Positions 1 to 64,000 of a stretch of DNA of 64,000 bases are shown one piece after another. The stretch is from the NCBI RefSeq assembly GCF_001704295.1, contig NZ_CP012334.1, forward strand, positions 2,554,084 through 2,618,083, given 5' to 3'. The DNA is from Bordetella sp. H567 (GTDB taxonomy: Bacteria; Pseudomonadota; Gammaproteobacteria; Burkholderiales; Burkholderiaceae_B). The first letter of the stretch is position 1, and each line of letters starts with the position of its first letter. Below the pieces are notes generated by a model. The model saw nothing but the letters and a program-made list of their open reading frames with translations. It was not told the origin of the DNA and did no database searches. The translations under genes were made by a program, and so were the position numbers.

Positions 1-716
1 TGCGTCTGGAACAGGGGATGGCTGATCAATTTGGCGTCGTCCGGCGCATGTTCGCGCTGGCGGTCGAACAGGTAGGGCTGGTATAGCCGCTCCACCAGGT
101 CCGGATGCGAGGCGAGCATTTCGTTATAGACCGAATAGAAGCTGACGATGCTGCTGATGCCGCCTTCCATGGCCGGGCGCAGGCACAGCAGCGCCACGTA
201 GTCGGGCGGATACAGGTTATAGCTGTTGTCGGTATGGAAATTCTGCTCGGCGTTGGTGATGTCCGGCCGCACGCCGTTGCCCGGTGGCTTGCCCAAGTCG
301 CGCACGTCATAGATGACCTTGCCGTCCCAGCTTTGTGCCACCGGCCGCGAGACGATCTGGGCCAGCAGCCAGTACACGGCGCGCGCCTCGTCGACGGTGT
401 AATCGTCCATGGGCAGCTTGTCGACGATCACGAAGCCCACGCCGTGTTCCAGGACGGCGCGCGCGCGCGTCATCATCGCGCGGCAGGCGGGCAGGTCGAA
501 ATCCTCGATCTGCAGCAGCGGCGTCGGCAGGGGATTGCGCCTGAGGGTCTCCACGAGTTCGTCCAGCTCCTTGCGGCTGCCGGCGTCCAGCGCAATGATG
601 CCGTCCTCGGGCGCCAGCGTGTCGCGGCGCCAGACGACCGGGCCTTCGAAAGGCGTGTCGCGGGCCCGGATGGACTCGTCGTGATGTTCGGCAAGAATGC
701 GTTCGATGGCGCCCAT
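1..716 (-). CDS. TauD/TfdA-family Fe(II)/2-oxoglutarate dioxygenase (cut by window edge)
   Basis: Predicted non-haem Fe(II)/2-oxoglutarate oxygenase; substrate unknown. The 238 visible residues run from ATG at 716 to the left edge without a stop, so the C-terminus lies outside. The start is fixed by a GGAGGA ribosome binding site a few bases upstream. The motif FHTDNSYN at residues 160-167 supplies the HxD iron ligands H161 and D163, followed by the PPDYVALLCLRP strand typical of the family. The distal iron histidine and the 2-oxoglutarate arginine would be beyond the edge. It is divergent from the LysR gene at 868 across a 151-bp gap with two LysR-type boxes, so it is probably controlled by that regulator. 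The family call is firm; the substrate is not inferable. Confidence 0.85.
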   Translation of the reverse strand, partial: MGAIERILAEHHDESIRARDTPFEGPVVWRRDTLAPEDGIIALDAGSRKELDELVETLRRNPLPTPLLQIEDFDLPACRAMMTRARAVLEHGVGFVIVDKLPMDDYTVDEARAVYWLLAQIVSRPVAQSWDGKVIYDVRDLGKPPGNGVRPDITNAEQNFHTDNSYNLYPPDYVALLCLRPAMEGGISSIVSFYSVYNEMLASHPDLVERLYQPYLFDRQREHAPDDAKLISHPLFQT

Positions 717-792
717 GTCTTCCTCCGGTTTTGCGGCCGTGCGAGGCGGGTTCGCGGTGTACGGCTCGATCACAGTCTAGGCGCCGGCATTG

Positions 793-840
793 ATCGAAGA
801 AAGCGATTTATTTTTTAGAAACTTCATCGGATACTTCGAT
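793..840. promoter_or_regulatory. Twin LysR-type operator boxes (ATCG-N7-CGAT)
   Basis: Two 15-bp boxes at 793-807 (ATCGAAGAAAGCGAT) and 826-840 (ATCGGATACTTCGAT) share perfect ATCG ends. Each fits the classical LysR T-N11-A / ATC-N9-GAT motif. Centre-to-centre spacing is 33 bp, about three helical turns, as expected for the recognition and activation sites of a LysR tetramer. They lie between the divergent dioxygenase (start 716) and LysR (start 868) genes. Binding is inferred. Confidence 0.6.
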
Positions 841-867
841 GTAGCGCAACGCATCCCGGAGCACCGC

Positions 868-1821
868 ATGCACATACGGCAGTTGGAGACCTTCATCCGC
901 ATCGTCGATACCGGCAGCTTCGCCGGCGCGGCGCAGGCCATGCATGCGACGCAATCGACGATCTCCGCGCGCATGCGCGAGCTGGAGGCATCGCTGGGCG
1001 TCCCCTTGTTCGACCGCAGCGGCCACCGCGCCGTGCTGACGCCCCGCGGCCGGGCGCTACTGGCCCGCGCGCGGCAGATGGTCGGCCTTGCCGCGGACAT
1101 CGCGCGCGATATCGGCGATGCGCACGGCGCCAGCGGCATCGTGCGCATCGGCGTGGCCGGGTTGGTGGCGATGACCTGGCTGCCTCGCCTGATGGCCGCG
1201 CTGCGCCAGCGTTTTCCGGCGGTGACCGTGCAACTGGAGATCGCGTTGACCACGCCGCTGGTCGAACGCCTGGCCACTGGGGAGCTGGATCTGGCCATCG
1301 CGACGGGGCCCGTGCACGGCGCGCGCCTCGCGTGCCTGTCGCTGGGCTACGACGAGTTCGTCTGGATGGGACCGCCCGGGCTGGCGTTGCCGCCTCGCGC
1401 GCTGAGCCCGGCGGAACTGGCGGAGTTGCCGGTCCTGGGCTTGTCCGAGGCATCCCATCACTATCCGGTGATCGAGCAATGGTTCAGCGCCGGCAAGGCC
1501 TCCTACCAGCCGGTGGTCTCTTGCAGCAATGTCCGGGTGCTGGCCGACCTGACGATGGCCGGCCTGGGGGTGAGCCTGCTGCCCCTGCGGTCCTGCCGCC
1601 AGGAGCTGGAAGCCGGACAGCTGCGCCGGATTGACGCACGGCCAGCGCTGCCACCGGTGGAATTCGTGGCGGTCCACAAGCGCGACGTGCTGGACCCGCT
1701 GGTAGGCGCCATCGCGGCGCTGGCGCGCGAGACCAGCGAATTCCCCGCGATCGGACTTCCCGCTACTTCTTCGCGATCTCCTTCCCGCCGGCAGCCTGCA
1801 CGACCGCGGTCCACTTCTTGA
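868..1821 (+). CDS. LysR-family transcriptional regulator
   Basis: A 317-residue LysR regulator. The N-terminal winged helix-turn-helix reads [18 protein letters not shown] and continues to about residue 60, with the typical [14 protein letters not shown] recognition segment; the rest is a periplasmic-binding-protein-like effector domain. The ATG at 868 is preferred over an upstream in-frame start at 790 because LysR proteins begin right before the QLETF helix and because 790 would place the operator boxes inside the gene. The last ~25 residues, rich in Ser/Arg/Pro, overlap the 3' end of the convergent Bug gene by 59 bp and look like a read-through extension. Likely targets are the divergent dioxygenase and possibly the acid-degradation operon that converges on it. 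Effector unknown. Confidence 0.88.
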
Positions 1822-2752
1822 GTTCGGCCTGCAGCATCTGCGTGGTCTGGTCCGGCGTGGTGGTGACGGCTTCGGCGCCTTGCTGGCGGAACTTTTGCTG
1901 GACCTCCGGCATGGCCCCGACTTCCTTCATGGCGGCGGCCAGTTTGTCGATCACGGGCTTGGGCGTGCGCGCCGGCGCGAGCACGGCATAGGCATTGGTG
2001 ACGTCGTAGCCACTCACGCCTTCCTCTTGCAGCGTGGGCAGGTTGGGCATGCTGGGCGAGCGCTTGGCGCTGGTGACGGCCAGGACATGGATGCGCCCGG
2101 TGTTGATGTTGCCTTGCAGGGCCGGCAGGGTTTCGATGACCAGGTCCACCTGGCCGCCCAGCAGCGCAGCCACCGACGGCCCGCTGCCCTTGTACGGCAC
2201 GTGCATCAGGTTGGTGTGCGTGTCGGCCTTGAACAGTTCGACGGCCATCTGCTGCGGCGTGCCGGGGCCGGCGGATCCGAAGGTCAACTGACCGGGTTTC
2301 TGTTTGGCCAGCGCGATCAGTTCGGTGATCGATTTGGCGGGCACCTTGCTGTTGACGGCGACGACCATGGGCACCGTGGCGGCCATGGACACCCCGACGA
2401 AGGCCTTGCCGAGGTCGTAGGGGCTTTCGCCCAGCGCGGCATGGATGGAATGGCTGCCCAGCGCACCCAGCAGCAGGGTATAGCCGTCCGGGTCGGATTT
2501 GGCGACGTGGTCCGCGCCGATCTCGCCGCCCGCGCCGGCGCGGTTTTCCACCACCACGGTCTGGCCCAGCTTGTCGGTCAGGTATTGCGCGTAGATGCGG
2601 CCGGCGGCATCGCTGGCGCCGCCGGGCGGAAAGGGCACGACCAGCTTGATGGGCCGGGACGGCCAGTTGTCCGGCTGCGCCTGGGCGGGCGCCGCGGCCG
2701 AGCACAGGGCAAGCACGAACGCGCTTGCGAGGGTACGCCAGTGATGATGCAT
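1763..2752 (-). CDS. Bug/TctC-family periplasmic substrate-binding protein
   Basis: A 329-residue tripartite tricarboxylate transporter receptor of the Bug family, which is greatly expanded in Bordetella. A signal peptide occupies residues 1-25 (ending APAQAQ). The mature protein opens with the family hallmark WPSRPIKLVVPFPPGG and contains the usual TLLLG, GSAGPGTP and VPYKGSGP segments of the ligand cleft. No TctA/TctB membrane genes are adjacent, which is common for Bug proteins. It is the last gene of the minus-strand operon beginning at 7967, 76 bp after the CoA ligase, so it probably captures the acid that the operon degrades. The ligand cannot be read from sequence. Confidence 0.9.
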   Translation of the reverse strand: MHHHWRTLASAFVLALCSAAAPAQAQPDNWPSRPIKLVVPFPPGGASDAAGRIYAQYLTDKLGQTVVVENRAGAGGEIGADHVAKSDPDGYTLLLGALGSHSIHAALGESPYDLGKAFVGVSMAATVPMVVAVNSKVPAKSITELIALAKQKPGQLTFGSAGPGTPQQMAVELFKADTHTNLMHVPYKGSGPSVAALLGGQVDLVIETLPALQGNINTGRIHVLAVTSAKRSPSMPNLPTLQEEGVSGYDVTNAYAVLAPARTPKPVIDKLAAAMKEVGAMPEVQQKFRQQGAEAVTTTPDQTTQMLQAELKKWTAVVQAAGGKEIAKK

Positions 2753-2828
2753 GATGAGTCTCCTTCAATATCCCCTTGGGGGTTTGTGTATGCGCCGCGT
2801 TCTTCGACGCGGCATGACGACTGCTTGC

Positions 2829-4373
2829 TCATGCCGGGCCGGCGTGGTCCGCGCGCAGGCGCGCGGCCAGGAGGGACCGGTCCACCTTGCCGACCGCGTT
2901 CTCGGGCAGCGCGTCCACGGCGATGAAGCGCTCGGGCACGTAGATGCGTCCCAGCACGCGCAGCATCTCGCCGCGCAGCGCCGCTTCGTCGATGGCGCCG
3001 CCGTTCCGGCCGACCACAAAGGCCACCGGCACTTCGCCCAGGTCCGCATGCGGGCCGCCCACCACCGCGCACGCGGCCACGGCGGGCAGGGCGGCCAGCG
3101 CGCGCTCGATGACCGTTGGGGATATGTTTTCCCCGCCGCGGATGATGACGTCCTTGATGCGGCCGGTGATGCTGAGATAGCCGTCCGGGTCGAAGCGGCC
3201 CAGGTCGCCGGTGCGCAGGATGCCGTCGGCGATGCCGGGATCGGCCGCGCCGATATAGCCGGTCATCAGGTTGTCGCCCGCGATGCAGATTTCGCCCTCC
3301 GCGCCCGGCGCGGCGACGCCGCCGTCCGGACGGCGCAGGAAGACGCGCTGGCCGGGGAGTACCGTTCCCACGGTGCCGATGCGCCGCGCGTGCGGCGGGT
3401 TCATCGTGGACGTGCAGGTGGCTTCGGACAGGCCGTAGGAAACGATGAGCGGACAGCCCAGGAAATCCTCGATGCGCCGATGCAGGGCCTCGGTGATGGG
3501 CGCGGAGCCGCAGCGCGCGAAGCGCAGCCGCGCCAGGTCGGCGCGGTCGAAATCCAGTTCCAGCATGCGCGCATACATGGTCGGCACGCCGGTGATGATG
3601 GTGGGTGCATGGCGCCCCATCAGGCCCGGCATGTCCTCGGCGCGAAACCGGCCGCCCAGCGCGATGGCGGCGCCGGCGAGCAGGGGCGCCAATACCTGGT
3701 TGTTGATGGCGTTGGTGTGATGCAGCGGCATGACGTGCAGGAGGCGGTCGTCCTGCCGCAGCCCGGTATGCGCGGCGACGCCGCGCGCGTTGCATAGCAG
3801 GCCGCGATGGTTCAGCAGCACCCCTTTGGGGCGGCCCGTGCTGCCGGAGGTGAACAGCAGGAGCGCCGGATCGCCGGGGCTGACGTCCGCATCCCAGCCG
3901 GCCGCGGCATCCGGGTCATGGCGCTCCCAGTCCAGCAGTTGTGTCGCGGGCAGGCCACACGCCGCCGCCAGGTCGCCGTGCGCGGCGTCGTACACCATCC
4001 ATGCCAGGCCGACGGCGTCGACGCGCCTGCGGGTTTCCTCGGCGGAAATGCGCGGTTCCAGCGGGCAGGGGCAGGCCCCGGCCGCCAGCGCGCCCAGCAG
4101 CACCATCACTTGCGCGGGTGTGCGCGCCATGGCCACGCCGACGAAATCGCCGCGCCGCACGCCGGCCGCGCGCAGCCAGCCCGCGATGCCGGCCACCCGA
4201 TGGGCGAGCTCGCCATAGGACAGCGTGCCGTCGTCGTGGACCAGGGCCGGCCGCCCGCGCCAGGCGGGGGCAGTCCAGCGCCGGCGCAGCTCGGCCACCA
4301 GGTTACTTTCCGGGATTTCCGCTTGCGGGCTGGCCTGTGTCGAGATGGCGTCTTTGTGGACGTCCTTGTGCAT
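2829..4373 (-). CDS. AMP-forming acyl-CoA synthetase (ANL superfamily)
   Basis: A 514-residue acid:CoA ligase that activates a carboxylate through an acyl-adenylate. Visible motifs are the P-loop LLFTSGSTGRPKG, the adenine-site SYGLSEAT, the hinge RTGDLG and GRIKDVIIRGGENI, and the C-terminal catalytic lysine in NAVGKVDR. The ATG at 4373 is chosen because it follows an AAGGAG site; the frame stays open further upstream but that part has no family similarity. The gene follows the two CoA-transferase subunits (38 bp after the beta subunit) and precedes the Bug receptor, which suggests uptake followed by CoA activation of the same acid. Length and motifs are complete; the substrate is unknown. 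Confidence 0.9.
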   Translation of the reverse strand: MHKDVHKDAISTQASPQAEIPESNLVAELRRRWTAPAWRGRPALVHDDGTLSYGELAHRVAGIAGWLRAAGVRRGDFVGVAMARTPAQVMVLLGALAAGACPCPLEPRISAEETRRRVDAVGLAWMVYDAAHGDLAAACGLPATQLLDWERHDPDAAAGWDADVSPGDPALLLFTSGSTGRPKGVLLNHRGLLCNARGVAAHTGLRQDDRLLHVMPLHHTNAINNQVLAPLLAGAAIALGGRFRAEDMPGLMGRHAPTIITGVPTMYARMLELDFDRADLARLRFARCGSAPITEALHRRIEDFLGCPLIVSYGLSEATCTSTMNPPHARRIGTVGTVLPGQRVFLRRPDGGVAAPGAEGEICIAGDNLMTGYIGAADPGIADGILRTGDLGRFDPDGYLSITGRIKDVIIRGGENISPTVIERALAALPAVAACAVVGGPHADLGEVPVAFVVGRNGGAIDEAALRGEMLRVLGRIYVPERFIAVDALPENAVGKVDRSLLAARLRADHAGPA

Positions 4374-4411
4374 GGAGGCTCCTTCCTGTTGGCGCGCGGC
4401 GCGGCTGGCCA

Positions 4412-5146
4412 TCAGCGCAGCTTGACCGCCGCGTCGCGCTCGAACTGTCCGTCGGGGTCCAGCGCGCGCAGCGCGCGCAGTTCCCGCTCGGTGGGCGCTT
4501 GCGTCGGCGCCGCGCCCGTGGCGTCGAACTCGAAACCGGTGCGCGCGCGCACTTCGTCCAGGCTGGCCTCCGGATGCCAGGACTGCAAGGCCAGCCGGCC
4601 GTCGCGCTTCACGAATACCGCGATTGGGGTCACCACCCCATGGAAACCGCCCCAGGAGGTCGTGAAATCGAGCTTGCGCACGAAGGTGCGAGTGGAATGT
4701 TCGGTGCGCCAGGTGCAGGCGCGCCGGGCGGTCGGCAGCATGACCGCGCCGCCGCCGCCACCGGGCAGGCGCACCTTGGGCCGATGCCAGTCGCCGATGC
4801 TGGAATTGTTGGCGCAACCGTTGCCGTCGATCTGCGCCGCACCCAGGAAGGTCAGGTCCATGCGCCCGCGAGTGCACAGGTCGTAGAAGTCCTCGTTGGC
4901 GAAAATCGATGCCGAGCGCTCGGCCAGTACCGGGTCTGAACTGGACAGCGGCACGTGCGAAGGCCGCGGATCCACGCCGCCGGCCACGTTGATGTAGACG
5001 AAGTCCCAGTCGTAGGCCTGCTTGGCGAGCAGGCAGGCCAGCATGGGGAAGGTGGAATTGACACCGCTGAACGTGATTTCGTCGGGCCGGATGAAGCGGG
5101 CCAGGTTGATCGCGATATAGGAAAAGGGAGACCAGGCTTCACGCAT
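4412..5146 (-). CDS. CoA-transferase family I, beta subunit (possibly IpdB-like)
   Basis: A 244-residue beta subunit of a two-component family I CoA-transferase or a related hydrolase. ATG at 5146 overlaps the end of the alpha gene by 8 bp, implying translational coupling; the upstream in-frame extension has no homology. Family I enzymes use a beta-subunit glutamate in an E-S/N-G motif. At the equivalent place (residues 51-60) this protein reads YINVAGGVDP, with no obvious glutamate. Mycobacterial IpdAB, a ring-opening hydrolase of this fold, also lacks that residue, and the C-terminus (TERELRALRALDP) resembles IpdB. The fold assignment is firm. Whether it transfers CoA or hydrolyses a C-C bond is open. 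Confidence 0.82.
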   Translation of the reverse strand: MREAWSPFSYIAINLARFIRPDEITFSGVNSTFPMLACLLAKQAYDWDFVYINVAGGVDPRPSHVPLSSSDPVLAERSASIFANEDFYDLCTRGRMDLTFLGAAQIDGNGCANNSSIGDWHRPKVRLPGGGGGAVMLPTARRACTWRTEHSTRTFVRKLDFTTSWGGFHGVVTPIAVFVKRDGRLALQSWHPEASLDEVRARTGFEFDATGAAPTQAPTERELRALRALDPDGQFERDAAVKLR

Positions 5147-5972
5147 GGAGGGCCTCCTGGCTTTCGGGCGCCTCGGCCATGTGGGCGTCCAGGGTGCGCG
5201 TCGTGTCCATATAGCGTTCCACCGCCGGATAGTCGATGGCGTAGTCCGGCCAGCACGATCCCGGCCAGGCGCCGTGCGGGACCACGGCCAGTGCCTGCAC
5301 CATGAAATAGGGCACCACGGTGGCTTCCGGTTCGCGTTCGAACACGGCACTGTCCACCATGCGCTCGGCCACCACCAACACGCTGCCGGCGGCGCGGCTC
5401 ATGATGCGGTCCCAGTGATAGGTGCCGCGCACGCGCACGTTGCCCTGGGCATCGACCTCGCTGGCATGGATCACCGCGAAGTCGGGACGGACGGCGGGTA
5501 TGACCCAGGTCTTCTGCCCGCTGCCGTAGGGATCGTCCAGGCACGCCCAGCCGTTCAGCGCGGGCAGGTCGCTGCCGTGCACGCCGCCGCAGGGCATGAA
5601 GGGTACGCCATAGGCCGCGGCACGCAGGCCGGCGGTCAGGGTGGCGCAGGCGTGCTCCTCCAGTTCCACCTTGCCTTGCTCGATGGCCTTGCGATAGCCC
5701 GGCGCCAGGCCGAAGTTGCCCTCCATGGCGACGATGCCGGCGCGCACGCGGCGCAGGACGCCGGCCCGGCACAGGATGTCGACGTCGTAGCCGGGGGATT
5801 GCTTGATCAGTTCCAGGTCGCGGCGGCCCTGCCGGATCAGTTCGCGCACCAGGGCGAACGGACCGCGGTGCAGGAAGCTGCCACCCAGCGCCACCGAAGC
5901 GCCGTCGGGAATGAGCGCGGCCAGTTCGGACAGGGTGCGTTGCTTGTCGGGTTGATTGAAGCCGGATCCCAT
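5139..5972 (-). CDS. CoA-transferase family I, alpha subunit (possibly IpdA-like)
   Basis: A 277-residue alpha subunit partnering the overlapping beta subunit. It begins with the typical segment ELAALIPDGASVALGGSF, followed by the glycine-rich region and the AVIHASEVDAQGNVRV block (around residue 170) that marks GctA/IpdA-type subunits. The start at 5972 is preceded by a GAGGAGA site. The gene sits 85 bp downstream of the enoyl-CoA hydratase in one transcription unit. The neighbours (CaiB transferase, hydratase, ligase, receptor) indicate CoA-ester catabolism of an imported acid, with this pair acting on a late ring or chain intermediate. Substrate unknown. Confidence 0.85.
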   Translation of the reverse strand: MGSGFNQPDKQRTLSELAALIPDGASVALGGSFLHRGPFALVRELIRQGRRDLELIKQSPGYDVDILCRAGVLRRVRAGIVAMEGNFGLAPGYRKAIEQGKVELEEHACATLTAGLRAAAYGVPFMPCGGVHGSDLPALNGWACLDDPYGSGQKTWVIPAVRPDFAVIHASEVDAQGNVRVRGTYHWDRIMSRAAGSVLVVAERMVDSAVFEREPEATVVPYFMVQALAVVPHGAWPGSCWPDYAIDYPAVERYMDTTRTLDAHMAEAPESQEALHA

Positions 5973-6057
5973 GATGCGGTGTCTCCTCGCGGTTTTCCTG
6001 CGCCTGCAGGATGTTCCTGCGCGGCGCGTTTACGTATGCCTTGCTTGCCGTGCCCGC

Positions 6058-6783
6058 CTAGCGGGGCGCATCCAGATAGGCGGCGATGCGCTGCTTCAGC
6101 CCCGGCGCGGCCGCCGACCGGACCAGCCGCGCCAGGTCTTCGTCGGTGCCCCGGTCCGCCAGCGTGTCGTACAGCGCCGTCCGGCTCGCGGCGGGCAGTT
6201 GCGCCGCGCGCGCGGCGGCCTGGCTGCGCAGGGCAGGCCATTCGTCGCGCGATGCCATCGCCTGCACGAAGCCCATGTCGCGGGACTGCGCGGCATCGAA
6301 GGTGGCGGCGGTTTCGAGCAGCGCGCGCGCGGCCTGGGTGCCCACCAGCGAGGCGAAATGGCGCGTGCCCAGCACCAGCCCGAATTTCAGGCCCGGCATG
6401 CGGAAAGTGGCTTCCTTGTCGGCGTAGCGCAGCCGGCAGGCGGCGAACAGGTCGACGCCGGCGCCGAAATTGCGGCCATGCGCCAGCGCCACGGTCAGGC
6501 AGGGCGAGCCGCGCAGCAGCTGCAGCAGCGTTTCGATGCGCACGAAGCGCAGCAAGAGGTCGCCCTCGGACTGGACGTCCACATCGGCAAAGTCGAAGCC
6601 GGCGCTGAAGTTCCTGCCTTCGCCTTCCAGCACGATGACACCGGCGTTTTCGCGATGCGCGTCTTGCACCGCGTCGATCAAGGCCTCCACCAGGGCGGCC
6701 GACAAGGCGTTCATCTTCTCCGGCCGGTTCAGCCGGATATGGAAGGCGTCGCCGTCCCGCTCGATGCGCACCAACCCGCTCAT
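6058..6783 (-). CDS. Enoyl-CoA hydratase/isomerase family protein
   Basis: A 241-residue crotonase-fold protein. It shows the first oxyanion-hole segment GEGRNFSAGFDFADV (about residues 53-67) and the second, HGRNFGAGVDLFAACRLRYA. The canonical hydratase glutamate pair is not obvious, so it may hydrate, isomerise or hydrolyse a CoA thioester. Its ATG overlaps the TGA of the upstream CaiB gene (ATGA, 6780-6783), implying coupled translation. At 241 residues it is slightly short for the family but complete. Substrate unresolved. Confidence 0.88.
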   Translation of the reverse strand: MSGLVRIERDGDAFHIRLNRPEKMNALSAALVEALIDAVQDAHRENAGVIVLEGEGRNFSAGFDFADVDVQSEGDLLLRFVRIETLLQLLRGSPCLTVALAHGRNFGAGVDLFAACRLRYADKEATFRMPGLKFGLVLGTRHFASLVGTQAARALLETAATFDAAQSRDMGFVQAMASRDEWPALRSQAAARAAQLPAASRTALYDTLADRGTDEDLARLVRSAAAPGLKQRIAAYLDAPR

Positions 6784-7967
6784 TTCGCGGTCTCCGCGGT
6801 CGCCCGCACGGCCCGCAGGGGCGCCAGGATTTCCTCGTTATGCTCGCCCAGTCCCGGCGGCCGCTGGCGGATGGCGCTGGCCCGGCCGTCGAAGCGCACC
6901 GGCATGCCGAAGGTGCGGGTCTTGACGCCATTGGGCAATTCCACCGGTTGGACCCAGCCCATATGGGCGACCTGCGGGTCGTCCAGCACCTGGGAATAGG
7001 AATTGATGGGCGCGCAGGGCACGCCGGCCTGGCGGAATCGCGCCAGCCAGTGCGCCGCGTCCTGCTGCAGGAAGATCTCTTCCAGCATCTCGCGCAGCGT
7101 GTCCTGGTTGCGGGCGCGCAGGCTGGTGTCGGTAAAGCGCGGATCGGCGTACCAGGCCTCGCGGCCCACCACGGCGCACACGCTCTTCCATAGCGCGTTG
7201 TTGCCTGCCGCCATGCCGAAATAGCCGTCGCGGCAGCGGAAGGCCTGGTAGGGCGCATTGCGCGGATGCGCGGACCCCAGCTTCACGGGATCGCGGCCGC
7301 TGCCGAAGAACTCCGACGTCTGCAGGGCGGCGATGCCCAGCGTCGCGCCCAGCATCGATACATCGATATGCGAACCGTGGCCGGTGGCCTGCACCTCGCG
7401 CAGCGCGCTGACGATGCTGAAGGCCCCATACAGGCCGGCGGAAAAATCCGCCAGGGGGACACCGCACTTGACCGGCGCGCCGCCTTGTTCGCCCGTCACG
7501 CTCATGATGCCGCTCATGGCCTGGATGGTCAGATCGAAACCGCCTTCCTGCGCGCGCGGCCCGGATTGGCCGTAGGCCGAGATCGAGCAATACAGCAGGC
7601 GGGGATTGCGTTCGCGCAAGGCGGCATAGCCCAGGCCCAGGCGCTCCATGACGCCGGGGCGGTTGTTTTCCAGCAGCACGTCGGCACCCGCGATCAGGTC
7701 GCGCGCCAGTTCGACGTCCGCCGGGTCTTTCAGGTTCAGCGTCACCGAACGCTTGTTGCGATTCAGTGAAGCGAAGTTTTCGCTGTAGCCCTGCGAGATC
7801 GGCGGCCAGCTGCGCAGCGTATCGCCGCCCTCGGGGTGCTCGATCTTGACGACATCCGCGCCCATATCGGCCAGCAGCATGCCGCAGAAGGGGCCGGCGG
7901 CGACGTTGCAGATTTCGACGACCGTGATGCCGGACAAGGGTGCAACCATGGGATCTGGCATATCCAT
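6780..7967 (-). CDS. CaiB/BaiF (class III) CoA-transferase
   Basis: A 395-residue class III CoA-transferase that moves CoA between acids. It begins PLSGITVVEICNVAAGPFCG, has the MGADVVKIEHPEGGD nucleotide-like segment, and carries the catalytic aspartate at D174 in PLADFSAG, matching the position in formyl-CoA transferase. It is the first gene of the operon 7967-1763. The start has an AGGAAAT site, and an AT-rich 149-bp gap separates it from the divergent M20 gene. An inverted repeat TATCC (7961-7965)/GGATA (7983-7987) spans the start and could be an operator. The presence of a ligase as well suggests alternative CoA-loading steps. Confidence 0.9.
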   Translation of the reverse strand: MDMPDPMVAPLSGITVVEICNVAAGPFCGMLLADMGADVVKIEHPEGGDTLRSWPPISQGYSENFASLNRNKRSVTLNLKDPADVELARDLIAGADVLLENNRPGVMERLGLGYAALRERNPRLLYCSISAYGQSGPRAQEGGFDLTIQAMSGIMSVTGEQGGAPVKCGVPLADFSAGLYGAFSIVSALREVQATGHGSHIDVSMLGATLGIAALQTSEFFGSGRDPVKLGSAHPRNAPYQAFRCRDGYFGMAAGNNALWKSVCAVVGREAWYADPRFTDTSLRARNQDTLREMLEEIFLQQDAAHWLARFRQAGVPCAPINSYSQVLDDPQVAHMGWVQPVELPNGVKTRTFGMPVRFDGRASAIRQRPPGLGEHNEEILAPLRAVRATAETAK

Positions 7968-8116
7968 ATTTCCTAAAATTTGGGATATAGCTAATGAAAT
8001 TTGAAACTCCGGGCCAGATTAGCACCGCCTTCGCCGGCGCGTCTACTGGCGCTGTCCCCAGGCACGATCCCGATTTATCATCGTCGGACCACAACACGGA
8101 GGAAGGAGAAATCGCC

Positions 8117-9412
8117 ATGTCATTTGCTTCGATGCAATTGCGCCGCGCCGCGACGGCCGCGCTGCTCGTCCTGGCGGCCCTGGGCGGGGCCGCCAGCGCG
8201 GCCGAGCCGGTCGCCGACGTCCTGGATGCCGCCAAGGCGCAGCAGCAGCCCATGCTGGATACGCTGCGCGGCCTGGTCGGCTTCGAGTCCGGCAGCCGCG
8301 ACGTCGAGGGCGTGGAGCAGATCGCCGGCTACGCCGCGGAAAAACTCAAGGCGCTGGGCGGTTCGGTGCAGATCATCAAGCCCACCGACGTCTTCCGCAT
8401 GGGCGATACGCCGGACGTGATCGGCCCCATGGTGCATGCGGAGTTCAAGGGCAAGGGCAGCAAGAAGATCATGCTGATCGCGCACATGGACACCGTCTAT
8501 CGCAACGGTATGCTCAAGGACCAGCCTTTCCGCGTGGATGGCGATCGCGCCTACGGCCTGGGCATCGCGGACGACAAGCAGGGCGTGGCGCTGGTGATCC
8601 ATACCGTCGCCTTGCTGCAGAAGCTGAAGTTCGATGACTACGGCACCTTGACGGTGCTGTTCAACGGCGATGAAGAGATCAGCTCGCCCGGCGCACGCAG
8701 CACCATCACGCGGCTGGCTTCGGACCAGGACGCGGTGTTTTCCTTCGAGGGCGGCGGCACCCATGGCGACTTGCGGCTGGCCACCAGCGGCATAGGCGCG
8801 GCCTACCTGACGGTGGAGGGGCGGACCTCGCATGCGGGTTCGCGGCCGGAGGGCGGCGTGAACGCCTTGTACGAGTTGTCGCACCAGGTCCTGCAGCTGG
8901 ACGACCTGTCCAAGCCGGAGGACGGCCTGAAGCTGAACTGGACGGTGGCGCAGGCGGGCACCAATCGCAACGTGATCCCGGGCAACGCGACTGCCCAGGC
9001 CGACGCCCGGGCGCTGCGCGTGGCCGACTTCGATGCATTGCAGACCGCCCTGCAGGAACGCATCAAGAACAAGCTGCTGCCCGAATCCAAGGTCAGCGTG
9101 AAGTTCGAGGTGCGCCGCCCGCCGCTCGAAGCCACGCCGGCATCGCGGGCGCTGGCCGAGCATGGCAAGGCCATCTACCAGGAATTGGGCATGCCGATGA
9201 ACGTGGTGGACCGCGCGGCCGGCGGAGGCACCGATGCCGCGTTCGCCGCCCTGAAGGCGCGCGGGCCCGTCATAGAAGGGATGGGCGTGAACGGATTCGG
9301 GGCGCATTCCAACGCGGCCGAATACATAGAGATCAAGACCATCGTGCCGCGCATGTACCTGACGTCGCGGATGATCATGGATATCTGCAACGGCAAGGCA
9401 GCCGTCCAGTAA
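8117..9412 (+). CDS. Exported M20 metallopeptidase, glutamate carboxypeptidase (CPG2) type
   Basis: A 431-residue di-zinc peptidase predicted to act in the periplasm, with a signal peptide at residues 1-28 (ending ASAAE). Zinc ligands match carboxypeptidase G2: H123 and D125 (IAHMDTV), D152 (ADDKQG), the E186-E187 pair (GDEE), E211 (SFEGGG) and H397 (GAHSNAAEY). The dimerisation-domain motif SHAGSRPEGGVNAL and the late GGGTDAA also match. CPG2-type enzymes release C-terminal glutamate from N-acyl conjugates. The start is set by GGAAGGAGAA just upstream. It ends 44 bp before the first PicR operator and may be independent of the pic locus. The real substrate is unknown. Confidence 0.87.
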   Translation: MSFASMQLRRAATAALLVLAALGGAASAAEPVADVLDAAKAQQQPMLDTLRGLVGFESGSRDVEGVEQIAGYAAEKLKALGGSVQIIKPTDVFRMGDTPDVIGPMVHAEFKGKGSKKIMLIAHMDTVYRNGMLKDQPFRVDGDRAYGLGIADDKQGVALVIHTVALLQKLKFDDYGTLTVLFNGDEEISSPGARSTITRLASDQDAVFSFEGGGTHGDLRLATSGIGAAYLTVEGRTSHAGSRPEGGVNALYELSHQVLQLDDLSKPEDGLKLNWTVAQAGTNRNVIPGNATAQADARALRVADFDALQTALQERIKNKLLPESKVSVKFEVRRPPLEATPASRALAEHGKAIYQELGMPMNVVDRAAGGGTDAAFAALKARGPVIEGMGVNGFGAHSNAAEYIEIKTIVPRMYLTSRMIMDICNGKAAVQ

Positions 9413-9455
9413 GGCCGCGGCGGGGAAGGGACGGGCCAGGGCGATGGTGTAATAT

Positions 9456-9467
9456 TCAGTGTACTAA
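9456..9467 (+). promoter_or_regulatory. PicR operator copy upstream of picR
   Basis: TCAGTGTACTAA fits the TCAG-N4-CTNN palindrome bound by PicR of Alcaligenes faecalis. It lies 32 bp before the picR ATG in the 87-bp gap after the M20 gene, which points to autorepression. Confidence 0.65.
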
Positions 9468-9499
9468 CAACTTTGCGGCCCGTTCGCAGTCCTCACCCC

Positions 9500-10042
9500 A
9501 TGGCAGACGCGGATATTCAGACCAAGCCAACGAAAAGGCGGCGCGCCCCGGCGGCGTCCGCCGCGGACGATACCGTGTTCGCGCCCGCCAAGCAGGTGCT
9601 GTGGGCCCGCCCGGGGTATCTGGTTCGGCGGCTGAACCAGATCCATTACGCGATGTTCTTCGAGGAATGCCGGACGCAGAACATCACGCCGGTGCAGTAT
9701 GGCGTGCTGACCGCGCTCTCGCTCAGTCCCTGGATGGACCAGACCGCCATCGGCATGGAGCTGGGGCTGGATCGCACGACCACGGCGGACGTCATCAAGC
9801 GCCTGCAGGAACGCGGCCTGGTGCAGCGCCGCGTCAATCCCAACGACAAGCGGTCGCGGCAAGCCGTCATCACGGAAGAGGGACTGCGCATCATGGGCCT
9901 GCTGCAGGCCGGCATGGCCCGTGCACAGCAGCGCCTGCTGGAGCCCCTGTCGCCGCGCAACCGCCAGATCTTCATGAAGCTGCTGTCCACGCTGGTGGAA
10001 GCCAACAACCAGTACGGCCGCGCGCAACTGCGCGCCTTCTAG
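9500..10042 (+). CDS. picR: MarR-family repressor of picolinate catabolism
   Basis: A 180-residue MarR regulator: a basic, alanine-rich N-terminal tail (residues 1-30), then the winged helix domain with the recognition segment LGLDRTTTADVIKRLQERGL and the wing NPNDKRSRQAVITEEG. The ATG at 9500 is taken as start; a TTG at 9473 is in frame but nearer the operator, and neither has a strong ribosome site. In A. faecalis JQ135 the MarR protein PicR represses picR, picC, picB and picT1 promoters and is released by 6-hydroxypicolinate. Here the gene order and the TCAG-N4-CT palindromes at the matching promoters support orthology. It also resembles NicR/BpsR regulators of nicotinate catabolism, so the effector is inferred. 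Confidence 0.85.
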   Translation: MADADIQTKPTKRRRAPAASAADDTVFAPAKQVLWARPGYLVRRLNQIHYAMFFEECRTQNITPVQYGVLTALSLSPWMDQTAIGMELGLDRTTTADVIKRLQERGLVQRRVNPNDKRSRQAVITEEGLRIMGLLQAGMARAQQRLLEPLSPRNRQIFMKLLSTLVEANNQYGRAQLRAF

Positions 10043-10168
10043 CCTTCCCGAGCAGGGCCGCGCCAGGCCGGACCAGGCAGGCGGGACATGCCGCCCGCAC
10101 CGGGGCGCGGTTCGGCCGCGGCCCTTGTTTTCGCCTGCATCCCCCGTATCCAGGATTTCCCTAATTTG

Positions 10169-10200
10169 TCAGTACGCTGACTATAAAGTCAGTATACTGA
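10169..10200 (+). promoter_or_regulatory. Tandem PicR operators in the picR-picC intergenic region
   Basis: TCAGTACGCTGA (10169-10180) and the perfect palindrome TCAGTATACTGA (10189-10200) lie 20 bp apart, about two helical turns, with an AT-rich TATAAA between them. They sit in the 312-bp picR-picC gap (10043-10354), which holds no gene; apart from these sites and the one at 10289 nothing else was recognised in it. Repressor binding here is inferred from the known PicR motif. Confidence 0.75.
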
Positions 10201-10288
10201 GATCTCGTTCCGGCGGCCCTGGCGCTGGCCGGGACGCCGCGCGGCTTGGCCACGGCTCGCGATGCAGGGGCAAGGCGCGGATTCATAC

Positions 10289-10300
10289 TCAGTATGCTGA
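10289..10300 (+). promoter_or_regulatory. Third PicR operator before picC
   Basis: TCAGTATGCTGA lies 54 bp before the picC ATG and is identical to the copies at 18429 and 18703. It could act as an auxiliary or roadblock site for the picC operon. Confidence 0.7.
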
Positions 10301-10354
10301 TAAATATGGTCGGGAGCATCCCGACGCGGCAACAGACCCAAGAGGAGCACAGGT

Positions 10355-11317
10355 ATGGCCAGGGTGCGCAAGATCGCCTTCGAGGAACACTACACAGCGG
10401 TGGGCTTCAAGGACTATACGAAGAGCTTCTCCCAGCATATCGACCCGGCGGTCTTCGCCGATCTCGCCGCCAGGCTGGAGGACTTCGACGAGGTACGGTT
10501 GCGCGAAATGGACGAGGCGGGCATCGACTACGTCATCCTTTCGCAGACGGGACCCGGCGTGCAGGCCGAACCGGATGCCGCGCTGGCGCTGCAGCGCGCG
10601 CGGCAGAACAACGACTTCCTGGCCGAGCAGGTGGCCCGTCATCCGGACCGCTACGGCGGCTTTGCCGTGCTGCCGATGCATGATCCGGCCATCGCCGCGC
10701 GCGAGCTGGAGCGCTGCGTGGGGCAATACGGTTTCAAGGGGGCGCTGGTCAACGGCCATACCAACGGGCGCTATTACGACGATGCCGCCTATGACGCCTT
10801 CTGGGAATGCATGCAGGCGCTGGACGTGCCCATGTACCTGCATCCGGTCGATCCCTACGTCGTGCCGCATGCCTACCGCGGCCATCCCGAGCTGGTCGGG
10901 GCCTCCTGGGGATGGGGCGTGGAGACGGCCTCGCACGCGCTGCGCCTGCTGTTCGGCGGGGTGTTCGATCGCTTCCCCCGGCTCAAGCTGATACTGGGCC
11001 ATATGGGCGAGGGCCTGCCGTTCCAGCGCTGGCGCTTCGATAGCCGCTTCGCGGTGTACTCGCACGGCATCACGCTGGCGCGTGCGCCGTCGGAGTACAT
11101 CGGCAGCAATATCGTGATCACCACGTCCGGCGTGTGCTCGCCGCATACCCTGCTGGGGGCCATCGCGGAGATGGGCGAGGACGCCGTCATGTTCTCGGTC
11201 GACTATCCCTATGAGTCGACGCGCATCGCCGCGCGCTTCATCGAAGAGACGCCCATGGACGAACGAATCCGCGAAAAAATCTGCCACGGCAACGCCCGCC
11301 GCCTGTTCAAGCTCTGA
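10355..11317 (+). CDS. picC: 3,6-dihydroxypicolinate decarboxylase (amidohydrolase superfamily)
   Basis: A 320-residue amidohydrolase-2 (ACMSD/gamma-resorcylate decarboxylase) protein. Predicted metal and catalytic residues are E10 and H12 (FEEHY), H163 (YLHPVDP), H216 (LGHMGEG) and D283 (SVDYPYES), the Glu-x-His variant used by non-oxidative decarboxylases. In the pic pathway PicC removes CO2 from 3,6-dihydroxypicolinate to give 2,5-dihydroxypyridine. The next genes of the same operon act on exactly that product, which supports the assignment. A typical 9-bp-spaced GAGGAG site precedes the ATG. Three PicR operators lie upstream. Activity is inferred from family, residues and neighbours. Confidence 0.85.
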   Translation: MARVRKIAFEEHYTAVGFKDYTKSFSQHIDPAVFADLAARLEDFDEVRLREMDEAGIDYVILSQTGPGVQAEPDAALALQRARQNNDFLAEQVARHPDRYGGFAVLPMHDPAIAARELERCVGQYGFKGALVNGHTNGRYYDDAAYDAFWECMQALDVPMYLHPVDPYVVPHAYRGHPELVGASWGWGVETASHALRLLFGGVFDRFPRLKLILGHMGEGLPFQRWRFDSRFAVYSHGITLARAPSEYIGSNIVITTSGVCSPHTLLGAIAEMGEDAVMFSVDYPYESTRIAARFIEETPMDERIREKICHGNARRLFKL

Positions 11318-11345
11318 CCGCCACCGCGCATCGCAGGAGTCCACC

Positions 11346-12101
11346 ATGCAACGTACTTACCGCATCGGCCAGATCGTGCCGAGCTCCAACACGACGATGG
11401 AAACCGAGATCCCGGCCATGCTGCTGGCGCGCCAGCAGATCCGGCCCGAGCGTTTCACCTTCCATTCCAGCCGCATGCGCATGAAGAAGGTCGTGAAGGA
11501 AGAGCTGGCGGCGATGGACGCGGAGTCCGACCGCTGTGCCGTGGAACTGAGCGACGCGCGCGTGGACGTGCTGGGCTATGCCTGCCTGGTGGCCATCATG
11601 GCGATGGGCCCGGGCTACCATCGCCAGTCGGAAAGCCGCTTGAAGGCGCATACCGCGGCCAACGGCGCGGACGCCCCGGTCATCACCAGCGCGGGCGCGC
11701 TGATCGATGCGCTGAAGGTGATCGGCGCGCGCCGCATCGCCGTGGTGGCGCCTTACATGAAGCCGCTGACGCAGCTGGTGATCGACTACATCGCCAATGA
11801 AGGCTACGAGGTGGTGGACCACCGCGCGCTGGAAATCCCGGACAACCTGGAAGTGGGGCGGCACGATCCGGCGCGCCTGCCGGCCATCGTCGCCGGCATG
11901 GACCTGTCGCGCGCCGACGCGATCGTGCTGTCGGCCTGCGTGCAGATGCCATCGCTGCCGGTGGTCGCACAGGTCGAGGCGATGACGGGCAAGCCGGTGA
12001 TCACCGCCGCCATCGCGACGACGTACGCGATGCTGAAAGCGCTGGACATGGAGCCCATCGTACCGGGCGCCGGCGCGCTCCTCTCGGGAGCATATGGGTA
12101 G
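11346..12101 (+). CDS. maiA: Maleate cis-trans isomerase
   Basis: A 251-residue Asp/Glu racemase-superfamily protein converting maleate to fumarate, the last step of the 2,5-dihydroxypyridine route. The two catalytic cysteines are C80 (GYACLVA) and C198 (LSACVQMPS), the spacing known for maleate isomerases (MaiA/NicE). The N-terminus RIGQIVPSSNTTMETE is diagnostic. The ATG at 11346 follows GCAGGAG; an earlier frame start at 11211 lies inside picC and is rejected. It sits 28 bp after picC. In A. faecalis the picCDEF operon is described without this gene, so its inclusion is a local difference. A hairpin repeat abuts its 3' end. Confidence 0.9.
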   Translation: MQRTYRIGQIVPSSNTTMETEIPAMLLARQQIRPERFTFHSSRMRMKKVVKEELAAMDAESDRCAVELSDARVDVLGYACLVAIMAMGPGYHRQSESRLKAHTAANGADAPVITSAGALIDALKVIGARRIAVVAPYMKPLTQLVIDYIANEGYEVVDHRALEIPDNLEVGRHDPARLPAIVAGMDLSRADAIVLSACVQMPSLPVVAQVEAMTGKPVITAAIATTYAMLKALDMEPIVPGAGALLSGAYG

Positions 12102-12182
12102 GCCCACCCCCGAAGCGCTGCGCGCTTCCCCCTCAAGGGGGCGACGCTGGCGGACCGGCGGAGCCGGATCCGCGGCGTCCCC
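12101..12182 (-). repeat. Triple-hairpin intergenic repeat, copy 1 (inverted)
   Basis: About 82 bp that is the near-identical reverse complement of 51810-51890, with only a couple of mismatches. It contains GCGC- and GGGG-rich self-complementary segments that can form three adjacent hairpins. It fills most of the gap between the isomerase and deformylase genes inside the pic operon. Confidence 0.8.
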
Positions 12183-12235
12183 GATGTGATAGACCAGCTT
12201 CATGCGACCAGTGGCGCTTGCGCCTGGAGATCGAG

Positions 12236-13075
12236 ATGGCTACGACCTTATGCTATGGCGCTAACGCGCATGCCAATGGCATCCGGCAGCACTATCTGCG
12301 CTATGCGCCCGCGCGGGCGTCCATGCCGGGCGGTGGCGGGCCGGATCCGGTCATCATCGTGCCGGGCATAACCAGCCCGGCCGTTACGTGGGGCTTCGTC
12401 GGCGAACGCTTCGGCCAGGTCTTCGATACCTATGTGCTGGACGTGCGCGGCCGCGGCCTGTCGCAGGCGGGACAAGACCTGGACTACAGCCTGGATGCGC
12501 AAGCCGAGGACGTGATCGCGCTGGCCCAGGCGCTGGGGCTGGCGCGCTACAGCGTGGTGGGCCATTCGATGGGCGGTCGCATCGCCATCCGCGCGGCCAG
12601 CCGCAAGCCGGCCGGCCTGGCACGGGTGGTGGCGGTCGATCCGCCGGTGTCCGGGCCGGGGCGGCGCGCTTACCCATCGCAGCTGCCCTGGTACGTGGAT
12701 TCCATCGCGCAGGCGCGTCGGGGCATGGACGCCGAGGCGATGCGGCGGTTCTGCCCGACGTGGACCGAAGACCAGCTGCGCCTGCGCGCGGAATGGCTGC
12801 ACACCTGCGACGAGCGCGCCATCCGCCAGAGCTTCGACGAATTCCATACTCAGGATATCCACGCCAACCTGCCAGCCATGGACGTACCGCTGCTGCTGGT
12901 CACGGCCGAGCGCGGCGACGTGGTCAGGGACGAGGATGTGGCGGAGATCCGTGCGCTCAAGCCGGGAACGCTGCATACGCGGGTGCCAGGCGCCGGACAC
13001 ATGATCCCCTGGGACAACGAGCCGGGATTCTACGCCGCCTTCGGGGATTTCCTGGGCGCGCGGCTGCCGGGATAG
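12236..13075 (+). CDS. nicD: N-formylmaleamate deformylase (alpha/beta hydrolase)
   Basis: A 279-residue alpha/beta hydrolase predicted to hydrolyse N-formylmaleamate to maleamate and formate (NicD, called PicE in pic clusters). Catalytic residues visible are S111 in VVGHSMGG, D135 in VAVDPPVSG and H255 in GAGHMIPWDN; IIVPGITSP supplies the oxyanion region. A GGAG site six bases upstream fixes the ATG at 12236; an in-frame TTG at 12218 is less likely. The gene lies between the maleate isomerase and the NicX dioxygenase. The assignment rests on the residue pattern and the full set of neighbouring pathway enzymes. Confidence 0.88.
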   Translation: MATTLCYGANAHANGIRQHYLRYAPARASMPGGGGPDPVIIVPGITSPAVTWGFVGERFGQVFDTYVLDVRGRGLSQAGQDLDYSLDAQAEDVIALAQALGLARYSVVGHSMGGRIAIRAASRKPAGLARVVAVDPPVSGPGRRAYPSQLPWYVDSIAQARRGMDAEAMRRFCPTWTEDQLRLRAEWLHTCDERAIRQSFDEFHTQDIHANLPAMDVPLLLVTAERGDVVRDEDVAEIRALKPGTLHTRVPGAGHMIPWDNEPGFYAAFGDFLGARLPG

Positions 13076-13112
13076 GAACGGGGTCGGCGGTGGACAACGC
13101 AAGGAGCGAACG

Positions 13113-14153
13113 ATGCCAGTAAGCGACTATGAAATGATCCGCGCCTGGAAGCGGGTGCTGACGCTGTCGAAGCTGCAACCGGGGCAGGCGGTGACGATCC
13201 TGACCGGCGCGGCCACGCATCCGCAGACGCTGTCCACGGCGCTGATCGCGTGCCAGGACATGGGCGCGATCGTCAATCGCCTGGACCTGCCGCCGGTCAA
13301 TGGCGAAAAAGCCCTGAGCCGCGATGCGTTGGCCTACCTGGGCACCACGCCCCTGACGGGCAACAAGGCCGCCATGGCCGCGCTGAAGGCCAGCGACCTG
13401 GTGCTGGACTTGATGACGCTGCTGTTCTCGCCGGAGCAGCACGAGATCCTGCAAGGCGGTACGAAGATCCTGCTGGCGGTCGAACCGCCGGAAGTGCTGG
13501 CCCGGCTGGTGCCTTCCGAGGCCGATCGCACGCGCGTGCAGGCCGCCGCGCGACGGATCGTGTCCGCCAAGGAGATGAAGGTCTCGTCGGCCGCGGGCAC
13601 GTCGCTGGTATGCCCGCTGGGTGAGTTCCCCGCGATCAGCGAATACGGCTTCGTCGACGAACCGGGCCGCTGGGACCACTGGCCCAGCGGCTTCGTGCTG
13701 ACCTTCCCGAACGAAGGCGGCGCCACCGGCACCATCGTCATCGACCGCGGCGACATCGTGCTGCCGCAGAAGTCCTATGCCAGCGAGCCTATCGTCCTGA
13801 CGATCGAGAACGGCTACGCCACTCGCATCGAGGGCGGCGTCGACGCGGAGCTGCTGCGCACCTACATGGAAACCTTCCGGGATCCCGAAGCCTATGCGAT
13901 CTCGCATATCGGCTGGGGCCTGCAGCCGCGCGCGCACTGGAGCACCCTGGCGATGTACGACCGCGAAGCGACGCTGGGCATGGACGCGCGTGCCTACGAA
14001 GGTAATTTCCTGTTCTCGCTCGGGCCGAACAACGAGGCCGGCGGTTCACGTACGACGGCCTGCCATATCGATATACCGCTGCGACGCTGCACGGTCGCCT
14101 TGGACGGCACGGAAGTCGTGCGGGATGGAAAGGTGGTCAACGAAGACGCGTAG
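13113..14153 (+). CDS. nicX: 2,5-dihydroxypyridine 5,6-dioxygenase
   Basis: A 346-residue Fe(II) extradiol-type dioxygenase that opens the ring of 2,5-dihydroxypyridine to N-formylmaleamate (NicX, PicD in pic clusters). Its fold is related to leucine-aminopeptidase-like M29 proteins. The proposed iron ligands H265 (ISHIGWG), H318 and D320 (ACHIDIP) fall at exactly the residue numbers reported for Pseudomonas putida NicX, and the 346-residue length agrees. AAGGAGCG upstream sets the start. It lies 37 bp after the deformylase and 27 bp before the maleamate amidase in one operon. One of the firmest functional calls in the window. Confidence 0.92.
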   Translation: MPVSDYEMIRAWKRVLTLSKLQPGQAVTILTGAATHPQTLSTALIACQDMGAIVNRLDLPPVNGEKALSRDALAYLGTTPLTGNKAAMAALKASDLVLDLMTLLFSPEQHEILQGGTKILLAVEPPEVLARLVPSEADRTRVQAAARRIVSAKEMKVSSAAGTSLVCPLGEFPAISEYGFVDEPGRWDHWPSGFVLTFPNEGGATGTIVIDRGDIVLPQKSYASEPIVLTIENGYATRIEGGVDAELLRTYMETFRDPEAYAISHIGWGLQPRAHWSTLAMYDREATLGMDARAYEGNFLFSLGPNNEAGGSRTTACHIDIPLRRCTVALDGTEVVRDGKVVNEDA

Positions 14154-14180
14154 ATAGACCGCGAAGCGAAGGGATGAAGC

Positions 14181-14816
14181 ATGGAAAGCAAAGAGCAAAC
14201 CTACAAGCGGCAGGGCTTCGGCGCCACGATGGCGCCGCGGCCGCCTTATGGCCTGCTGATCGTCGACCTGGTCAACGGCTTCGCCGATCCCGCCGTGTTC
14301 GGCGGCGGCAATATCCCGCAGGCCATCGGCAATACCGTGCCGCTGCTCGATCATGCGCGCCGGCAAGGCTGGCCCATCGCGCACACCCGCATCGTCTTCG
14401 CCGACGACGGCGCGGACTCGAACATCTTCAGCATCAAGGTGCCCGGCATGCTGACGCTGAAGGAGCACGATCCGCGCAGCGCCATCGTGCCGGAACTGGC
14501 GCCGCGCGCCGGCGAACTGATCGTGCGGAAAACGGTGCCGTCGGCTTTCTTCGGCACGGGACTGTCCTCCTGGCTTGCCCAGCGGGGCGTGCAGACCCTG
14601 CTGGTCGCCGGCGCCGTCACCAGCGGCTGCGTGCGCGCCAGCGTGGTGGACGCCATGCAATACGGCTTCCGGCCGCTGGTGGTAGCGGACTGCGTCGGCG
14701 ACCGCGCGCTGGGACCCCACGAGGCCAATCTGTTCGATATGGCGCAGAAGTACGCCACGGTGATGGCGCGCGACGAGGCGCTGGAAATCATTGCCTCGTC
14801 ACCTTCCGGCCTTTGA
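14181..14816 (+). CDS. nicF: Maleamate amidohydrolase (isochorismatase family)
   Basis: A 211-residue cysteine hydrolase that deaminates maleamate to maleate and ammonia (NicF/PicF). The catalytic triad is visible as D29 (LLIVDLVNGF), K117 (IVRKTVPSAF) and C150 (VTSGCVRASV), with the cis-peptide VAGAVTSG loop. It is the last gene of the picC operon and is followed at 14837 by a hairpin facing the convergent oxygenase operon. The start ATG at 14181 is preceded by a GAAGGGATGA stretch. Family, triad and context agree. Confidence 0.9.
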   Translation: MESKEQTYKRQGFGATMAPRPPYGLLIVDLVNGFADPAVFGGGNIPQAIGNTVPLLDHARRQGWPIAHTRIVFADDGADSNIFSIKVPGMLTLKEHDPRSAIVPELAPRAGELIVRKTVPSAFFGTGLSSWLAQRGVQTLLVAGAVTSGCVRASVVDAMQYGFRPLVVADCVGDRALGPHEANLFDMAQKYATVMARDEALEIIASSPSGL

Positions 14817-14836
14817 CGGCTATCGGTTCCAGGCAC

Positions 14837-14872
14837 AAAAATGACGCGCGTACCCGCATGTACGCGCCATTT
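14837..14872. terminator. Bidirectional terminator-like hairpin between convergent pic operons
   Basis: The arms GCGCGTAC (14846-14853) and GTACGCGC (14860-14867) pair around a 6-nt loop. The flanking ATG/CAT and AAAA/TT allow an A/U-flanked stem with a 2-nt bulge. It lies between the nicF stop (14816) and the oxygenase beta stop (14887), so it could end both transcripts. Confidence 0.6.
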
Positions 14873-14886
14873 GGTAGGTCTGGCCG

Positions 14887-15402
14887 CTATACCGGATACA
14901 CCAGGTCATTCGCCAGGATTTCGGTGTCGTAGATCACCTGGCGCTGCTTCAGTTTCAGTGCGCCGTCGACGCGGGTGAAGACGTCGTGGTAGAAGCCCGC
15001 CAGGTGCAGCGTGGTGGGGCCTTCCACCAGGGTCTGCATCAGCAGGAAGGACGACTGCGCTTCGATTCCCTGTTCCGATTCTTCCAGCACGCGGGTATTC
15101 GTCACCAGGTGCCGCATATAGCGCGGCGCGAACATCTGCGTGCGTGAGATGGCCACGGCGCGGTCGTGCATCATGTCGCGGCCTTCGGCGTAGACCAGGC
15201 CGACCAGCATCCCGCGTTCGGCGTTTTCGCGCGCGGTGACCCGGTACAGGCCGTCCTCGATGAAGAAATCCGGCCAGCTTTCGATCTGGTTGGCGTCCAG
15301 CACGGCGCAATAGTCGGCGTGAAACTCTTCGATTTCCTGGCGCAGGGCGATGGCGCGCGCCGGGTCGATGCGGCGAGAAACGTACGCAAAATTCGTTTTC
15401 AT
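14887..15402 (-). CDS. 6-hydroxypicolinate 3-monooxygenase, Rieske oxygenase beta subunit (PicB)
   Basis: A 171-residue small subunit of a ring-hydroxylating oxygenase, NTF2/SnoaL fold. EIEEFHADYCAVLD near the N-terminus, then FFIEDGLYRVTARENAERG and the Arg/His-rich RDMMHDRAVA are characteristic. The subunit is structural and supports the alpha3beta3 hexamer. The ATG at 15402 is used; the upstream frame has no homology. It is the last gene of the minus-strand ferredoxin-reductase-alpha-beta operon, the order seen for picB4B3B2B1 in A. faecalis. It is separated from the alpha gene by a 95-bp gap containing a partial hairpin repeat. Confidence 0.85.
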   Translation of the reverse strand: MKTNFAYVSRRIDPARAIALRQEIEEFHADYCAVLDANQIESWPDFFIEDGLYRVTARENAERGMLVGLVYAEGRDMMHDRAVAISRTQMFAPRYMRHLVTNTRVLEESEQGIEAQSSFLLMQTLVEGPTTLHLAGFYHDVFTRVDGALKLKQRQVIYDTEILANDLVYPV

Positions 15403-15430
15403 CTCAGTGGTCCATTGCGCTGTGCGCCAC

Positions 15431-15490
15431 GTGCATCGCAAGAAACGGGTATGGCTGGATGGGGGAAGCGCGCAGCGCTTCGGGGATGGG
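15431..15490 (+). repeat. Triple-hairpin intergenic repeat, internally deleted copy
   Basis: CGCAAGAAACGGGT plus GGGGGAAGCGCGCAGCGCTT match the left part and right hairpin of the 51784-51890 element, but the middle two hairpins are missing. It lies between the oxygenase alpha and beta genes. Confidence 0.65.
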
Positions 15491-15497
15491 TTTCATC

Positions 15498-16787
15498 CTA
15501 CAGCTCCATGACGGCGCGGTAGTAGCTGTACATCGACCGGATCGCCGCTTCCGATATCAAGGTGTTGGACGTACCCAGCTTGTTGGATTCGAGCTTCAGG
15601 ACATTGACGTCGCTGGTGGAGCGGCGCACGCCTTCCTGCACGAACTTCATCGCCTCGTTGTCCTCCAGGCCCAGGAAACCGGCCGGGCCCATCAGGTTGC
15701 CCTGCCGCAGCCGATGGCGGGTCATCTCGGGCGTGTCGTCCTCGTAGCCGAACATTGTCCATTGCATGATCATGCTGTCCGGCCCGTTGGGGATGATGTG
15801 GCGCACGCCCAGCGTATTCATCTCGCGCTGCACGATCAGGTTGGGCCAAACGGTCTGCATGGTCACGGACCACGGCGAATCGAATTCCCTGACGTATTCC
15901 AGGAAGCGGTCGTCGCGCAGGCGCAGCCCGTCGTGGAAGGACCGCATCTCTTTCTTGTTTTCCTCGCTGACGCTGGCGTACTTGTCCTCGCTTTTGGCCG
16001 ACGCCATGGTGCCGTGGCGGCCATGCACGCCGTCGACCAGCATGGCCGACTTGTTGCCGGCCACGAGCAGGCCGAAGACCACCAGGAAGGAATGCAGCAG
16101 CGTCGCGTGGTAGGGATCCTTCAGGTTCTCGTGATACATCTTCCAGTTGCAGGGCAGTTCGTTGCGGTAGTAGCCCAGTATCTTCAGCGGCTTGCCGGGG
16201 AAGACGGTATCGAAGTCGGCCAGGATTTCCGGCGTCAGGTATTCGTCTATGGGCTCCACGTCCGCCAAATACGAGGCGAAGACCACCCCGTGCCGCGTGG
16301 TCACGTGCAGCCGCCGCAGCCCGTGCTCGTCGTTGCGGAAGTCCTTGGGCATGCCGCCTTCCTTGTTCACGCCCCGCTTGAACGGGATGCCCTGCAGATT
16401 GCCTTTCAGGTCGTAGGACCACTGATGGTAGGGACAGACGAATTCCTTCGTATTGCCCTGCGCGTTGCGGCAGAATTCGGCGCCGCGGTGCGCGCAGCGG
16501 TTCTCGAACACATGGATCGACCCGTCGTCGGCGCGCGAAACCACGACGGGCGTCGCCCCCACGTAGGAGCGCTTGTAGTCGCCGGGATGGGGAATCTCCG
16601 CTTCCAGGGCCACGTAGTTCCAGGTGCGGCCGCGGAAAATCCGCTCCATTTCCCGTTCATAGATCGCGTTGCTGGTGTAGACCCAATCGGGAATCGCATG
16701 CAGGGCGTCCTCGGGCCAGCGGCATTGCGCCAGTTCGGCGTCCTTGTCGGCGCCGGTGCGGCCGATGACAGTCTGGGATTGGTACAT
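15498..16787 (-). CDS. 6-hydroxypicolinate 3-monooxygenase, Rieske oxygenase alpha subunit (PicB)
   Basis: A 429-residue catalytic subunit. The Rieske [2Fe-2S] ligands are C98, H100 (CAHRG) and C118, H121 (CPYHQW). The mononuclear iron site is H227, H232 (DPYHATLLH) with D376 (GLEDNEAM), and D224 is the bridging aspartate for inter-subunit electron transfer. In A. faecalis PicB hydroxylates 6-hydroxypicolinate to 3,6-dihydroxypicolinate. The adjacent decarboxylase and the absence of a flavin NicC-type hydroxylase in the window support this over nicotinate catabolism. ATG at 16787 lies 34 bp from the reductase gene. The class is certain; the substrate is inferred from context. Confidence 0.85.
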   Translation of the reverse strand: MYQSQTVIGRTGADKDAELAQCRWPEDALHAIPDWVYTSNAIYEREMERIFRGRTWNYVALEAEIPHPGDYKRSYVGATPVVVSRADDGSIHVFENRCAHRGAEFCRNAQGNTKEFVCPYHQWSYDLKGNLQGIPFKRGVNKEGGMPKDFRNDEHGLRRLHVTTRHGVVFASYLADVEPIDEYLTPEILADFDTVFPGKPLKILGYYRNELPCNWKMYHENLKDPYHATLLHSFLVVFGLLVAGNKSAMLVDGVHGRHGTMASAKSEDKYASVSEENKKEMRSFHDGLRLRDDRFLEYVREFDSPWSVTMQTVWPNLIVQREMNTLGVRHIIPNGPDSMIMQWTMFGYEDDTPEMTRHRLRQGNLMGPAGFLGLEDNEAMKFVQEGVRRSTSDVNVLKLESNKLGTSNTLISEAAIRSMYSYYRAVMEL

Positions 16788-16821
16788 GTAGGCTCCTTGC
16801 GGTATGCGTGGGCGCCGAGGG

Positions 16822-18102
16822 TCAAGCCGGCGCGGCGGCCTGCTGGCAGGCCTTGATCCAGGGTTTCAGGGCGGCGCTCGCATCGGCGAACCCCGCGGGG
16901 TCGATGCGGGTACCGCGCTCGAACAACACGCGCATCTGGCGCAGGTCCGCCGCCGCGTTCACCGCGACACCATGCACGGGCAGGCCGTCGCGATGGCCCA
17001 GCCAGATCAGCCTGGGCGCCTGCGCGCCCGGTTCGGCGTCGCCGCGGCAGGTATAGACGAGGTCGCCGTCCGGCATGCCGAGCATCTGGATATTGCAGCC
17101 GAACTGGTCGGTCCAGAACCACGGATAGGGCGGGGCCGGAGGCTCGGCATCCAGCATCGCGGCAGCCGCCACCCGTGCCTGCTCGTTGGCGTTCTGCCAC
17201 GATTCGAGCCGCGCATGGCGCCCCAGGAAGTCGCGGTGCTGGCTGGCGCAGTCGCCGATCGCCAGGATGTCCGGGTCCGAACTGCGGCAGCAGGCGTCCA
17301 CCCGTATGCCGCCGTTATGCGGATCGATCTCCAGGCCAGCCGCGCGCGCCAGCGTGACCTCCGGTTGCAGGCCGATCGCCACCACGATGGCGTCCGCGGG
17401 CAGGGTTTCCCCACTATCCAGTACCAGCCCGGCGGGTGTGCGTCCGTCGGCCTCGCACGCCACGGAGGCGATGCGGGCGCCCAGGCGCAGGCGGGCGCCC
17501 GAGGCCGCCGCGCGCGCCGCCAGCCAGCGCGAAAACGGCGCGGGCAGGGCATTGGGCAGCAGGCGTTGCGCGCTCTCGATGACGGCGACCTCGGCGCCGC
17601 TCGCCAGCGCCGTGGAGGCGACCTCCAGGCCGAGGAAGCCGCCGCCCACCACGACAACGCGGGCGCCGGCGCGCAGGCATGCCCGCAATCCACGCGCATC
17701 GTCCAGCGTTCGCACATAGTGCACCTTGGGCGTGCCGCGCGGCAGGGCGGGAAGCTCTCGTGCCTGGCCGCCCGTGGCCAATAGGCAGCGGTCGTAGGCC
17801 AGCACCGTACCGTCCGCCAGGCGGATCTCGCGCCGCGCGCGATCCAGGGCCAGCGCCTCGATGCCGCGCATCAGCCGTATATCCTGCTCGGCATAGAAGG
17901 TATGGGGATGAATGGCCGCGGCGTGTTCGGCGTCCGCGTCGCGCAACACCGCCTTGGACAGCGGGGGGCGTTCGTAGGGCGCGTGCGGTTCGCGGCCGAT
18001 CAGCGTCAACGGTCCGGTATAGCCCAGCGCGCGCAGGGCATTCGCCGCCATGGCCCCGCCCTGGCCGGCGCCGACGATCACGATGGATGCGGGGGCGGCC
18101 AT
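16822..18102 (-). CDS. FAD-dependent ferredoxin reductase of the Rieske oxygenase system
   Basis: A 426-residue flavoprotein passing electrons from NAD(P)H to the Rieske ferredoxin. It has an N-terminal FAD site VIVGAGQGGAMAANALRALG, a central NAD(P)H site VVVVGGGFLGLEVA, the second FAD motif DILAIGDCA, and a C-terminal reductase domain with FWTDQFGCNIQMLG. The real start is the ATG at 18102; a longer frame on this strand runs into the ferredoxin gene but is not homologous. The gap to the ferredoxin stop is only 4 bp, indicating cotranscription. This is the BphA4/PuR-type reductase expected for a three-component system. Confidence 0.9.
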   Translation of the reverse strand: MAAPASIVIVGAGQGGAMAANALRALGYTGPLTLIGREPHAPYERPPLSKAVLRDADAEHAAAIHPHTFYAEQDIRLMRGIEALALDRARREIRLADGTVLAYDRCLLATGGQARELPALPRGTPKVHYVRTLDDARGLRACLRAGARVVVVGGGFLGLEVASTALASGAEVAVIESAQRLLPNALPAPFSRWLAARAAASGARLRLGARIASVACEADGRTPAGLVLDSGETLPADAIVVAIGLQPEVTLARAAGLEIDPHNGGIRVDACCRSSDPDILAIGDCASQHRDFLGRHARLESWQNANEQARVAAAAMLDAEPPAPPYPWFWTDQFGCNIQMLGMPDGDLVYTCRGDAEPGAQAPRLIWLGHRDGLPVHGVAVNAAADLRQMRVLFERGTRIDPAGFADASAALKPWIKACQQAAAPA

Positions 18103-18106
18103 GGGA

Positions 18107-18418
18107 TCACCTGGAAACGTCGGCCAGTATGTCACTGCCTTCGACCTTGACCGGATACACGCGGATGTCGCTGATGGCCGGCGCGCACAGGACCTTGCCC
18201 GTGCGGATATCGAAGCGGGCCTGATGCAGGGGGCATTCGATGCAGCCGTCTTCCAGGTAGCCCTCCGACAGCAGCGCATACGCGTGCGTGCACACGTTGT
18301 CCGATACGAAGAATTCGCCCGCACTGCGATACAGCGCCAGCTGTTTGCCGCCGGCTTCCACGGCCATGACCTCGTCGTCTTCCAATGCATCGGTCGCGGC
18401 GATTCGGGTCCAGTTCAT
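18107..18418 (-). CDS. Rieske [2Fe-2S] ferredoxin of the oxygenase system
   Basis: A 103-residue soluble Rieske ferredoxin. Cluster ligands are C43, H45 (VCTHAYALL) and C62, H65 (ECPLHQARF). It shuttles electrons from the reductase to the oxygenase. It is the first gene of the minus-strand picB-type operon; the ATG at 18418 is 11-44 bp from two PicR operator copies. Its first 20 residues (NWTRIAATDALEDDEV) match standard ferredoxin starts, so longer upstream frames are rejected. Confidence 0.9.
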   Translation of the reverse strand: MNWTRIAATDALEDDEVMAVEAGGKQLALYRSAGEFFVSDNVCTHAYALLSEGYLEDGCIECPLHQARFDIRTGKVLCAPAISDIRVYPVKVEGSDILADVSR

Positions 18419-18428
18419 GTCAGTCTCG

Positions 18429-18462
18429 TCAGTATGCTGAGTAATTGTGGTCAGTGTACTGC
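18429..18462 (-). promoter_or_regulatory. Two PicR operators before the oxygenase operon
   Basis: TCAGTATGCTGA (18429-18440) and TCAGTGTACTGC (18451-18462) are 22 bp apart and start 11 bp from the ferredoxin ATG. The 376-bp gap 18419-18794 between the divergent operons holds no gene. It contains this pair, the pair at 18703-18734 and a clear promoter toward the TRAP receptor; the remainder (18463-18683) shows nothing recognisable. Confidence 0.75.
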
Positions 18463-18683
18463 GCATAAAAAGACGCGACGTCCTAGGGATTTCCCGGGTT
18501 GGCCGCGGCGGCGCATGGAGTGGAGGAATCGCCCGCATCGATGAGCCGGACGATGAAGGGAAAACCCTGTATTTAGCGGCCCAACATGGTGCGCGGATGT
18601 GCCGGCAGGGCGCCTGGCCGCGCCATCGTGGCGCATGGTTTTTGGCCGAGGCGCTGTGCCGCCGGATACTCGGGTAATCATCG

Positions 18684-18734
18684 TTGACACCCCAAAACTC
18701 TCTCAGTATGCTGACTAACAAGTCAGTGTACTTA
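18684..18734 (+). promoter_or_regulatory. Sigma-70 promoter with overlapping PicR operators (TRAP/hydroxylase operon)
   Basis: A -35 TTGACA (18684-18689), a 17-bp spacer and a -10 TATGCT (18707-18712) form a near-consensus promoter. The -10 lies inside operator TCAGTATGCTGA (18703-18714), and a second operator TCAGTGTACTTA (18723-18734) covers the expected start region. Bound repressor would block polymerase directly. Confidence 0.75.
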
Positions 18735-18794
18735 CGGTTTTTTTCGTACATTAATCCGTGCTCGCGCCGCACCCCAGAATCTAGGAGCAGAGTT

Positions 18795-19898
18795 ATGCAA
18801 CGACGCCGTTTCCTTACACAGGCCGCGGGTGCCGCGGGCGCGGGCCTGGCCGCCGTCGCCGCGCCCGCGGTCGCGCAATCGAACCCCTCCGTGCGCTGGC
18901 GCATGTCCACCAGCTGGCCCAAGAGCCTGGACACCATCTACGGTTCGGCGGACGAGTTCTGCAAGCGCGTTGGTCAATTGACGGACGGAAAGTTCGAAAT
19001 ACGTGCTTTTCCCGGTGGCGAAATCGTTCCCTCCGCGCAGAACATGGACGCCGTGAGCAACGGCACGGTGGAATGCAACCATGTCCTCAGCACCGCGTAT
19101 ATCGGCAAGAACACCGCCTTGACATTCGACACCGGCCTGTCCTTCGGGCTGAACGCGCGCCAGCACAATGCCTGGATCCACTACGGGGGAGGCATGGAGC
19201 AGCTGCGCGCGCTCTACAAGAAGTACAACATCGTGAACCACGTCTGCGGCAACGTGGGCGTGCAGATGGGCGGCTGGTACCGCAAGGAAATCAAGTCGGT
19301 GGCGGACTTGAAGGGCCTGAACATGCGCATCGGCGGCATCGGCGGCATGGTGCTGTCCAAGCTCGGCGCGATTCCGCAGCAGATCCCGCCCGGCGATATC
19401 TATCCGGCGCTGGAAAAGGGCACGATAGACGCGGCGGAGTGGATAGGCCCGTACGATGACGCCAAGCTGGGCTTCAACAAGGTCGCGCCCTTCTATTATT
19501 CGCCGGGGTGGTTCGAGGGCAGCGCGTCGATCACCACCATGGTGCACGACAAGGCGTGGGAAGCACTTCCTGCCGCGTACAAGGCCGCCTACGAATGCGC
19601 GGCCGGCGAACAGACGATGCGCATGCTGGCCAACTACGATGCGCGCAATCCGCAGGCGCTGCGCCAGCTGATCGCCGGCGGCGCCAAGGTGCGCTACTTC
19701 CCCAAGGAAGTGATGGACGCGGTGTACAAGGCCTCGCAGGAGCTGTGGGACGAGCTGTCGGCCAATAATCCGGATTTCAAGGCGCTTTATCCGGGATGGA
19801 AGAAGTTCCAGCAGGATGAGGCCGGCTGGTTCCGGGTCGCGGAAAGCGCCTTGGACAACTATACGTTCGCCGAGGTGACGCGGGCGCAGTCCAAGTAA
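18795..19898 (+). CDS. TRAP transporter substrate-binding protein (DctP family; picT1-like)
   Basis: A 367-residue periplasmic solute receptor of the TRAP type. The signal peptide MQRRRFLTQAAGAAG contains a twin-arginine RRxFL motif, so Tat export is likely. The mature protein shows RWRMSTSWPKSLDTIYGSA, LKGLNMRIGGIGGMVLSKLG with the conserved ligand arginine region, and the GDIYPALEKGTIDAAEWIGP helix typical of TakP-like receptors for organic acids. In A. faecalis the matching operon starts with a TRAP receptor (picT1) before the picolinate dehydrogenase. The matching membrane subunits are encoded separately at 27131 and 27768, after the hydroxylase and an ABC transporter. Picolinate as ligand is inferred. 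Confidence 0.9.
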   Translation: MQRRRFLTQAAGAAGAGLAAVAAPAVAQSNPSVRWRMSTSWPKSLDTIYGSADEFCKRVGQLTDGKFEIRAFPGGEIVPSAQNMDAVSNGTVECNHVLSTAYIGKNTALTFDTGLSFGLNARQHNAWIHYGGGMEQLRALYKKYNIVNHVCGNVGVQMGGWYRKEIKSVADLKGLNMRIGGIGGMVLSKLGAIPQQIPPGDIYPALEKGTIDAAEWIGPYDDAKLGFNKVAPFYYSPGWFEGSASITTMVHDKAWEALPAAYKAAYECAAGEQTMRMLANYDARNPQALRQLIAGGAKVRYFPKEVMDAVYKASQELWDELSANNPDFKALYPGWKKFQQDEAGWFRVAESALDNYTFAEVTRAQSK

Positions 19899-19916
19899 GC
19901 GGGACAGGGGGCAAGG

Positions 19917-22325
19917 ATGACGATGGAACACGGCGGGCCCGCCGGCGCGCGCAAGGCCGAAGGCGTGGGGGCGCGGGTCCCGCGCAAGGAAGACGCGCGC
20001 CATCTGCACGGCAAGGGCAATTTCGTCGCCGACATGGCGATGCCGGGATTGTCCGAGGTGGCGTTCCTGCGCAGTCCGCTGGCGCATGCGCGCATCGGCG
20101 CGGTGCGCGTGGACGCCAGCGTGGCCGGCTGTGTCGCGCTGCGTGCCGACATGGCCGACTGCAGGGACATCGTCGCCGATTCGACGCTACCCACCTACCA
20201 GTCATCGGCCCAGCCGCCGCTGGCGGCCGGCAAGGTGCGCTTCGTCGGGGAGCCGGTGGCCATGGCCTTCGCGCCCACTCGGGCAGAGGCCGAGGACAGT
20301 ATCGAGCTGCTCGACGTCGACTACGAAGACCTGCCCGTATATGCCGATGTGTTTTCCGCGCAGGCCGCCAGCGCCGATCTCGTGCACGCACAGTGGAAGG
20401 ACAATGTCTTCGTGACGTTGACGGCCGACAAGGACTTCGACGCCCATGCCGCGCAGGCGGAAGTCGTCGTCAAGCGCAATATGCGGCTGGCGCGCCAGTG
20501 CATGGTGCCGATGGAGGGCAAGGCCGTCCTGGCGTACTGGGATCATCAGGCCGACCAGCTGGTGGTGTACAGCGCCACCCAGGTGCCCCACATGATCCGC
20601 ACCATCCTGGCGGAATGCCTGGGGCTGGACCAGGGGCGCGTGCGGGTGATTTCTCCGGACGTGGGCGGTGCGTTCGGCTACAAGTGCGTGCTGCAGCAGG
20701 AAGAGCTGTGCATCGCCTGGCTGGCCAAGACGTACAAGCGCCCCTTCCGCTTCATCGAGGACCGCCGCGAGCACTTGACCGCCGGGGCGAATTCCCGCGA
20801 ACACCATTACGAAATGACGGCCTACGCCGACCGGCGCGGCAAGCTGCTCGCGCTGGACGCACGCGTGACGGTCGACGGTGGCGCGTATTCGGTCTGGCCT
20901 TTCACGATCGGCCTGGAGCCCGGCCAGGCGGTGGGCAACCTGCCAGGGCCCTATGCCTTTCGCGGCTATCGTTGCGTGACCCGCGCGGTGGCCACCAATA
21001 AGCCGGGCTTCGTGCCGTATCGCGGCGTGGCGCGTACGGGCGTGTGCTTCGCCATCGAGCTCATGATGGACGCGATCGCCCGCGAAGTGGGCCGCGAACC
21101 CTGGGACGTCCGCCTGGAGAACCTGGTCCAGCCGGAGCAGATGCCCTACGTGAACGTGACCAACAAGCACCTGGACAGCGGCGACTATCCGGCCAGCCTG
21201 CGCAAGGCGCTGGAGATGATAGACGCCCCGGGCGTGCGCGCGCGCCAGCAACGCGGCGAGACCGATGGACGGCTGATCGGGTTGGGCGTGGCAACCTACA
21301 CCGAACAGGCGGCACATGGCACGTCCGTCTTCGCCACTTGGGGCACGCCGGTGATCCCCGGCTTCGACCAGGCCACGGCGCGCATCACGCCGGACGGCGG
21401 CCTGGAAGTCCGGGTCGGCGTGCATTCGCACGGGCAAGGCATGGAGACGACCTTCGCCCAGATCGCCAACGAGATACTGGGCATCCCCGTGGCGCGCATC
21501 AAGGTACTGCACGGCGATACGGGCCAGACGCCGTATTCCACCGGCACCTACGCGTCGCGTTCGCTGGTCATGTCGGGTGGCGCGGTCTCGCAGGCTTGCA
21601 AGCGCCTGTTGCCACGCGTGCTGCACATCGCGGCGCATCTGCTGCGCACGCCCGTCGAACAGCTTTCCGTGGGCGACGGCCGCTTCGCCGCGAACACCGC
21701 GCAGGACACCCGCTCGGTGTCCATGGGCGAGGTCGCCGATGCCTGGTACCTGCGGCCCCATCTGTTGCCGCCGGATGTCGATCCCCTGGGCCTGGAAGTG
21801 ACGGTGGGCTATAAGCCCAAGGTCGACACGGGCTGCTTCACTTATGCCAGCCAGGCGGCCACGGTGGCCGTGGATCCGGCCACCGGCGGGGTGGAGATCC
21901 TGGACTACGTCGTCGTGGAAGATTGCGGCACGATGATCAATCCCATGGTCGTGGAGGGCCAGACCATCGGCGGCATCGCGCAGGGCATCGGCACGGCGTT
22001 CTATGAAGAGACGCCGTACGACGCCAACGGCCAGCCGCTGGCCTCGACGCTGGCCGACTACATGTTGCCCGGCGCCACCGAAGTCCCCCACATGCGTATC
22101 CATCATTTCGAGACACCGTCGCCGCATACGGAGTTCGGCGCCAAGGGCATGGGCGAGGGCGGCGCGATCGCGCCGCCGGCGGTGCTGTTCAACGCGGTGA
22201 ACGATGCGCTGCGCGCGCTCGGCGCGGCCGAACTGGCGCAAACCCCGCTTACCCCTTACCGCGTGCTGCAGGCGATCGCGCAAGGCCGGCGGTGCGAAGA
22301 GAGCGGACAGGCCAGGGCGGCGTGA
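19917..22325 (+). CDS. Picolinate 6-dehydrogenase (PicA-like), molybdopterin-binding large subunit
   Basis: An 802-residue xanthine dehydrogenase-family subunit carrying the molybdenum centre. It starts with the hammerhead domain (VPRKEDARHLHGKGNFVADM). The molybdopterin-binding part includes GGAFGYK, REHLTAGANSREHHYEM, PYRGVARTGVC and the C-terminal GAKGMGEGG, whose E747 is the expected catalytic base next to molybdenum. Predicted reaction: hydroxylation of picolinate at C6 using water. ATG at 19917 is chosen, with 19923 as an alternative. It is followed 7 bp later by the FAD subunit. No cofactor-insertion chaperone (XdhC/MobA type) is present in the window. Confidence 0.87.
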   Translation: MTMEHGGPAGARKAEGVGARVPRKEDARHLHGKGNFVADMAMPGLSEVAFLRSPLAHARIGAVRVDASVAGCVALRADMADCRDIVADSTLPTYQSSAQPPLAAGKVRFVGEPVAMAFAPTRAEAEDSIELLDVDYEDLPVYADVFSAQAASADLVHAQWKDNVFVTLTADKDFDAHAAQAEVVVKRNMRLARQCMVPMEGKAVLAYWDHQADQLVVYSATQVPHMIRTILAECLGLDQGRVRVISPDVGGAFGYKCVLQQEELCIAWLAKTYKRPFRFIEDRREHLTAGANSREHHYEMTAYADRRGKLLALDARVTVDGGAYSVWPFTIGLEPGQAVGNLPGPYAFRGYRCVTRAVATNKPGFVPYRGVARTGVCFAIELMMDAIAREVGREPWDVRLENLVQPEQMPYVNVTNKHLDSGDYPASLRKALEMIDAPGVRARQQRGETDGRLIGLGVATYTEQAAHGTSVFATWGTPVIPGFDQATARITPDGGLEVRVGVHSHGQGMETTFAQIANEILGIPVARIKVLHGDTGQTPYSTGTYASRSLVMSGGAVSQACKRLLPRVLHIAAHLLRTPVEQLSVGDGRFAANTAQDTRSVSMGEVADAWYLRPHLLPPDVDPLGLEVTVGYKPKVDTGCFTYASQAATVAVDPATGGVEILDYVVVEDCGTMINPMVVEGQTIGGIAQGIGTAFYEETPYDANGQPLASTLADYMLPGATEVPHMRIHHFETPSPHTEFGAKGMGEGGAIAPPAVLFNAVNDALRALGAAELAQTPLTPYRVLQAIAQGRRCEESGQARAA

Positions 22326-22332
22326 GGCATCC

Positions 22333-23175
22333 ATGAAAGCGGCGAAATTCGACTATATCCGGCCGGAGTCGGTGGAGCAGGCGCTGGGCGCCCTGCGCCA
22401 GCATGCCGGCCAGGCCAAGCTGATGGCGGGCGGCCAGTCGCTCGGGCCCATGCTCAACTTGCGGCTGGCCCGGCCGGCGATGGTGATCGATATCTCGGGC
22501 CTGCAAGCCTTGCGCGGCGTGACTCGGGACGGCGATACGGTGCGCATCGGCGCGGCCGTGACGCATGCGGAGATCGAGGACGGCGTGCATGCGGCCTTGC
22601 GTGATTCCCCCATGCGCGAGGTGGCCGCCGGCATTGCCTACCGCGCGGTGCGCAACCGCGGCACCCTGGGCGGCAGCCTGGCACACGCCGATCCGGCGGC
22701 CGACTGGGTGGTGGCGATGGCGGCGCTGGGCGCGCGCATCGAGGTGGCCGGGCCGCAAGGCCTGCGCCACGTCGAGGCGGATGCCTTGATGCAGGGCGCC
22801 TACGCCACCGCCATACAGGAAGACGAACTGATACAGGCCGTGCACGTGCCGGCGGGCGGCGCGCGCGCCCGGTGGGGCTACTACAAGTTCTGCCGCAAGA
22901 CCGGCGAGTTCGCCGAGGCCAGCTGCGCCGCCTGGTTCGACCCGGCCAGCGGGCAGGCGCGCATCGCGCTGGGGGCCCTGGATGGGCCGCCGCGCCTGCT
23001 TCCGGGCCTGGCCGCGCGCGTTGCGCGCGACGGTGCGGCGGCATTGGATCCCACGGCGATCGCGCGCGAAGTGGCGGACGCCATGCCGGACAAGGATGAA
23101 CCCCATCGCCAGCTGCACGCGGCCGCGCTTGCCCGCTGCCTGGCGCGGGCCACGGGCCAAGGACCGCAACCATGA
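22333..23175 (+). CDS. Picolinate 6-dehydrogenase (PicA-like), FAD-binding medium subunit
   Basis: A 280-residue CoxM/CutM-type flavoprotein subunit. FAD-binding motifs are LMAGGQSLGPMLNLRLARP (about residues 30-48) and RNRGTLGGSLAHADPAADW (about residues 108-126). The C-terminal CO dehydrogenase flavoprotein domain has KTGEFAEASCAAWF. It passes electrons from the iron-sulfur subunit onward. Its TGA overlaps the ATG of the next gene (ATGA at 23172), so subunits are translated in step. The ATG at 22333 is just after the large-subunit stop; an earlier frame start inside the large subunit is rejected. Confidence 0.9.
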   Translation: MKAAKFDYIRPESVEQALGALRQHAGQAKLMAGGQSLGPMLNLRLARPAMVIDISGLQALRGVTRDGDTVRIGAAVTHAEIEDGVHAALRDSPMREVAAGIAYRAVRNRGTLGGSLAHADPAADWVVAMAALGARIEVAGPQGLRHVEADALMQGAYATAIQEDELIQAVHVPAGGARARWGYYKFCRKTGEFAEASCAAWFDPASGQARIALGALDGPPRLLPGLAARVARDGAAALDPTAIAREVADAMPDKDEPHRQLHAAALARCLARATGQGPQP

Positions 23176-24410
23176 CGCAAGTGACGATGGAAGTGAACGG
23201 CCGCCGCGTGGCCGAGGACGCGCCGGCCCGCATGCACCTGGGCGATTTCCTGCGCGACCGCCTGCGCCTGACCGGCACGCACCTGGGCTGCGAACACGGG
23301 GTCTGCGGGGCCTGCACGGTGCTGCTGGACGGCGCGCCGGTGCGTTCCTGCATCTCGTACGCGGTCGCCTGCGAAGGGCGCCAGGTAACCACGATAGAGG
23401 GCTATGACGGCGATCCGGTCATGCGCCGCCTGCGCGAGGCATTCACGCGCCATCACGCCTTGCAGTGCGGCTATTGCACGCCGGGCATGCTGGCGACGGC
23501 GCGCGATATCGTCCTGCGCCTGCCGGATGCCGACGAGGCGCGGGTACGCGTGGAGCTCTCCGGCAATCTGTGCCGCTGCACCGGCTATATGGGCATCGTG
23601 GCGGCGGTGATGTCGGTGCTTGCCGAGCTGCGCGAGGCTTGCGATGCCCAGGTGGACGGCTTGCGCGCGGCGGCGCGACGCGGCGAAGGCGGCGCGCCCG
23701 CGTCGCCAACGCCGGCCGCGTTTGAGGCCTTCACGGCGACGGCATCCGGCGCGGCCGGCGCGCCGGTGGCATCGGCGGCCTCGACCGGGCAGGGCGCGGA
23801 CGCCGTGTCGATGCCGGCGGGCGTCGCAAGCGGCACGCCGGCGGCAGCCGGCGCCGGCAAGACCAGCCAGATCGACGGCATGTTCGACGTGCCGTTTCCC
23901 GCGGATCGCGTGTGGGCCTTCATGGCCGATCTGCCGGCCGTGGCCGCGTGCCTGCCGGGCGCCTCCATCCAGGAACAGCAGGGCGATCGCGTCAAGGGCA
24001 CGATATCGGTCAAATTCGGCCCGATGCGCGCGGCCTTCAATGGGGCCGCGCGGCTGGACCGGGACGACGCGGCGATGCGCGCGGTCTTCCGCGGGGCGGG
24101 GCAGGATACGCTCAGCCGCTCACGGGCCAATGGCGACATCGTCTATCGCGTCGAGGACGCCGGGGCCGGGGCGGCGCGTGTTCATGTCGAAATGGCCTAC
24201 TCGCTACAGGGCCCGCTGGCGCAGTTCTCGCGTTCCGGACTGGTGCAGGATTTCGTGCGGCGCATGATCGCGGACTTCGGCCGCAACGTCGCCGCGCGCA
24301 TGTCCGGCACGGCGGCCGTGCAGCCGGCGCAGGCTTCGTTCAATGCATCGGGCATGTTCTTCCAGGTGCTCTGGACGCGCATCAAGCGCTGGCTGGGACG
24401 CGGCGGCTGA
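23172..24410 (+). CDS. Picolinate 6-dehydrogenase [2Fe-2S] small subunit fused to a CoxG domain
   Basis: A 412-residue two-part protein. Residues 1-155 are a standard small subunit with two clusters: C40, C45, C48, C60 (plant-ferredoxin type) and C99, C102, C134, C136. An Ala/Gly/Pro-rich linker follows (about 165-230). Residues 232-378 are a CoxG/SRPBCC domain with PADRVWAFMADLPAVAACLPG. The C-terminus ends in a basic amphipathic helix, MFFQVLWTRIKRWLGRGG. Small subunits of this family are usually about 155-170 residues, so the fusion is unusual. CoxG proteins tether CO dehydrogenase to the membrane and are linked to quinone delivery, so electrons may go to the quinone pool. That role is inference. 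Confidence 0.88.
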   Translation: MTQVTMEVNGRRVAEDAPARMHLGDFLRDRLRLTGTHLGCEHGVCGACTVLLDGAPVRSCISYAVACEGRQVTTIEGYDGDPVMRRLREAFTRHHALQCGYCTPGMLATARDIVLRLPDADEARVRVELSGNLCRCTGYMGIVAAVMSVLAELREACDAQVDGLRAAARRGEGGAPASPTPAAFEAFTATASGAAGAPVASAASTGQGADAVSMPAGVASGTPAAAGAGKTSQIDGMFDVPFPADRVWAFMADLPAVAACLPGASIQEQQGDRVKGTISVKFGPMRAAFNGAARLDRDDAAMRAVFRGAGQDTLSRSRANGDIVYRVEDAGAGAARVHVEMAYSLQGPLAQFSRSGLVQDFVRRMIADFGRNVAARMSGTAAVQPAQASFNASGMFFQVLWTRIKRWLGRGG

Positions 24411-24495
24411 GGCCGCCGCCGTATCCGCCGATCGACAACCATCCCGGCCCGCGCGCCGTCCAGGTCGCGCGGGCCATCCAAGCAAGGGGAACCTC

Positions 24496-25530
24496 ATGCG
24501 GACGAGCAAGGCATATGGATGGCGCCGGTGGCTGGCCGGCGCGGCCACCCTGGCCATGTGGGCCGCGGCCGCCGTCGCCGCGGCGCAGCCCGCGACGCCA
24601 CTGAAGGTGCGCCTGGACTGGACGCCGTGGGGCGTGCAGGCGCCTTTCCATCTGGCGCAGCAGAAGGGCTGGTACAAGCAGGCCGGCCTGGACGTGACGC
24701 TGGAGGACGGCAACGGGTCGGTGACGACGGTGCAGATCGTCGGTTCGAGCGACGCCTTCGACGTGGGGCACGCGGCGCTTGCGTCCATGATGATCGCCCG
24801 CGACAAGGGCCTGCCGGTCAAGGCGGTGGCCGTATTCGCGCGGCAAAGCGATATCGGCCTGCTGGTGCCGGCCGACTCGGGCATCACGGGGCCGAGCGGG
24901 CTGAAGGGACGCAAGGTCGCGTATACGGCCGGTTCGCTGGAAGCGCCGTTCATCGACGCTTTCCTGGCGGCGGGCAAGCTCAAGCGCGGGGACGTCGAGC
25001 TCGTCAATGTCGACGCCGCGAGCAAGGCGTCCACCTACGCCGTCGGCCGGGCCGACGCGGCGTTTTCGACCATCCCGTTCTTCCTGCCCGTGGTGTCCCA
25101 GAAGCGTCCGTCCACCGCCGTGCGCTTCGCGGACTTCGGCCTGAACATGCCCAGCTTCGGCCTGTTCGCCAGCGAGGCCAAGCTGAAGACCCGCGGCGAC
25201 GCGATCGCGCGTTTCGCCAGCGTGACGGCACGGGCATGGGAATACATCCATGCCGGGCACGAGGACGAGGCCGTCGCTGCCATCCTGGCGCAGCGTCCGC
25301 AGGCGCGCCTGGATCCCAAGGTGCTGCGCGGCCAGATCGATGCCCTGAAGGCCTATTTCGGTACGCCGCCGTCGGGCGGCCGCCTGGGCGTGCCGGTGCC
25401 GGACGATTGGGTGCAGGCGGTGAAGACGCTGTCCTCGGTGGGACTGATCGGCGCGGAGGCGGATCCGGCCGGCTTCTATGCCACCGGGATGGTGCATCCC
25501 GAACGCTACGACGCCATGGTGGGACGATGA
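24496..25530 (+). CDS. NMT1/SsuA-type ABC transporter substrate-binding protein
   Basis: A 344-residue periplasmic receptor. The signal peptide covers residues 1-30 (ending AAAAVAAAQ). The mature N-terminus VRLDWTPWGVQAPFHLAQQKGWYKQAGLDV is the classic NMT1/THI5-like start, and the domain-linking VAYTAGSLEAPFIDAFL follows. These receptors serve sulfonates, taurine, pyrimidine precursors and aromatic acids. AAGGGGA precedes the ATG at 24496. It lies 85 bp after the CoxG-fused subunit and overlaps the ATPase gene by 4 bp. Its place inside the pic locus suggests uptake of picolinate or a related pyridine acid, which is an inference. Confidence 0.9.
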   Translation: MRTSKAYGWRRWLAGAATLAMWAAAAVAAAQPATPLKVRLDWTPWGVQAPFHLAQQKGWYKQAGLDVTLEDGNGSVTTVQIVGSSDAFDVGHAALASMMIARDKGLPVKAVAVFARQSDIGLLVPADSGITGPSGLKGRKVAYTAGSLEAPFIDAFLAAGKLKRGDVELVNVDAASKASTYAVGRADAAFSTIPFFLPVVSQKRPSTAVRFADFGLNMPSFGLFASEAKLKTRGDAIARFASVTARAWEYIHAGHEDEAVAAILAQRPQARLDPKVLRGQIDALKAYFGTPPSGGRLGVPVPDDWVQAVKTLSSVGLIGAEADPAGFYATGMVHPERYDAMVGR

Positions 25531-26312
25531 GCAATTGGGCCGTGTCGGCGCGCGATGTCAGCAAGCAGTATCCCGGCGAGCGGGGCGTGCGGGCGCTGGA
25601 TTCGATATCGGTGGACCTGCCGCCCGGCCGCTTCGTCAGCATCCTGGGGCCCAGCGGCTGCGGGAAAAGCACCTTTCTGCGCTGTGTCGCGGGGCTGGAA
25701 ACCATCAGCGCGGGCGAGCTGCGCGTCGAAGGCTGGCCCGTGAAGGGCCCGCCGGACGGCATCGGCATGGTGTTCCAGCGCGACGCCTTGCTGGACTGGC
25801 GCAGCATCCGCCGCAATGTGCTGCTTCCGATCGAATTCGCGCACAAGCCGGTGTCCGGCTATGCCGCCAAGGCGCGCGCGCTGCTGGCGCTGACCGGTCT
25901 GCAGGATTTCGCCGATTGCTATCCCCATGAGCTTTCGGGCGGCATGCGCCAGCGCGCGGCCATCTGCCGGGCGCTGATAGACGACCCGCGCCTGCTGCTG
26001 ATGGATGAACCTTTCGGCGCGCTGGACGCCCTGACGCGCGACCAGATGAATGTCGAGCTTCAGCGCATCTGGATGGAAACCCGCAACACGGTGCTGTTCG
26101 TGACCCACGGCATCGCCGAGGCCGTGTTCCTCGGCGACACGGTCCTGGTGTTCTCGCCGCGCCCCGGACGCATCGTGGAAACCCTGAGGATCGATCTGCC
26201 GCGGCCGCGCCCGCTGGCCGTGCGCGAAACCGCGGAATTCGGCGCCTATGTGCGCCATATCCGCGACCTGTTCCAGGACATGGGCCTGATCGACGAGCGG
26301 AGCCACGCATGA
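25527..26312 (+). CDS. ABC transporter ATP-binding protein (SsuB/TauB type)
   Basis: A 261-residue ATPase with Walker A GPSGCGKST (around residue 41), Q-loop VFQRDALLDW, signature LSGGMRQR, Walker B LLLMDEPFGALDALT and the switch histidine in VTHGIAEAVFL. Start and stop overlap the neighbouring receptor and permease by ATGA junctions (25527 and 26309), so the three are coupled. It energises import by the adjoining receptor and permease. Confidence 0.93.
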   Translation: MSNWAVSARDVSKQYPGERGVRALDSISVDLPPGRFVSILGPSGCGKSTFLRCVAGLETISAGELRVEGWPVKGPPDGIGMVFQRDALLDWRSIRRNVLLPIEFAHKPVSGYAAKARALLALTGLQDFADCYPHELSGGMRQRAAICRALIDDPRLLLMDEPFGALDALTRDQMNVELQRIWMETRNTVLFVTHGIAEAVFLGDTVLVFSPRPGRIVETLRIDLPRPRPLAVRETAEFGAYVRHIRDLFQDMGLIDERSHA

Positions 26313-27082
26313 AGTCCTCATCCCGCACGCTGCTGCACGGCGCGGCCGGCGCCGCCTCCCTGGTGCTGTTCCTGGCCGTGTGGGAAGCGGCGGCGCGGCT
26401 GTTGCACATCAAGCCCATCATGCTGCCGCTGCCCACGCAGATCGGCCAGGAGCTTGCGCATGATGCGGGGTGGTATGCCGGGCAGGCGGCCTATACCTTG
26501 ATGACCACGCTGGCGGGCTTCGCGCTGTCCGTGCTGGGCGGCGTGGCGGTCGCGGTCATGCTGGTGGGCTCGCGATGGTTCGAAAGCGTGCTGCAGCCCC
26601 TGATCGTGGCCTTGAACAGCGTGCCCAAGGTCGCCGTGGCGCCGCTCTTCGTCATCTGGCTGGGCACCGGTGCCGAGCCGAAGATCGCCATTGCCTTCCT
26701 GATCGCCGTGTTCGCCGTCATCGTGGATACCGTGCACGGGCTGCGGTCGGTGCCGCGCGACATCCTGGACCTGGGACGCGTGTTGAAGGGGTCGCCGCGC
26801 GATTTCTTTTTCAAGGTGCGCCTGCCGTGCGCGCTGCCGTCCATCCTGGCAGGCATGAAGGTCGCCATTTCGCTGGCGCTGGTCGGCGCGATCGTCGGGG
26901 AATTCGTCTCCTCGCAAAGCGGCCTGGGCTACGTGATCATGACGGCGCAGGGCACCTTCGATACCGTGCGCGTGTTCGCCGCGCTGTTCGTGCTGGCCTT
27001 CATCGGCCTGGCGCTGTTCGGTGCCTTGGCATGGGTGGAACGCAAGGCGACGCCATGGCGGCGCCATGGCGAAGCGAACTGA
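26309..27082 (+). CDS. ABC transporter permease (SsuC/TauC type)
   Basis: A 257-residue inner-membrane permease with about six transmembrane helices, beginning AGAASLVLFLAVWEAAARL. The coupling-loop EAA-type motif is seen around DLGRVLKGSPRDFFFKVRLP, followed by ALPSILAGMKVAISLALVGA. It completes the receptor-ATPase-permease set and ends 48 bp before the TRAP small permease. The dimeric permease would import a small anion; the specific ligand depends on the receptor. Confidence 0.92.
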   Translation: MKSSSRTLLHGAAGAASLVLFLAVWEAAARLLHIKPIMLPLPTQIGQELAHDAGWYAGQAAYTLMTTLAGFALSVLGGVAVAVMLVGSRWFESVLQPLIVALNSVPKVAVAPLFVIWLGTGAEPKIAIAFLIAVFAVIVDTVHGLRSVPRDILDLGRVLKGSPRDFFFKVRLPCALPSILAGMKVAISLALVGAIVGEFVSSQSGLGYVIMTAQGTFDTVRVFAALFVLAFIGLALFGALAWVERKATPWRRHGEAN

Positions 27083-27130
27083 CCGCGGCGGATGAACGCG
27101 GCAAAAAGTGGATGGCACAAGGGGAAAGCA

Positions 27131-27766
27131 ATGCAGGGATGGATGGCCTTGTCGCGTCTGATCGACGCGATCAACCTGCGCGTGGGCCGCGCCGTGACAT
27201 GGGTGACCTTGCTGGTGGTGCTGGTCAGCGCCGGCAACGCGTTGGTGCGCAAGGTCTTGCACACCAGCTCGAATGCGTGGCTGGAATTGCAGTGGTATAT
27301 GTTCGGGGCCATGTTCCTGCTGGCCTCGGGCTATACGCTGCTGAAGAACGAGCACGTGCGGGTGGATATCCTGTCCTCGCGCCTGTCGCGGCGCAAGCAG
27401 ATCTGGATCGAGGTCTTCGGCGTGCTGTTCTTCCTGCTGCCGGCCTGCATGCTGATCCTGGCGCTGTCCTGGCCGGTCTTCACGGAGTCGTGGCTGACCC
27501 ACGAGCAGTCGTCGAATTCGGGCGGGCTGGTGCGCTGGCCGGTGAAGCTGCTGATCCCGGCGGGCTTCGCGCTGCTGGTGCTAGCGGGCGTCTCGCACCT
27601 GATCAAATGCGTGGGCTTTCTGCTGGGCCGCGGCCCAGATCCGCTGCGGCGCGAGGGCGTGCGCTCGGCCGAGGAAGAACTGGCCGCGGAAATCGCCCGC
27701 GAAGCCCAGGCCCGCGAAGCGGCCGCGCTGGCCGCGGCGGCGGCGCCGCGCGACGGGGGGCGTTGA
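27131..27766 (+). CDS. TRAP transporter small permease (DctQ family)
   Basis: A 211-residue four-helix membrane protein of the DctQ type: helices near residues 17-37, 48-66, 91-110 and 138-158. The characteristic NALVRKVLHTSSNAWLELQW segment after helix one and the LKNEHVRVDIL motif confirm the family. A charged, alanine-rich tail (EEELAAEIAREAQAREAAA) extends the C-terminus. The ATG at 27131 follows GGGGAAAGCA; the upstream in-frame ATG at 27092 adds a non-conserved leader. It works with the DctM protein 1 bp downstream and presumably the receptor at 18795. Confidence 0.9.
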   Translation: MQGWMALSRLIDAINLRVGRAVTWVTLLVVLVSAGNALVRKVLHTSSNAWLELQWYMFGAMFLLASGYTLLKNEHVRVDILSSRLSRRKQIWIEVFGVLFFLLPACMLILALSWPVFTESWLTHEQSSNSGGLVRWPVKLLIPAGFALLVLAGVSHLIKCVGFLLGRGPDPLRREGVRSAEEELAAEIAREAQAREAAALAAAAAPRDGGR

Positions 27767-27767
27767 G

Positions 27768-29435
27768 ATGGACTTCTTCATCGCCAACCTGGCGCCCATC
27801 ATGTTCGCCACCCTGGTGGTGTTCCTGCTGCTGGGTTTTCCGGTGGCCTTCGCGCTGGCGGCCAACGGCATCCTGTACGGCCTGATCGGCATCGAGCTGG
27901 GCCTGCTCACGCCGGCGCTGTTCCAGGCGCTGCCGCAGCGGGTGTTCGGCATCATCTCCAACGACACGCTGCTGGCGGTGCCGTTCTTCACGCTGATGGG
28001 ACTGGTGCTGGAGCGCTCGGGCATGGCCGAGGACCTGCTGGAGACCATCGGGCAGCTGTTCGGCACGGTCCGGGGCGGCCTGGCCTTCGCGGTGGTGTTC
28101 GTCGGCGCCATGCTGGCGGCCACCACCGGCGTGGTCTCGGCCTCGGTGATCTCCATGGGGCTGATCTCGCTGCCCATCATGCTGCGCTACGGCTACGACC
28201 GGCGCCTGGCCAGCGGCGTGATCGCCGCCTCCGGCACGCTGTCGCAGATCATCCCGCCCTCGCTGGTACTGATCATCCTGGCCGACCAGCTGGGCCGCTC
28301 GATCGGCGACATGTACCGGGCGGCGATGGTGCCGGGCTTCGTGCTGGCCGGGCTGTACATCCTGTACGTGATCATCATGTGCGTGGTCAGGCCCGCCTCG
28401 GCGCCAGCCTTGCCCGAGGAGGCGCGGCGGTTTCGCGAGACCAATGGCACGCGCGGGGGCCGCTCGCTGCTGGTGCTGATGGCGATCTCCGTGGCGGTGG
28501 CCTGGGCGCTGGGCCGGTGGATGGAGAACGACACCGCGCCGGCCGACGAGCGCATCGTGCTCAGCCTGCTGTTGTGGGGCCTGTCCGCCTTCGTGATCGC
28601 CATCGTCAACAAGGGACTGCGCCTGCGGCTGCTGTCGGCGCTGGCCGAGCGGGTGACCTTCGTCATGATCCCGCCGTTGTTCCTGATCTTCCTGGTGCTG
28701 GGCACCATCTTCATCGGCGTGGCCACGCCCACCGAGGGCGGGGCGATGGGCGCGGTGGGGGCCATCGCCATGGCGCTGGCGCGCAAGCGGCTGACGCTGG
28801 ACCTCATGCGCCAGGCGATGGACACCACGACCAAGCTGTCCTGCTTCGTGGTCTTCATCCTGGTGGGTTCCACGGTGTTTGGCCTGACCTTTCGCGGCGT
28901 GAACGGCGATCTGTGGGTCGAACACCTGCTGACCGGGCTGCCGGGCGGGCAGTGGGGCTTCCTGATCGTGGTCAGCGTGCTGACCTTCGTGCTGGCCTTC
29001 TTCCTGGACTTCTTCGAGCTGGCCTTCATCATCGTGCCGCTGCTCGGGCCGGTGGCCGAAAAGATGGGCATCGACCTGATCTGGTTCGGGGTGATCCTGG
29101 CGGTGAACATGCAGACGTCCTTCATGCATCCGCCCTTCGGTTTCGCGCTGTTCTACCTGCGCTCGGTGGCGCCCAAGGATGCCTACCGGGACAAGGTCAC
29201 GGGGCGGACCATCGCGCCGGTGACCACGGGGCAGATCTATCGCGGATCCATTCCCTTCATCGTCATCCAGCTGCTGATGGTGGCCACGGTGATGCTGGTG
29301 CCCGCGATGGTGATGCACTACAAGGGCGACCAGTCCCAGGTCGACCCCGCGTCGGTGAAGATCGACGTGCAGGGCGGCTACGGCGATAGCGTGTACGGCG
29401 GCGGGGCGGATGACGGCGGGGCGGTGTTCAAGTAG
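27768..29435 (+). CDS. TRAP transporter large permease (DctM family)
   Basis: A 555-residue, roughly 12-14-helix sodium-coupled permease. Family motifs include the N-terminal PIMFATLVVFLLLGFPVAFALA, VPFFTLMGLVLERSGMAEDL, AASGTLSQIIPPSLVLIILA and, late, NMQTSFMHPPFGFALFYLR. It is about 120 residues longer than a typical DctM because of a central loop with extra helices (residues 210-290) and a hydrophilic tail. This longer variant is common beside TakP-type receptors. It is the last gene of the operon started at 18684; no strong terminator was seen after it. Confidence 0.9.
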   Translation: MDFFIANLAPIMFATLVVFLLLGFPVAFALAANGILYGLIGIELGLLTPALFQALPQRVFGIISNDTLLAVPFFTLMGLVLERSGMAEDLLETIGQLFGTVRGGLAFAVVFVGAMLAATTGVVSASVISMGLISLPIMLRYGYDRRLASGVIAASGTLSQIIPPSLVLIILADQLGRSIGDMYRAAMVPGFVLAGLYILYVIIMCVVRPASAPALPEEARRFRETNGTRGGRSLLVLMAISVAVAWALGRWMENDTAPADERIVLSLLLWGLSAFVIAIVNKGLRLRLLSALAERVTFVMIPPLFLIFLVLGTIFIGVATPTEGGAMGAVGAIAMALARKRLTLDLMRQAMDTTTKLSCFVVFILVGSTVFGLTFRGVNGDLWVEHLLTGLPGGQWGFLIVVSVLTFVLAFFLDFFELAFIIVPLLGPVAEKMGIDLIWFGVILAVNMQTSFMHPPFGFALFYLRSVAPKDAYRDKVTGRTIAPVTTGQIYRGSIPFIVIQLLMVATVMLVPAMVMHYKGDQSQVDPASVKIDVQGGYGDSVYGGGADDGGAVFK

Positions 29436-29609
29436 CGCCATGGCGCGGGAGTACCGCTCGCCGGAGCCCGTTGAATATAACTTTATCGGATTTGCTTATA
29501 ACTCAAATACGAAATAGCAACTTTTGTCCCGCGGTTCTCCTCCGTATCATCAGTCCCCAAATGGCCGGCGCGGGTGCGCCGGTCCGGCCGTTCGATAAGG
29601 AGGCGCGGC

Positions 29610-32534
29610 ATGGAGCACGGGCACCGCACGCAGCGCGAGAATCTCGAAGTCAAGAACACCACCTGTTATATGTGCGCGTGCCGCTGCGGCATCCGCGTCC
29701 ATTTGCGCGACGGCGAAGTCCGCTATATCGACGGCAATCCTGAACATCCGCTGAATCAGGGTGTCATTTGCGCCAAGGGCTCGTCCGGGATCATGAAGCA
29801 GTATTCGCCGGCCCGCCTGACGCAGCCCTTGCGCCGCAAGCCGGGATCCGAGCGGGGCACGGCGGAATTCGAGCCGATTTCCTGGGAAGAGGCCTTGTCC
29901 CAGCTGGAGACCCGCCTGGCCCACCTGCGGGCCACGGATCCGCGCCGCTTTGCGCTATTCACCGGCCGCGACCAGATGCAGGCGCTGACCGGCCTGTTCG
30001 CCAAGCAGTTCGGCACGCCCAATTACGCCGCGCATGGCGGCTTCTGCTCGGCCAACATGGCGGCCGGGATGATCTACACGATAGGCGGGTCGTTCTGGGA
30101 GTTCGGCGGCCCGGACCTGGACCGCGCCCGGCTGTTCCTGATGATAGGCACGGCCGAGGATCATCATTCCAACCCGCTGAAGATCGCGATATCCAAGTTC
30201 AAGCGCGCCGGCGGCCGCTTCATCGCCATCAATCCCGTGCGCACCGGCTACGCCGCCGTCGCCGACGAATGGATCCCCATCCGGCCCGGCACCGATGGCG
30301 CGCTGTTCATGGCCCTGATCCACGAACTGATCGCCCAGGATGCCTACGACCACGAGTTCGTCTCCCGCTATACCAATGCGGGCGAATTGATCGACCTGCG
30401 CGAGGACAGCGAAACGTCCGGCCTGTTCGTCCGGGACGCCGGCAGCCCGGAAATCAATGCCTTGTTCCCGCAGAACCGCATGTGGTGGGACAAGCACAGC
30501 AACCGCCCGGTGGTGAATCACGCGGCGGGTGCCGAACCGGCGCTGGACGGACAATACATGCTGGACGACGGCACGCCCGTCACGCCGTCCTTTACCCGCC
30601 TGCGCGAACGCGTTGCATCCTGTACCCCGGAATGGGCGGCCGCAATCACCGGCATCCCGGCCGAGACCATCCGGCGCCTGGCCGGCGAGTTGATCCAGGT
30701 CTCGCGCGAGCAGAAGATCGAGCTGCCGATCCGCTGGACGGACGCCTGGGGCGTGACCCATGAATCGGTACGCGGCGCACCCATCGCCTTCCACGCCATG
30801 CGCGGACTGGCGGCCCATTCCAATGGTTTCCAGAGCATCCGGGCGATGTCCATCCTGATGACGCTGCTGGGCACCATCGATACCCCGGGCGGCTTTCGCC
30901 ACAAGGCGCCGTATCCGCGCGCCGTGCCGCCGTCGGCCAAGCCGCCCAACAAGGCCAGCGACGTGCAGCCGAATACGCCGCTGCCCAACGGCCCGCTGGG
31001 TTGGCCGGCCGCGCCGGAGGACCTGTTCATCGACGAACAGGGCGAGCCGGTGCGCATCGACAAGGCTTTCTCCTGGGAGTACCCGCTGGCCGTGCATGGC
31101 CTGATGCACAGCGTCATCACGAATGCCTGGCGCGGCGATCCCTATCCCATCGATACGCTGTTGATTTTCATGGCCAACATGGCGTGGAATTCGTCGATGA
31201 ACACGGTCGAGACGCGCAGGATGCTGACCGACAAGGGCGAGGATGGGGAATACAAGATCCCCTTCCTGGTCGTGTGCGATGCGTTCCAGTCGGAGATGAC
31301 GGCGTTCGCGGACCTGATCCTGCCGGATACGACGTACCTGGAACGGCACGATGCCATGTCGATGCTGGATCGTCCCATCTCCGAATTCGACGGTCCCGTG
31401 GACGCCGTGCGTATCCCCGTGGTGCCGCCGACAGGCGATTGCCGCCCCTTCCAGGACGTGCTGGTCGAGCTCGCGGGACGCCTGAAGTTTCCCGCCTTCA
31501 CGCGGCCGGACGGCGAGCGAAAGTTCAGCAGCTACAAGGACTTCGTCATCAACTTCCAGACAGCGCCCGATTCCGGCGTCGGCTTCCTGATCGGCTGGCG
31601 CGGCAAGGACGGCGACAAGGCCCTGGTCGGCGAGCCCAATCCCCAGCAGTGGGAGCGGTACGCCGAGAACAACTGCTTCTACCACCATGTCCTGCCCGAG
31701 GACATGCAGTACATGCGCAACTGCAACGGCCCCTACCTGAAGTGGTCGGTGGAAACGGGCATGCGCAAGTTCGGCACGCCCATCGTGATGCAGCTGTACT
31801 CCGAGGTGATGCAGAAATTCCGCCTGGCCGCGCAGGGCAAGACGCGCGGGCGCCAGCCGCCCGATCACCTGCGCGCGCGCGTCGAACGCTATTTCGATCC
31901 CGTACCTTTCTGGTACGAACCCATCGAGAACAGCGTTACCGACATGCAGGCCTTCCCGCTGGCCGCCGTGACGCAGCGTCCCATGGCGATGTACCACTCC
32001 TGGGATTCGCAGAATGCCTGGTTGCGGCAGATCCATGGCGAAAACTATCTGATGGTCAATCCCCGGACCGCGGGCGCGCAAGGCATCGAGGACGGCGGCT
32101 GGATTTACGTCGAATCGCCGTGGGGCAAGGTGCGCTGCATGGCGCGCTACAGCGAAGCGGTCGAACCGGGCACGGTATGGACCTGGAACGCCATCGGCAA
32201 GGCGGCCGGCGCCTGGAACCTGGGCCCGGACGCCAATGAGTCGCGCCGCGGCTTCCTGCTGAACCACCTGATCACCGACGAGCTGCCGGGCGGCACGGAC
32301 GGCGTGCCGGGCCGCGTTTCCAATTCCGACCCCATCACCGGCCAGGCTGGGTGGTACGACCTGCGCGTGCGCATCTATCCGGCCGAGGCCGATGCGGATT
32401 TCACGCTGCCGCAGTTCGCGGCGATGAAGCCGCTGCCCGGCTCGCTGAATGTCTTGACCCGCGTGGTGCAGACGTATTTCGCCGGCAAGGGCGAATTCCT
32501 TGCCCGCTTGCGCCGCGCCGCGCCCAACAAGTAA
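29610..32534 (+). CDS. Molybdopterin oxidoreductase catalytic subunit (SoeA-like)
   Basis: A 974-residue DMSO-reductase-family enzyme with bis-MGD molybdenum. The N-terminal [4Fe-4S] ligands are C19, C22, C26 and C54 (CYMCACRCG and VICAKG). C146 in HGGFCSANMAAG is the expected Mo-coordinating cysteine. No Tat or Sec signal is visible, so it is cytoplasmic, which matches SoeABC sulfite dehydrogenases and differs from periplasmic PsrA/PhsA enzymes. AAGGAGG six bases upstream fixes ATG 29610. The next genes encode the iron-sulfur and NrfD/DmsC-like membrane subunits. The upstream 174-bp gap is AT-rich with repeated ATAAC motifs, probably its promoter. Substrate (sulfite) is inferred, not shown. 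Confidence 0.85.
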   Translation: MEHGHRTQRENLEVKNTTCYMCACRCGIRVHLRDGEVRYIDGNPEHPLNQGVICAKGSSGIMKQYSPARLTQPLRRKPGSERGTAEFEPISWEEALSQLETRLAHLRATDPRRFALFTGRDQMQALTGLFAKQFGTPNYAAHGGFCSANMAAGMIYTIGGSFWEFGGPDLDRARLFLMIGTAEDHHSNPLKIAISKFKRAGGRFIAINPVRTGYAAVADEWIPIRPGTDGALFMALIHELIAQDAYDHEFVSRYTNAGELIDLREDSETSGLFVRDAGSPEINALFPQNRMWWDKHSNRPVVNHAAGAEPALDGQYMLDDGTPVTPSFTRLRERVASCTPEWAAAITGIPAETIRRLAGELIQVSREQKIELPIRWTDAWGVTHESVRGAPIAFHAMRGLAAHSNGFQSIRAMSILMTLLGTIDTPGGFRHKAPYPRAVPPSAKPPNKASDVQPNTPLPNGPLGWPAAPEDLFIDEQGEPVRIDKAFSWEYPLAVHGLMHSVITNAWRGDPYPIDTLLIFMANMAWNSSMNTVETRRMLTDKGEDGEYKIPFLVVCDAFQSEMTAFADLILPDTTYLERHDAMSMLDRPISEFDGPVDAVRIPVVPPTGDCRPFQDVLVELAGRLKFPAFTRPDGERKFSSYKDFVINFQTAPDSGVGFLIGWRGKDGDKALVGEPNPQQWERYAENNCFYHHVLPEDMQYMRNCNGPYLKWSVETGMRKFGTPIVMQLYSEVMQKFRLAAQGKTRGRQPPDHLRARVERYFDPVPFWYEPIENSVTDMQAFPLAAVTQRPMAMYHSWDSQNAWLRQIHGENYLMVNPRTAGAQGIEDGGWIYVESPWGKVRCMARYSEAVEPGTVWTWNAIGKAAGAWNLGPDANESRRGFLLNHLITDELPGGTDGVPGRVSNSDPITGQAGWYDLRVRIYPAEADADFTLPQFAAMKPLPGSLNVLTRVVQTYFAGKGEFLARLRRAAPNK

Positions 32535-32543
32535 GGAAACGAC

Positions 32544-33287
32544 ATGACCCAGATGGCACTGGTGATCGATCTGAACGTCTGCGTGGGTTGCCACGCCTGC
32601 GTGACCAGCTGCAAGGAATGGAATACATCGGGCGAGGCGGGCAGCCTGGCCGATGAACGCGCCTACGATGCCGACCCCAGCGGCAACTTCTTCAATCGCG
32701 TCCAGACCTACGAGGCCGGCGAATTTCCGCTGACCGACACGATCCATTTCCCCAAGTCCTGCCTGCACTGCGAGGATCCGCCTTGCGTACCGGTCTGCCC
32801 GACCGGCGCCAGCTACAAGCGGGAATCGGACGGGCTGGTGCTGGTCGATTACGACAAATGCATAGGTTGCAATTACTGCGCATGGGCCTGTCCCTACGGT
32901 GCGCGCGAACTCGATCCGCAGCGCAAGGAAATGACGAAGTGCACCTTGTGCTCGGATCGCATCGACAACCCGGCGCTGCCCGAACGCGACCGCAAGCCGG
33001 CCTGCGTGCTGGCCTGTCCGACCTCCGCGCGCCTGTTCGGCGATATCCATGACCCGGATTCGGAAGTGTCGCAAGCCATTCGTGACCGCGGCGGCTATCA
33101 GCTGATGCCCGAATGGGACACCAAGCCGGCGAACCATTATCTGCCGCGACGCAAGACCGAAGCGCAGGGATGCGGCTCCTCGTCGTGTTCCTGCGGCTCG
33201 GCCGGCGACGGCGCGTCGAAGGGGAATATCGAGGCGCAACTGGAGCGGGGACAACTGGACCTGGCGGCCGTGGCCTCGTCGCATTGA
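32544..33287 (+). CDS. 4Fe-4S dicluster electron-transfer subunit (SoeB-like)
   Basis: A 247-residue ferredoxin-like subunit of the DmsB/NrfC family with four cysteine groups: VCVGCHACVTSCKEW (C13, C16, C19, C23), SCLHCEDPPCVPVCPTG, KCIGCNYCAWACPYG and KCTLCSDR with a final ACVLACPTSAR. It relays electrons between the molybdoenzyme and the membrane subunit. ATG follows AAGGAAACG, 9 bp after SoeA. The C-terminus carries an extra cysteine-rich stretch, CGSSSCSCGSAGDG, not needed for the four clusters; its role is unknown. Confidence 0.9.
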   Translation: MTQMALVIDLNVCVGCHACVTSCKEWNTSGEAGSLADERAYDADPSGNFFNRVQTYEAGEFPLTDTIHFPKSCLHCEDPPCVPVCPTGASYKRESDGLVLVDYDKCIGCNYCAWACPYGARELDPQRKEMTKCTLCSDRIDNPALPERDRKPACVLACPTSARLFGDIHDPDSEVSQAIRDRGGYQLMPEWDTKPANHYLPRRKTEAQGCGSSSCSCGSAGDGASKGNIEAQLERGQLDLAAVASSH

Positions 33288-33406
33288 TGTCCCGGCCGGG
33301 GTAGGGCAAGCAGGCAAGGATCCGCGGGGGTGTGCGGGTTGATCGTGATTAAGCGACGAGGGGCTTGCGCCCCAGACTCGACGTGTTTCAAGAACAAGGA
33401 GTTTCC

Positions 33407-34348
33407 ATGCGGCCACCTTTTTCGGTCGTGTTTCTGACCACGCTCTGCGGCGCCGCCCAGGGCCTGTTGATCGCCCTGGTTGCGATGGAGCTTGCCGCTT
33501 ACGCCGGTGCGCTGTCGATGCCGCCGCAGGCCTTCTTCGTCGCCGGCGCGTGTGTTTCCGTGGTGCTGGGCGCGCTGGGCCTGCTGGCGTCCTTCTTCCA
33601 CCTGGGACATCCGGAACGCGCCTGGCGCGCTGTCGCCATGTGGCGTACGTCGTGGCTGTCGCGCGAATGCCTGGCCGTGCCGGCCTTCCTGGCGCTGGCC
33701 TTCCTGTACGGCCTGGCGCATCTGCTGGCCCTGCCTTATTCCCTGATCGTGGGGATCGTCGCGGTATGCGCGGCGGCAGTGCTGTTCCTGTGCACGGCCA
33801 TGATCTATGCCTGCCTGCGCTTCCTGCAGGAATGGGCCAGCCCGTTCACGCTGGTCAACTTCGTGCTGCTGGGCTGCGCATCCGGTTTCACGCTGGCCAC
33901 GCTGATCGCGGCTATCGTCTACCCGCCGCTGGTCCTGGTGCTGGGCCCCTGCGCCTGCATCCTGATCGCGGGGGGCTGCATGTCGCGCATGGCGTCGCTG
34001 GCGCGCAATGCGCGCCTGCATCCCAAGTCCACGCTGCAAAGCGCCACCGGTATCCGGTCGGACAAGGTGGTGCAGAAGTCGCAGGGATTCACGTCCAGCT
34101 CATTCAATATGCGGGAATTCTTCCACGGCAAGAGTCCCGCCATGCTGGCCACGGTAAAAACGGCGTTCTTGATTGGGGCCTTCGTCGTTCCCTTCATCCT
34201 GGTCATGTTCGCCTCGTCCCCGTCCGCCCCCGTGGGGCTGCTGCTTGCCGCCTTCGTCATCCAGTACCTGGGCCTGCTGGCCGAGCGCTGGTTCTTCTTC
34301 GCCGAGGCCAGGCACCCGCAGAACCTGTATTACCAGCGCGCGGCATAG
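33407..34348 (+). CDS. DmsC/NrfD-like membrane anchor subunit (SoeC-like)
   Basis: A 313-residue integral membrane protein with about eight helices, matching DmsC-type quinone-reactive anchors. The segment ASFFHLGHPERAWRAVAMWRTSWLSRE near residue 60 (shortened: FFHLGHPERAW) is a family hallmark. AAGGAGT sets the ATG at 33407; the upstream frame start at 33365 lacks homology. It follows the iron-sulfur subunit after a 119-bp gap. It would exchange electrons with the quinone pool, completing a three-subunit complex. Confidence 0.87.
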   Translation: MRPPFSVVFLTTLCGAAQGLLIALVAMELAAYAGALSMPPQAFFVAGACVSVVLGALGLLASFFHLGHPERAWRAVAMWRTSWLSRECLAVPAFLALAFLYGLAHLLALPYSLIVGIVAVCAAAVLFLCTAMIYACLRFLQEWASPFTLVNFVLLGCASGFTLATLIAAIVYPPLVLVLGPCACILIAGGCMSRMASLARNARLHPKSTLQSATGIRSDKVVQKSQGFTSSSFNMREFFHGKSPAMLATVKTAFLIGAFVVPFILVMFASSPSAPVGLLLAAFVIQYLGLLAERWFFFAEARHPQNLYYQRAA

Positions 34349-34411
34349 GCGGTCTTCCAGCGGCATGGCACTTGCGGCAAGAGCCGCTTTCGCCTTTGCC
34401 AGGAGGCCGCC

Positions 34412-35356
34412 ATGAGCCGCATGCAAGCCTATCGTATCCATCGCTTCGGTGGCCCCGAAGTGCTGCAGGAAGAATGGATCGACGTGCCGGAGCCCGCGGC
34501 CAGCGAGGGGCTGATACGGGTCATGGCGGCCAGCTTGAACCCCGTCGACTTCAAGACCCGGGAGGGGAAGTACCCCCTGGTGCGCGCCGACCGCCTGCCG
34601 TATGTCCTGGGCCGCGATTGCGCGGGGGTACTGGAAGAAACCCGGCAGCGACTGCCGGGCATCGAGGCGGGTGACGCCGTATACGCGTTCGTCGGCCAGG
34701 GGCAGGGCGCCTACGCGCAATATGTGGCGGTGCCCCTGGAGGGCATCGCGCGCAAACCGCTATCGCTCGATTTCGTCACCGCGGCGGCGGTGCCCTTGGC
34801 CGGCTTGACGGCATGGCAGGGCATTTTCGATCACGGCGGCTTGAAGCCCGGCCAGCGGCTGCTGATCCACGGCGCCGCGGGCGGCGTCGGCCATTTTGCG
34901 CTGCAGTTCGCCAAGGCGAAGGGCGCCGAGGTCCTTGCCACGGCATCCGGCGAAAGTGCCGATTTCCTGCGTTCGCTGGGCGCGGATCGGGTCATCGACT
35001 ACAAGACCCAGGATTTCGAGAAGGAAGCCAGGGATGTCGATGTCGTATTCGACCTGATCGGAGGCGAAACGCAGGAGCGTTCATGGAACGTGCTGAAGGA
35101 CGGCGGCGCCTTGATCTCGACCTTGAACGAACCGTCCCAGGATCGGGCGAAACAGAAAAACGCCCGCGCCGCCCGCTACACCGCGCGACCCGATGGCCGC
35201 CAACTGGCACAGATCGCCGACCTGATCGACCGCGAAAAAGTCCGTGTTCACGTAAGCCGCATCTTCGAATTCGCCCAGATGGAGCGCGCACAGCGCCAAC
35301 TCCAGGAAGGCCATAACCGGGGCAAGCTCGTGGTGACTTTGTCCGGCCGTGTATAG
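34412..35356 (+). CDS. NADP-dependent quinone oxidoreductase (MDR superfamily)
   Basis: A 314-residue zinc-independent medium-chain dehydrogenase/reductase of the quinone oxidoreductase type. It contains the catalytic-domain start MQAYRIHRFGGPEVLQ, ASLNPVDFKTREG, and the nucleotide site HGAAGGVGHFALQFAKAKGAEV. No structural or catalytic zinc cysteines are seen. CCAGGAGG sets the start. It stands alone, 63 bp after SoeC and before the EamA gene, with a hairpin at 35383 downstream. Likely reduces quinones or enones; the physiological substrate is unknown. Confidence 0.87.
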   Translation: MSRMQAYRIHRFGGPEVLQEEWIDVPEPAASEGLIRVMAASLNPVDFKTREGKYPLVRADRLPYVLGRDCAGVLEETRQRLPGIEAGDAVYAFVGQGQGAYAQYVAVPLEGIARKPLSLDFVTAAAVPLAGLTAWQGIFDHGGLKPGQRLLIHGAAGGVGHFALQFAKAKGAEVLATASGESADFLRSLGADRVIDYKTQDFEKEARDVDVVFDLIGGETQERSWNVLKDGGALISTLNEPSQDRAKQKNARAARYTARPDGRQLAQIADLIDREKVRVHVSRIFEFAQMERAQRQLQEGHNRGKLVVTLSGRV

Positions 35357-35382
35357 ATCGCGCCGTCCATGAGAAGTGGCAT

Positions 35383-35407
35383 CCAGGCACGAGCTACAGC
35401 TGCCTGG
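35383..35407. terminator. Stem-loop after the quinone oxidoreductase gene
   Basis: A perfect 7-bp stem CCAGGCA (35383-35389)/TGCCTGG (35401-35407) with an 11-nt loop, 26 bp after the stop. It lacks a clear U-run, so its termination activity is uncertain. Confidence 0.35.
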
Positions 35408-35451
35408 GCGCGCGAACTTTGCGGCCGGCAATCCGGAATACACTGCGCGGC

Positions 35452-36396
35452 ATGAGTAAATCCGCCGCCGCTTCCCCGCGTTTCGATCTGGTTGAACTGG
35501 CCATCCTGGCGTTGCCGCCTTTGTTCTGGGCGGGCAATTTCGTGGTGGCGCGGGCCGCCAGGGGGGATATTCCGCCGATGGCCTTGTCCTTCGGCAGGTG
35601 GGCGATTGCCTTCCTCCTGTTGTTGCCGTTTTCCTGGAAATGGATGTGGCGGGACAAGGCGCGATATTGGCAGCATCGGTGGCTGCTGGTGCGCGTGTCG
35701 CTGATCGGGGTGGCCGCCTTCAATACGCTGGTATATCTGGGGCTGCACACGACGACGGCGGCGAATGGGCTGTTGCTGAACTCGGTCATTCCGGTGCTGA
35801 TCGTGCTGTTCGGCGCGGTGTTCTATCGGCAGCGGTTGCGGCGCTTGCAGGCGTTCGGCCTGGCGGTTTCCTGTGTCGGGGTACTGACCATCATCGTCCA
35901 CGGGGAATGGGCGCGGCTGGTCGCGCTGGAGTTTTCCGGCGGCGATGTGATTGTCTTCATCGCCATGATGTGCTGGGCGCTGTATACCCTGTGGCTGCGC
36001 GCGCTGCCGGCGGACTTGAACCGGATCGGGGTGATGGGCATCCAGATCGTGATCGCGCTGTGCGCCCTGTTTCCGCTGTGTGCGTGGGAAGCCATCGACG
36101 GGGCGCGGCCGACCTGGAACATGGCTTCCCTCCTGGCGCTGCTGTACGTCGGGGTCGTGCCTTCGGTATTGGCCTACCTGTTGTACATGCATGGCGTTGC
36201 GCGGGCAGGCGCGGCCAGGGCAGGGTTGTTCATACACCTGGTGCCGGTCTACGGCGCGCTGCTGTCGGTGATCTTCCTGGGCGAGTCCCTGCACCTGTAT
36301 CACGCCGTGGGGATCGCGCTGATCCTGACCGGGCTGGCATGTTCGCGCGAGCGCGCGGCGCCGGCGCGGGCGTCTTCGTGCTCGTCGACGTCTTAA
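35452..36396 (+). CDS. EamA/DMT-family transporter
   Basis: A 314-residue inner-membrane protein with ten predicted helices in two EamA repeats, such as LAILALPPLFWAGNFVVARA at the start and LLALLYVGVVPSVLAYLLY with FLGESLHLYHAVGIALI at the end. The latter is the signature of drug/metabolite exporters. The ATG at 35452 is preferred over a TTG at 35419. It ends in a basic/serine tail (ARASSCSSTS). Direction (export) is family knowledge; the substrate is unknown. It stands as a single gene before the LuxR regulator. Confidence 0.9.
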   Translation: MSKSAAASPRFDLVELAILALPPLFWAGNFVVARAARGDIPPMALSFGRWAIAFLLLLPFSWKWMWRDKARYWQHRWLLVRVSLIGVAAFNTLVYLGLHTTTAANGLLLNSVIPVLIVLFGAVFYRQRLRRLQAFGLAVSCVGVLTIIVHGEWARLVALEFSGGDVIVFIAMMCWALYTLWLRALPADLNRIGVMGIQIVIALCALFPLCAWEAIDGARPTWNMASLLALLYVGVVPSVLAYLLYMHGVARAGAARAGLFIHLVPVYGALLSVIFLGESLHLYHAVGIALILTGLACSRERAAPARASSCSSTS

Positions 36397-36456
36397 TCGA
36401 GCTTACCGCTTTACAGTTGGACTTCACGACTTCGTAATCCGGATTTGCGACCCCCC

Positions 36457-37374
36457 ATGAAGCCCGCGCTCTCCCCGGAAACCATGGGCCGCCTGATCGA
36501 CGCGGCCGGGACCCGGCAATCGCTGGATGTCCTGTTCGCGGCGCTCGCGTCTCTCGTTCCCTTCGAGATGGTCTCCGTGCTGGTGTATCCAGGCCGAGGG
36601 CGGCCTGTCGCGCTGTATGATGACTTCAGGGAAGCCGCGTATCGGCAAGGCCTGGACAATTATTTGCGCCATTCCTACGTGCTGAATCCCTGCTACCAGG
36701 CTTACCTGGGCGGGCTGCGATCCGGCGTGATACGCATACGTGATCTGGTTTCCGCCGGAGGCGGGCGTTCAGCCGGCCTGGCCGTGGCGGGCGGACGGGC
36801 CGGTCCGACGGCGGAGGGGCCGACGACCGTTCCCACGGGGGGTAGTCCAGCGGACGACCTCATGCGCGTGCCGGGCGCTGCTCCCGGCGTGCCGGTAGCG
36901 GTATCCGAACAGGAAGAAATCGGCTACGTCACGCTGGGCTGGCCGCCCCACCGCGAAGAAGTGCTGGTGATGGCGCCATTGCCGGACGATGCGGCCGCGG
37001 AAATCGGCTTGCTACGTCCGCGCGCCAGCGGCGGCTTCAGCGAGCCGCACATCGACTGCCTGCGGGAGCTTCATCCGGTGATAACCGCCGTGATACGGCG
37101 CTATTGGACGGGACTTTCCGGGGCCGCCGCCACGCCACCTGACAGCCGCATCGACGCCGCCTTCGACAATTTCGGCAAGCCGGTATTGAGCGTGCGCGAA
37201 GCGGAAATCATCCGGATGGTCCTGCAGGGGCACTCATCGGAGTCCATCGGCCTTCATCTGGGCATTTCGGTTACGACGGTCAAGACGCATCGCAAGAACG
37301 CGTATGCCAAGCTGAACATTTCGACCCAGTCGGAGTTGCTGTCCTTGTTCCTGAAGGCCCTGGAACGGGGTTGA
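36457..37374 (+). CDS. LuxR-family transcriptional regulator
   Basis: A 305-residue regulator. The C-terminal LuxR helix-turn-helix is clear: LSVREAEIIRMVLQGHSSESIG followed by LHLGISVTTVKTHRKNAYAKLN (about residues 238-290). The N-terminal ~200 residues have no recognised receiver or autoinducer motif and contain a Gly/Pro/Thr-rich insert (residues 100-140), so the sensed signal is unknown. The ATG at 36457 is used; a TTG 12 bases earlier is in frame. It lies 60 bp after the EamA gene and 150 bp before the autotransporter gene, which it could control. Confidence 0.87.
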   Translation: MKPALSPETMGRLIDAAGTRQSLDVLFAALASLVPFEMVSVLVYPGRGRPVALYDDFREAAYRQGLDNYLRHSYVLNPCYQAYLGGLRSGVIRIRDLVSAGGGRSAGLAVAGGRAGPTAEGPTTVPTGGSPADDLMRVPGAAPGVPVAVSEQEEIGYVTLGWPPHREEVLVMAPLPDDAAAEIGLLRPRASGGFSEPHIDCLRELHPVITAVIRRYWTGLSGAAATPPDSRIDAAFDNFGKPVLSVREAEIIRMVLQGHSSESIGLHLGISVTTVKTHRKNAYAKLNISTQSELLSLFLKALERG

Positions 37375-37527
37375 CCCCACATCCGGATGTAGCCTTTTGA
37401 ATGAGGCGGCCATTACAATCGGCCACCTGTTTCCCGGTAGCCGGATTCCCGGCGCATCGTATCGAGAGGCCCTGCAAGAGGCAACCCCGGGCAGTTCGGA
37501 TAGCCGCTTGGGGTGCGGTATGGCGCG

Positions 37528-40500
37528 ATGGCACGGTTGCCCAATCGTATCCTGCTCCCATCCATGGCTCGCTTGCCCGCTACCCCTGATTCCACCGGAC
37601 CCGGTCCTTCTCAAGCCGCGGAGCGGCCTGGCCTGGCGCTGTCGGCACCCCGCCCGCCCGCGGCCACGAGGTTGTACGGCCTTTCCGTGGCCGCCGCCAT
37701 GCTCACGCTAGGCGGGCCGCTGGCCTTCGCGGCCCCCGGCGACATCGTGAGCGGTGGCGGACGGGGCGGCAATGGATCGAACAGCATCTTCATGGATCCT
37801 GGCGGTGCCGGCGGCATGGGCGGGATCGGCGGCGGTGGGGGCGGTGCAGGTGGAGAAGCCGGCAGCCCTGGTGCCACCACCCCCGGTGGCAATGGCGGCA
37901 ACGGCGCTTTTCCGGGCGTGGACGCACAGCGCGGCTCGAATAGCGGCACGCTGCCCGGCCTGCCGGGTTTGGCTCCCGTTGGCGATCTTAGCGGTGGCGG
38001 TGGCGGCGGTTCCGGCTCCGGCGATATCAGCGGCTTGGGCGGCCAGGGCGGGGATGGACAGGCCGGGACGGTGGATGGCAGTGCCATCATCAACCTGACG
38101 GGCGCCATCATGGGCGGTAGCGGTAGCGGCGGCCCGGGTGACGGCCAACTGGGCGGCGTTTCCGCGGGCGGGGGTGGTGGTGGTGGCGGCGGCGCGGCGC
38201 TTATCGTCACCAGTCCCAATGCATCCGTGGCCGGCGACGGCAACTTCGTGCAAGGGGGCGGCGGCGGTGATGCCGTGCCTATCTTCCGCTCCGGTGGCGG
38301 TGGCGGCGGCGGGGCCGGCATTGTGCTCCTGTCCGGCGGCCTCATCACCCTGAGCAACGCGCAGGTGTTGGGCGGCGATGGCGGCGGTGCCGGCGCGGGC
38401 AGCGGTACCAGCGGCGGCCAGGGCGGCGCGGGCATTTTCCTCGTCGATGGCGGCACGCTGCACACGGTGCGTGCTACGCAGGTCTTCGGCGGCACGGGCG
38501 GCGGGACGTTGGCGACCGGAGCCGCGGGCGGGGCCGGCGTATTGGCCAACCGCGGCAGCATCGTGAACGAAGGCACGATCCAGGGCGGTTTCGGTGGCGA
38601 AGGGGTCAGGGGCGGTATCGGCGGCCCGGGCATCGTCGCCAACGGCACGTCCATCACCAACGCTGCGGGCGCGACGATCAACGGCGGTACAGGCGGTACG
38701 GTGGACAATCTCGCGAGCACCGTACCGGGCAATGGCGGCGTCGCGATCCAGTTCATCAATACCGGCGGCACACTGGCCAATGCCGGCACCATCAACGGCG
38801 GCGCCGGGGGCGACCAGTTCAACGGCGGTAGCGCGCGGGGCGACGGTTCGATCGCCATTACGACGGAAGGCGGGACGTCGGTGACCAATGTCGGCACGAT
38901 CGCGGGCGGCACCGGGGCGTCCGGACGCGCCAATGCCATCGAATTCAACGGCGGGGCGAACCGGCTGACGATAACGGCGGGCTCCTCGATCCTGGGCAAT
39001 GTGTTGAGCCGTAGCGGCACGACCAACGGCGGCGATACGCTGGCGCTGGGCGGCGACACGACCGACGGCACCACTACCTTCGATGTATCGCGGATCGGCG
39101 TGCTGGGTGGCTCCGCGCAATACCAGGGTTTCGGGAATTTCCAGAAGACGGGGGCCAGCACGTGGACGCTGACCGGCACGACATCGAACGCCACGCCATG
39201 GACGATCCAGGGCGGCGTGCTTTCCATATCGAATGACCAGGCATTGGGTGACGTGGCGGTGCCCGTCACGCTGGACGGCGGCGCGTTGCGGAACACGGTG
39301 TCGCTCAGTACCAGCCGTCCCATCGCGGTGGCGGCCGGCGGCGGCGCCTTGGACGTGCAGCAGAACCTGGCTCTGTTCGGCGCCTTGTCCGGAAACGGCG
39401 CGCTGAGCAAGACGGGCAGCGGGACGCTGGCGCTCAATGGCGTGAGCACTTATACCGGCACCTTGACCGTGCAGTCCGGCGAACTGGTGGTGGGCGACCT
39501 GGGACATGGCGGCGCGGTGCTGCCCGGCGCCGTCACGGTGAACGGCGGCGCCACGCTCAGCGGGGCCGGGACGGTGGGCAATACCGTGGTGGCGGCGGGC
39601 GGCATCATCGCGCCCGGGCTTTCCATCGGCACCCTGCATGTGGCCGGCAACCTGACCATGGCCGCAGGCTCCATTTACCAGGTACAAGTCGCGCCCGGCG
39701 GTTCGGCGAGCGACCTGATTCAGGTGACCGGCACGGCGACGCTGGGCGGCTCCGTGGTGCATGTGGGACCGGATGGCAACTTCGATCCGTCGCGCGACTA
39801 CACCATCGTGACGGCGGGGCAGGGCGTGAGCGGCAGCTTCAATTCGGTCTCCAGCAACCTCGCGTTCCTGACGCCGACGCTGGCGTATGGGGCGCATGAT
39901 GTGACCCTGCGCCTGCGACTGAAGGACGTGCCCGATGACGGGGGCGGCAATGGCGGGAACAGCGGTACGGGAGGTAACGGCGGCAGTGGCGGTGACGGCG
40001 GCAGCGGGACGGGGAGCGGTGGCGCGCCGGATGGCGGCAACGCCGGAGGCGGCGGCACGCGTCCCATCCGCTTCGCCGACGCAGCCGTCACCCGCAACCA
40101 GCGCGCCGTGGCCAACGCCGTGCAAAGCCTGCCTTCCGGCAATCCGGTCTATCTGAGCGTCCTGAACCTGGCCGAAGGCGCGCCGCCCGCGGCCTTCGAT
40201 TCGCTGTCCGGCGAAGTCCACCCCAGCACGACATCCGTATTGCAATCGATCGGCGACACGGTCGCCAGCGTGCCGCTGGATCACCTGCGGGCCAATTTGG
40301 GAGCGGGCCTGGCGCCCGGCGCGCCGACCGCGCAGCTCGGCCCGTCGGATGCCGCGGCGCTGCCGCGTTCGGCGGCGCGCCCGGTCTGGGCGCAGCTCGT
40401 CGGTAATTGGCGCAGTTTCGGCGGCGGCGGCGACGCCGCCAAGGTGAAGGAGTCGGACGGCGGGCTGTTCGTGGGCGGCGATGGAGCGATCGGCGGCGGC

Positions 40501-41208
40501 TGGCGCCTGGGCGGCGCGCTGGGCTACACGGGCAGCCATCTGCGGCAGGGTGGCGGTGCCACGGCCAATATCGACAGCTACAGCGCGCTGGTCCAGGGCG
40601 GCAAGTCCCTGCGGGCCGGCCCGGGCGACGTCCAGCTGATGGCGGGCGCGGCCTATACCTGGCACGACATCGGCACACGGCGCAATGCGCAGGCCGGCAG
40701 CCTGAGCCAGTCGCTGGACGCGGATTACCACGCCAGCACGGCGCAGGTGTTCGGCGAGGTAGGCTATCGCGTGCCGGTGGGCGACAAGGTGGCGCTGCAA
40801 CCCTTCGTGGGCGTGAATTACAGCGACCTGCGCACGCGCGGGTTTTCCGAGTCGGGCGGAACGGCGGCCCTGGACGGCGACAGCCAGCGCAACAAGGTGA
40901 CGACCACGACCCTGGGCCTGCGGGCCGAAGCGAAGGTGGAATCCGCGGGCAAGCCGGGCCGCGTCTACGCGATGGCCGGCTGGCGCCACGGATTCGGCGA
41001 CCTGGATCCCGAGACCACGCTGGCCTTCGCCGACAGCACGCCATTCACGGTGGCGGGCGCGCCCATCGCCCGCGATTCCGCGGTGACCAGCGTGGGGATC
41101 GATATGCAGGTGTCCCGCTCCGCCACCTTCGGTGTCGCCTATAACGGCCAGTTCGGCGGCGGCAACCGGCAGAACGCCGGCACGGTCAACGTGCGCTGGC
41201 AGTTCTAG
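37528..41208 (+). CDS. Type Va autotransporter with glycine-rich passenger
   Basis: About 1226 residues. An extended N-terminus precedes a hydrophobic signal segment LYGLSVAAAMLTLGGPLAFAA. The passenger starts with GGGxGG-type low-complexity repeats (roughly residues 75-480), then a beta-helix part with a PATR-like autotransporter repeat ALSKTGSGTLALNGVSTYTG near residue 625. A second Gly/Asn/Ser-rich linker comes near 810-845. A C-terminal barrel of about 275 residues starts at WAQLVGNWRSF and ends in VNVRWQF, the terminal Phe recognised by the Bam complex. The start is uncertain: GTG 37513, ATG 37528 and ATG 37564 are all in frame and no clear ribosome site decides. Surface adhesin or protease-free passenger; function unknown. 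Confidence 0.88.
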   Translation: MARLPNRILLPSMARLPATPDSTGPGPSQAAERPGLALSAPRPPAATRLYGLSVAAAMLTLGGPLAFAAPGDIVSGGGRGGNGSNSIFMDPGGAGGMGGIGGGGGGAGGEAGSPGATTPGGNGGNGAFPGVDAQRGSNSGTLPGLPGLAPVGDLSGGGGGGSGSGDISGLGGQGGDGQAGTVDGSAIINLTGAIMGGSGSGGPGDGQLGGVSAGGGGGGGGGAALIVTSPNASVAGDGNFVQGGGGGDAVPIFRSGGGGGGGAGIVLLSGGLITLSNAQVLGGDGGGAGAGSGTSGGQGGAGIFLVDGGTLHTVRATQVFGGTGGGTLATGAAGGAGVLANRGSIVNEGTIQGGFGGEGVRGGIGGPGIVANGTSITNAAGATINGGTGGTVDNLASTVPGNGGVAIQFINTGGTLANAGTINGGAGGDQFNGGSARGDGSIAITTEGGTSVTNVGTIAGGTGASGRANAIEFNGGANRLTITAGSSILGNVLSRSGTTNGGDTLALGGDTTDGTTTFDVSRIGVLGGSAQYQGFGNFQKTGASTWTLTGTTSNATPWTIQGGVLSISNDQALGDVAVPVTLDGGALRNTVSLSTSRPIAVAAGGGALDVQQNLALFGALSGNGALSKTGSGTLALNGVSTYTGTLTVQSGELVVGDLGHGGAVLPGAVTVNGGATLSGAGTVGNTVVAAGGIIAPGLSIGTLHVAGNLTMAAGSIYQVQVAPGGSASDLIQVTGTATLGGSVVHVGPDGNFDPSRDYTIVTAGQGVSGSFNSVSSNLAFLTPTLAYGAHDVTLRLRLKDVPDDGGGNGGNSGTGGNGGSGGDGGSGTGSGGAPDGGNAGGGGTRPIRFADAAVTRNQRAVANAVQSLPSGNPVYLSVLNLAEGAPPAAFDSLSGEVHPSTTSVLQSIGDTVASVPLDHLRANLGAGLAPGAPTAQLGPSDAAALPRSAARPVWAQLVGNWRSFGGGGDAAKVKESDGGLFVGGDGAIGGGWRLGGALGYTGSHLRQGGGATANIDSYSALVQGGKSLRAGPGDVQLMAGAAYTWHDIGTRRNAQAGSLSQSLDADYHASTAQVFGEVGYRVPVGDKVALQPFVGVNYSDLRTRGFSESGGTAALDGDSQRNKVTTTTLGLRAEAKVESAGKPGRVYAMAGWRHGFGDLDPETTLAFADSTPFTVAGAPIARDSAVTSVGIDMQVSRSATFGVAYNGQFGGGNRQNAGTVNVRWQF

Positions 41209-41368
41209 CGCTTGCCGGCCGTTCGCTTACGCCGGGCGGAACGGTTGGATACGGCTGAAACATCTGTCGGCCGGCTGCTCCGCGTGCGCCTCCTACCCGG
41301 GGAGGATGTCGCTGCGAGCCCGTCCGCGACATCATCACGGCTTTCATCCACAACCCTGGGGGAATGCC

Positions 41369-42496
41369 GTGAAGTACACGCGGATGGCGCTGGAAGCGGA
41401 ATCGCCGGAGGAGTTCGGCTATGGCCGGATCCGGAACAATTTGTCGGAAAGCTCGATACCCGACCGCAAGCTCGGCGAGCTCGGGCTGGATCTGTCGGAC
41501 TTGACGTTGTTCTATGGCGAACACCGCGGCGATTCCGCGCTGCGCGCGCAGATCGCGCGGCACAGCGGCAGCGCGAATATCGGGCCGGAAGACGTCCTGG
41601 TGTGCGCCGGCGCGGCGGGGGCCTTGTTCATCGCCGCCAGTTCGCTGCTGCAGCCCGCGTCGCATCTGGTCGTGGTGCGGCCCAACTATGCGACGAATAT
41701 CGAAACCCCGAAGGCGATCGGCTGCGACATCAGCTACGTCGATCTGTCCTTCGAGAACGGCTTCAAGACGGATATCGACGCCATCGAGCGGGCGATGCGG
41801 CCGGACACGGCCTATATCAGCGTGACCTGTCCGCACAACCCGACGGGCACCATGATGTCCTGGGACGAGTTGCTGCGCCTGGACGATATCGCGCGCCGGC
41901 ACGGCTGCCTGGTACTGGTGGACGAAACCTATCGCGACCTGAGCCATGGGGAGCCGTACCCAGCGACGGCCAGTATCAGCGACCGCTTCATTTCGGTGTC
42001 TTCGCTATCCAAGGCCTATGGCACGCCGGGCATACGGACCGGCTGGCTGATTACCCGCAACCCGGACCTGTATGCGCTGTTCCTGGCGGCCAAGGAGCAG
42101 ATCGGCATCTGCGGCTCCGTGCTGGACGAGGCGGTCGGCGCCGCGGTGCTGGCCCAGCGCGACGGCTGGCTCGCGCAGAGCAATCGGCGCAACCTGCGCC
42201 ATCGCGACATCGTGCGCGACTGGATGGCAAGCGAGCCCTATATGGAATGGGTGGAGCCCGCCGGCGGCGTGGTCTGCTTTCCGCGGTTGAAGGTGGACGC
42301 GGCATTCGACCTTGACCGTTTCTACCGCAGCCTGCTGGAGACGCACGGCACCTATGTCGGGCCGGGCCATTGGTTTGAAATGCCGCGTCATTACATGCGC
42401 CTCGGCTTCGCCTGGGTTGGCGAGCAGCAACTGCGTGACGGGCTAGCGGCCATTTCCGCGGCCATACGCGAGCAAATGCCGAAGGACGGGGAGTGA
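41369..42496 (+). CDS. PLP-dependent class I/II aminotransferase-fold enzyme
   Basis: A 375-residue fold-type I PLP enzyme. The PLP lysine is K215 in SSLSKAYGTPGIRTGW; other conserved parts are CAGAAGALFIAASSLL (phosphate/PLP site), TCPHNPTG and LVDETYRDL. The GTG at 41369 is taken as start because a GGGGGAA site lies five bases upstream; ATG 41384 is an alternative. The N-terminus (ESPEEFGYGRIRNNLSESS) differs from common aspartate aminotransferases, so the reaction may be transamination, decarboxylation or PLP oxidation. Its stop overlaps a possible 43-codon frame (GTGA at 42493). Confidence 0.87.
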   Translation: MKYTRMALEAESPEEFGYGRIRNNLSESSIPDRKLGELGLDLSDLTLFYGEHRGDSALRAQIARHSGSANIGPEDVLVCAGAAGALFIAASSLLQPASHLVVVRPNYATNIETPKAIGCDISYVDLSFENGFKTDIDAIERAMRPDTAYISVTCPHNPTGTMMSWDELLRLDDIARRHGCLVLVDETYRDLSHGEPYPATASISDRFISVSSLSKAYGTPGIRTGWLITRNPDLYALFLAAKEQIGICGSVLDEAVGAAVLAQRDGWLAQSNRRNLRHRDIVRDWMASEPYMEWVEPAGGVVCFPRLKVDAAFDLDRFYRSLLETHGTYVGPGHWFEMPRHYMRLGFAWVGEQQLRDGLAAISAAIREQMPKDGE

Positions 42497-42624
42497 ACGA
42501 TGCACGACGATCCGGATCGCGGCCTTTGAGCCGGCAACGGGCCTGGTGGCATTCTGCCCGCCGGCTGCACGACCTGCTGGGCCAGGTGGCCGACGTGGTC
42601 CAGTACCGGGTGAGGCAAGGCTAG
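42493..42624 (+). CDS. Possible small protein coupled to the aminotransferase gene
   Basis: A 43-codon frame starts at GTG 42493, overlapping the aminotransferase TGA (GTGA) with GGGGA just upstream. It ends RRLHDLLGQVADVVQYRVRQG, a plausible basic amphipathic helix. No family is recognised. It could equally be chance or a remnant; the rest of the gap to 42710 shows nothing. Confidence 0.25.
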   Translation: MNDARRSGSRPLSRQRAWWHSARRLHDLLGQVADVVQYRVRQG

Positions 42625-42710
42625 GTACGGCCGCCCGGGACAACGGTATCATCGTGCTTTTCCGGGCACGGCACGCCAACGACCCGGTCGCTGCACAGGA
42701 AGGAGCCACC

Positions 42711-44270
42711 ATGACCGTTCCCCAACCCCAAGCCAGCCGTCGCGGCCACGGTTTCCGGCGCATCGCCGCGGCCAGCCTGCTGGCCCTGGCCCTGGCCGGC
42801 GCGCGCGCCGATGCCGCGAACGGCGGCGCCAGCGGCCTGCATGACAATTTCTTTTGGCTGGGCCAGTTCAACAAGGCGTCCATCGTGATGACGGTGGAGC
42901 AGGGCATCGTCCCGCGCGATATCGGCCAAAAGACCGCGCGCGCCGTCGCGCAGGTGATCGCCGAAGGCGACAAGCCCGGCGGCAAGCGCCCCGGCGATTA
43001 CCTGCAGCTGGAGCCCATGATCGTCAAGATCGCCGGCGCGGACGCCACCCGCATGCATTCGGGTCGCAGCCGCCAGGACATCCTGGCCACCACGCGGCGC
43101 GTCATGCTGCGCGACCGCCTGCTGGACCTGTACGAGGCGTTGGACCAGGCGCATGCATCGGTGAACGCGCTGGCGGAAAAATACGCCGACGCCATCGTGC
43201 CGGCCTATACCAATGGCGTGCAGGCCCAGCCGACCACCTATGGCCACTACCTGCTGGCGTTTTCCAGTGTGCTGGATCGGGATGCGGCTCGCCTGCGCGA
43301 AGCCTATGCCCGTGTGAACCTCAGCCCCATGGGGGCCGCCGCGCTGGGCACGTCCAGCTTCCCCATCGACCGCAAGCGTCTGGCCGCACTCCTGGGTTTC
43401 GATGGCGTGGTCGACAATTCCTACGATGCCGCGCAGTTCTCGCAGATCGACGTCGGTGCAGAAGCCGCCAGCCTGGCCAGCACCATGGCGCTTAGCGTGG
43501 GCGCCTTCGTCCAGGACGTGCATACCCAATATCAACAGGCCAAGCCCTGGCTGATGCTGACCGAGGGCAAACTGACCGGCACCAGCAGCATCATGCCGCA
43601 GAAGCGCAATCCCTACGCCCTGAACGACGTGCGGTTGGCGGCCAGCGAGGCCGTGGCCGACGCAATGGCGGCCCTGGTCGTGGCGCATAACGTCGCCCCC
43701 GGCATGCCGGACTACAAGCGCGAGCAGGCCCAGGATGCGCTGGATGCCGCCACCGATATGTACCTGAAGCTGGACGATATGCTGGGCGGCCTGGTGCTGA
43801 ACCGCGAGCGCGCGCTGGCCGAGGTGGACGCGGACTATTCCACCACCACGGAACTGGCCGACGTGCTGCAACGGGACGCCAATGTGCCGTTCCGCATCGG
43901 CCATCACTTTGCCTCCGACCTGGTCACCTATGGCCGGCAGAACAACCTGAAGCCTGCGGATATTCCCTATGCGGAGGCGCAGCGCATCTATACGGCCGCC
44001 GGCAAGGCCTATGGCATGGACAATGCCAAGCTGCCGCTGGACGAGCCGCGTTTCCGCCAGGTGCTGACGGCGCAGAACATGATTGCCTCCAGCAAGGGGC
44101 AGGGCGGCCCCCAGCCCGCCGAAGTGTCGCGCATGCTGGCCGACGCCAAGCAGCGGCTTTCCGCCGATGTCGCCTGGGTGCAAGCGGCCCGCGACCGCCT
44201 GATGGCGGCGCAGGACAACCTGGATCGCGCCTTCGACAACGTGGCGAACCCGCCTCCCGCCAAGAAATAA
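42711..44270 (+). CDS. Exported argininosuccinate-lyase-like protein (fumarase/aspartase superfamily)
   Basis: A 519-residue lyase-superfamily protein. Residues 1-36 look like a signal peptide (RRIAAASLLALALAGARADA), which is unusual for this cytosolic family. The substrate signature GTSSIMPQKRNPYALNDV near residue 290 matches the conserved GSSxMPxKxNP, and MHSGRSRQD corresponds to the first conserved region. These enzymes split C-N bonds to release fumarate (argininosuccinate lyase, EDDS lyase). AGGAAGGAG fixes the ATG at 42711. A perfect-stem terminator follows. The periplasmic location and substrate are predictions. Confidence 0.85.
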   Translation: MTVPQPQASRRGHGFRRIAAASLLALALAGARADAANGGASGLHDNFFWLGQFNKASIVMTVEQGIVPRDIGQKTARAVAQVIAEGDKPGGKRPGDYLQLEPMIVKIAGADATRMHSGRSRQDILATTRRVMLRDRLLDLYEALDQAHASVNALAEKYADAIVPAYTNGVQAQPTTYGHYLLAFSSVLDRDAARLREAYARVNLSPMGAAALGTSSFPIDRKRLAALLGFDGVVDNSYDAAQFSQIDVGAEAASLASTMALSVGAFVQDVHTQYQQAKPWLMLTEGKLTGTSSIMPQKRNPYALNDVRLAASEAVADAMAALVVAHNVAPGMPDYKREQAQDALDAATDMYLKLDDMLGGLVLNRERALAEVDADYSTTTELADVLQRDANVPFRIGHHFASDLVTYGRQNNLKPADIPYAEAQRIYTAAGKAYGMDNAKLPLDEPRFRQVLTAQNMIASSKGQGGPQPAEVSRMLADAKQRLSADVAWVQAARDRLMAAQDNLDRAFDNVANPPPAKK

Positions 44271-44277
44271 GCAGGCT

Positions 44278-44302
44278 CCCGCCAGCCGGGCGGATCCCTT
44301 TT
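44278..44302 (+). terminator. Rho-independent terminator after the lyase gene
   Basis: A stem CCCGCC (44278-44283)/GGGCGG (44288-44293) with a 4-nt loop, followed by ATCCC and a TTTT run, 8 bp after the stop codon. Confidence 0.7.
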
Positions 44303-44321
44303 GCAGCGCCCGGCCAGCCCT

Positions 44322-44390
44322 TTTATACCGGCCGGGGGGGTCCGTTTACACCGGCCGCGCAGGTCCGCTTACACCGACCGGGCGATGTGG
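44322..44390 (+). repeat. Three tandem 23-bp imperfect repeats
   Basis: The units start TTTATACCGGCCGG (44322), TTTACACCGGCCGC (44345) and CTTACACCGACCGG (44368), each 23 bp. The third includes the stop codon and last codons of the convergent LysR gene. Confidence 0.7.
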
Positions 44391-45262
44391 TCGCGCAGCC
44401 ATTGGTGCGCCGGATCCCGGTGAACGCGCTCATGCCACAGCATCAGCATATCGAAGCCGGGTAGCGCCACCGGCGGTTCGACCACCCGCAGCGCGGGATT
44501 GCCGCGCACCAGCCTGGCCGGCACCATCGCCACCAGATCGGTGCTGGCCAGCGCGGACGCCAGAAACAGGAAGTGCGGCACGGATAGCGCGACTCGTCGC
44601 GTCATGCCGTGTTCGGCCAGCACCGTGTCGGTCACGCCTTGGAAACCACCGCCGTCCGGCGACACGATGGCGTGTTCCAGCTTGCAGAACTGCGCCAGCG
44701 TCGGGCGGCGCTTCAGCCCTGGATGTCCGGCGCGGCCCGCCAGCACGTAGCGCTCGGTGAACAGCAGCTTGCTGCGCAGGCCCGGCGGCGCTTCCTCGGC
44801 GATGTGGAAGGCAAGGTCCAGGTCACGCTCCGCCTGGCGGGCCAGCAGCGACGGCGCCATTCCATGCACGGCCAATCGCGTGCCGGGCGCCGCGGCCCGC
44901 AGCCCCGGCAGCACCGCCAGGACAATCGTGGATTCCGCGTAGTCCGAGGCCATGACGCGCCAGGTATGGGTGGCCTGGGCCGGGTCGAAAGGACGCGAGG
45001 GCGCGACGGCTTGGCCGAGCGCCTCCAGTGCCCGGCGCAGCGGCTCGCGTAGTTCCTCCGCGCGGCGCGTGGGCCGCATGCCACGCGGCCCGGGCAGCAG
45101 CAAGGGATCGCCGAAAACGTCCCGCAACCGGGCCAGTTGCACGCTGACGGTGGGTTGCGCCAGGTGCAGGCGTTCGGCCGCCCGGGTCACGTTGTGTTCC
45201 GCCAGCAGCGCGTCCAGGGTCACCAGCAGGTTCAAGTCGAGACGCCGCAAGGAATTGTTCAT
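44369..45262 (-). CDS. LysR-family transcriptional regulator (NodD/NahR-like start)
   Basis: A 297-residue LysR regulator beginning NNSLRRLDLNLLVTLDALL, with the helix-turn-helix ERLHLAQPTVSVQLARLRDVFGD. The RRLDLNLL opening is typical of the NodD/NahR/LinR branch that responds to aromatic compounds. It is divergent from the NAD(P)H-quinone oxidoreductase gene at 45349 across 86 bp and very likely regulates it, a frequent arrangement. Its 3' end is formed within the tandem 23-bp repeat. Effector unknown. Confidence 0.9.
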   Translation of the reverse strand: MNNSLRRLDLNLLVTLDALLAEHNVTRAAERLHLAQPTVSVQLARLRDVFGDPLLLPGPRGMRPTRRAEELREPLRRALEALGQAVAPSRPFDPAQATHTWRVMASDYAESTIVLAVLPGLRAAAPGTRLAVHGMAPSLLARQAERDLDLAFHIAEEAPPGLRSKLLFTERYVLAGRAGHPGLKRRPTLAQFCKLEHAIVSPDGGGFQGVTDTVLAEHGMTRRVALSVPHFLFLASALASTDLVAMVPARLVRGNPALRVVEPPVALPGFDMLMLWHERVHRDPAHQWLRDHIARSV

Positions 45263-45271
45263 CGCAATACC

Positions 45272-45295
45272 TGGAATTGTGGGAATTCATTTCCA
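45272..45295. promoter_or_regulatory. Possible LysR operator in the divergent promoter
   Basis: TGGAA (45272-45276) and TTCCA (45291-45295) form an inverted repeat enclosing the palindrome-like GGAATTCATTTCC (45282-45294), in the gap between the LysR and oxidoreductase genes. Binding is inferred. Confidence 0.35.
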
Positions 45296-45348
45296 ATATA
45301 GCGCACGCCGCTCTATCTTGAGCTCACTTGATGAAGGAGCAGCGTGCC

Positions 45349-46182
45349 ATGAACGTTCTGATTGTGTTTGCCCACCCCGAACCCCGGTCCTTGAATGGAT
45401 CGCTCAAGGATTTCGCCGTGCAGCGGCTGCGGCGCGCCGGCCACGCCGTCCAGGTATCGGACCTGTACGCCATGAACTGGAAAGCCACCGTGGATGCCGA
45501 CGACAACCTGGCCACGACGCCGGGCGCGCGCTTCAATCCTTCCATGGACTCCCGCCAGGCCTACGCGAACGGTACGCAGCGCGGGGACATCGCGCGCGAG
45601 CAGGAAAAGCTGCGCTGGGCGGATGCCGTCATCCTGCAGTTTCCGCTGTGGTGGTTCTCGATGCCGGCCATCCTTAAAGGCTGGGTCGAGCGCGTGTATG
45701 CATACGGTTTCGCCTACGGCGTGGGCGAGCATTCGGACAGCCACTGGGGCGACCGCTACGGCGAAGGCATGCTGGCGGGCAAGCGGGCGATGCTCGTGGT
45801 GACGACCGGCGGCTGGGCGTCGCACTACGCGCCGCGCGGCATCAACGGGCCGATCGACGACATCCTGTTCCCGATCCAGCACGGCCTCTTGTACTACCCG
45901 GGTTTCGACGTGTTGCCGCCGCACGTGATCTACCGCACCAGCCGCATCGATGAAGCCGCATTCGCACAGGCTTGCGAAGCGCTGGGGCAGCGGCTGGACA
46001 CGCTATGGACGACCGACCCGATTCCCTTCCGCAAGCAGAACGCGGGCGATTACCTGATTCCGGCGCTGACGCTGCGGCCCGAGCTGGCGCCCGGGCGGTC
46101 CGGTTTCGGCATCCATGTGGATCACGACGATGTGGATCACCGGTCGCGATCGCCGCGCGACTCCCAGAACACCACGCGGTGA
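45349..46182 (+). CDS. NAD(P)H-dependent quinone oxidoreductase (flavodoxin-2 family)
   Basis: A 277-residue flavoprotein of the NQO1/MdaB/KefF type. It begins NVLIVFAHPEPRSLNGSLKD, has QFPLWWFSMPAILKGWVERV and the FMN/FAD-site VVTTGGWASHYAPRGINGP. These enzymes reduce quinones by two electrons. ATG 45349 follows AAGGAG; ATG 45331 is upstream but poorly spaced. The C-terminal ~25 residues are polar and overlap the convergent ABC permease gene by 46 bp. The divergent LysR gene probably responds to quinones or aromatics. Confidence 0.88.
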   Translation: MNVLIVFAHPEPRSLNGSLKDFAVQRLRRAGHAVQVSDLYAMNWKATVDADDNLATTPGARFNPSMDSRQAYANGTQRGDIAREQEKLRWADAVILQFPLWWFSMPAILKGWVERVYAYGFAYGVGEHSDSHWGDRYGEGMLAGKRAMLVVTTGGWASHYAPRGINGPIDDILFPIQHGLLYYPGFDVLPPHVIYRTSRIDEAAFAQACEALGQRLDTLWTTDPIPFRKQNAGDYLIPALTLRPELAPGRSGFGIHVDHDDVDHRSRSPRDSQNTTR

Positions 46183-46916
46183 TGCACGCGGCGCATCAGC
46201 ATCGAGCCGGCCAGGCCGATCACGGCCAGCAGCAGCACCCCCGCGAACATGGTGGCCAGGCTCATGCTGACCGATGCCGATGCGATCAGATAGCCCAGGC
46301 CCTCCTGCGCGGACAGGAATTCGCCGACCACCGCGCCGATCAGCGCCATCGCCACGCCTATCTGCAGGCCGGAAAAGATATCGCCGGCCGCCGCGGGCAG
46401 CTTCACGTGCAGCAGCAGGTAGGCACGCGTGGCGGAAAAGGCGCGACAGGCGTCCAGCAGCTCGGTGTCCGTGCGCTTGATGCCATTGATGGTATTGACG
46501 AACAAGGGAAAGAAGCACACCAGCGCCACCAGCACCACCTTGGACGACATGCCGAAGCCGAACCACACCAGGATGATGGGGCCCAGCGCCACCTTGGGCA
46601 TGGCCTGTAGACCGATGAGCAGGGGATAGAGGAAGCGTTCGAAGGTGCGCGATTCGGCCAGCAGGGCGCCCAGCAGCACGGCCAGGCCGCAGCCGATGGC
46701 GTAGCCGGCCAGGGATTCCGCCAGCGTGGCCCAGATGTGCGGCCACAGGGTGCCGCTGGCGAATCCCTCGTACAGGGCGCCGAATACCGCCCGGGGCGGC
46801 GGCAGCAGATAGTCCGGAATGGCGAAGGCGCGGATGGACCAGTGCCATGCCGCGACCAGCACGGCGATGCTGATCAGCGGGTAGAGGACCGAAGTGATGT
46901 CTAGGCGTTTCAGCAT
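46137..46916 (-). CDS. ABC transporter permease (SsuC/TauC type), second system
   Basis: A 259-residue inner-membrane permease with about six helices and the coupling motif TELLDACRAFSATRAYLLLHVKL near residue 130 (short form DACRAFSATRAYL). It is the last gene of the operon from 56907, 21 bp after its ATPase. With the ATPase at 46938 and the receptor at 49057 it forms a complete NMT1/SsuA-type importer. The ligand is unknown. Its end overlaps the convergent flavodoxin-2 gene. Confidence 0.9.
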   Translation of the reverse strand: MLKRLDITSVLYPLISIAVLVAAWHWSIRAFAIPDYLLPPPRAVFGALYEGFASGTLWPHIWATLAESLAGYAIGCGLAVLLGALLAESRTFERFLYPLLIGLQAMPKVALGPIILVWFGFGMSSKVVLVALVCFFPLFVNTINGIKRTDTELLDACRAFSATRAYLLLHVKLPAAAGDIFSGLQIGVAMALIGAVVGEFLSAQEGLGYLIASASVSMSLATMFAGVLLLAVIGLAGSMLMRRVHHRVVFWESRGDRDR

Positions 46917-46937
46917 GGAAAGGATGGCGTCGGCAAG

Positions 46938-47720
46938 TCAGGCGGCTTGCGCATGGGTGAAATGGCGGCGCAGGTGCTGGCAGGCGGCATTGAAGGCCGC
47001 GTCGCCCAGGGTAGCCAGGGTGCGCGGGCGGGGCAGTTCGGGGCGGTAGTCTTCGATGATGCGGCCGGGGCGCGGCGACATCACCACGACGCGATCGGCC
47101 AGGAAGACCGCTTCCGGGATGCTGTGCGTGATGAACAGCACCGATTTGCGTTGGGTGCTCCAGATGCGTTGCAACTCAAGCGTCAGCGCCTCGCGCGTCA
47201 GCGCGTCCAGGGCCGCGAAGGGTTCGTCCATCAGCAGCAGGTCGGGATCGGGCAGCAGCATGCGGGCGATGCCCACGCGCTGCTGCATGCCGCCGGAAAG
47301 CTCGCCGGGATAGTTGCCGGCGAAACCGCCCAGCGACACCAGCTCCAGCAGCGATAGCGCGCGTTCGCGGGCCGGGCCCGCCGGCAGGTTCAGGGTTCGC
47401 GCGGGCAGCAGCACGTTGTCCAGCACGGTTTTCCAGGGCAGCAGATTGGGTTTCTGGAAGACCACGCCCGCGCGGCGGCTGGGCCGCGCCACCGTCTCGC
47501 CGCCCAGGCGCACGTCGCCTTCGGTCGGGTGCAGCAGGCCGGCCGCCAGCTTCAACAAGGTGGACTTGCCGCAGCCGGAGGGCCCAAGCACGGCCACGAA
47601 CTCGCCGGGCGCGATGTCCAGTTCGATGCCCGTCAGGGCCTGGATATGGCCCTTGCGTGTGGGATAGGTCAGCCCGACGCCCTTGAAGCTCAGCGCGGCC
47701 GTGGACGACGGCCCTCTCAT
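46938..47720 (-). CDS. ABC transporter ATP-binding protein, second system
   Basis: A 260-residue ATPase with Walker A GPSGCGKST, Q-loop VFQKPNLLPW, signature LSGGMQQR, Walker B LLLMDEPFAALDALT and switch histidine in ITHSIPEAVFL. Its start overlaps the stop of the upstream BAAT-type hydrolase by 4 bp, so transport and hydrolysis genes are translated together. It partners the permease 21 bp downstream. Confidence 0.93.
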   Translation of the reverse strand: MRGPSSTAALSFKGVGLTYPTRKGHIQALTGIELDIAPGEFVAVLGPSGCGKSTLLKLAAGLLHPTEGDVRLGGETVARPSRRAGVVFQKPNLLPWKTVLDNVLLPARTLNLPAGPARERALSLLELVSLGGFAGNYPGELSGGMQQRVGIARMLLPDPDLLLMDEPFAALDALTREALTLELQRIWSTQRKSVLFITHSIPEAVFLADRVVVMSPRPGRIIEDYRPELPRPRTLATLGDAAFNAACQHLRRHFTHAQAA

Positions 47721-49060
47721 ACGGACGCCTCATGCGCCCGGACCGCATCCGCGAGGAAGCGTTGCACGGCATCCCAGGATTGCCGGTTTGCCTGCGCGTT
47801 GGCGCGGGGCGTGCCGCCGCCGGTCAGCACGACGCCCGCAACCGGGTGCGGCTTGGCGATCAGGGTGGTCGGTACGTTGGGCAGGCCGATGGCATGGCCG
47901 GCGCCCTGGCCGCAGACGTGCTCCACGGGCCATCGGTGGCCGTGCTGCTTCAAGGCTGCGGCGATCTGTTCGCTGAACAGCGTGGACGGCCAGAAGCCGT
48001 CGTCCGTGCCCGAGATCAGCATGACGGGGCCGGCGATGTGTTCGACGGCGATGCGCGATGCCGCCACGGACGCGGAATGCCGCAGCGGCGTATGGAACGC
48101 AGCGGCCTGCCGCACCGGCTGGCCGTCGGCCCGGGTCTGGTTGAAGGCGGTCCAGTCGGCTTCCGGGTTGTCCTGCCACACGTTGCGCAAGGGCTGGCCC
48201 TGCCACGTCCAGGTGGGCGAATCCGGCGCTTCGCCGGGCGCGCCGGCGCGCAGGGTGCCGTGCACCACGGCGCTGGGCACGTAGGCGATGGCGGCGTTCA
48301 CCAGTGCCGGGAAGCGCGACGCCAGCAGCAGCGTCAATTCGCCGCCGCGCGACTGGCCGGTCACCGCGACGAAGCCGCCCGCCGGGTCCAGGTTGGCGCG
48401 GGTCCATCGCAGCGCGCGTTCGAAGTATTCCAGCGGCGTGCGCGAGATATGCGCGGGCAGGCCGGGCGCCTTGAAATAGCCCAGCGCGAAGGCGGTGTAG
48501 CCGTGCGCGGCGTAAAGCGCCGCGCGCTGGCGCGGGATGCCGCCGCCGGACCCATTCAGGACGATGATGACCGGACGCGGGCCGGCGGCCGCGGGACGGA
48601 ACACCGTGCCCACCAGTCCTTCGCTATCGATCTCCTGCCGCGTGACGCCGTCGACGACATAGCGTTGCACCAGCGTGGCGTGGGCACGTGTCCCGGCGTC
48701 GGCGCTTTCGGCGTCGATGGCGATGGCCAGCGTATCGACTTCATCGGTGCGCTCGGGCTCCGCGGGCGGCTGCGTGCGCTTCATCGCCCAGACCAGCGCC
48801 ATGGCGTCGGGGCTGTCCCAATCCCCGGCGCTGGGTGCCTGGTGATCCAGGTCTATCGTGCCGTCGGGGCCCGCGTTAAAGGTGGCCTCGCTCTGCCATA
48901 TGCTGCCGTCCGGGTGCCGCAATTCGCCGCGCACACGTACCGCGCCGCCGGCGGGAAAGCCGCTTAGGACGATGCGCCGCGCGACGTCGAGCGCGGCATC
49001 CGCGGGTTCCACGCGTATCGCCGGGCGTGCCACCGGGTCGTTGTCCTGCGAGGTGCTCAT
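47717..49060 (-). CDS. BAAT/acyl-CoA thioester hydrolase family protein
   Basis: A 447-residue protein with an N-terminal beta-sandwich (residues 10-140, acyl-CoA thioesterase/bile-acid-CoA:amino-acid N-acyltransferase N-domain) and a C-terminal alpha/beta hydrolase (150-447). The nucleophile is S237 in TGQSRGGEL, with the oxyanion segment NGSGGG and the acid and histidine in ISGTDDGFW and GQGAGHAIG. Serine rather than cysteine at the nucleophile favours thioester hydrolysis over amino-acid conjugation. It is coupled by 4-bp overlaps to the receptor gene before it and the ATPase gene after it. Bacterial members are poorly characterised. Confidence 0.85.
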   Translation of the reverse strand: MSTSQDNDPVARPAIRVEPADAALDVARRIVLSGFPAGGAVRVRGELRHPDGSIWQSEATFNAGPDGTIDLDHQAPSAGDWDSPDAMALVWAMKRTQPPAEPERTDEVDTLAIAIDAESADAGTRAHATLVQRYVVDGVTRQEIDSEGLVGTVFRPAAAGPRPVIIVLNGSGGGIPRQRAALYAAHGYTAFALGYFKAPGLPAHISRTPLEYFERALRWTRANLDPAGGFVAVTGQSRGGELTLLLASRFPALVNAAIAYVPSAVVHGTLRAGAPGEAPDSPTWTWQGQPLRNVWQDNPEADWTAFNQTRADGQPVRQAAAFHTPLRHSASVAASRIAVEHIAGPVMLISGTDDGFWPSTLFSEQIAAALKQHGHRWPVEHVCGQGAGHAIGLPNVPTTLIAKPHPVAGVVLTGGGTPRANAQANRQSWDAVQRFLADAVRAHEASV

Positions 49061-50130
49061 TTGGCCGCCTTTGCCTGCGCGCGTACCGCGTCGGCATCGA
49101 AATCGTTGATCTGCTTGATGAACGCGTTGGAGAAAATCTGCTCCACCGGCACATTGGCCGACGGATACTCGCCCGCGTTGGCCATCGCCTGGATGCCGGC
49201 CTTGATGGCCTGCAGGTCGTAATAGCCCGGCACGCGCGGCTGGCCCGACGGCGTGTACAGCACGCGCTGCAGGCGGCGGCTCAGCAGCGTGGCCTGGTCC
49301 TTCAGCGCCTGCGCTTCGTCACCGGCCGGCTTGGATTGCGGATTGGCGCGCCAGAAGGCCCGCACGCAGTATTCCGGATTCGCCACGCAGGCCACCTGGG
49401 CCTTCGTATAGGCGCGCGCGAACCGCACCATCAGGTCGGGATGGTCGCGGAAGGTATCGACGTGGGCGATGAAGCCGTTGCCGGCCGTTTCGGCGAACAC
49501 GGGCGGGTAGGCGATGCGGCGGATGGGGGTGCCGGACATTTCCAGCATGTCGTTCCAGCTGCTGTTGAAATTCAGGGCCGCGACCTTGCCGGTCTTCAGC
49601 GCCTGGAAGCCGGCCGCGAGCGCCCCGACCGCGACATAGTTCACATCCTTGCCCGGCGTCAGACCGGCCGTGCGCAGCGCGGCGCGTCCGCCCGGGATGG
49701 TGCCCCAGGTCAGCGCGCCGACGCCGATCTCCTTGCCCTTGAAATCGGCCAGCGTCTTCACCGGCGAATTCGCCAGCACGGCAAACTCCATGGTGTTGCC
49801 CGGCACGCCGTTGTAGAAGTAGCGCAGCGGCAGCACGTCCTTGCCGTTGAAGTAGCTGGAGATGACGGGCTCGGAAGTCGGATAGCCGAAGGTCACGCGC
49901 TTGTTCGCCACCTGGGGCAGCAGGGCACCCGCGCCCTGGAACACGATGGTCTTGACCGAGAGGTTCTCCTGCTTGAAGTAGCCCAGCTCCTCCGCGGCGG
50001 CATAGGGCGCGCCGTCATGCACGGCGGGCGGGATGGCCAGGGCGACGGTGACTTCATCCAGGGCAAAGGCAGGCGCGGCCACCAGCGCGGCCATCAGGCC
50101 GCCCAGGGCGCATACAGTGGAAAAACGCAT
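49057..50130 (-). CDS. NMT1-type ABC transporter substrate-binding protein, second system
   Basis: A 357-residue periplasmic receptor. The signal peptide covers residues 1-23 (VCALGGLMAALVAAPAFA). The mature start EVTVALAIPPAVHDGAPYAAAEELGYF and the GKEIGVGALTWGTIPGGRAAL segment fit the NMT1/THI5-like family; it is diverged at the usual GxxP region. ATG 50130 is 16 bp after the CoA ligase stop; longer frames are rejected because they would overlap the ligase. Together with 46938 and 46137 it makes the second importer of this operon. Confidence 0.88.
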   Translation of the reverse strand: MRFSTVCALGGLMAALVAAPAFALDEVTVALAIPPAVHDGAPYAAAEELGYFKQENLSVKTIVFQGAGALLPQVANKRVTFGYPTSEPVISSYFNGKDVLPLRYFYNGVPGNTMEFAVLANSPVKTLADFKGKEIGVGALTWGTIPGGRAALRTAGLTPGKDVNYVAVGALAAGFQALKTGKVAALNFNSSWNDMLEMSGTPIRRIAYPPVFAETAGNGFIAHVDTFRDHPDLMVRFARAYTKAQVACVANPEYCVRAFWRANPQSKPAGDEAQALKDQATLLSRRLQRVLYTPSGQPRVPGYYDLQAIKAGIQAMANAGEYPSANVPVEQIFSNAFIKQINDFDADAVRAQAKAAK

Positions 50131-50146
50131 GGGGATCCTTGCAGGT

Positions 50147-51658
50147 TCAGGTTTGCTTGAGCCGCGCCGCCGCATCGCGCAGCAGCTCGTTGCGGTCGAT
50201 CTTGTTGGTCGAGGCCAGGGGCAGGTGGTCGACGAACCATACCTGCCGTGGATGCTGGTAGGCCGGTGCGTGGTCCAGCGCATAGCGCTTGATCTCGTCG
50301 GCCGTGGCGGAATGGCCGGCCCGCAGGATGATGTAGGCGACGGGCTTCTGGCCCTTGATGTCGTCTTCGACCGGCACCACGACGGCCTGCTGCACGGCGG
50401 GGTGGTGCTCCAGCATTTTTTCAACCTCGCCGGGGTAGATGTTTTCACCGCCGCTGACGAACATGTCGTCGCGGCGTCCGACGAAGTAATAGAAGCCCTC
50501 GGCATCGCGGCGGAACACATCGCCCGTGGAGTAGTAGCCGTCCGGCGTGAAGGGGTCGGCCAGGTCCGGACGCTGGTGATAGCCCAGCATCAGGCCAGGG
50601 CTTTTCATTTCCAGGATGCCCTGGTCCGGGCCGTCGCCTGGCCCGGGCGCCAGCCGCAGCGATACTTCGGGATGCGGATAGCCGACGGAAGCCGTGGGCG
50701 TGGGCACGCCGCGCGGATGGGGGCCGAACACGACCGGGCCGCCTTCCGTGGTGCCGAAGGCGTTGATCACCCGCGCATTGGGCAGCATGGCGTGGATCTG
50801 CGCCAGCAGGCTGGCGCTGACCGGTGCCGAGCCCATGCGGATCACCTTGACGGAGGACAGGTCCGTGCCGGCCAGCAGATCCCGTTCGCGCAGCATCATG
50901 GCGATCATGGGCGGCACGGCGGTCAGCCAGGTGCAGCGATAGCGTTCGATGCAGCGGATATACACCTGCGCATTGAACTGCGGCAGCAGCACCGTGGTCG
51001 CATGGCTGCCCACGGACAGGAAGGCCAGCGCCAGGGCGTTCATGTGGTACAGCGGCGCGGCGATCAGGGCGCGCTCGTCGTCCAGCGGCGTGGCCTTGCG
51101 GCGCGCCTGCACCGTCCACAGATGGCTGGCGTGCGACAGGCGCACGCCCTTGGGCCGCCCGGTGGAGCCTGAGGTGTACAGCATCAGCCCTACATCTTCG
51201 GGCGACGGCCGGTAGGACGCTTGTTTACCGGGGCGCAGGAAGTCGACGAAATCCTGGCCGTCCATCGCGACCGCCTCCAGCCCGGCGGGCAGGCTGGCGC
51301 GACGCGGCCCATCGAAGAACAGGAGCTTCGCGCCGCTGTCCTGCAGCACATACGCGATGGTGGAAGCCGGGAACTTGAAGTTCACCGGCACGGCCACCAG
51401 CCCCGCCCGCATGATCCCCAGCACCGCGGCGACATAGCGCACCGAGTTCGCCGACAACAGCGCGATGCGTTCGCCGGGAGCATGGCCGCGTTCACGCAGG
51501 CCCTGGGCCACACCTTCGGCCAGCGCGTCCAGTTCGCCGTAGGTGCAGGGCGATTCGCGCAGCTCGGCATCCACGCCGATAAGGGCGATCCGCGCCGGGT
51601 CGGCCGACGGATCGATCAGGTCGCCCAGGTTGTACGGCATATGCATGTTGGTTTCCAT
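50147..51658 (-). CDS. AMP-forming acyl-CoA synthetase (ANL superfamily)
   Basis: A 503-residue acid:CoA ligase with P-loop LMLYTSGSTGRPKG, adenine motif NAFGTTEGG, hinge STGDVFRRDAEGFYYFVGRRDD and the C-terminal lysine in ASTNKIDRNEL. It resembles medium- and long-chain or aromatic acyl-CoA synthetases. It probably activates the acid imported by the flanking ABC systems. It lies between a 232-bp repeat-containing gap upstream and the second receptor downstream. The substrate cannot be named. Confidence 0.9.
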   Translation of the reverse strand: METNMHMPYNLGDLIDPSADPARIALIGVDAELRESPCTYGELDALAEGVAQGLRERGHAPGERIALLSANSVRYVAAVLGIMRAGLVAVPVNFKFPASTIAYVLQDSGAKLLFFDGPRRASLPAGLEAVAMDGQDFVDFLRPGKQASYRPSPEDVGLMLYTSGSTGRPKGVRLSHASHLWTVQARRKATPLDDERALIAAPLYHMNALALAFLSVGSHATTVLLPQFNAQVYIRCIERYRCTWLTAVPPMIAMMLRERDLLAGTDLSSVKVIRMGSAPVSASLLAQIHAMLPNARVINAFGTTEGGPVVFGPHPRGVPTPTASVGYPHPEVSLRLAPGPGDGPDQGILEMKSPGLMLGYHQRPDLADPFTPDGYYSTGDVFRRDAEGFYYFVGRRDDMFVSGGENIYPGEVEKMLEHHPAVQQAVVVPVEDDIKGQKPVAYIILRAGHSATADEIKRYALDHAPAYQHPRQVWFVDHLPLASTNKIDRNELLRDAAARLKQT

Positions 51659-51697
51659 GGCGCTACCACGTCGCCTGATACAGAGACATCCAAATCC

Positions 51698-51776
51698 GGG
51701 ACGCCGCGGATCCGGGTTGGCCGGTACGCCGGCATCTACCCTTTTAGGGGGGAACCGCGCAGCGCTTCAGCCCGCC
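51698..51776 (+). repeat. Triple-hairpin intergenic repeat, diverged copy
   Basis: It starts GGGACGCCGCGGATCCGG like the copy at 51810, keeps the CCGG and GGGG hairpins with substitutions, and ends in CGCGCAGCGCTTCAG. It is in direct orientation, 112 bp from the next copy. Confidence 0.7.
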
Positions 51777-51809
51777 ACCTCGTCGCAAGAAACGGGTGTG
51801 ACCAGAGCC

Positions 51810-51890
51810 GGGACGCCGCGGATCCGGCTTCGCCGGTCCGCCAGCGTCGCCCCCTTGAGGGGGAAGCGCGCAGCGCTTCGGGGGTGGGCT
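51810..51890 (+). repeat. Triple-hairpin intergenic repeat, intact copy
   Basis: Three adjacent potential hairpins are visible: CCGGC-ttc-GCCGG, CCCC-cttga-GGGG and GAAGCGC-gca-GCGCTTC. The near-identical inverse copy is at 12101-12182. The element directly follows the thioesterase stop on the minus strand and could stabilise or end transcripts. Confidence 0.8.
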
Positions 51891-52313
51891 TTACCCCGCA
51901 GCCGGCGTCGAATACACGCCGCGGCCGCTGGCCACCAGCTTGCCGTCCTTGTCGAACACCTGGGCTTCGGCCACCGAAACCTGCGAGCCGAACTTGATGA
52001 CCTTGCCCTTGGCAGTCAGGTCGCCCGGCATGGCGGCGCGGTGGTAGTCCACGCGCAGGTCGATGGTGGGCACGCCGCGGCCGGTGCTGGACACCAGGGC
52101 CCAGTCCGCGGTCAGGTCCACCAGCGCGGCCAGGATGCCGCCGTGCGTGTAGCCTTTGTCGGCGTTCACCACCCATTCCTCGCGCCACTTGGCCTTCAGC
52201 TCGATCTCGCCGGTGGCCACCGACAGGACTTCGATGCCCAGCCATTGGTGATAGGGACCGCGCAGCAGGCGCGCCTGGATGTCTTCCTTCGTGGGGAGAG
52301 CTTTGTCAGTCAT
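51891..52313 (-). CDS. PaaI-type hotdog thioesterase
   Basis: A 140-residue hotdog-fold acyl-CoA thioesterase. The active-site segment HGGILAALVDLTADWALVS (residues ~57-75) is the PaaI/YigI hallmark, with TIDLRVDYHRAAMPGDL and VFDKDGKLVASGRGVY following. It probably rescues or releases CoA from an intermediate of the pathway served by this operon. It sits 21 bp after the dehydrogenase gene and before the repeat-rich gap. Confidence 0.88.
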   Translation of the reverse strand: MTDKALPTKEDIQARLLRGPYHQWLGIEVLSVATGEIELKAKWREEWVVNADKGYTHGGILAALVDLTADWALVSSTGRGVPTIDLRVDYHRAAMPGDLTAKGKVIKFGSQVSVAEAQVFDKDGKLVASGRGVYSTPAAG

Positions 52314-52334
52314 GGGATATTCCGTGTTCAGGGT

Positions 52335-53351
52335 TCAGGGGTTGACGATGACCTTGCCCAGCACTTCGCGGTCGCGAATCAGGGCCAGGCCCTCGGCGGC
52401 TTGTTCCAGCGGCACGGCACGGTCGATCAGCGGATCGACGCTGCCTTCGGCCACCATGTCCAGCAGGGCCTTCAGGTTCTCGTCGTAGAAGCTGTTCGAA
52501 CCCTTGATGTTCAGTTCGAAGCTCCAGACGTAGCGCAGGTCTTCCTTGGGGTCGTGGCCGGCCGTCGCGCCGCACACCAGCAGCGTGCCCCCGCGCTTCA
52601 GGCACTTGAGCGACGGCACCCAGGTGTCGCCGCCGGTGAAGTTGATCACGACATCGACGCCGCCTTCGTAATTGCGGCGCTGGGGCTTGCCGTACTGCCC
52701 GATGGCCCACTTGGAGAAATCGGTTTCGCGATAGTTGATCAGGTGGTCAGCACCCAGTTCCTTCAGCGCCTGCAGCTTGGCGTCGCTGCCTGCGCAGGCG
52801 ATGACTTCGGCTCCCAACTGCTTGGCCAGGATCACGCAGGCCGTGCCCACGCCGCCGCTGGCGCCCAGGATCAGCACCTTGTCGCCCGCCTTGACGGTAT
52901 TGTGGGTGATCAGCATGCGGTGCGCGGTGCCGTAGGCCACGGGCAGCGCCGCCGCGTCGTCGAAGCTGACCTTGTCGGGCATGGCGATCAGCTGGCCGGC
53001 CGATACCAGGCAGTATTCGGCCATGCCGCCATCCAGCATTTCGCCCATCAGGCCCTTGGCCTTGTTCAGGGGGTTGACCAGCACGCGGTCGCCGGGCTTC
53101 CAGCCCTCGACGCCTTCGCCGACTTCCGCGATCTCGCCCGCCATGTCCAGGCCGATCACCACGGGCAGCGGCACCTTGATGCCCGGCATGCCCTGTACGG
53201 TGAAGACGTCGTGGTAATTGAACGACGAGGCGCGCACGCGGATGACGACGTGACCGGCGGTCACGGCCGGGACCGGCTTGTCGGTGACCACGCGAAGCTG
53301 GTCGATGCCGCCGTGCTGATTCAGGACCAGGGCTTTCATGGTTTTGCTCAT
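52335..53351 (-). CDS. Zinc-type alcohol dehydrogenase/quinone oxidoreductase family protein
   Basis: A 338-residue medium-chain dehydrogenase/reductase. It begins KALVLNQHGGIDQLRVV, has SSFNYHDVFTVQGMPG, GLDMAGEIAEVGEGVEGWKPGDRV, and the cofactor site ILGASGGVGTACVILAKQLG. The four-cysteine structural zinc loop is absent, so it may not bind zinc. The ATG at 53351 follows AAGGAAA; the longer frame upstream runs into the receptor gene. It lies between the first ABC receptor (38 bp) and the thioesterase (21 bp). It probably reduces an enone or aldehyde intermediate. Confidence 0.88.
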   Translation of the reverse strand: MSKTMKALVLNQHGGIDQLRVVTDKPVPAVTAGHVVIRVRASSFNYHDVFTVQGMPGIKVPLPVVIGLDMAGEIAEVGEGVEGWKPGDRVLVNPLNKAKGLMGEMLDGGMAEYCLVSAGQLIAMPDKVSFDDAAALPVAYGTAHRMLITHNTVKAGDKVLILGASGGVGTACVILAKQLGAEVIACAGSDAKLQALKELGADHLINYRETDFSKWAIGQYGKPQRRNYEGGVDVVINFTGGDTWVPSLKCLKRGGTLLVCGATAGHDPKEDLRYVWSFELNIKGSNSFYDENLKALLDMVAEGSVDPLIDRAVPLEQAAEGLALIRDREVLGKVIVNP

Positions 53352-53389
53352 GGGAGGTTTCCTTTGAAACGTGATGGGGCGATAGCGGA

Positions 53390-54379
53390 TTACTTCATGG
53401 ACTTCGATTGTTGCCAGGGGCCGGTGACGAACAGGTCGTCCTTCAAGGCGCCCTTGATCACGCCCGTTTCCGTGAAGACCTGGTGTTCGCGCTTGAGCGT
53501 GTCGATATCCGCCTGCTCGAACGAGATGCGGTACATGTCGTTCCACAGGCCGGCATAGACCTTGGCGTCGTTCTCGGGCAGGTTGGCGGATTTCTGCAGG
53601 ATGCCGATGACCTCCGGCTGATGGGTCTGCGCCCACGCCAGGGCGTTGCGCATCGCGACCAGCACGCGCGCGACCACCTCGGGATGGGCCTGAACGTATT
53701 CCGCGCGCACGGTTCCGATGCCGATATAGGGTACCGAATTGGTCTTGGTGAGCGCGCGCCATTCATCGGCGAAGCTGCTCAGCTTGGTCACCTTCAGCTC
53801 CTTCAGCTGCGCCACGGTAACCGAGCGCAGCGCGGCCGCGTCCACCTGCTTCTGCACCAGGAACTGCGCCAGGCGCGACTCATTGCCGCCCACCAGCGAA
53901 AAGTCATTGGGCTTTATGCCGTGGTTGGCCGCCAGGATGGCGCCGGCGATCACCGCCACGGAGCTGCCCGCCGGCGACATGCCGACCTTTTTGCCGCGCA
54001 GCTGGTCCAGCGATTTGATGGCGGATCCCTCGGGCACGACGAACTGCACGTCGGCCGGCTGCGTGGCGGCGAAGACCTTCAGCGGCACGCCCTCGGCGGC
54101 GCTGCTGAACACGCCTGCCGCCGGCGCGCCGTAGGCCAGGTCGATGGAGTTGGACGCCAGCGCGCGCAGCGGCGCGTTCACGTCGGGAAAGCGGAAGAAT
54201 TCCACCTCCAGGTTCTGCTGCTTGAGGAAGGGCGTGGCTTCCAGCACGGCACCGAAGCCCAGGCTGACGCCGCTGCTCCAGTAGCCGATGCGCACTTTGT
54301 CGGCCGCCTGCGCGCCGGCGGCGCCCGCCATCGCTGCAAAGGCGAGCAGGGCGGCGAAGAGGGGTTTTCTCCATTGCAT
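53390..54379 (-). CDS. NMT1-type ABC transporter substrate-binding protein, first system
   Basis: A 329-residue periplasmic receptor with signal peptide (residues 1-25, ending GAAGAQAAD). It has the mature start KVRIGYWSSGVSLGFGAVLEATPF and the domain linker GKKVGMSPAGSSVAVIAGAILAA. The closest recognisable types are taurine/sulfonate-like receptors. The ATG at 54379 is preferred to a TTG at 54397. It belongs with the permease and ATPase upstream. The ligand is unknown. Confidence 0.9.
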   Translation of the reverse strand: MQWRKPLFAALLAFAAMAGAAGAQAADKVRIGYWSSGVSLGFGAVLEATPFLKQQNLEVEFFRFPDVNAPLRALASNSIDLAYGAPAAGVFSSAAEGVPLKVFAATQPADVQFVVPEGSAIKSLDQLRGKKVGMSPAGSSVAVIAGAILAANHGIKPNDFSLVGGNESRLAQFLVQKQVDAAALRSVTVAQLKELKVTKLSSFADEWRALTKTNSVPYIGIGTVRAEYVQAHPEVVARVLVAMRNALAWAQTHQPEVIGILQKSANLPENDAKVYAGLWNDMYRISFEQADIDTLKREHQVFTETGVIKGALKDDLFVTGPWQQSKSMK

Positions 54380-54482
54380 GGTATGGACTCCGGTCAATGT
54401 GGGAGGGTGGGCGGTCGATGGTCGTGTTCGGCGGTTCGGTTCGCGTCCGGTTTGGTCGGCGGTACGCCGGCCAGCGCGCGTG

Positions 54483-55250
54483 TCAAAGCGGCTTCCAACG
54501 GAACAGCCGCCGTTCCAGCGGTTTGAGCAGGCCCCCTTCGAACAGCAGCATCAGCACCACCAGTAATAGCGTCCAGGCGAACACCTGGTCGGTCTGTACC
54601 AGGTCGGCCGCCTGGCGCAGGCGATAGCCGATGCCATCGGACGACCCCAGCGTTTCGGCCACCAGCGACACGCGCCAGCCGAAACCGAAGGCCAGGCGCG
54701 CGCCGGAAAAGAAGTAGGGCAGGATGGTGGGCAGATAGATTTTCCGCAGGATTTGCGTGCGCGACATGCGGAAGCTGCGTGCCAGGTCCACGTGCAGCTT
54801 GTCGACGTTCTGCGAACCTTGCCACACATTGGTCAGGATCAGCGGCATCGCGGTCATGAACACCACGAAAATGGTCGTGGCATTGGAAATACCGAACCAG
54901 ATGATGGCGAACACCGCCCAGATGGCGGACGACACGGTGTTCATCACGGCCAGCAGCGGATCGAAGAACGTCGCCAGCACGCGGCTGGAGCCCAGCGCCA
55001 GTCCCAGCGGCGTGCCCACCACCGTGGCCAGCGCGAAGCCGATCAGGATGCGCGTCAAGGTGGTCAGCACATCATGCGTGAAACTGCTGGATCGCGCCAG
55101 GTTGACCAGCGCCTGGATCACTTTTTCCGGCCCGGGCAGCACGAAGGCGGGCACGTGCGAGGCCGCCAGGGCCCACAGCACCACGAAGACGATGGTCAAC
55201 GCCGCGCGCTGCACGAACAGCCATCCCAGGGCCCGCCAGGCTTTGCTCAT
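54483..55250 (-). CDS. ABC transporter permease, first system
   Basis: A 255-residue SsuC/TauC-type permease, about six helices, with the coupling helix VDLARSFRMSRTQILRKIYLP (shortened: SFRMSRTQILRK) and FGFGWRVSLVAETLGSS. ATG 55250 is 77 bp after the ATPase stop; two hairpins lie in that gap. The frame continues upstream but without homology. It forms a transporter with the ATPase at 55328 and the receptor at 53390. Confidence 0.9.
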   Translation of the reverse strand: MSKAWRALGWLFVQRAALTIVFVVLWALAASHVPAFVLPGPEKVIQALVNLARSSSFTHDVLTTLTRILIGFALATVVGTPLGLALGSSRVLATFFDPLLAVMNTVSSAIWAVFAIIWFGISNATTIFVVFMTAMPLILTNVWQGSQNVDKLHVDLARSFRMSRTQILRKIYLPTILPYFFSGARLAFGFGWRVSLVAETLGSSDGIGYRLRQAADLVQTDQVFAWTLLLVVLMLLFEGGLLKPLERRLFRWKPL

Positions 55251-55279
55251 TGATGTTCTCTCCTGTCGCTGCACGACAT

Positions 55280-55327
55280 CCTCCCCGTGGGAGGGAGCGC
55301 GCCCCTCGGGCGGCCGCGCGGGCGCGC
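55280..55327. other. Two consecutive hairpins inside the operon
   Basis: CCTCCC (55280-55285)/GGGAGG (55289-55294) with a 3-nt loop, then GCGCGCC (55297-55303)/GGCGCGC (55321-55327). They lie between the ATPase and permease genes and could tune relative expression; no U-run is present. Confidence 0.4.
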
Positions 55328-56164
55328 TCATTCGTGCACCTTCATGCGCAGCTGGCGCGTCTGTTCCGCGACGTCGCGGTCGGTGGGCGTGCGCGGCCGG
55401 GGCAGGGAGACCGTATCGATCTCGCGGATGCGGCCGGGACGCGGCGCCATCAGGACGATGCGGTCGGCCAGGACCACCGCCTCTTCGACATCGTGCGTCA
55501 CGAACAGGATCGTCATGTTCTTCATCGCCTGGATGCGCAGCACTTCCTCGTGCATCTGCGTGCGCGTCTGCGGATCCAGCTTGGAGAAGGGTTCGTCCAT
55601 CAGCAGCACGTCGGGTTCGATCACCAGGCTGCGGGCCAGGGCGACGCGGCTGCGCATGCCGCCGGACAATTGGTGCGGCCAGGAATCGCCGAAGCCGGAC
55701 AAGCCGACCATATCCAGTACGGCATCGGCGCGGCGGTGCCGTTCGGCCCTGGATACGTTGCGCGTTTCCAGGCCGAAGGCCACGTTGTCGCGCACGCTGC
55801 GCCAGGGGAGCAGGCGGTCTTCCTGGAAGAGGTAGGCCATATGGCGCCACTGGTCGTAGGTGGCCAGCGGCTGGCCCGCCAGGAAGATATCGCCGCCGTC
55901 GTGCGGCTCCAGGCCCGCGATGATGTTCAGCAGGGTGCTCTTGCCGCAGCCGGATGGGCCGAGCAGCGCAACGATTTCACCGCCGCCGACGGTGAAGGAA
56001 ATATCGCGCAGCGCTTCCAGCGTGCCGAAGCGCTTGGACACATGGCGTACATCGAGGGCGTCGGGGCGCGCCGCCGAAGCGGCCGGGATGGCGGCGGGCG
56101 CCGTGGCGGCGGAGGGCTTGGTCATGGCGGCGCCGGCGCCGGACTGCACAGGGGCGCGATTCAT
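55328..56164 (-). CDS. ABC transporter ATP-binding protein, first system
   Basis: A 278-residue ATPase. An alanine-rich N-terminal leader (about 35 residues) precedes the domain start LDVRHVSKRFGTLEAL. Walker A GPSGCGKST, Q-loop LFQEDRLLPW, signature LSGGMRSR, Walker B LLMDEPFSKLDPQT and switch VTHDVEEAVVL are intact. Its start overlaps the stop of the GntR gene by 4 bp; a start at the internal MTKPSAAT is also possible. Transport genes are thus coupled to their regulator. Confidence 0.92.
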   Translation of the reverse strand: MNRAPVQSGAGAAMTKPSAATAPAAIPAASAARPDALDVRHVSKRFGTLEALRDISFTVGGGEIVALLGPSGCGKSTLLNIIAGLEPHDGGDIFLAGQPLATYDQWRHMAYLFQEDRLLPWRSVRDNVAFGLETRNVSRAERHRRADAVLDMVGLSGFGDSWPHQLSGGMRSRVALARSLVIEPDVLLMDEPFSKLDPQTRTQMHEEVLRIQAMKNMTILFVTHDVEEAVVLADRIVLMAPRPGRIREIDTVSLPRPRTPTDRDVAEQTRQLRMKVHE

Positions 56165-56907
56165 CGTCCGCTCCCGTTCAGCGCGCGGGGCACCGGAATG
56201 GCCGCGCCCGTCTGCGCCAGGCTGGCGTAGAGTTTTTCCAGCGTCATCACCTGGAAGGTTTCGATATGGCGACGCGCGATGACTTCGGCGCGCTTGCCGT
56301 CGCCCTCGGCAAGCGCCTCTATCATGGCGTTGTGGTCATGCTTGATTTCGGGTTTGGTCCGCTGCACGCCGAAGCCCAGCGCCACCAGGCGGGACATCTC
56401 GTCCATCAACTGGCTGAGCAGGCGGTATAGCCGCTCATTGCCGCAGGCAGCGGCGATGGCCAGGTGGAAAGCCTTGTTGGCGTCCATGAACACATCGATC
56501 TGGTCGCTCAGTTGCAGCACGGGATGCGCGATGCGGCAGGCCGCTTCCAGGCGGCGCAGCAGATCGATGTCCACGCGGCCGGCGGCCAGGCGGGCCGCCA
56601 GCGGTTCCACCTGCACCCGCAGCGTGAAGACTTCCTCCACATCGCGCAGGGTGATCGGTGCGATCTGGTAGCCCTTGCGGGGCTTGGAGCGGACCAGCCC
56701 TTCATGGGCCAGGCGCACCAGGGCGATGCGGCAACTGGTCTTGCGGATGCCGTACGCAGACATCAGTTCCGGCTCGGTCACGAAGGCGCCGGGGGCCAGG
56801 CGGCAGGACAGCACGTCGCGCCGGATCCGCCCGTACGCGTCCTCGCCCGAGCTCACGGTGGGGCTGGCGGCGGCGGGGCGCGTGGTCTGGACGGGTGCTT
56901 CGAGCAT
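56161..56907 (-). CDS. GntR-family regulator with FCD effector domain
   Basis: A 248-residue FadR-subfamily regulator. The N-terminal winged helix covers residues ~22-90 (AYGRIRRDVLSCRLAPGAFVTE and IRKTSCRIALVRLAHEGLV). The FCD all-helical ligand domain follows, with EVFTLRVQVEPLAARLAAG, the metal-binding D-x3-H type DANKAFHLAIAAACGNERL and a later KHDHNAMIEALAEGD. It heads the 11-gene operon down to 46137 and probably represses it in response to an acid or CoA-ester substrate. Its operator could not be identified in the 178 bp upstream. Confidence 0.9.
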   Translation of the reverse strand: MLEAPVQTTRPAAASPTVSSGEDAYGRIRRDVLSCRLAPGAFVTEPELMSAYGIRKTSCRIALVRLAHEGLVRSKPRKGYQIAPITLRDVEEVFTLRVQVEPLAARLAAGRVDIDLLRRLEAACRIAHPVLQLSDQIDVFMDANKAFHLAIAAACGNERLYRLLSQLMDEMSRLVALGFGVQRTKPEIKHDHNAMIEALAEGDGKRAEVIARRHIETFQVMTLEKLYASLAQTGAAIPVPRALNGSGR

Positions 56908-57055
56908 GGTGGCGGGGCCTGATTGGTCCTGTGAGCTGCTTACAGCGCCGATGAAATACGTCTACAACGGCACCATTCTATGGATGACCAGGCCTTACGC
57001 TAACTAAGAAATTACCCTAAGCATATTCCCAGAACTTTGGTTTGGGCTATTTGGA

Positions 57056-57080
57056 TATCCCCTATAGGCATAAGGGGATA
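57056..57080. terminator. Hairpin between the cupin and GntR genes
   Basis: A perfect 8-bp stem TATCCCCT (57056-57063)/AGGGGATA (57073-57080) with a 9-nt loop, 6 bp beyond the cupin stop on the minus strand, in an AT-rich stretch. It is probably the cupin terminator. Confidence 0.5.
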
Positions 57081-57085
57081 ACCCT

Positions 57086-57562
57086 TTACGGTACCGTCGT
57101 CAGGATGGGCGCGCCCTGGTTCTTCAGCAGCAGCACCAGGAACCGGGCCGGCTCGGTGGCGCTGGCGTTGTGCCCGATGGTGTGGAGATCGTCGGGTCCT
57201 TCGTAGAAGGTCTGGCCCGCGGTCAACGTGACTGGCTTGCCGCCTTGCACCCCCATCACGATCGAACCCTCCAGTACATAGATAAAGCCGTGCGCATCGT
57301 GGCGGTGTACCGGGTCTGCCGCCCCGGGCGGGTACTCGACCTGGATCAGCAGCGCTTCCTTGCCGGGATAGTCGGGAAGCGGCTTGGTCATCAGCTCGGT
57401 CACTTTCGCCAATGGCGGGGGGTGTCCGGCATCGGCGGCGGCCGCTTGCGCGGGGGGGTGCGCGCCGGTATGGCCGGCAGCCGCGGCTTGCTGCGCCGCG
57501 GCGATATTTACCCCGCCCGCGGCAAGAAGCAGCAGGGCGGCGAGCGTTCTGGAAACGATCAT
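57086..57562 (-). CDS. Exported cupin-domain protein
   Basis: A 158-residue small periplasmic protein. The signal peptide covers residues 1-23 (LAALLLLAAGGVNIAAAQ), followed by an Ala/His/Pro-rich stretch and a single cupin barrel. The metal motif HRHDAHGFIYVLEGSI (cupin 1) and YEGPDDLHTIGHN (cupin 2) provide His ligands. Function unknown; such proteins often appear beside stress or oxidoreductase genes. Here it is followed upstream by an NmrA-type SDR gene 48 bp away on the same strand, possibly cotranscribed. Confidence 0.85.
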   Translation of the reverse strand: MIVSRTLAALLLLAAGGVNIAAAQQAAAAGHTGAHPPAQAAAADAGHPPPLAKVTELMTKPLPDYPGKEALLIQVEYPPGAADPVHRHDAHGFIYVLEGSIVMGVQGGKPVTLTAGQTFYEGPDDLHTIGHNASATEPARFLVLLLKNQGAPILTTVP

Positions 57563-57610
57563 GGAAGACTCCTCGATTTACGGATTACAAAGGACGGTCG
57601 GTGCCCGCGC

Positions 57611-58369
57611 TCAGGCGCGCGCCACGGTACGGTCCAGCCAATCCTGGAAGCACGTCGAACCCTGGCGCGCGTCATCGTCCGCCACCAGCGATCGGTCATT
57701 CAGCACGGAGCCGAAGTAGCGCGCATGGACATCGGCGATCACCTGATGCGTGGTGTCCTTGCGCGCGGCCAGGTACATGCGTACGAGTTCGTCCAGGGGT
57801 ACGCGATCCGGGCCGCCGACCTCCACCATGCCGTTCACCGGCGGACGCACCGCCAGATCGGCCACCGCCGCGGACGTATCGTCCGATGCGATGGGCTGCA
57901 GCAGGGCGGGGGAAACGCGCACCGTATTGCCGTCGACGCTGGATTTCATGATGGCGTCGATGAACTCGAAGAATTGCGTCGAACGCAGGATGGTGTAGGG
58001 GATGCCGGAGGACGCAATCAGCTTTTCCTGGGCGAGCTTGGCGCGCATATAGCCGCTTTCCGGCAGGCGCTCCGCGCCGACCACCGACAGGGCGACGTGA
58101 TGCCGGACGCCGGCGGCGCTTTCCGCTGCGGCGATATTCCGGCCGGCGATTTCGAAAAATTCCAGTACCGCCTTGTCCTCGAACGAAGGCGAGTTGGCCA
58201 CGTCGACGACAACCTCGGCTCCCTTGAGCGCGTCGGCCAGGCCCTCTCCGGTAATGATGTTGACGCCCGAGCTTAACGAGGCCGCGACCACGTCATGGCC
58301 GGCGCCGCGCAGGCGCCGCACCACATTCGATCCGATAAGGCCGCTGGCCCCGATAACGACGATTTTCAT
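57611..58369 (-). CDS. NmrA/SDR-type NAD(P)-binding protein
   Basis: A 252-residue atypical short-chain dehydrogenase. The N-terminal dinucleotide site is KIVVIGASGLIGSNVVRRLRGAGHDVV. No YxxxK catalytic pair is evident, which is typical of NmrA-like and complex-I-assembly-like SDRs acting as redox sensors or reductases. Other features are VALSVVGAERLPESGYMRAKLAQE and IPYTILRSTQFFEF. It is divergent from the winged-helix/TPR regulator gene (175-bp gap), which is a plausible controller. Confidence 0.87.
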   Translation of the reverse strand: MKIVVIGASGLIGSNVVRRLRGAGHDVVAASLSSGVNIITGEGLADALKGAEVVVDVANSPSFEDKAVLEFFEIAGRNIAAAESAAGVRHHVALSVVGAERLPESGYMRAKLAQEKLIASSGIPYTILRSTQFFEFIDAIMKSSVDGNTVRVSPALLQPIASDDTSAAVADLAVRPPVNGMVEVGGPDRVPLDELVRMYLAARKDTTHQVIADVHARYFGSVLNDRSLVADDDARQGSTCFQDWLDRTVARA

Positions 58370-58460
58370 GGTTTCTTCTCTCCGTTCAGTGTCTCGGCCT
58401 TCGGTAGGACGACCGGTGCATCAACTATGCGCGGCGGCGCTGTGGAATACTTTGCCGAAA

Positions 58461-58481
58461 CCTTGGATTTCCCTTGGATTT
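58461..58481 (+). promoter_or_regulatory. Tandem 11-bp direct repeat, possible winged-helix operator
   Basis: CCTTGGATTT occurs at 58461-58470 and 58472-58481, an 11-bp period. OmpR-type winged helices bind direct repeats with about this spacing. It lies 64 bp before the regulator start at 58545 in the divergent promoter region. Confidence 0.4.
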
Positions 58482-58544
58482 GGCTTGAGCGGTCGTGGTG
58501 CGCCACGCGGACGCCGTGCGCGGGCGGCGGTTGAGGGATACGGA

Positions 58545-60203
58545 ATGCCATTAGTGTTCGGGGATTGCGCGCTGGACATCGATCGCCGGGAGCTTTCCCG
58601 GGCGTCCCAGCTGGTGTCGATCACGCCCCAGGTCTTCGACTTGCTGGTCTACCTGACGGAAAACCGCGAGCGCGTCGTCACGCGCGACGACCTGCTGGAC
58701 GGGGTCTGGGGCGGTCGCATCGTGTCCGAATCGACGCTGGCCAGCCACATCAACGCGCTGCGCAAGGCGGTCGGCGACAACGGCCAGCTGCAACGCGTGA
58801 TCCGCACCGTGCCCCGCAAGGGATTCCGCTTCGTCGCGGATATCAGGAAAGTCGAGCTGGCTGGCGGCAGCGATCCGGCGGGCGGCGATGCCCTCGTGCA
58901 AAACGTGGGCGCCACGGTCGCGGCTGCCGGTCCGGCGCTCCCGGCGACGGCGCTCACGCCACCGCCCGTTGCCCCGACGGCCACGCAGCCGGCGGCCCTG
59001 CCGCTGCCGAACCGGCCGTCCATCGCCGTGCTGCCCTTCGTCAACCTGAGCGGCCAACCGGACCAGGACTACCTGGCCGACGGCGTGGTGGAGGACATCA
59101 TCGCCGCCTTGTCGCGGCATCGATGGCTGTTCGTCATTTCGCGGAATTCCAGCTTCACCTACCGCGCGCAGGCCGTGGACGTGAAGCAGGTCGGCCGGGA
59201 ACTGGGCGTGCGCTACGTGCTGGAAGGCAGCTTCCGCCGCTCGGGAAACCGCGTGCGGATCACGGGCCAACTGGTGGACGCGGCCACCTGCGCCCATCAT
59301 TGGGCGGGCCGGTTCGAAGGCGTACTTGACGACATCTTCGCCCTCTACGACCAGATCACCGAAAGCGTGGTGGGCGCACTGGCGCCGCAGCTTGAACAGG
59401 TGGAGATCGAGCGCGCGACGCACAAGCCCACCGAGAGCCTGGATGCCTACGACTATTACCTGCGAGGCATGGCGCAACTGCACCGCGGCTCGCGGGACAG
59501 CGTCGAGCAGGCGTTGGCGCTGTTCCACAAGGCAATCGAGGCCGACCCGGATTTTGCATCGGCCTACGCCATGGCTGCCTGGTGCCATTGCTGGCGCAAG
59601 GTCAATGAATGGAACATCCATCCAGCCCACGACGCCGCCGACGGCATACGGCTGGCGCGGCGCGCCATTGAACTGGGCAAGGGCGACGCCGTCGCGCTGA
59701 CCCGTGGCGGCCATGCGCTGGCGCACCTGGCCGGTGAACTCACTGGCGGGATCGCATTGATAGACCGCGCCCTGGTCCTGAATCCGAATCTGGCGTCCGC
59801 CTGGTTCCTGGGCGCGTTCCTGCGCGTCTGGCACGGCGAAACCGAGGAGGCCATCGCGTTCTTCACGCGCGCCATGCGCCTGAGCCCGCTGGACCCGGAG
59901 ATGTATCGGATGCAAGCTGGAATCGCGACCGCGCATCTGTTCGCGGGCCGCTTCGACGAGGCAGCGTCATGGGCTGAAAAAGCGCTGCGTGACCTGCCTG
60001 ACTTCACACTCGCAATGGCCATCGCCGGCGCCAGCCGCGCCCTGCAGGGGCAGGACGAAGAGGCGCGCCGCATGATGGACCGCCTGCGGCTGACCAGCCC
60101 GGAGCTGCGGGTGTCGAATCTGACGGGTTGGCTGCCGATTCATCGACCGGACAATCTGGCCGTCTTCCAGGACGGCCTGCGACGAGCGGGACTGCCCAAC
60201 TGA
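58545..60203 (+). CDS. OmpR-type winged-helix regulator with TolB-like and TPR domains
   Basis: A 552-residue one-component regulator of the CadC-like/adenylate-cyclase-associated type. Residues 1-100 form an OmpR-type DNA-binding domain (ITPQVFDLLVYLTENRERVV and VIRTVPRKGFRFVADI). An Ala/Pro-rich linker follows (110-160). The segment SIAVLPFVNLSGQPDQDYLADG starts a TolB-like domain (to about 275), followed by TPR repeats to the C-terminus. No transmembrane helix is visible. The ATG at 58545 follows GAGGGATACGG; longer frames upstream have no homology. It is divergent from the SDR-cupin pair. Signal unknown. Confidence 0.87.
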   Translation: MPLVFGDCALDIDRRELSRASQLVSITPQVFDLLVYLTENRERVVTRDDLLDGVWGGRIVSESTLASHINALRKAVGDNGQLQRVIRTVPRKGFRFVADIRKVELAGGSDPAGGDALVQNVGATVAAAGPALPATALTPPPVAPTATQPAALPLPNRPSIAVLPFVNLSGQPDQDYLADGVVEDIIAALSRHRWLFVISRNSSFTYRAQAVDVKQVGRELGVRYVLEGSFRRSGNRVRITGQLVDAATCAHHWAGRFEGVLDDIFALYDQITESVVGALAPQLEQVEIERATHKPTESLDAYDYYLRGMAQLHRGSRDSVEQALALFHKAIEADPDFASAYAMAAWCHCWRKVNEWNIHPAHDAADGIRLARRAIELGKGDAVALTRGGHALAHLAGELTGGIALIDRALVLNPNLASAWFLGAFLRVWHGETEEAIAFFTRAMRLSPLDPEMYRMQAGIATAHLFAGRFDEAASWAEKALRDLPDFTLAMAIAGASRALQGQDEEARRMMDRLRLTSPELRVSNLTGWLPIHRPDNLAVFQDGLRRAGLPN

Positions 60204-60308
60204 AATGCCACCAGCGGCGCGACGCCCTGGGGCGGGGACTGCCGCGCGGCGTGTCGCCATCCGGGGCATCCGGCGGTTCGGACTCTTTGGCCGATGCAGA
60301 ATATTCTC

Positions 60309-60337
60309 TTGCGGTAATATAAACAACGGGTTATATA
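60309..60337 (+). promoter_or_regulatory. Promoter and ArsR operator of a probable leaderless transcript
   Basis: TTGCGG (60309-60314), a 17-bp spacer and TATATA (60332-60337) form a promoter. The inverted repeat ATATAA (60317-60322)/TTATAT (60331-60336) lies within it, as expected for ArsR autorepression. The ATG at 60344 would coincide with the transcription start. Confidence 0.55.
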
Positions 60338-60343
60338 TATCGC

Positions 60344-60649
60344 ATGGAATCCACGTTCTCTATCGTCGCCGAGCCGAATCGGCGCGCCATCCTGGGCTTG
60401 CTGCTGGCCTCCGAACGCTCCGTCGGCGACATCGAGCGCGAGTTGCACCTGTCGCAGCCTTCCGTCTCCAAGCACCTGCGCGTCCTGCGGGACGCCGGTT
60501 TCGTGGAGTCTCGGGTGGAGGCGCAGCGTCGCTTGTATCGACTAAGGCCGGAGCCGCTCATGGAGCTGGACGCTTGGCTGGCGCCTTTTCGGCGCTACTG
60601 GTCCACGCATCTGGACGCCTTGGAGCAGCACCTCGACAAGATGGAATGA
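60344..60649 (+). CDS. ArsR-family regulator
   Basis: A 101-residue winged-helix repressor with STFSIVAEPNRRAILGLLLA, the recognition helix LHLSQPSVSKHLRVLRDAGFVE and wing EAQRRLYRLRPEPL. No metal-binding cysteines are present, so it belongs to the SRPBCC-linked branch rather than metal sensors. No Shine-Dalgarno sequence precedes the ATG. It is followed 31 bp later by an AHSA1-type gene, a very common pair in which the ArsR protein controls its partner. Confidence 0.9.
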   Translation: MESTFSIVAEPNRRAILGLLLASERSVGDIERELHLSQPSVSKHLRVLRDAGFVESRVEAQRRLYRLRPEPLMELDAWLAPFRRYWSTHLDALEQHLDKME

Positions 60650-60680
60650 CACCGCCACGCAAGCAACGGGAAGAGAAGAC

Positions 60681-61247
60681 ATGAGCCAACGTGAAGACTA
60701 CGATCCCGGCCCCGCGGCCGGCGCTGACGTCCACAAGGACGGCGACAAGTGGACCCTGGTTGTCGTGCGCGAGCTGCGCCACCCGCCGGAGAAGGTCTGG
60801 CAGGCGATCACCGAACCGGCGCACCTGCGCGAATGGGCGCCGTTCGATGCCGACCGCAGCCTGGGTGCCATCGGCACCGTGAAGCTGTCCACCGTGGGCG
60901 CGCCCACGGCGCACGTCAGCGAAACACAGGTGAAGCGCGCCGAGGCGCCGAAGCTCCTGGAATACACCTGGGGCGACAACGACATGCGCTGGGAACTGGA
61001 GCCGCTGGAGAGCGGTGGCACCCGGCTCACCCTGTGGCACAACATCGACCGCGGCTTTATTTCGATGGGCGCGGCGGGCTGGCACATTTGCCTGGACGTA
61101 CTGGACCGGTTCCTGGCAGGCCAGCCTGTCGGCCGCCTGGTCGGTGCCGATGCGCTGAAGTTCGGCGGTTGGCAGCGGCTGAACGCCGAGTACGCGCGGC
61201 AGTTCGGCATCGAGCCGCCCAGCTGGCCGCCCAAGCCGGCGTCCTGA
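60681..61247 (+). CDS. SRPBCC/AHSA1-family protein
   Basis: A 188-residue START/SRPBCC-fold protein (activator of Hsp90 ATPase homolog 1-like). Its core reads VVRELRHPPEKVWQAITEPAHLREWAPF, then LLEYTWGDNDMRWELEP and TRLTLWHNI. The deep hydrophobic pocket of this fold binds small ligands; the bacterial function is unknown. It sits in an operon with the ArsR gene. GGAAGAGAAG precedes the ATG. Confidence 0.88.
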   Translation: MSQREDYDPGPAAGADVHKDGDKWTLVVVRELRHPPEKVWQAITEPAHLREWAPFDADRSLGAIGTVKLSTVGAPTAHVSETQVKRAEAPKLLEYTWGDNDMRWELEPLESGGTRLTLWHNIDRGFISMGAAGWHICLDVLDRFLAGQPVGRLVGADALKFGGWQRLNAEYARQFGIEPPSWPPKPAS

Positions 61248-61262
61248 CGGCCGGCGGAGGGA

Positions 61263-61340
61263 AGCGACCCACGCGGCATGCTGGTGCCCAGAGAGGACCT
61301 GCTGGGCCTGAACTAACAGCCCAACCTGCCGGGCACCATA
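61263..61340 (+). pseudogene. Decayed 3' fragment of malQ (4-alpha-glucanotransferase)
   Basis: One frame reads SDPRGMLVPREDLLGLN, a TAA stop at 61314, then QPNLPGTI. Together this matches the C-terminal MalQ block (EDLLGL-x-x-Q-x-NLPGT) with a stop where a glutamate is expected. No further malQ sequence is visible on either side. A nested stem TGGTGCCC (61282)/GGGCACCA (61331) and TGGGC (61303)/GCCCA (61319) overlaps it and may now act as a terminator for the flanking genes. Confidence 0.45.
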
Positions 61341-61358
61341 GGTCTTGCCGGCCCGCGT

Positions 61359-62459
61359 TCAGGCATCCCGCGCCATGCATTCTTTCCACCGCGTATTGAC
61401 CCGTTCGGCAAACCACGCAGTGGTCAGCGTGCGCGTGATCTTCGGGCTTTGCAGCGTGATGCGCGGCAGCGTGGCGCGGGGCAGTGGCGCGCCGGCGGCC
61501 TTGTCGGCGATGCCGAAAACACGCCGGTACAGCAGGGTGTTTTCGAAGTCCAGGCGATCGCCGGCGCGCAGGTCGCGGCGGATGGCCTCTTCGCTCATGT
61601 CCAGGCGCGAGCGCAACGTCCGCAGGGCGCGTTCGGTCTCGCCGGGCTCGATCGTATCCTCGCGCAGCACGTCGCCGTCCAGCGCCAGGGGGATGCCTGT
61701 GGCGCGGCTTACCGCGTTCTGGAAAGCCGCGTTGCGGCTGGCGTACCAGCCCGCGTTGTAGTCCGCGAAGCGATAGAGCAGCGTGTCGTAATGCGCGGGA
61801 TAGCCCAGCAGGTGCAGGGTGCCGAAATAGATCCCGCCGCGGCGGCTGAAGACTTCCTTGCGTATGCCTTGCTGCACGGAATAGGGATAGCCTTGCGCGT
61901 GCGCTTCGGCGAACGCCACGCCGACCTGCATCGGGCCGGCGGTGTGTACCGGGTTCAGCCCGCCGAACAACTGCCGTCCCATCGGCACCATGCCGATGAA
62001 GTCCTCGTACATATCGCTGAGATCGCGTTCCGTGCGCACGGTGTCCAGCCGCTGGCTGTAGGTCTTGCCGTTGGGCGACCTGATGCCCAAGGCCGCATCG
62101 ACCAGCATGCCGGGCACGTGCATGGACGCGGCGCGCCGGTTGATTTCTTCGCGCGCCACCTTGGGCAGGCCGGGAACCGCGGGATCGGCGTGAAAGCCGG
62201 ACTCCTGTCCGATGACGGCGATGACCGCGCACACATTCGCGGGCGTGGCCGGGATGTCCTGCGACGTGAATGCCACCTGGATGTCGCGCGCCCATCCGCC
62301 GGCGTCGCCCACGCCCGCCGGCAGCCGGCGCGCGATATCGGCCCGTATCTGATCGGGACCGCGCGGCGCTTGTTCGGGCGGCTTGGTGGCGCAGCCGGCC
62401 AGCCAAAGCAGGGCGGCGATCGCCGAATAACGCGTGTACTTGTGCATGACCGGGTCCAT
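61359..62459 (-). CDS. DUF1615 family lipoprotein
   Basis: A 366-residue outer-membrane or periplasmic lipoprotein: the lipobox WLAGC puts the modified cysteine at about residue 23, after helix SAIAALL. The body matches DUF1615, with the transglycosylase-like VIGQESGFHADPAVPGL near residue 85 and VHTAGPMQVGVAFAEAH, suggesting a muramidase-like fold with a candidate catalytic glutamate in GQESGF. Function not established. ATG 62459 is used; ATG 62447 is in frame. Confidence 0.85.
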   Translation of the reverse strand: MDPVMHKYTRYSAIAALLWLAGCATKPPEQAPRGPDQIRADIARRLPAGVGDAGGWARDIQVAFTSQDIPATPANVCAVIAVIGQESGFHADPAVPGLPKVAREEINRRAASMHVPGMLVDAALGIRSPNGKTYSQRLDTVRTERDLSDMYEDFIGMVPMGRQLFGGLNPVHTAGPMQVGVAFAEAHAQGYPYSVQQGIRKEVFSRRGGIYFGTLHLLGYPAHYDTLLYRFADYNAGWYASRNAAFQNAVSRATGIPLALDGDVLREDTIEPGETERALRTLRSRLDMSEEAIRRDLRAGDRLDFENTLLYRRVFGIADKAAGAPLPRATLPRITLQSPKITRTLTTAWFAERVNTRWKECMARDA

Positions 62460-62618
62460 TGCGACCCAAGGGCGGGGGCGCGTACCCGATACTATCCCAG
62501 CCGGACTGGCCTCCCAATCAGGCGCTTCAGCGGCGACACGAAACCCCGTAGCGGTTCCCCGCCAGGCGTCCTGCCGCCCGGCGGATTCGCTACGCCAGCT
62601 ATCCCGCTCCCTGCGCGC

Positions 62619-63800
62619 CTACAGCGCCGCGGCGGGGCCGAAGAACTCGTAGCGGCTCTGCGATTCCGGCACGCCCAGCGCGGCCAGGGTCTTCTTCATG
62701 AAGGACATGAAGGGCTTGGGCCCGACGAAGTAGGCGTCCACGTTGCCGGCCGCCGGCAGCCATTGCCGCAATTGTTCCGCTTGCGGGCGGCCCACGGCGT
62801 CGGGCTGGCGCGCCGCGCCTTCGGCGTCTTCATAGCACACGTAATGGCGCAATTGGGGATGGCGGGCGGCCAACTGGTCGACGTAGTCGCCGAAGGCATG
62901 CACTTCGCCGTTGCGGGCGTAATGGATGAAGTGCACTGGACGCTCGCCGTCGCGCAAGGCGTCTTCCAGCATGGCGAGCACGGGCGTGACGCCGACGCCG
63001 GCGCTGATCAGCGCCACGGGCCGTTCGCCGTCCTGCAGCACGAAATCGCCCGCGGGCGGGAATACGTCCACGGTATCGCCCTCGTTCACCTGGTCATGCA
63101 GGAAATTGGATGCGACGCCGCCCGGCTCGCGCTTGACGCTGATGCGGTATTGGCTGCCGTCGGGCGCCCGTGACAGCGAATAATTGCGCCGTATCTCCTG
63201 GCCATCGACGTCCAGGCGCAGGCCCAGGTACTGGCCAGGGTGATAGGCGAGCAGGGCGCCGCCATCGGCCGGGCGCAAGTAGAACGAGGTGATCTCGGCG
63301 CTTTCGGAGATCTTGCGCGCCACGACGAAGGCTCGCGCGCCCCGCCAGCCGCCGGTTTCCCGCTCGCGGGCGTCATAGGCATGCGCTTCGGCCTGGATCA
63401 ACATATCGGCCAGCTGCTGGTAGGCGGCGGCCCAGGCGGCGATCACCTCGTCGGTGGCGACATCAGGCCCCAGTACTTCGCGGATGGCGCGCAGCAGGCA
63501 GGCCCCCACGATGGGATAGTGTTCCGGCAGGACCTGCAGCGATACGTGCTTGTTGACGATCTGGGTCGCCAGCGGCGCCAGGGCCTGCAGGCGGTCGATA
63601 TTGCGCGCATACATCAGCACGCCATTGGCCAGGGCGCGCGGCTGTGCGCCGCTGGCTTGGTGCGCCTGGTTGAACAGCGGCCGGACCTCGGGATATTCGT
63701 CCAGCATGATCTTGTAGAAGTACGTCGTCAGCGCCTCGCCGCCCGTTTCGAGCAGGGGTACCGTGGCACGGATAATGGCGAGCTGGTTCGAATCAAGCAT
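62619..63800 (-). CDS. hmp: Flavohaemoglobin / nitric oxide dioxygenase
   Basis: A 393-residue flavohaemoglobin that oxidises NO to nitrate using O2 and NAD(P)H. The globin domain (1-140) has distal Y29 and proximal haem ligand H85 (IVNKHVSLQV), the same numbers as E. coli Hmp. The FAD domain contains RNYSLSRAP; the NAD domain has SAGVGVTPVLAML and ends in RYEFFGPAAAL. The start is the ATG at 63800, matching Hmp N-termini (MLDSNQLAIIRATVPLL); the upstream frame is rejected. No convincing NsrR or FNR site was found upstream. Confidence 0.95.
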   Translation of the reverse strand: MLDSNQLAIIRATVPLLETGGEALTTYFYKIMLDEYPEVRPLFNQAHQASGAQPRALANGVLMYARNIDRLQALAPLATQIVNKHVSLQVLPEHYPIVGACLLRAIREVLGPDVATDEVIAAWAAAYQQLADMLIQAEAHAYDARERETGGWRGARAFVVARKISESAEITSFYLRPADGGALLAYHPGQYLGLRLDVDGQEIRRNYSLSRAPDGSQYRISVKREPGGVASNFLHDQVNEGDTVDVFPPAGDFVLQDGERPVALISAGVGVTPVLAMLEDALRDGERPVHFIHYARNGEVHAFGDYVDQLAARHPQLRHYVCYEDAEGAARQPDAVGRPQAEQLRQWLPAAGNVDAYFVGPKPFMSFMKKTLAALGVPESQSRYEFFGPAAAL

Positions 63801-63962
63801 CTCTGAAACTCCTTGGTTGACCCGCGGGTCGTGGCTTCCACGCGCGGCGGGCATGTGGGTCGCGATGGCGATCGGTTAATGCAATGCAACATCCATGCCA
63901 ATTCGCGGTCCCTGGGGAAGCCGGCAAACGCACCGAAAAAATCGATAATAAAAAGAGTTTTA

Positions 63963-64000
63963 ATGTCTCGGTTTATTGAAATTCAGAGTTATAAAGACTC
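63963..64000 (+). CDS. Possible start of an AT-rich gene at the right edge
   Basis: ATG at 63963 opens a frame reading MSRFIEIQSYKD to the window end, preceded by AAGAG at a fair distance. The surrounding ~60 bases are strongly AT-rich, unlike the rest of the window. Twelve codons are too few to be sure. The stretch 63801-63962 holds the divergent hmp promoter region and nothing else recognised. Confidence 0.3.
   Translation, partial: MSRFIEIQSYKD

Follow-up and report, generated by a model that had tools for sequence, protein, structure and literature searches.

CoxG is described in one source as a menaquinone-binding membrane protein that passes electrons to the quinone pool (PMC13240472, citing Kropp et al. 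2025). According to the sections of PMC4240915 considered here, coxG mutants of Oligotropha carboxidovorans still grow on CO, with a generation time of 149 h versus 21 h, and the enzyme of the mutant, with 51% of the wild-type specific activity, had a low copper content, which leaves room for another role of CoxG. Neither of the two glycerol-3-phosphate dehydrogenases (G3PDHs) of Sulfolobus needed its CoxG to reduce quinones, and CoxG was assigned to anchoring and not to electron carrying by the authors, in the parts of their paper drawn on here (PMC11962113). In Ensifer, CoxG had already been suggested to anchor the 3-hydroxypyridine dehydrogenase; the association of CoxG with pyridine dehydrogenases is therefore not new. 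Among enzymes acting on pyridine carboxylates, PicA produces 6-hydroxypicolinate and PicB 3,6-dihydroxypicolinate, PicC decarboxylates, and PicD to PicG finish the route to fumarate (PMC10142695), and several nicotinate dehydrogenases are listed in a review as using cytochrome c (PMC10331938).

The window analysed here, a stretch of DNA of 64,000 nucleotides, contains a gene in which a [2Fe-2S] subunit and a CoxG domain are joined, with the following features.

10355 to 14816, forward strand: picC-, picG-, picE-, picD- and picF-like genes (fitting Pfam families for four of the five)
14887 to 18418, reverse strand: Rieske oxygenase, picB-like, in four parts (beta, alpha, reductase and ferredoxin; Pfam)
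19917 to 22325, forward strand: large molybdopterin subunit, CoxL-like and picA1-like (MoCoBD_1/2; best solved relative quinoline 2-oxidoreductase, 1t3q_B)
22324 to 23175, forward strand: FAD subunit, CoxM-like and picA2-like (FAD_binding_5, E 1.3e-47; 1ffu_C, E 3e-41)
23172 to 23636, forward strand: [2Fe-2S] small-subunit domain of the CoxS type, residues 1-155 (Fer2 and Fer2_2; fits 8uem chain C)
23637 to 23864, forward strand: poorly conserved linker rich in Ala, Pro, Ser and Thr, residues 156-231 (pLDDT <50 at 173-229; low conservation)
23865 to 24302, forward strand: CoxG/SRPBCC domain, residues 232-377, elsewhere given as 235-377 (PF06240; model; match to 8uds)
24345 to 24398, forward strand: basic, hydrophobic C-terminal helix, residues 392-409, proposed membrane tail (low-confidence prediction; charge)

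The fused gene (23172-24410, forward strand) encodes 412 amino acids in a single unbroken frame and lies directly downstream of the large and FAD subunit genes, its ATG start overlapping the 3' end of the latter. Fer2 was detected by Pfam at residues 7-60 and Fer2_2 at 74-146 (E 6.2e-24), and COXG (PF06240) at residues 236-377 with a score of 62.4 bits (cut-off 22.2; E 4.8e-17); the coordinates and domain order given in a preliminary description of this DNA, made without database searches, were correct, and its assignment of the C-terminal domain to CoxG was supported by this score and by the structural match described below. Eight cysteines (40, 45, 48, 60, 99, 102, 134 and 136), which correspond to the [2Fe-2S] cluster ligands of the family, were invariant across five aligned sequences. 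With Mo, FAD and 2x[2Fe-2S] subunits and the cluster cysteines present (Pfam; five sequences), the three-subunit enzyme is an LMS hydroxylase of the xanthine oxidase family.

In both domains the GC content by codon position was gene-like, with 0.87 and 0.86 at the third and 0.51 and 0.52 at the second position; it was unusual in the linker (second 0.78, third 0.89), consistent with its richness in Ala, Pro, Ser and Thr. Among 33 aligned sequences, 44 of the 143 columns of the CoxG domain were invariant, including all of 345-356 (LQGPLAQFSRSG); the linker (156-230) showed a mean commonest-residue frequency of 0.38, and the tail (392-409) had zero invariant columns. Five pairwise comparisons yielded dN/dS values of about 0.10-0.27 for the CoxG domain, about 0.3-0.8 for the linker and about 0.33-0.58 for the tail: both domains are under clear purifying selection, linker and tail far less so, and the tail is barely more constrained than the linker. 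An internal restart yielding free CoxG was rejected as not conserved, since a scan of the linker region and the first 10 residues of the CoxG domain in 52 Fe-S-CoxG fusions found an in-frame ATG in 21 and a Shine-Dalgarno-like stretch in four.

The full-length structural model was poor (mean pLDDT 65.1, pTM 0.45) and displayed the Fe-S domain, a disordered stretch at 173-229 (pLDDT <50), an SRPBCC-like domain and a helix at 392-407. Its best match in a PDB search was the Fe-S chain of the Mycobacterium smegmatis CO dehydrogenase (8uem), with the M. smegmatis CoxG (8uds) at rank 25, and the Fe-S part superposed onto 8uem chain C with a TM-score of 0.85 by target length. Residues 232-412 modelled alone reached a mean pLDDT of 81.7 (81-95 in the CoxG blocks) and retrieved 8uds first (TM 0.92 by target length, rmsd 1.6 A), which is also the best sequence match of the CoxG domain; this domain is predicted to have a Bet v 1/SRPBCC fold like that of the solved CoxG. 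The PDB title of 8uds includes the words 'minus lipid anchoring C-terminus', which refer to the same place as the tail of the fused protein.

The picolinate context proposed in the preliminary description was supported by the picC-, G-, E-, D- and F-like genes and the picB-like oxygenase listed above, among which the picD-like gene (13113-14153), without a match in the Pfam search, was assigned by its position and by a 67% identical Variovorax gene that carries the annotation 2,5-dihydroxypyridine 5,6-dioxygenase. A MarR regulator gene also lies to the left of the fused gene. Since the window holds the gene set of the pic pathway, we read the fused gene as picA3 in a cluster of this kind, encoding the small subunit of a Mo/2x[2Fe-2S]/FAD picolinate dehydrogenase whose substrate we infer from this context. 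A similar layout was found on a Variovorax boronicumulans plasmid, where the fused gene is annotated merely as a 2Fe-2S protein. Outside the window, at least two pic genes (at least 45% identity, within the fetched flanks) were present at 26 of 32 PicA-clade loci and none at the other six, and picB-like genes occurred at two of the 36 loci outside this clade. Loci L114 and L117, outside the PicA clade, carry picB-like genes together with an Fe-S-CoxG fusion. The neighbours of the fused gene differ elsewhere: in Sinorhizobium they are transhydrogenase genes, and in Methylobacterium and a Geminicoccaceae bacterium they are amidohydrolase and branched-chain ABC genes, indicating that the Fe-S-CoxG architecture is not limited to picolinate.

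A function as CO dehydrogenase was rejected. The Cys of the yrcsfr motif in the active-site loop of the large subunit, which we take to be the Cu ligand of the Form I Mo-Cu CO dehydrogenase, is absent from the large subunit of the window, where yrgvar aligns with yrcsfr of 1ffu, and the scores against the NCBIfam CODH models were all under their cut-offs. Further genes around the cluster include an NMT1/SsuA-type ABC transporter (24496-27082) placed between the parts of a TRAP transporter (DctP at 18741-19898, DctQ and DctM at 27092-29435) and, right after the TRAP genes, a DMSO-reductase-family molybdoenzyme, a 4Fe-4S dicluster protein and a DmsC-like membrane subunit (29640-34348).

The fused protein was searched in 268 genomes of the family of the window's organism. 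Matches at E<=1e-55 were obtained in 82 genomes (classes counted by hand). In 74 of them a single open frame held both halves: 65 of these matches were unbroken and full length, seven were in two pieces within the frame, and two were more distant, full-length or nearly so. The remaining eight comprised three matches cut by contig ends and five of the Fe-S half alone; a separate CoxG gene adjoined the Fe-S-only match in all four that were fetched, G256 being the fifth. Twelve genomes from a 398-genome sample of the phylum matched at the same threshold, 10 of them aligned across both domains, and the other two (G554 and G566) were found on closer inspection to be fused too. A scan for CoxG in 299 genomes of the phylum yielded 87 matches in 55 genomes, hand-counted as including 11 Fe-S-CoxG fusions and five large-subunit-CoxG fusions; the former were present in 11 of the 55 CoxG-bearing genomes. 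Four named records held the query at full length, and in each of 20 plasmid records 80% or more of it lay in one place. The single frame, the Pfam domains and the orthologues all support the fusion, which is a real, conserved, covalent variant of the known CoxG partnership.

To place the fusion among its relatives, 70 systems were classified as Fe-S-CoxG fused (n = 52, a chosen subset of the matches, fetched with flanks, mostly full-length and some nearly identical), separate CoxG (n = 14, including one with CoxG on the opposite strand), large-subunit-CoxG fused (n = 3) and without CoxG nearby (n = 1). The gene order L-M-S-G (large, FAD, Fe-S, CoxG) was shared by all 52 Fe-S fusions and by the nine unfused relatives of that group, in all nine of which the distance from the coxS stop to the candidate coxG start was -47 to +45 nt. 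The order M-S-L-G was observed in four other separate-CoxG systems and in the opposite-strand one, and LG-M-S in all three large-subunit fusions of the set; CoxG therefore seems to become attached to whichever subunit is encoded before it. Fusions to the large subunit were recorded at seven loci in total (L124, L134, L135, L200, L205, L206 and L208), among which L124 (7102-10188; about 1159101-1162187 of contig C1, G000) belongs to the genome of the window and carries a CoxL-CoxG fusion, an open frame of 1029 codons whose product has a basic tail (WWRRLLG). The unfused relatives L074 (5980-8753, Azospirillum) and L119 (4986-7815, Caballeronia) have amidase, DUF1116 and hpxZ genes as neighbours, a hint that the substrate may be an N-heterocycle or a ureide.

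These gene orders also bear on whether fusing brought any benefit. The fusion could be a neutral by-product of abutting genes that works like the separate pair with no gain, an explanation that we regard as possible though doubtful. It is favoured by the L-M-S-G order common to fused and unfused relatives, and by a tree of the 70 large subunits (a quick search with no bootstraps and with long-branch warnings, its rows mostly picked from full-length matches) on which the fused label needs four changes, three of them inside the L-M-S-G group, so that the two states interchanged at least three times there; these changes may reflect repeated gain, or gain and splitting. All 33 PicA-clade rows of the same tree were fused, which argues against neutrality; the bias towards full-length rows is offset in that the 268-genome search would list unfused close relatives too, and four of the five Fe-S-only matches were placed on the tree, all outside the PicA clade. 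Because this explanation concerns the benefit of fusing and not the mechanism, the confidence given to it overlaps with that given to the mechanisms considered below.

By homology, the fused domain should anchor the picolinate dehydrogenase, deliver quinone to it, or both. We favour, with a probability of roughly 0.6, a reading in which the covalent CoxG would dock the enzyme on the membrane and deliver quinone, and electrons from FAD would pass to ubiquinone. A separate CoxG partner, as in the CO dehydrogenases and in close relatives of the picolinate enzyme, would have become the C-terminal domain of the small subunit; picolinate would be hydroxylated at Mo, and electrons would run from Mo through the [2Fe-2S] clusters to FAD; the tethered CoxG domain would take ubiquinone from the cytoplasmic membrane, offer it near the FAD subunit and return the quinol, while the C-terminal helix would keep the CoxG arm on the membrane. 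Ubiquinone is the main quinone in betaproteobacteria and, on that premise, would be the quinone involved. Nicotinate hydroxylase NicB carries cytochrome c, and the preliminary description saw CoxG as taking the place of that module; this suggestion fared poorly, because an enzyme with its own FAD subunit would release electrons from FAD as CO dehydrogenase does, and no obvious cytochrome replacement was apparent.

Alternatively, the CoxG domain and tail may only hold the enzyme at the membrane, FAD meeting the quinone itself and the domain carrying none, which we consider unlikely. A precedent is the Sulfolobus acidocaldarius G3PDH, which in E. coli was found in the membrane fraction only with co-expressed CoxG, yet reduced quinones without it (in the parts of PMC11962113 consulted). 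The cavity-fold domain, however, is the conserved part of the fused protein, with its 44 invariant columns, whereas the tail varies, and the menaquinone binding ascribed to CoxG (see above) likewise points to more than anchoring.

The tail itself was compared across fused and free CoxGs. The preliminary description had it as a basic amphipathic helix; a helix at 392-409 was predicted in both models with low confidence, and the last 22 residues were net positive in all 52 Fe-S fusions (charge of at least 3 in 50), in keeping with the basic part of that wording. The hydrophobic moment exceeded that of the protein's own shuffles (p<=0.1) in only six of the 52 fusions and not in 46, so 'amphipathic' was dropped and 'basic and hydrophobic' is the safer term. 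In the first set, the stretch following CoxG measured 31-56 aa in the 52 Fe-S fusions, 21-22 aa in the three large-subunit fusions and 64-144 aa in the 14 separate CoxGs. An anchor-like tail (basic and hydrophobic, or TM-like) was present in 50/52 Fe-S fusions and 7/7 large-subunit fusions, that is 57/59 fusions overall, and in 14/14 separate CoxGs of the first set versus 16/69 free CoxGs of a wider sample; the rows are related and no probability is attached to these counts, only the last 30 residues were scored in the free set, and the domain end was measured slightly differently there from the fusion and first sets. The 299-genome scan had 71 unfused matches by hand count, and 69 made up the wider sample, with L001 and L006 omitted as genes of the first set, L005 in both sets and the Fe-S fusions not fetched anew. 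Forty of the 69 CoxGs were without a tail (<16 aa), and a tail is therefore not a general requirement of CoxG; these short ends also refute, as a rule, a leash swap in which the flexible stretch was moved. Tails of free-standing CoxGs (L143-L213) range from none to Trp/Lys-rich or transmembrane-like helices.

An improbable reading is that the SRPBCC domain binds the pyridine carboxylate substrate or product, or aids cofactor insertion, its fusion being unrelated to quinone. Many ligands are bound by SRPBCC/Bet v 1 folds (PMC2577659, in the part cited), and the low copper and 51% activity of the coxG-mutant enzyme could be read in this way; the authors of that study, in the sections considered, conclude that CoxG has no part in cluster assembly (PMC4240915), the closest match in both sequence and fold is the CoxG of CO dehydrogenase, and the retention of the domain amid differing neighbour genes argues against a substrate-specific role. 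Finally, a sequencing or assembly error joining two genes, which the preliminary description named as grounds for doubting the fusion, can be dismissed because orthologues share it, in one frame in 74 of the 82 matching genomes and in the four full-length and 20 plasmid records.

To our knowledge, the electron acceptor used in the cell by many aerobic N-heterocycle hydroxylases is poorly defined. Docking and quinone delivery by the covalent CoxG would connect the picolinate-type family with the quinone route that has recently been put forward for CO dehydrogenases, and the fused gene offers a simple test object, in which truncation of a single gene replaces reconstitution from two proteins. 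The fusion suggests, without proving it, an enzyme built for membrane docking, and the fact that CoxG occurs fused to either subunit, Fe-S or large, argues for a working partnership with Mo hydroxylases that is not confined to CO oxidation. More broadly, we tentatively propose, as an idea with the odds somewhat against it, that a large family of N-heterocycle Mo hydroxylases acting on picolinate and other substrates may be self-contained quinone reducers, in which a CoxG arm on a leash of 55-90 residues would swing between the bilayer and the FAD subunit, having been joined separately to the Fe-S and large subunits according to which gene preceded coxG. No description of the fused Fe-S-CoxG form was found in the literature searched; the main pic papers lie outside that search, and the fused form may well be in print already.

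Compared with described systems, the enzyme of the window resembles in its parts the M. smegmatis CoxLMS and CoxG (8uem, 8uds), whose large, FAD, Fe-S and CoxG components are all homologous, although CoxG is there a separate chain, the substrate is CO, and the active-site Cys is replaced in the window's enzyme. The CoxG of O. carboxidovorans, which is likewise associated with bringing an LMS Mo hydroxylase to the membrane, is a separate protein of 205 aa, again with CO as substrate (PMC4240915, in part). In S. acidocaldarius a CoxG homologue also brings a soluble dehydrogenase to the membrane, but the G3PDHs are unrelated FAD enzymes and their CoxG is separate (PMC11962113, in part). HpdA, the 3-hydroxypyridine dehydrogenase of Ensifer adhaerens HP1, shares pyridine degradation and a CoxG homologue proposed as membrane anchor; compared here by description only, it is encoded by a four-component gene cluster, as the title of the original work has it, so that CoxG is presumably a separate gene (cited in PMC11962113). 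The CoxL-CoxG fusion at L124 likewise joins CoxG and a basic tail to a Mo hydroxylase subunit, but, unlike PicA3, it involves the large subunit and is placed by the tree at a distance from the PicA clade. The PicA enzymes of Alcaligenes faecalis JQ135 and Bordetella bronchiseptica RB50, also compared by description only, belong to the same type of cluster as that of the window, with picA1A2A3 and picB1B2B3B4 (PMC10142695, in the part cited).
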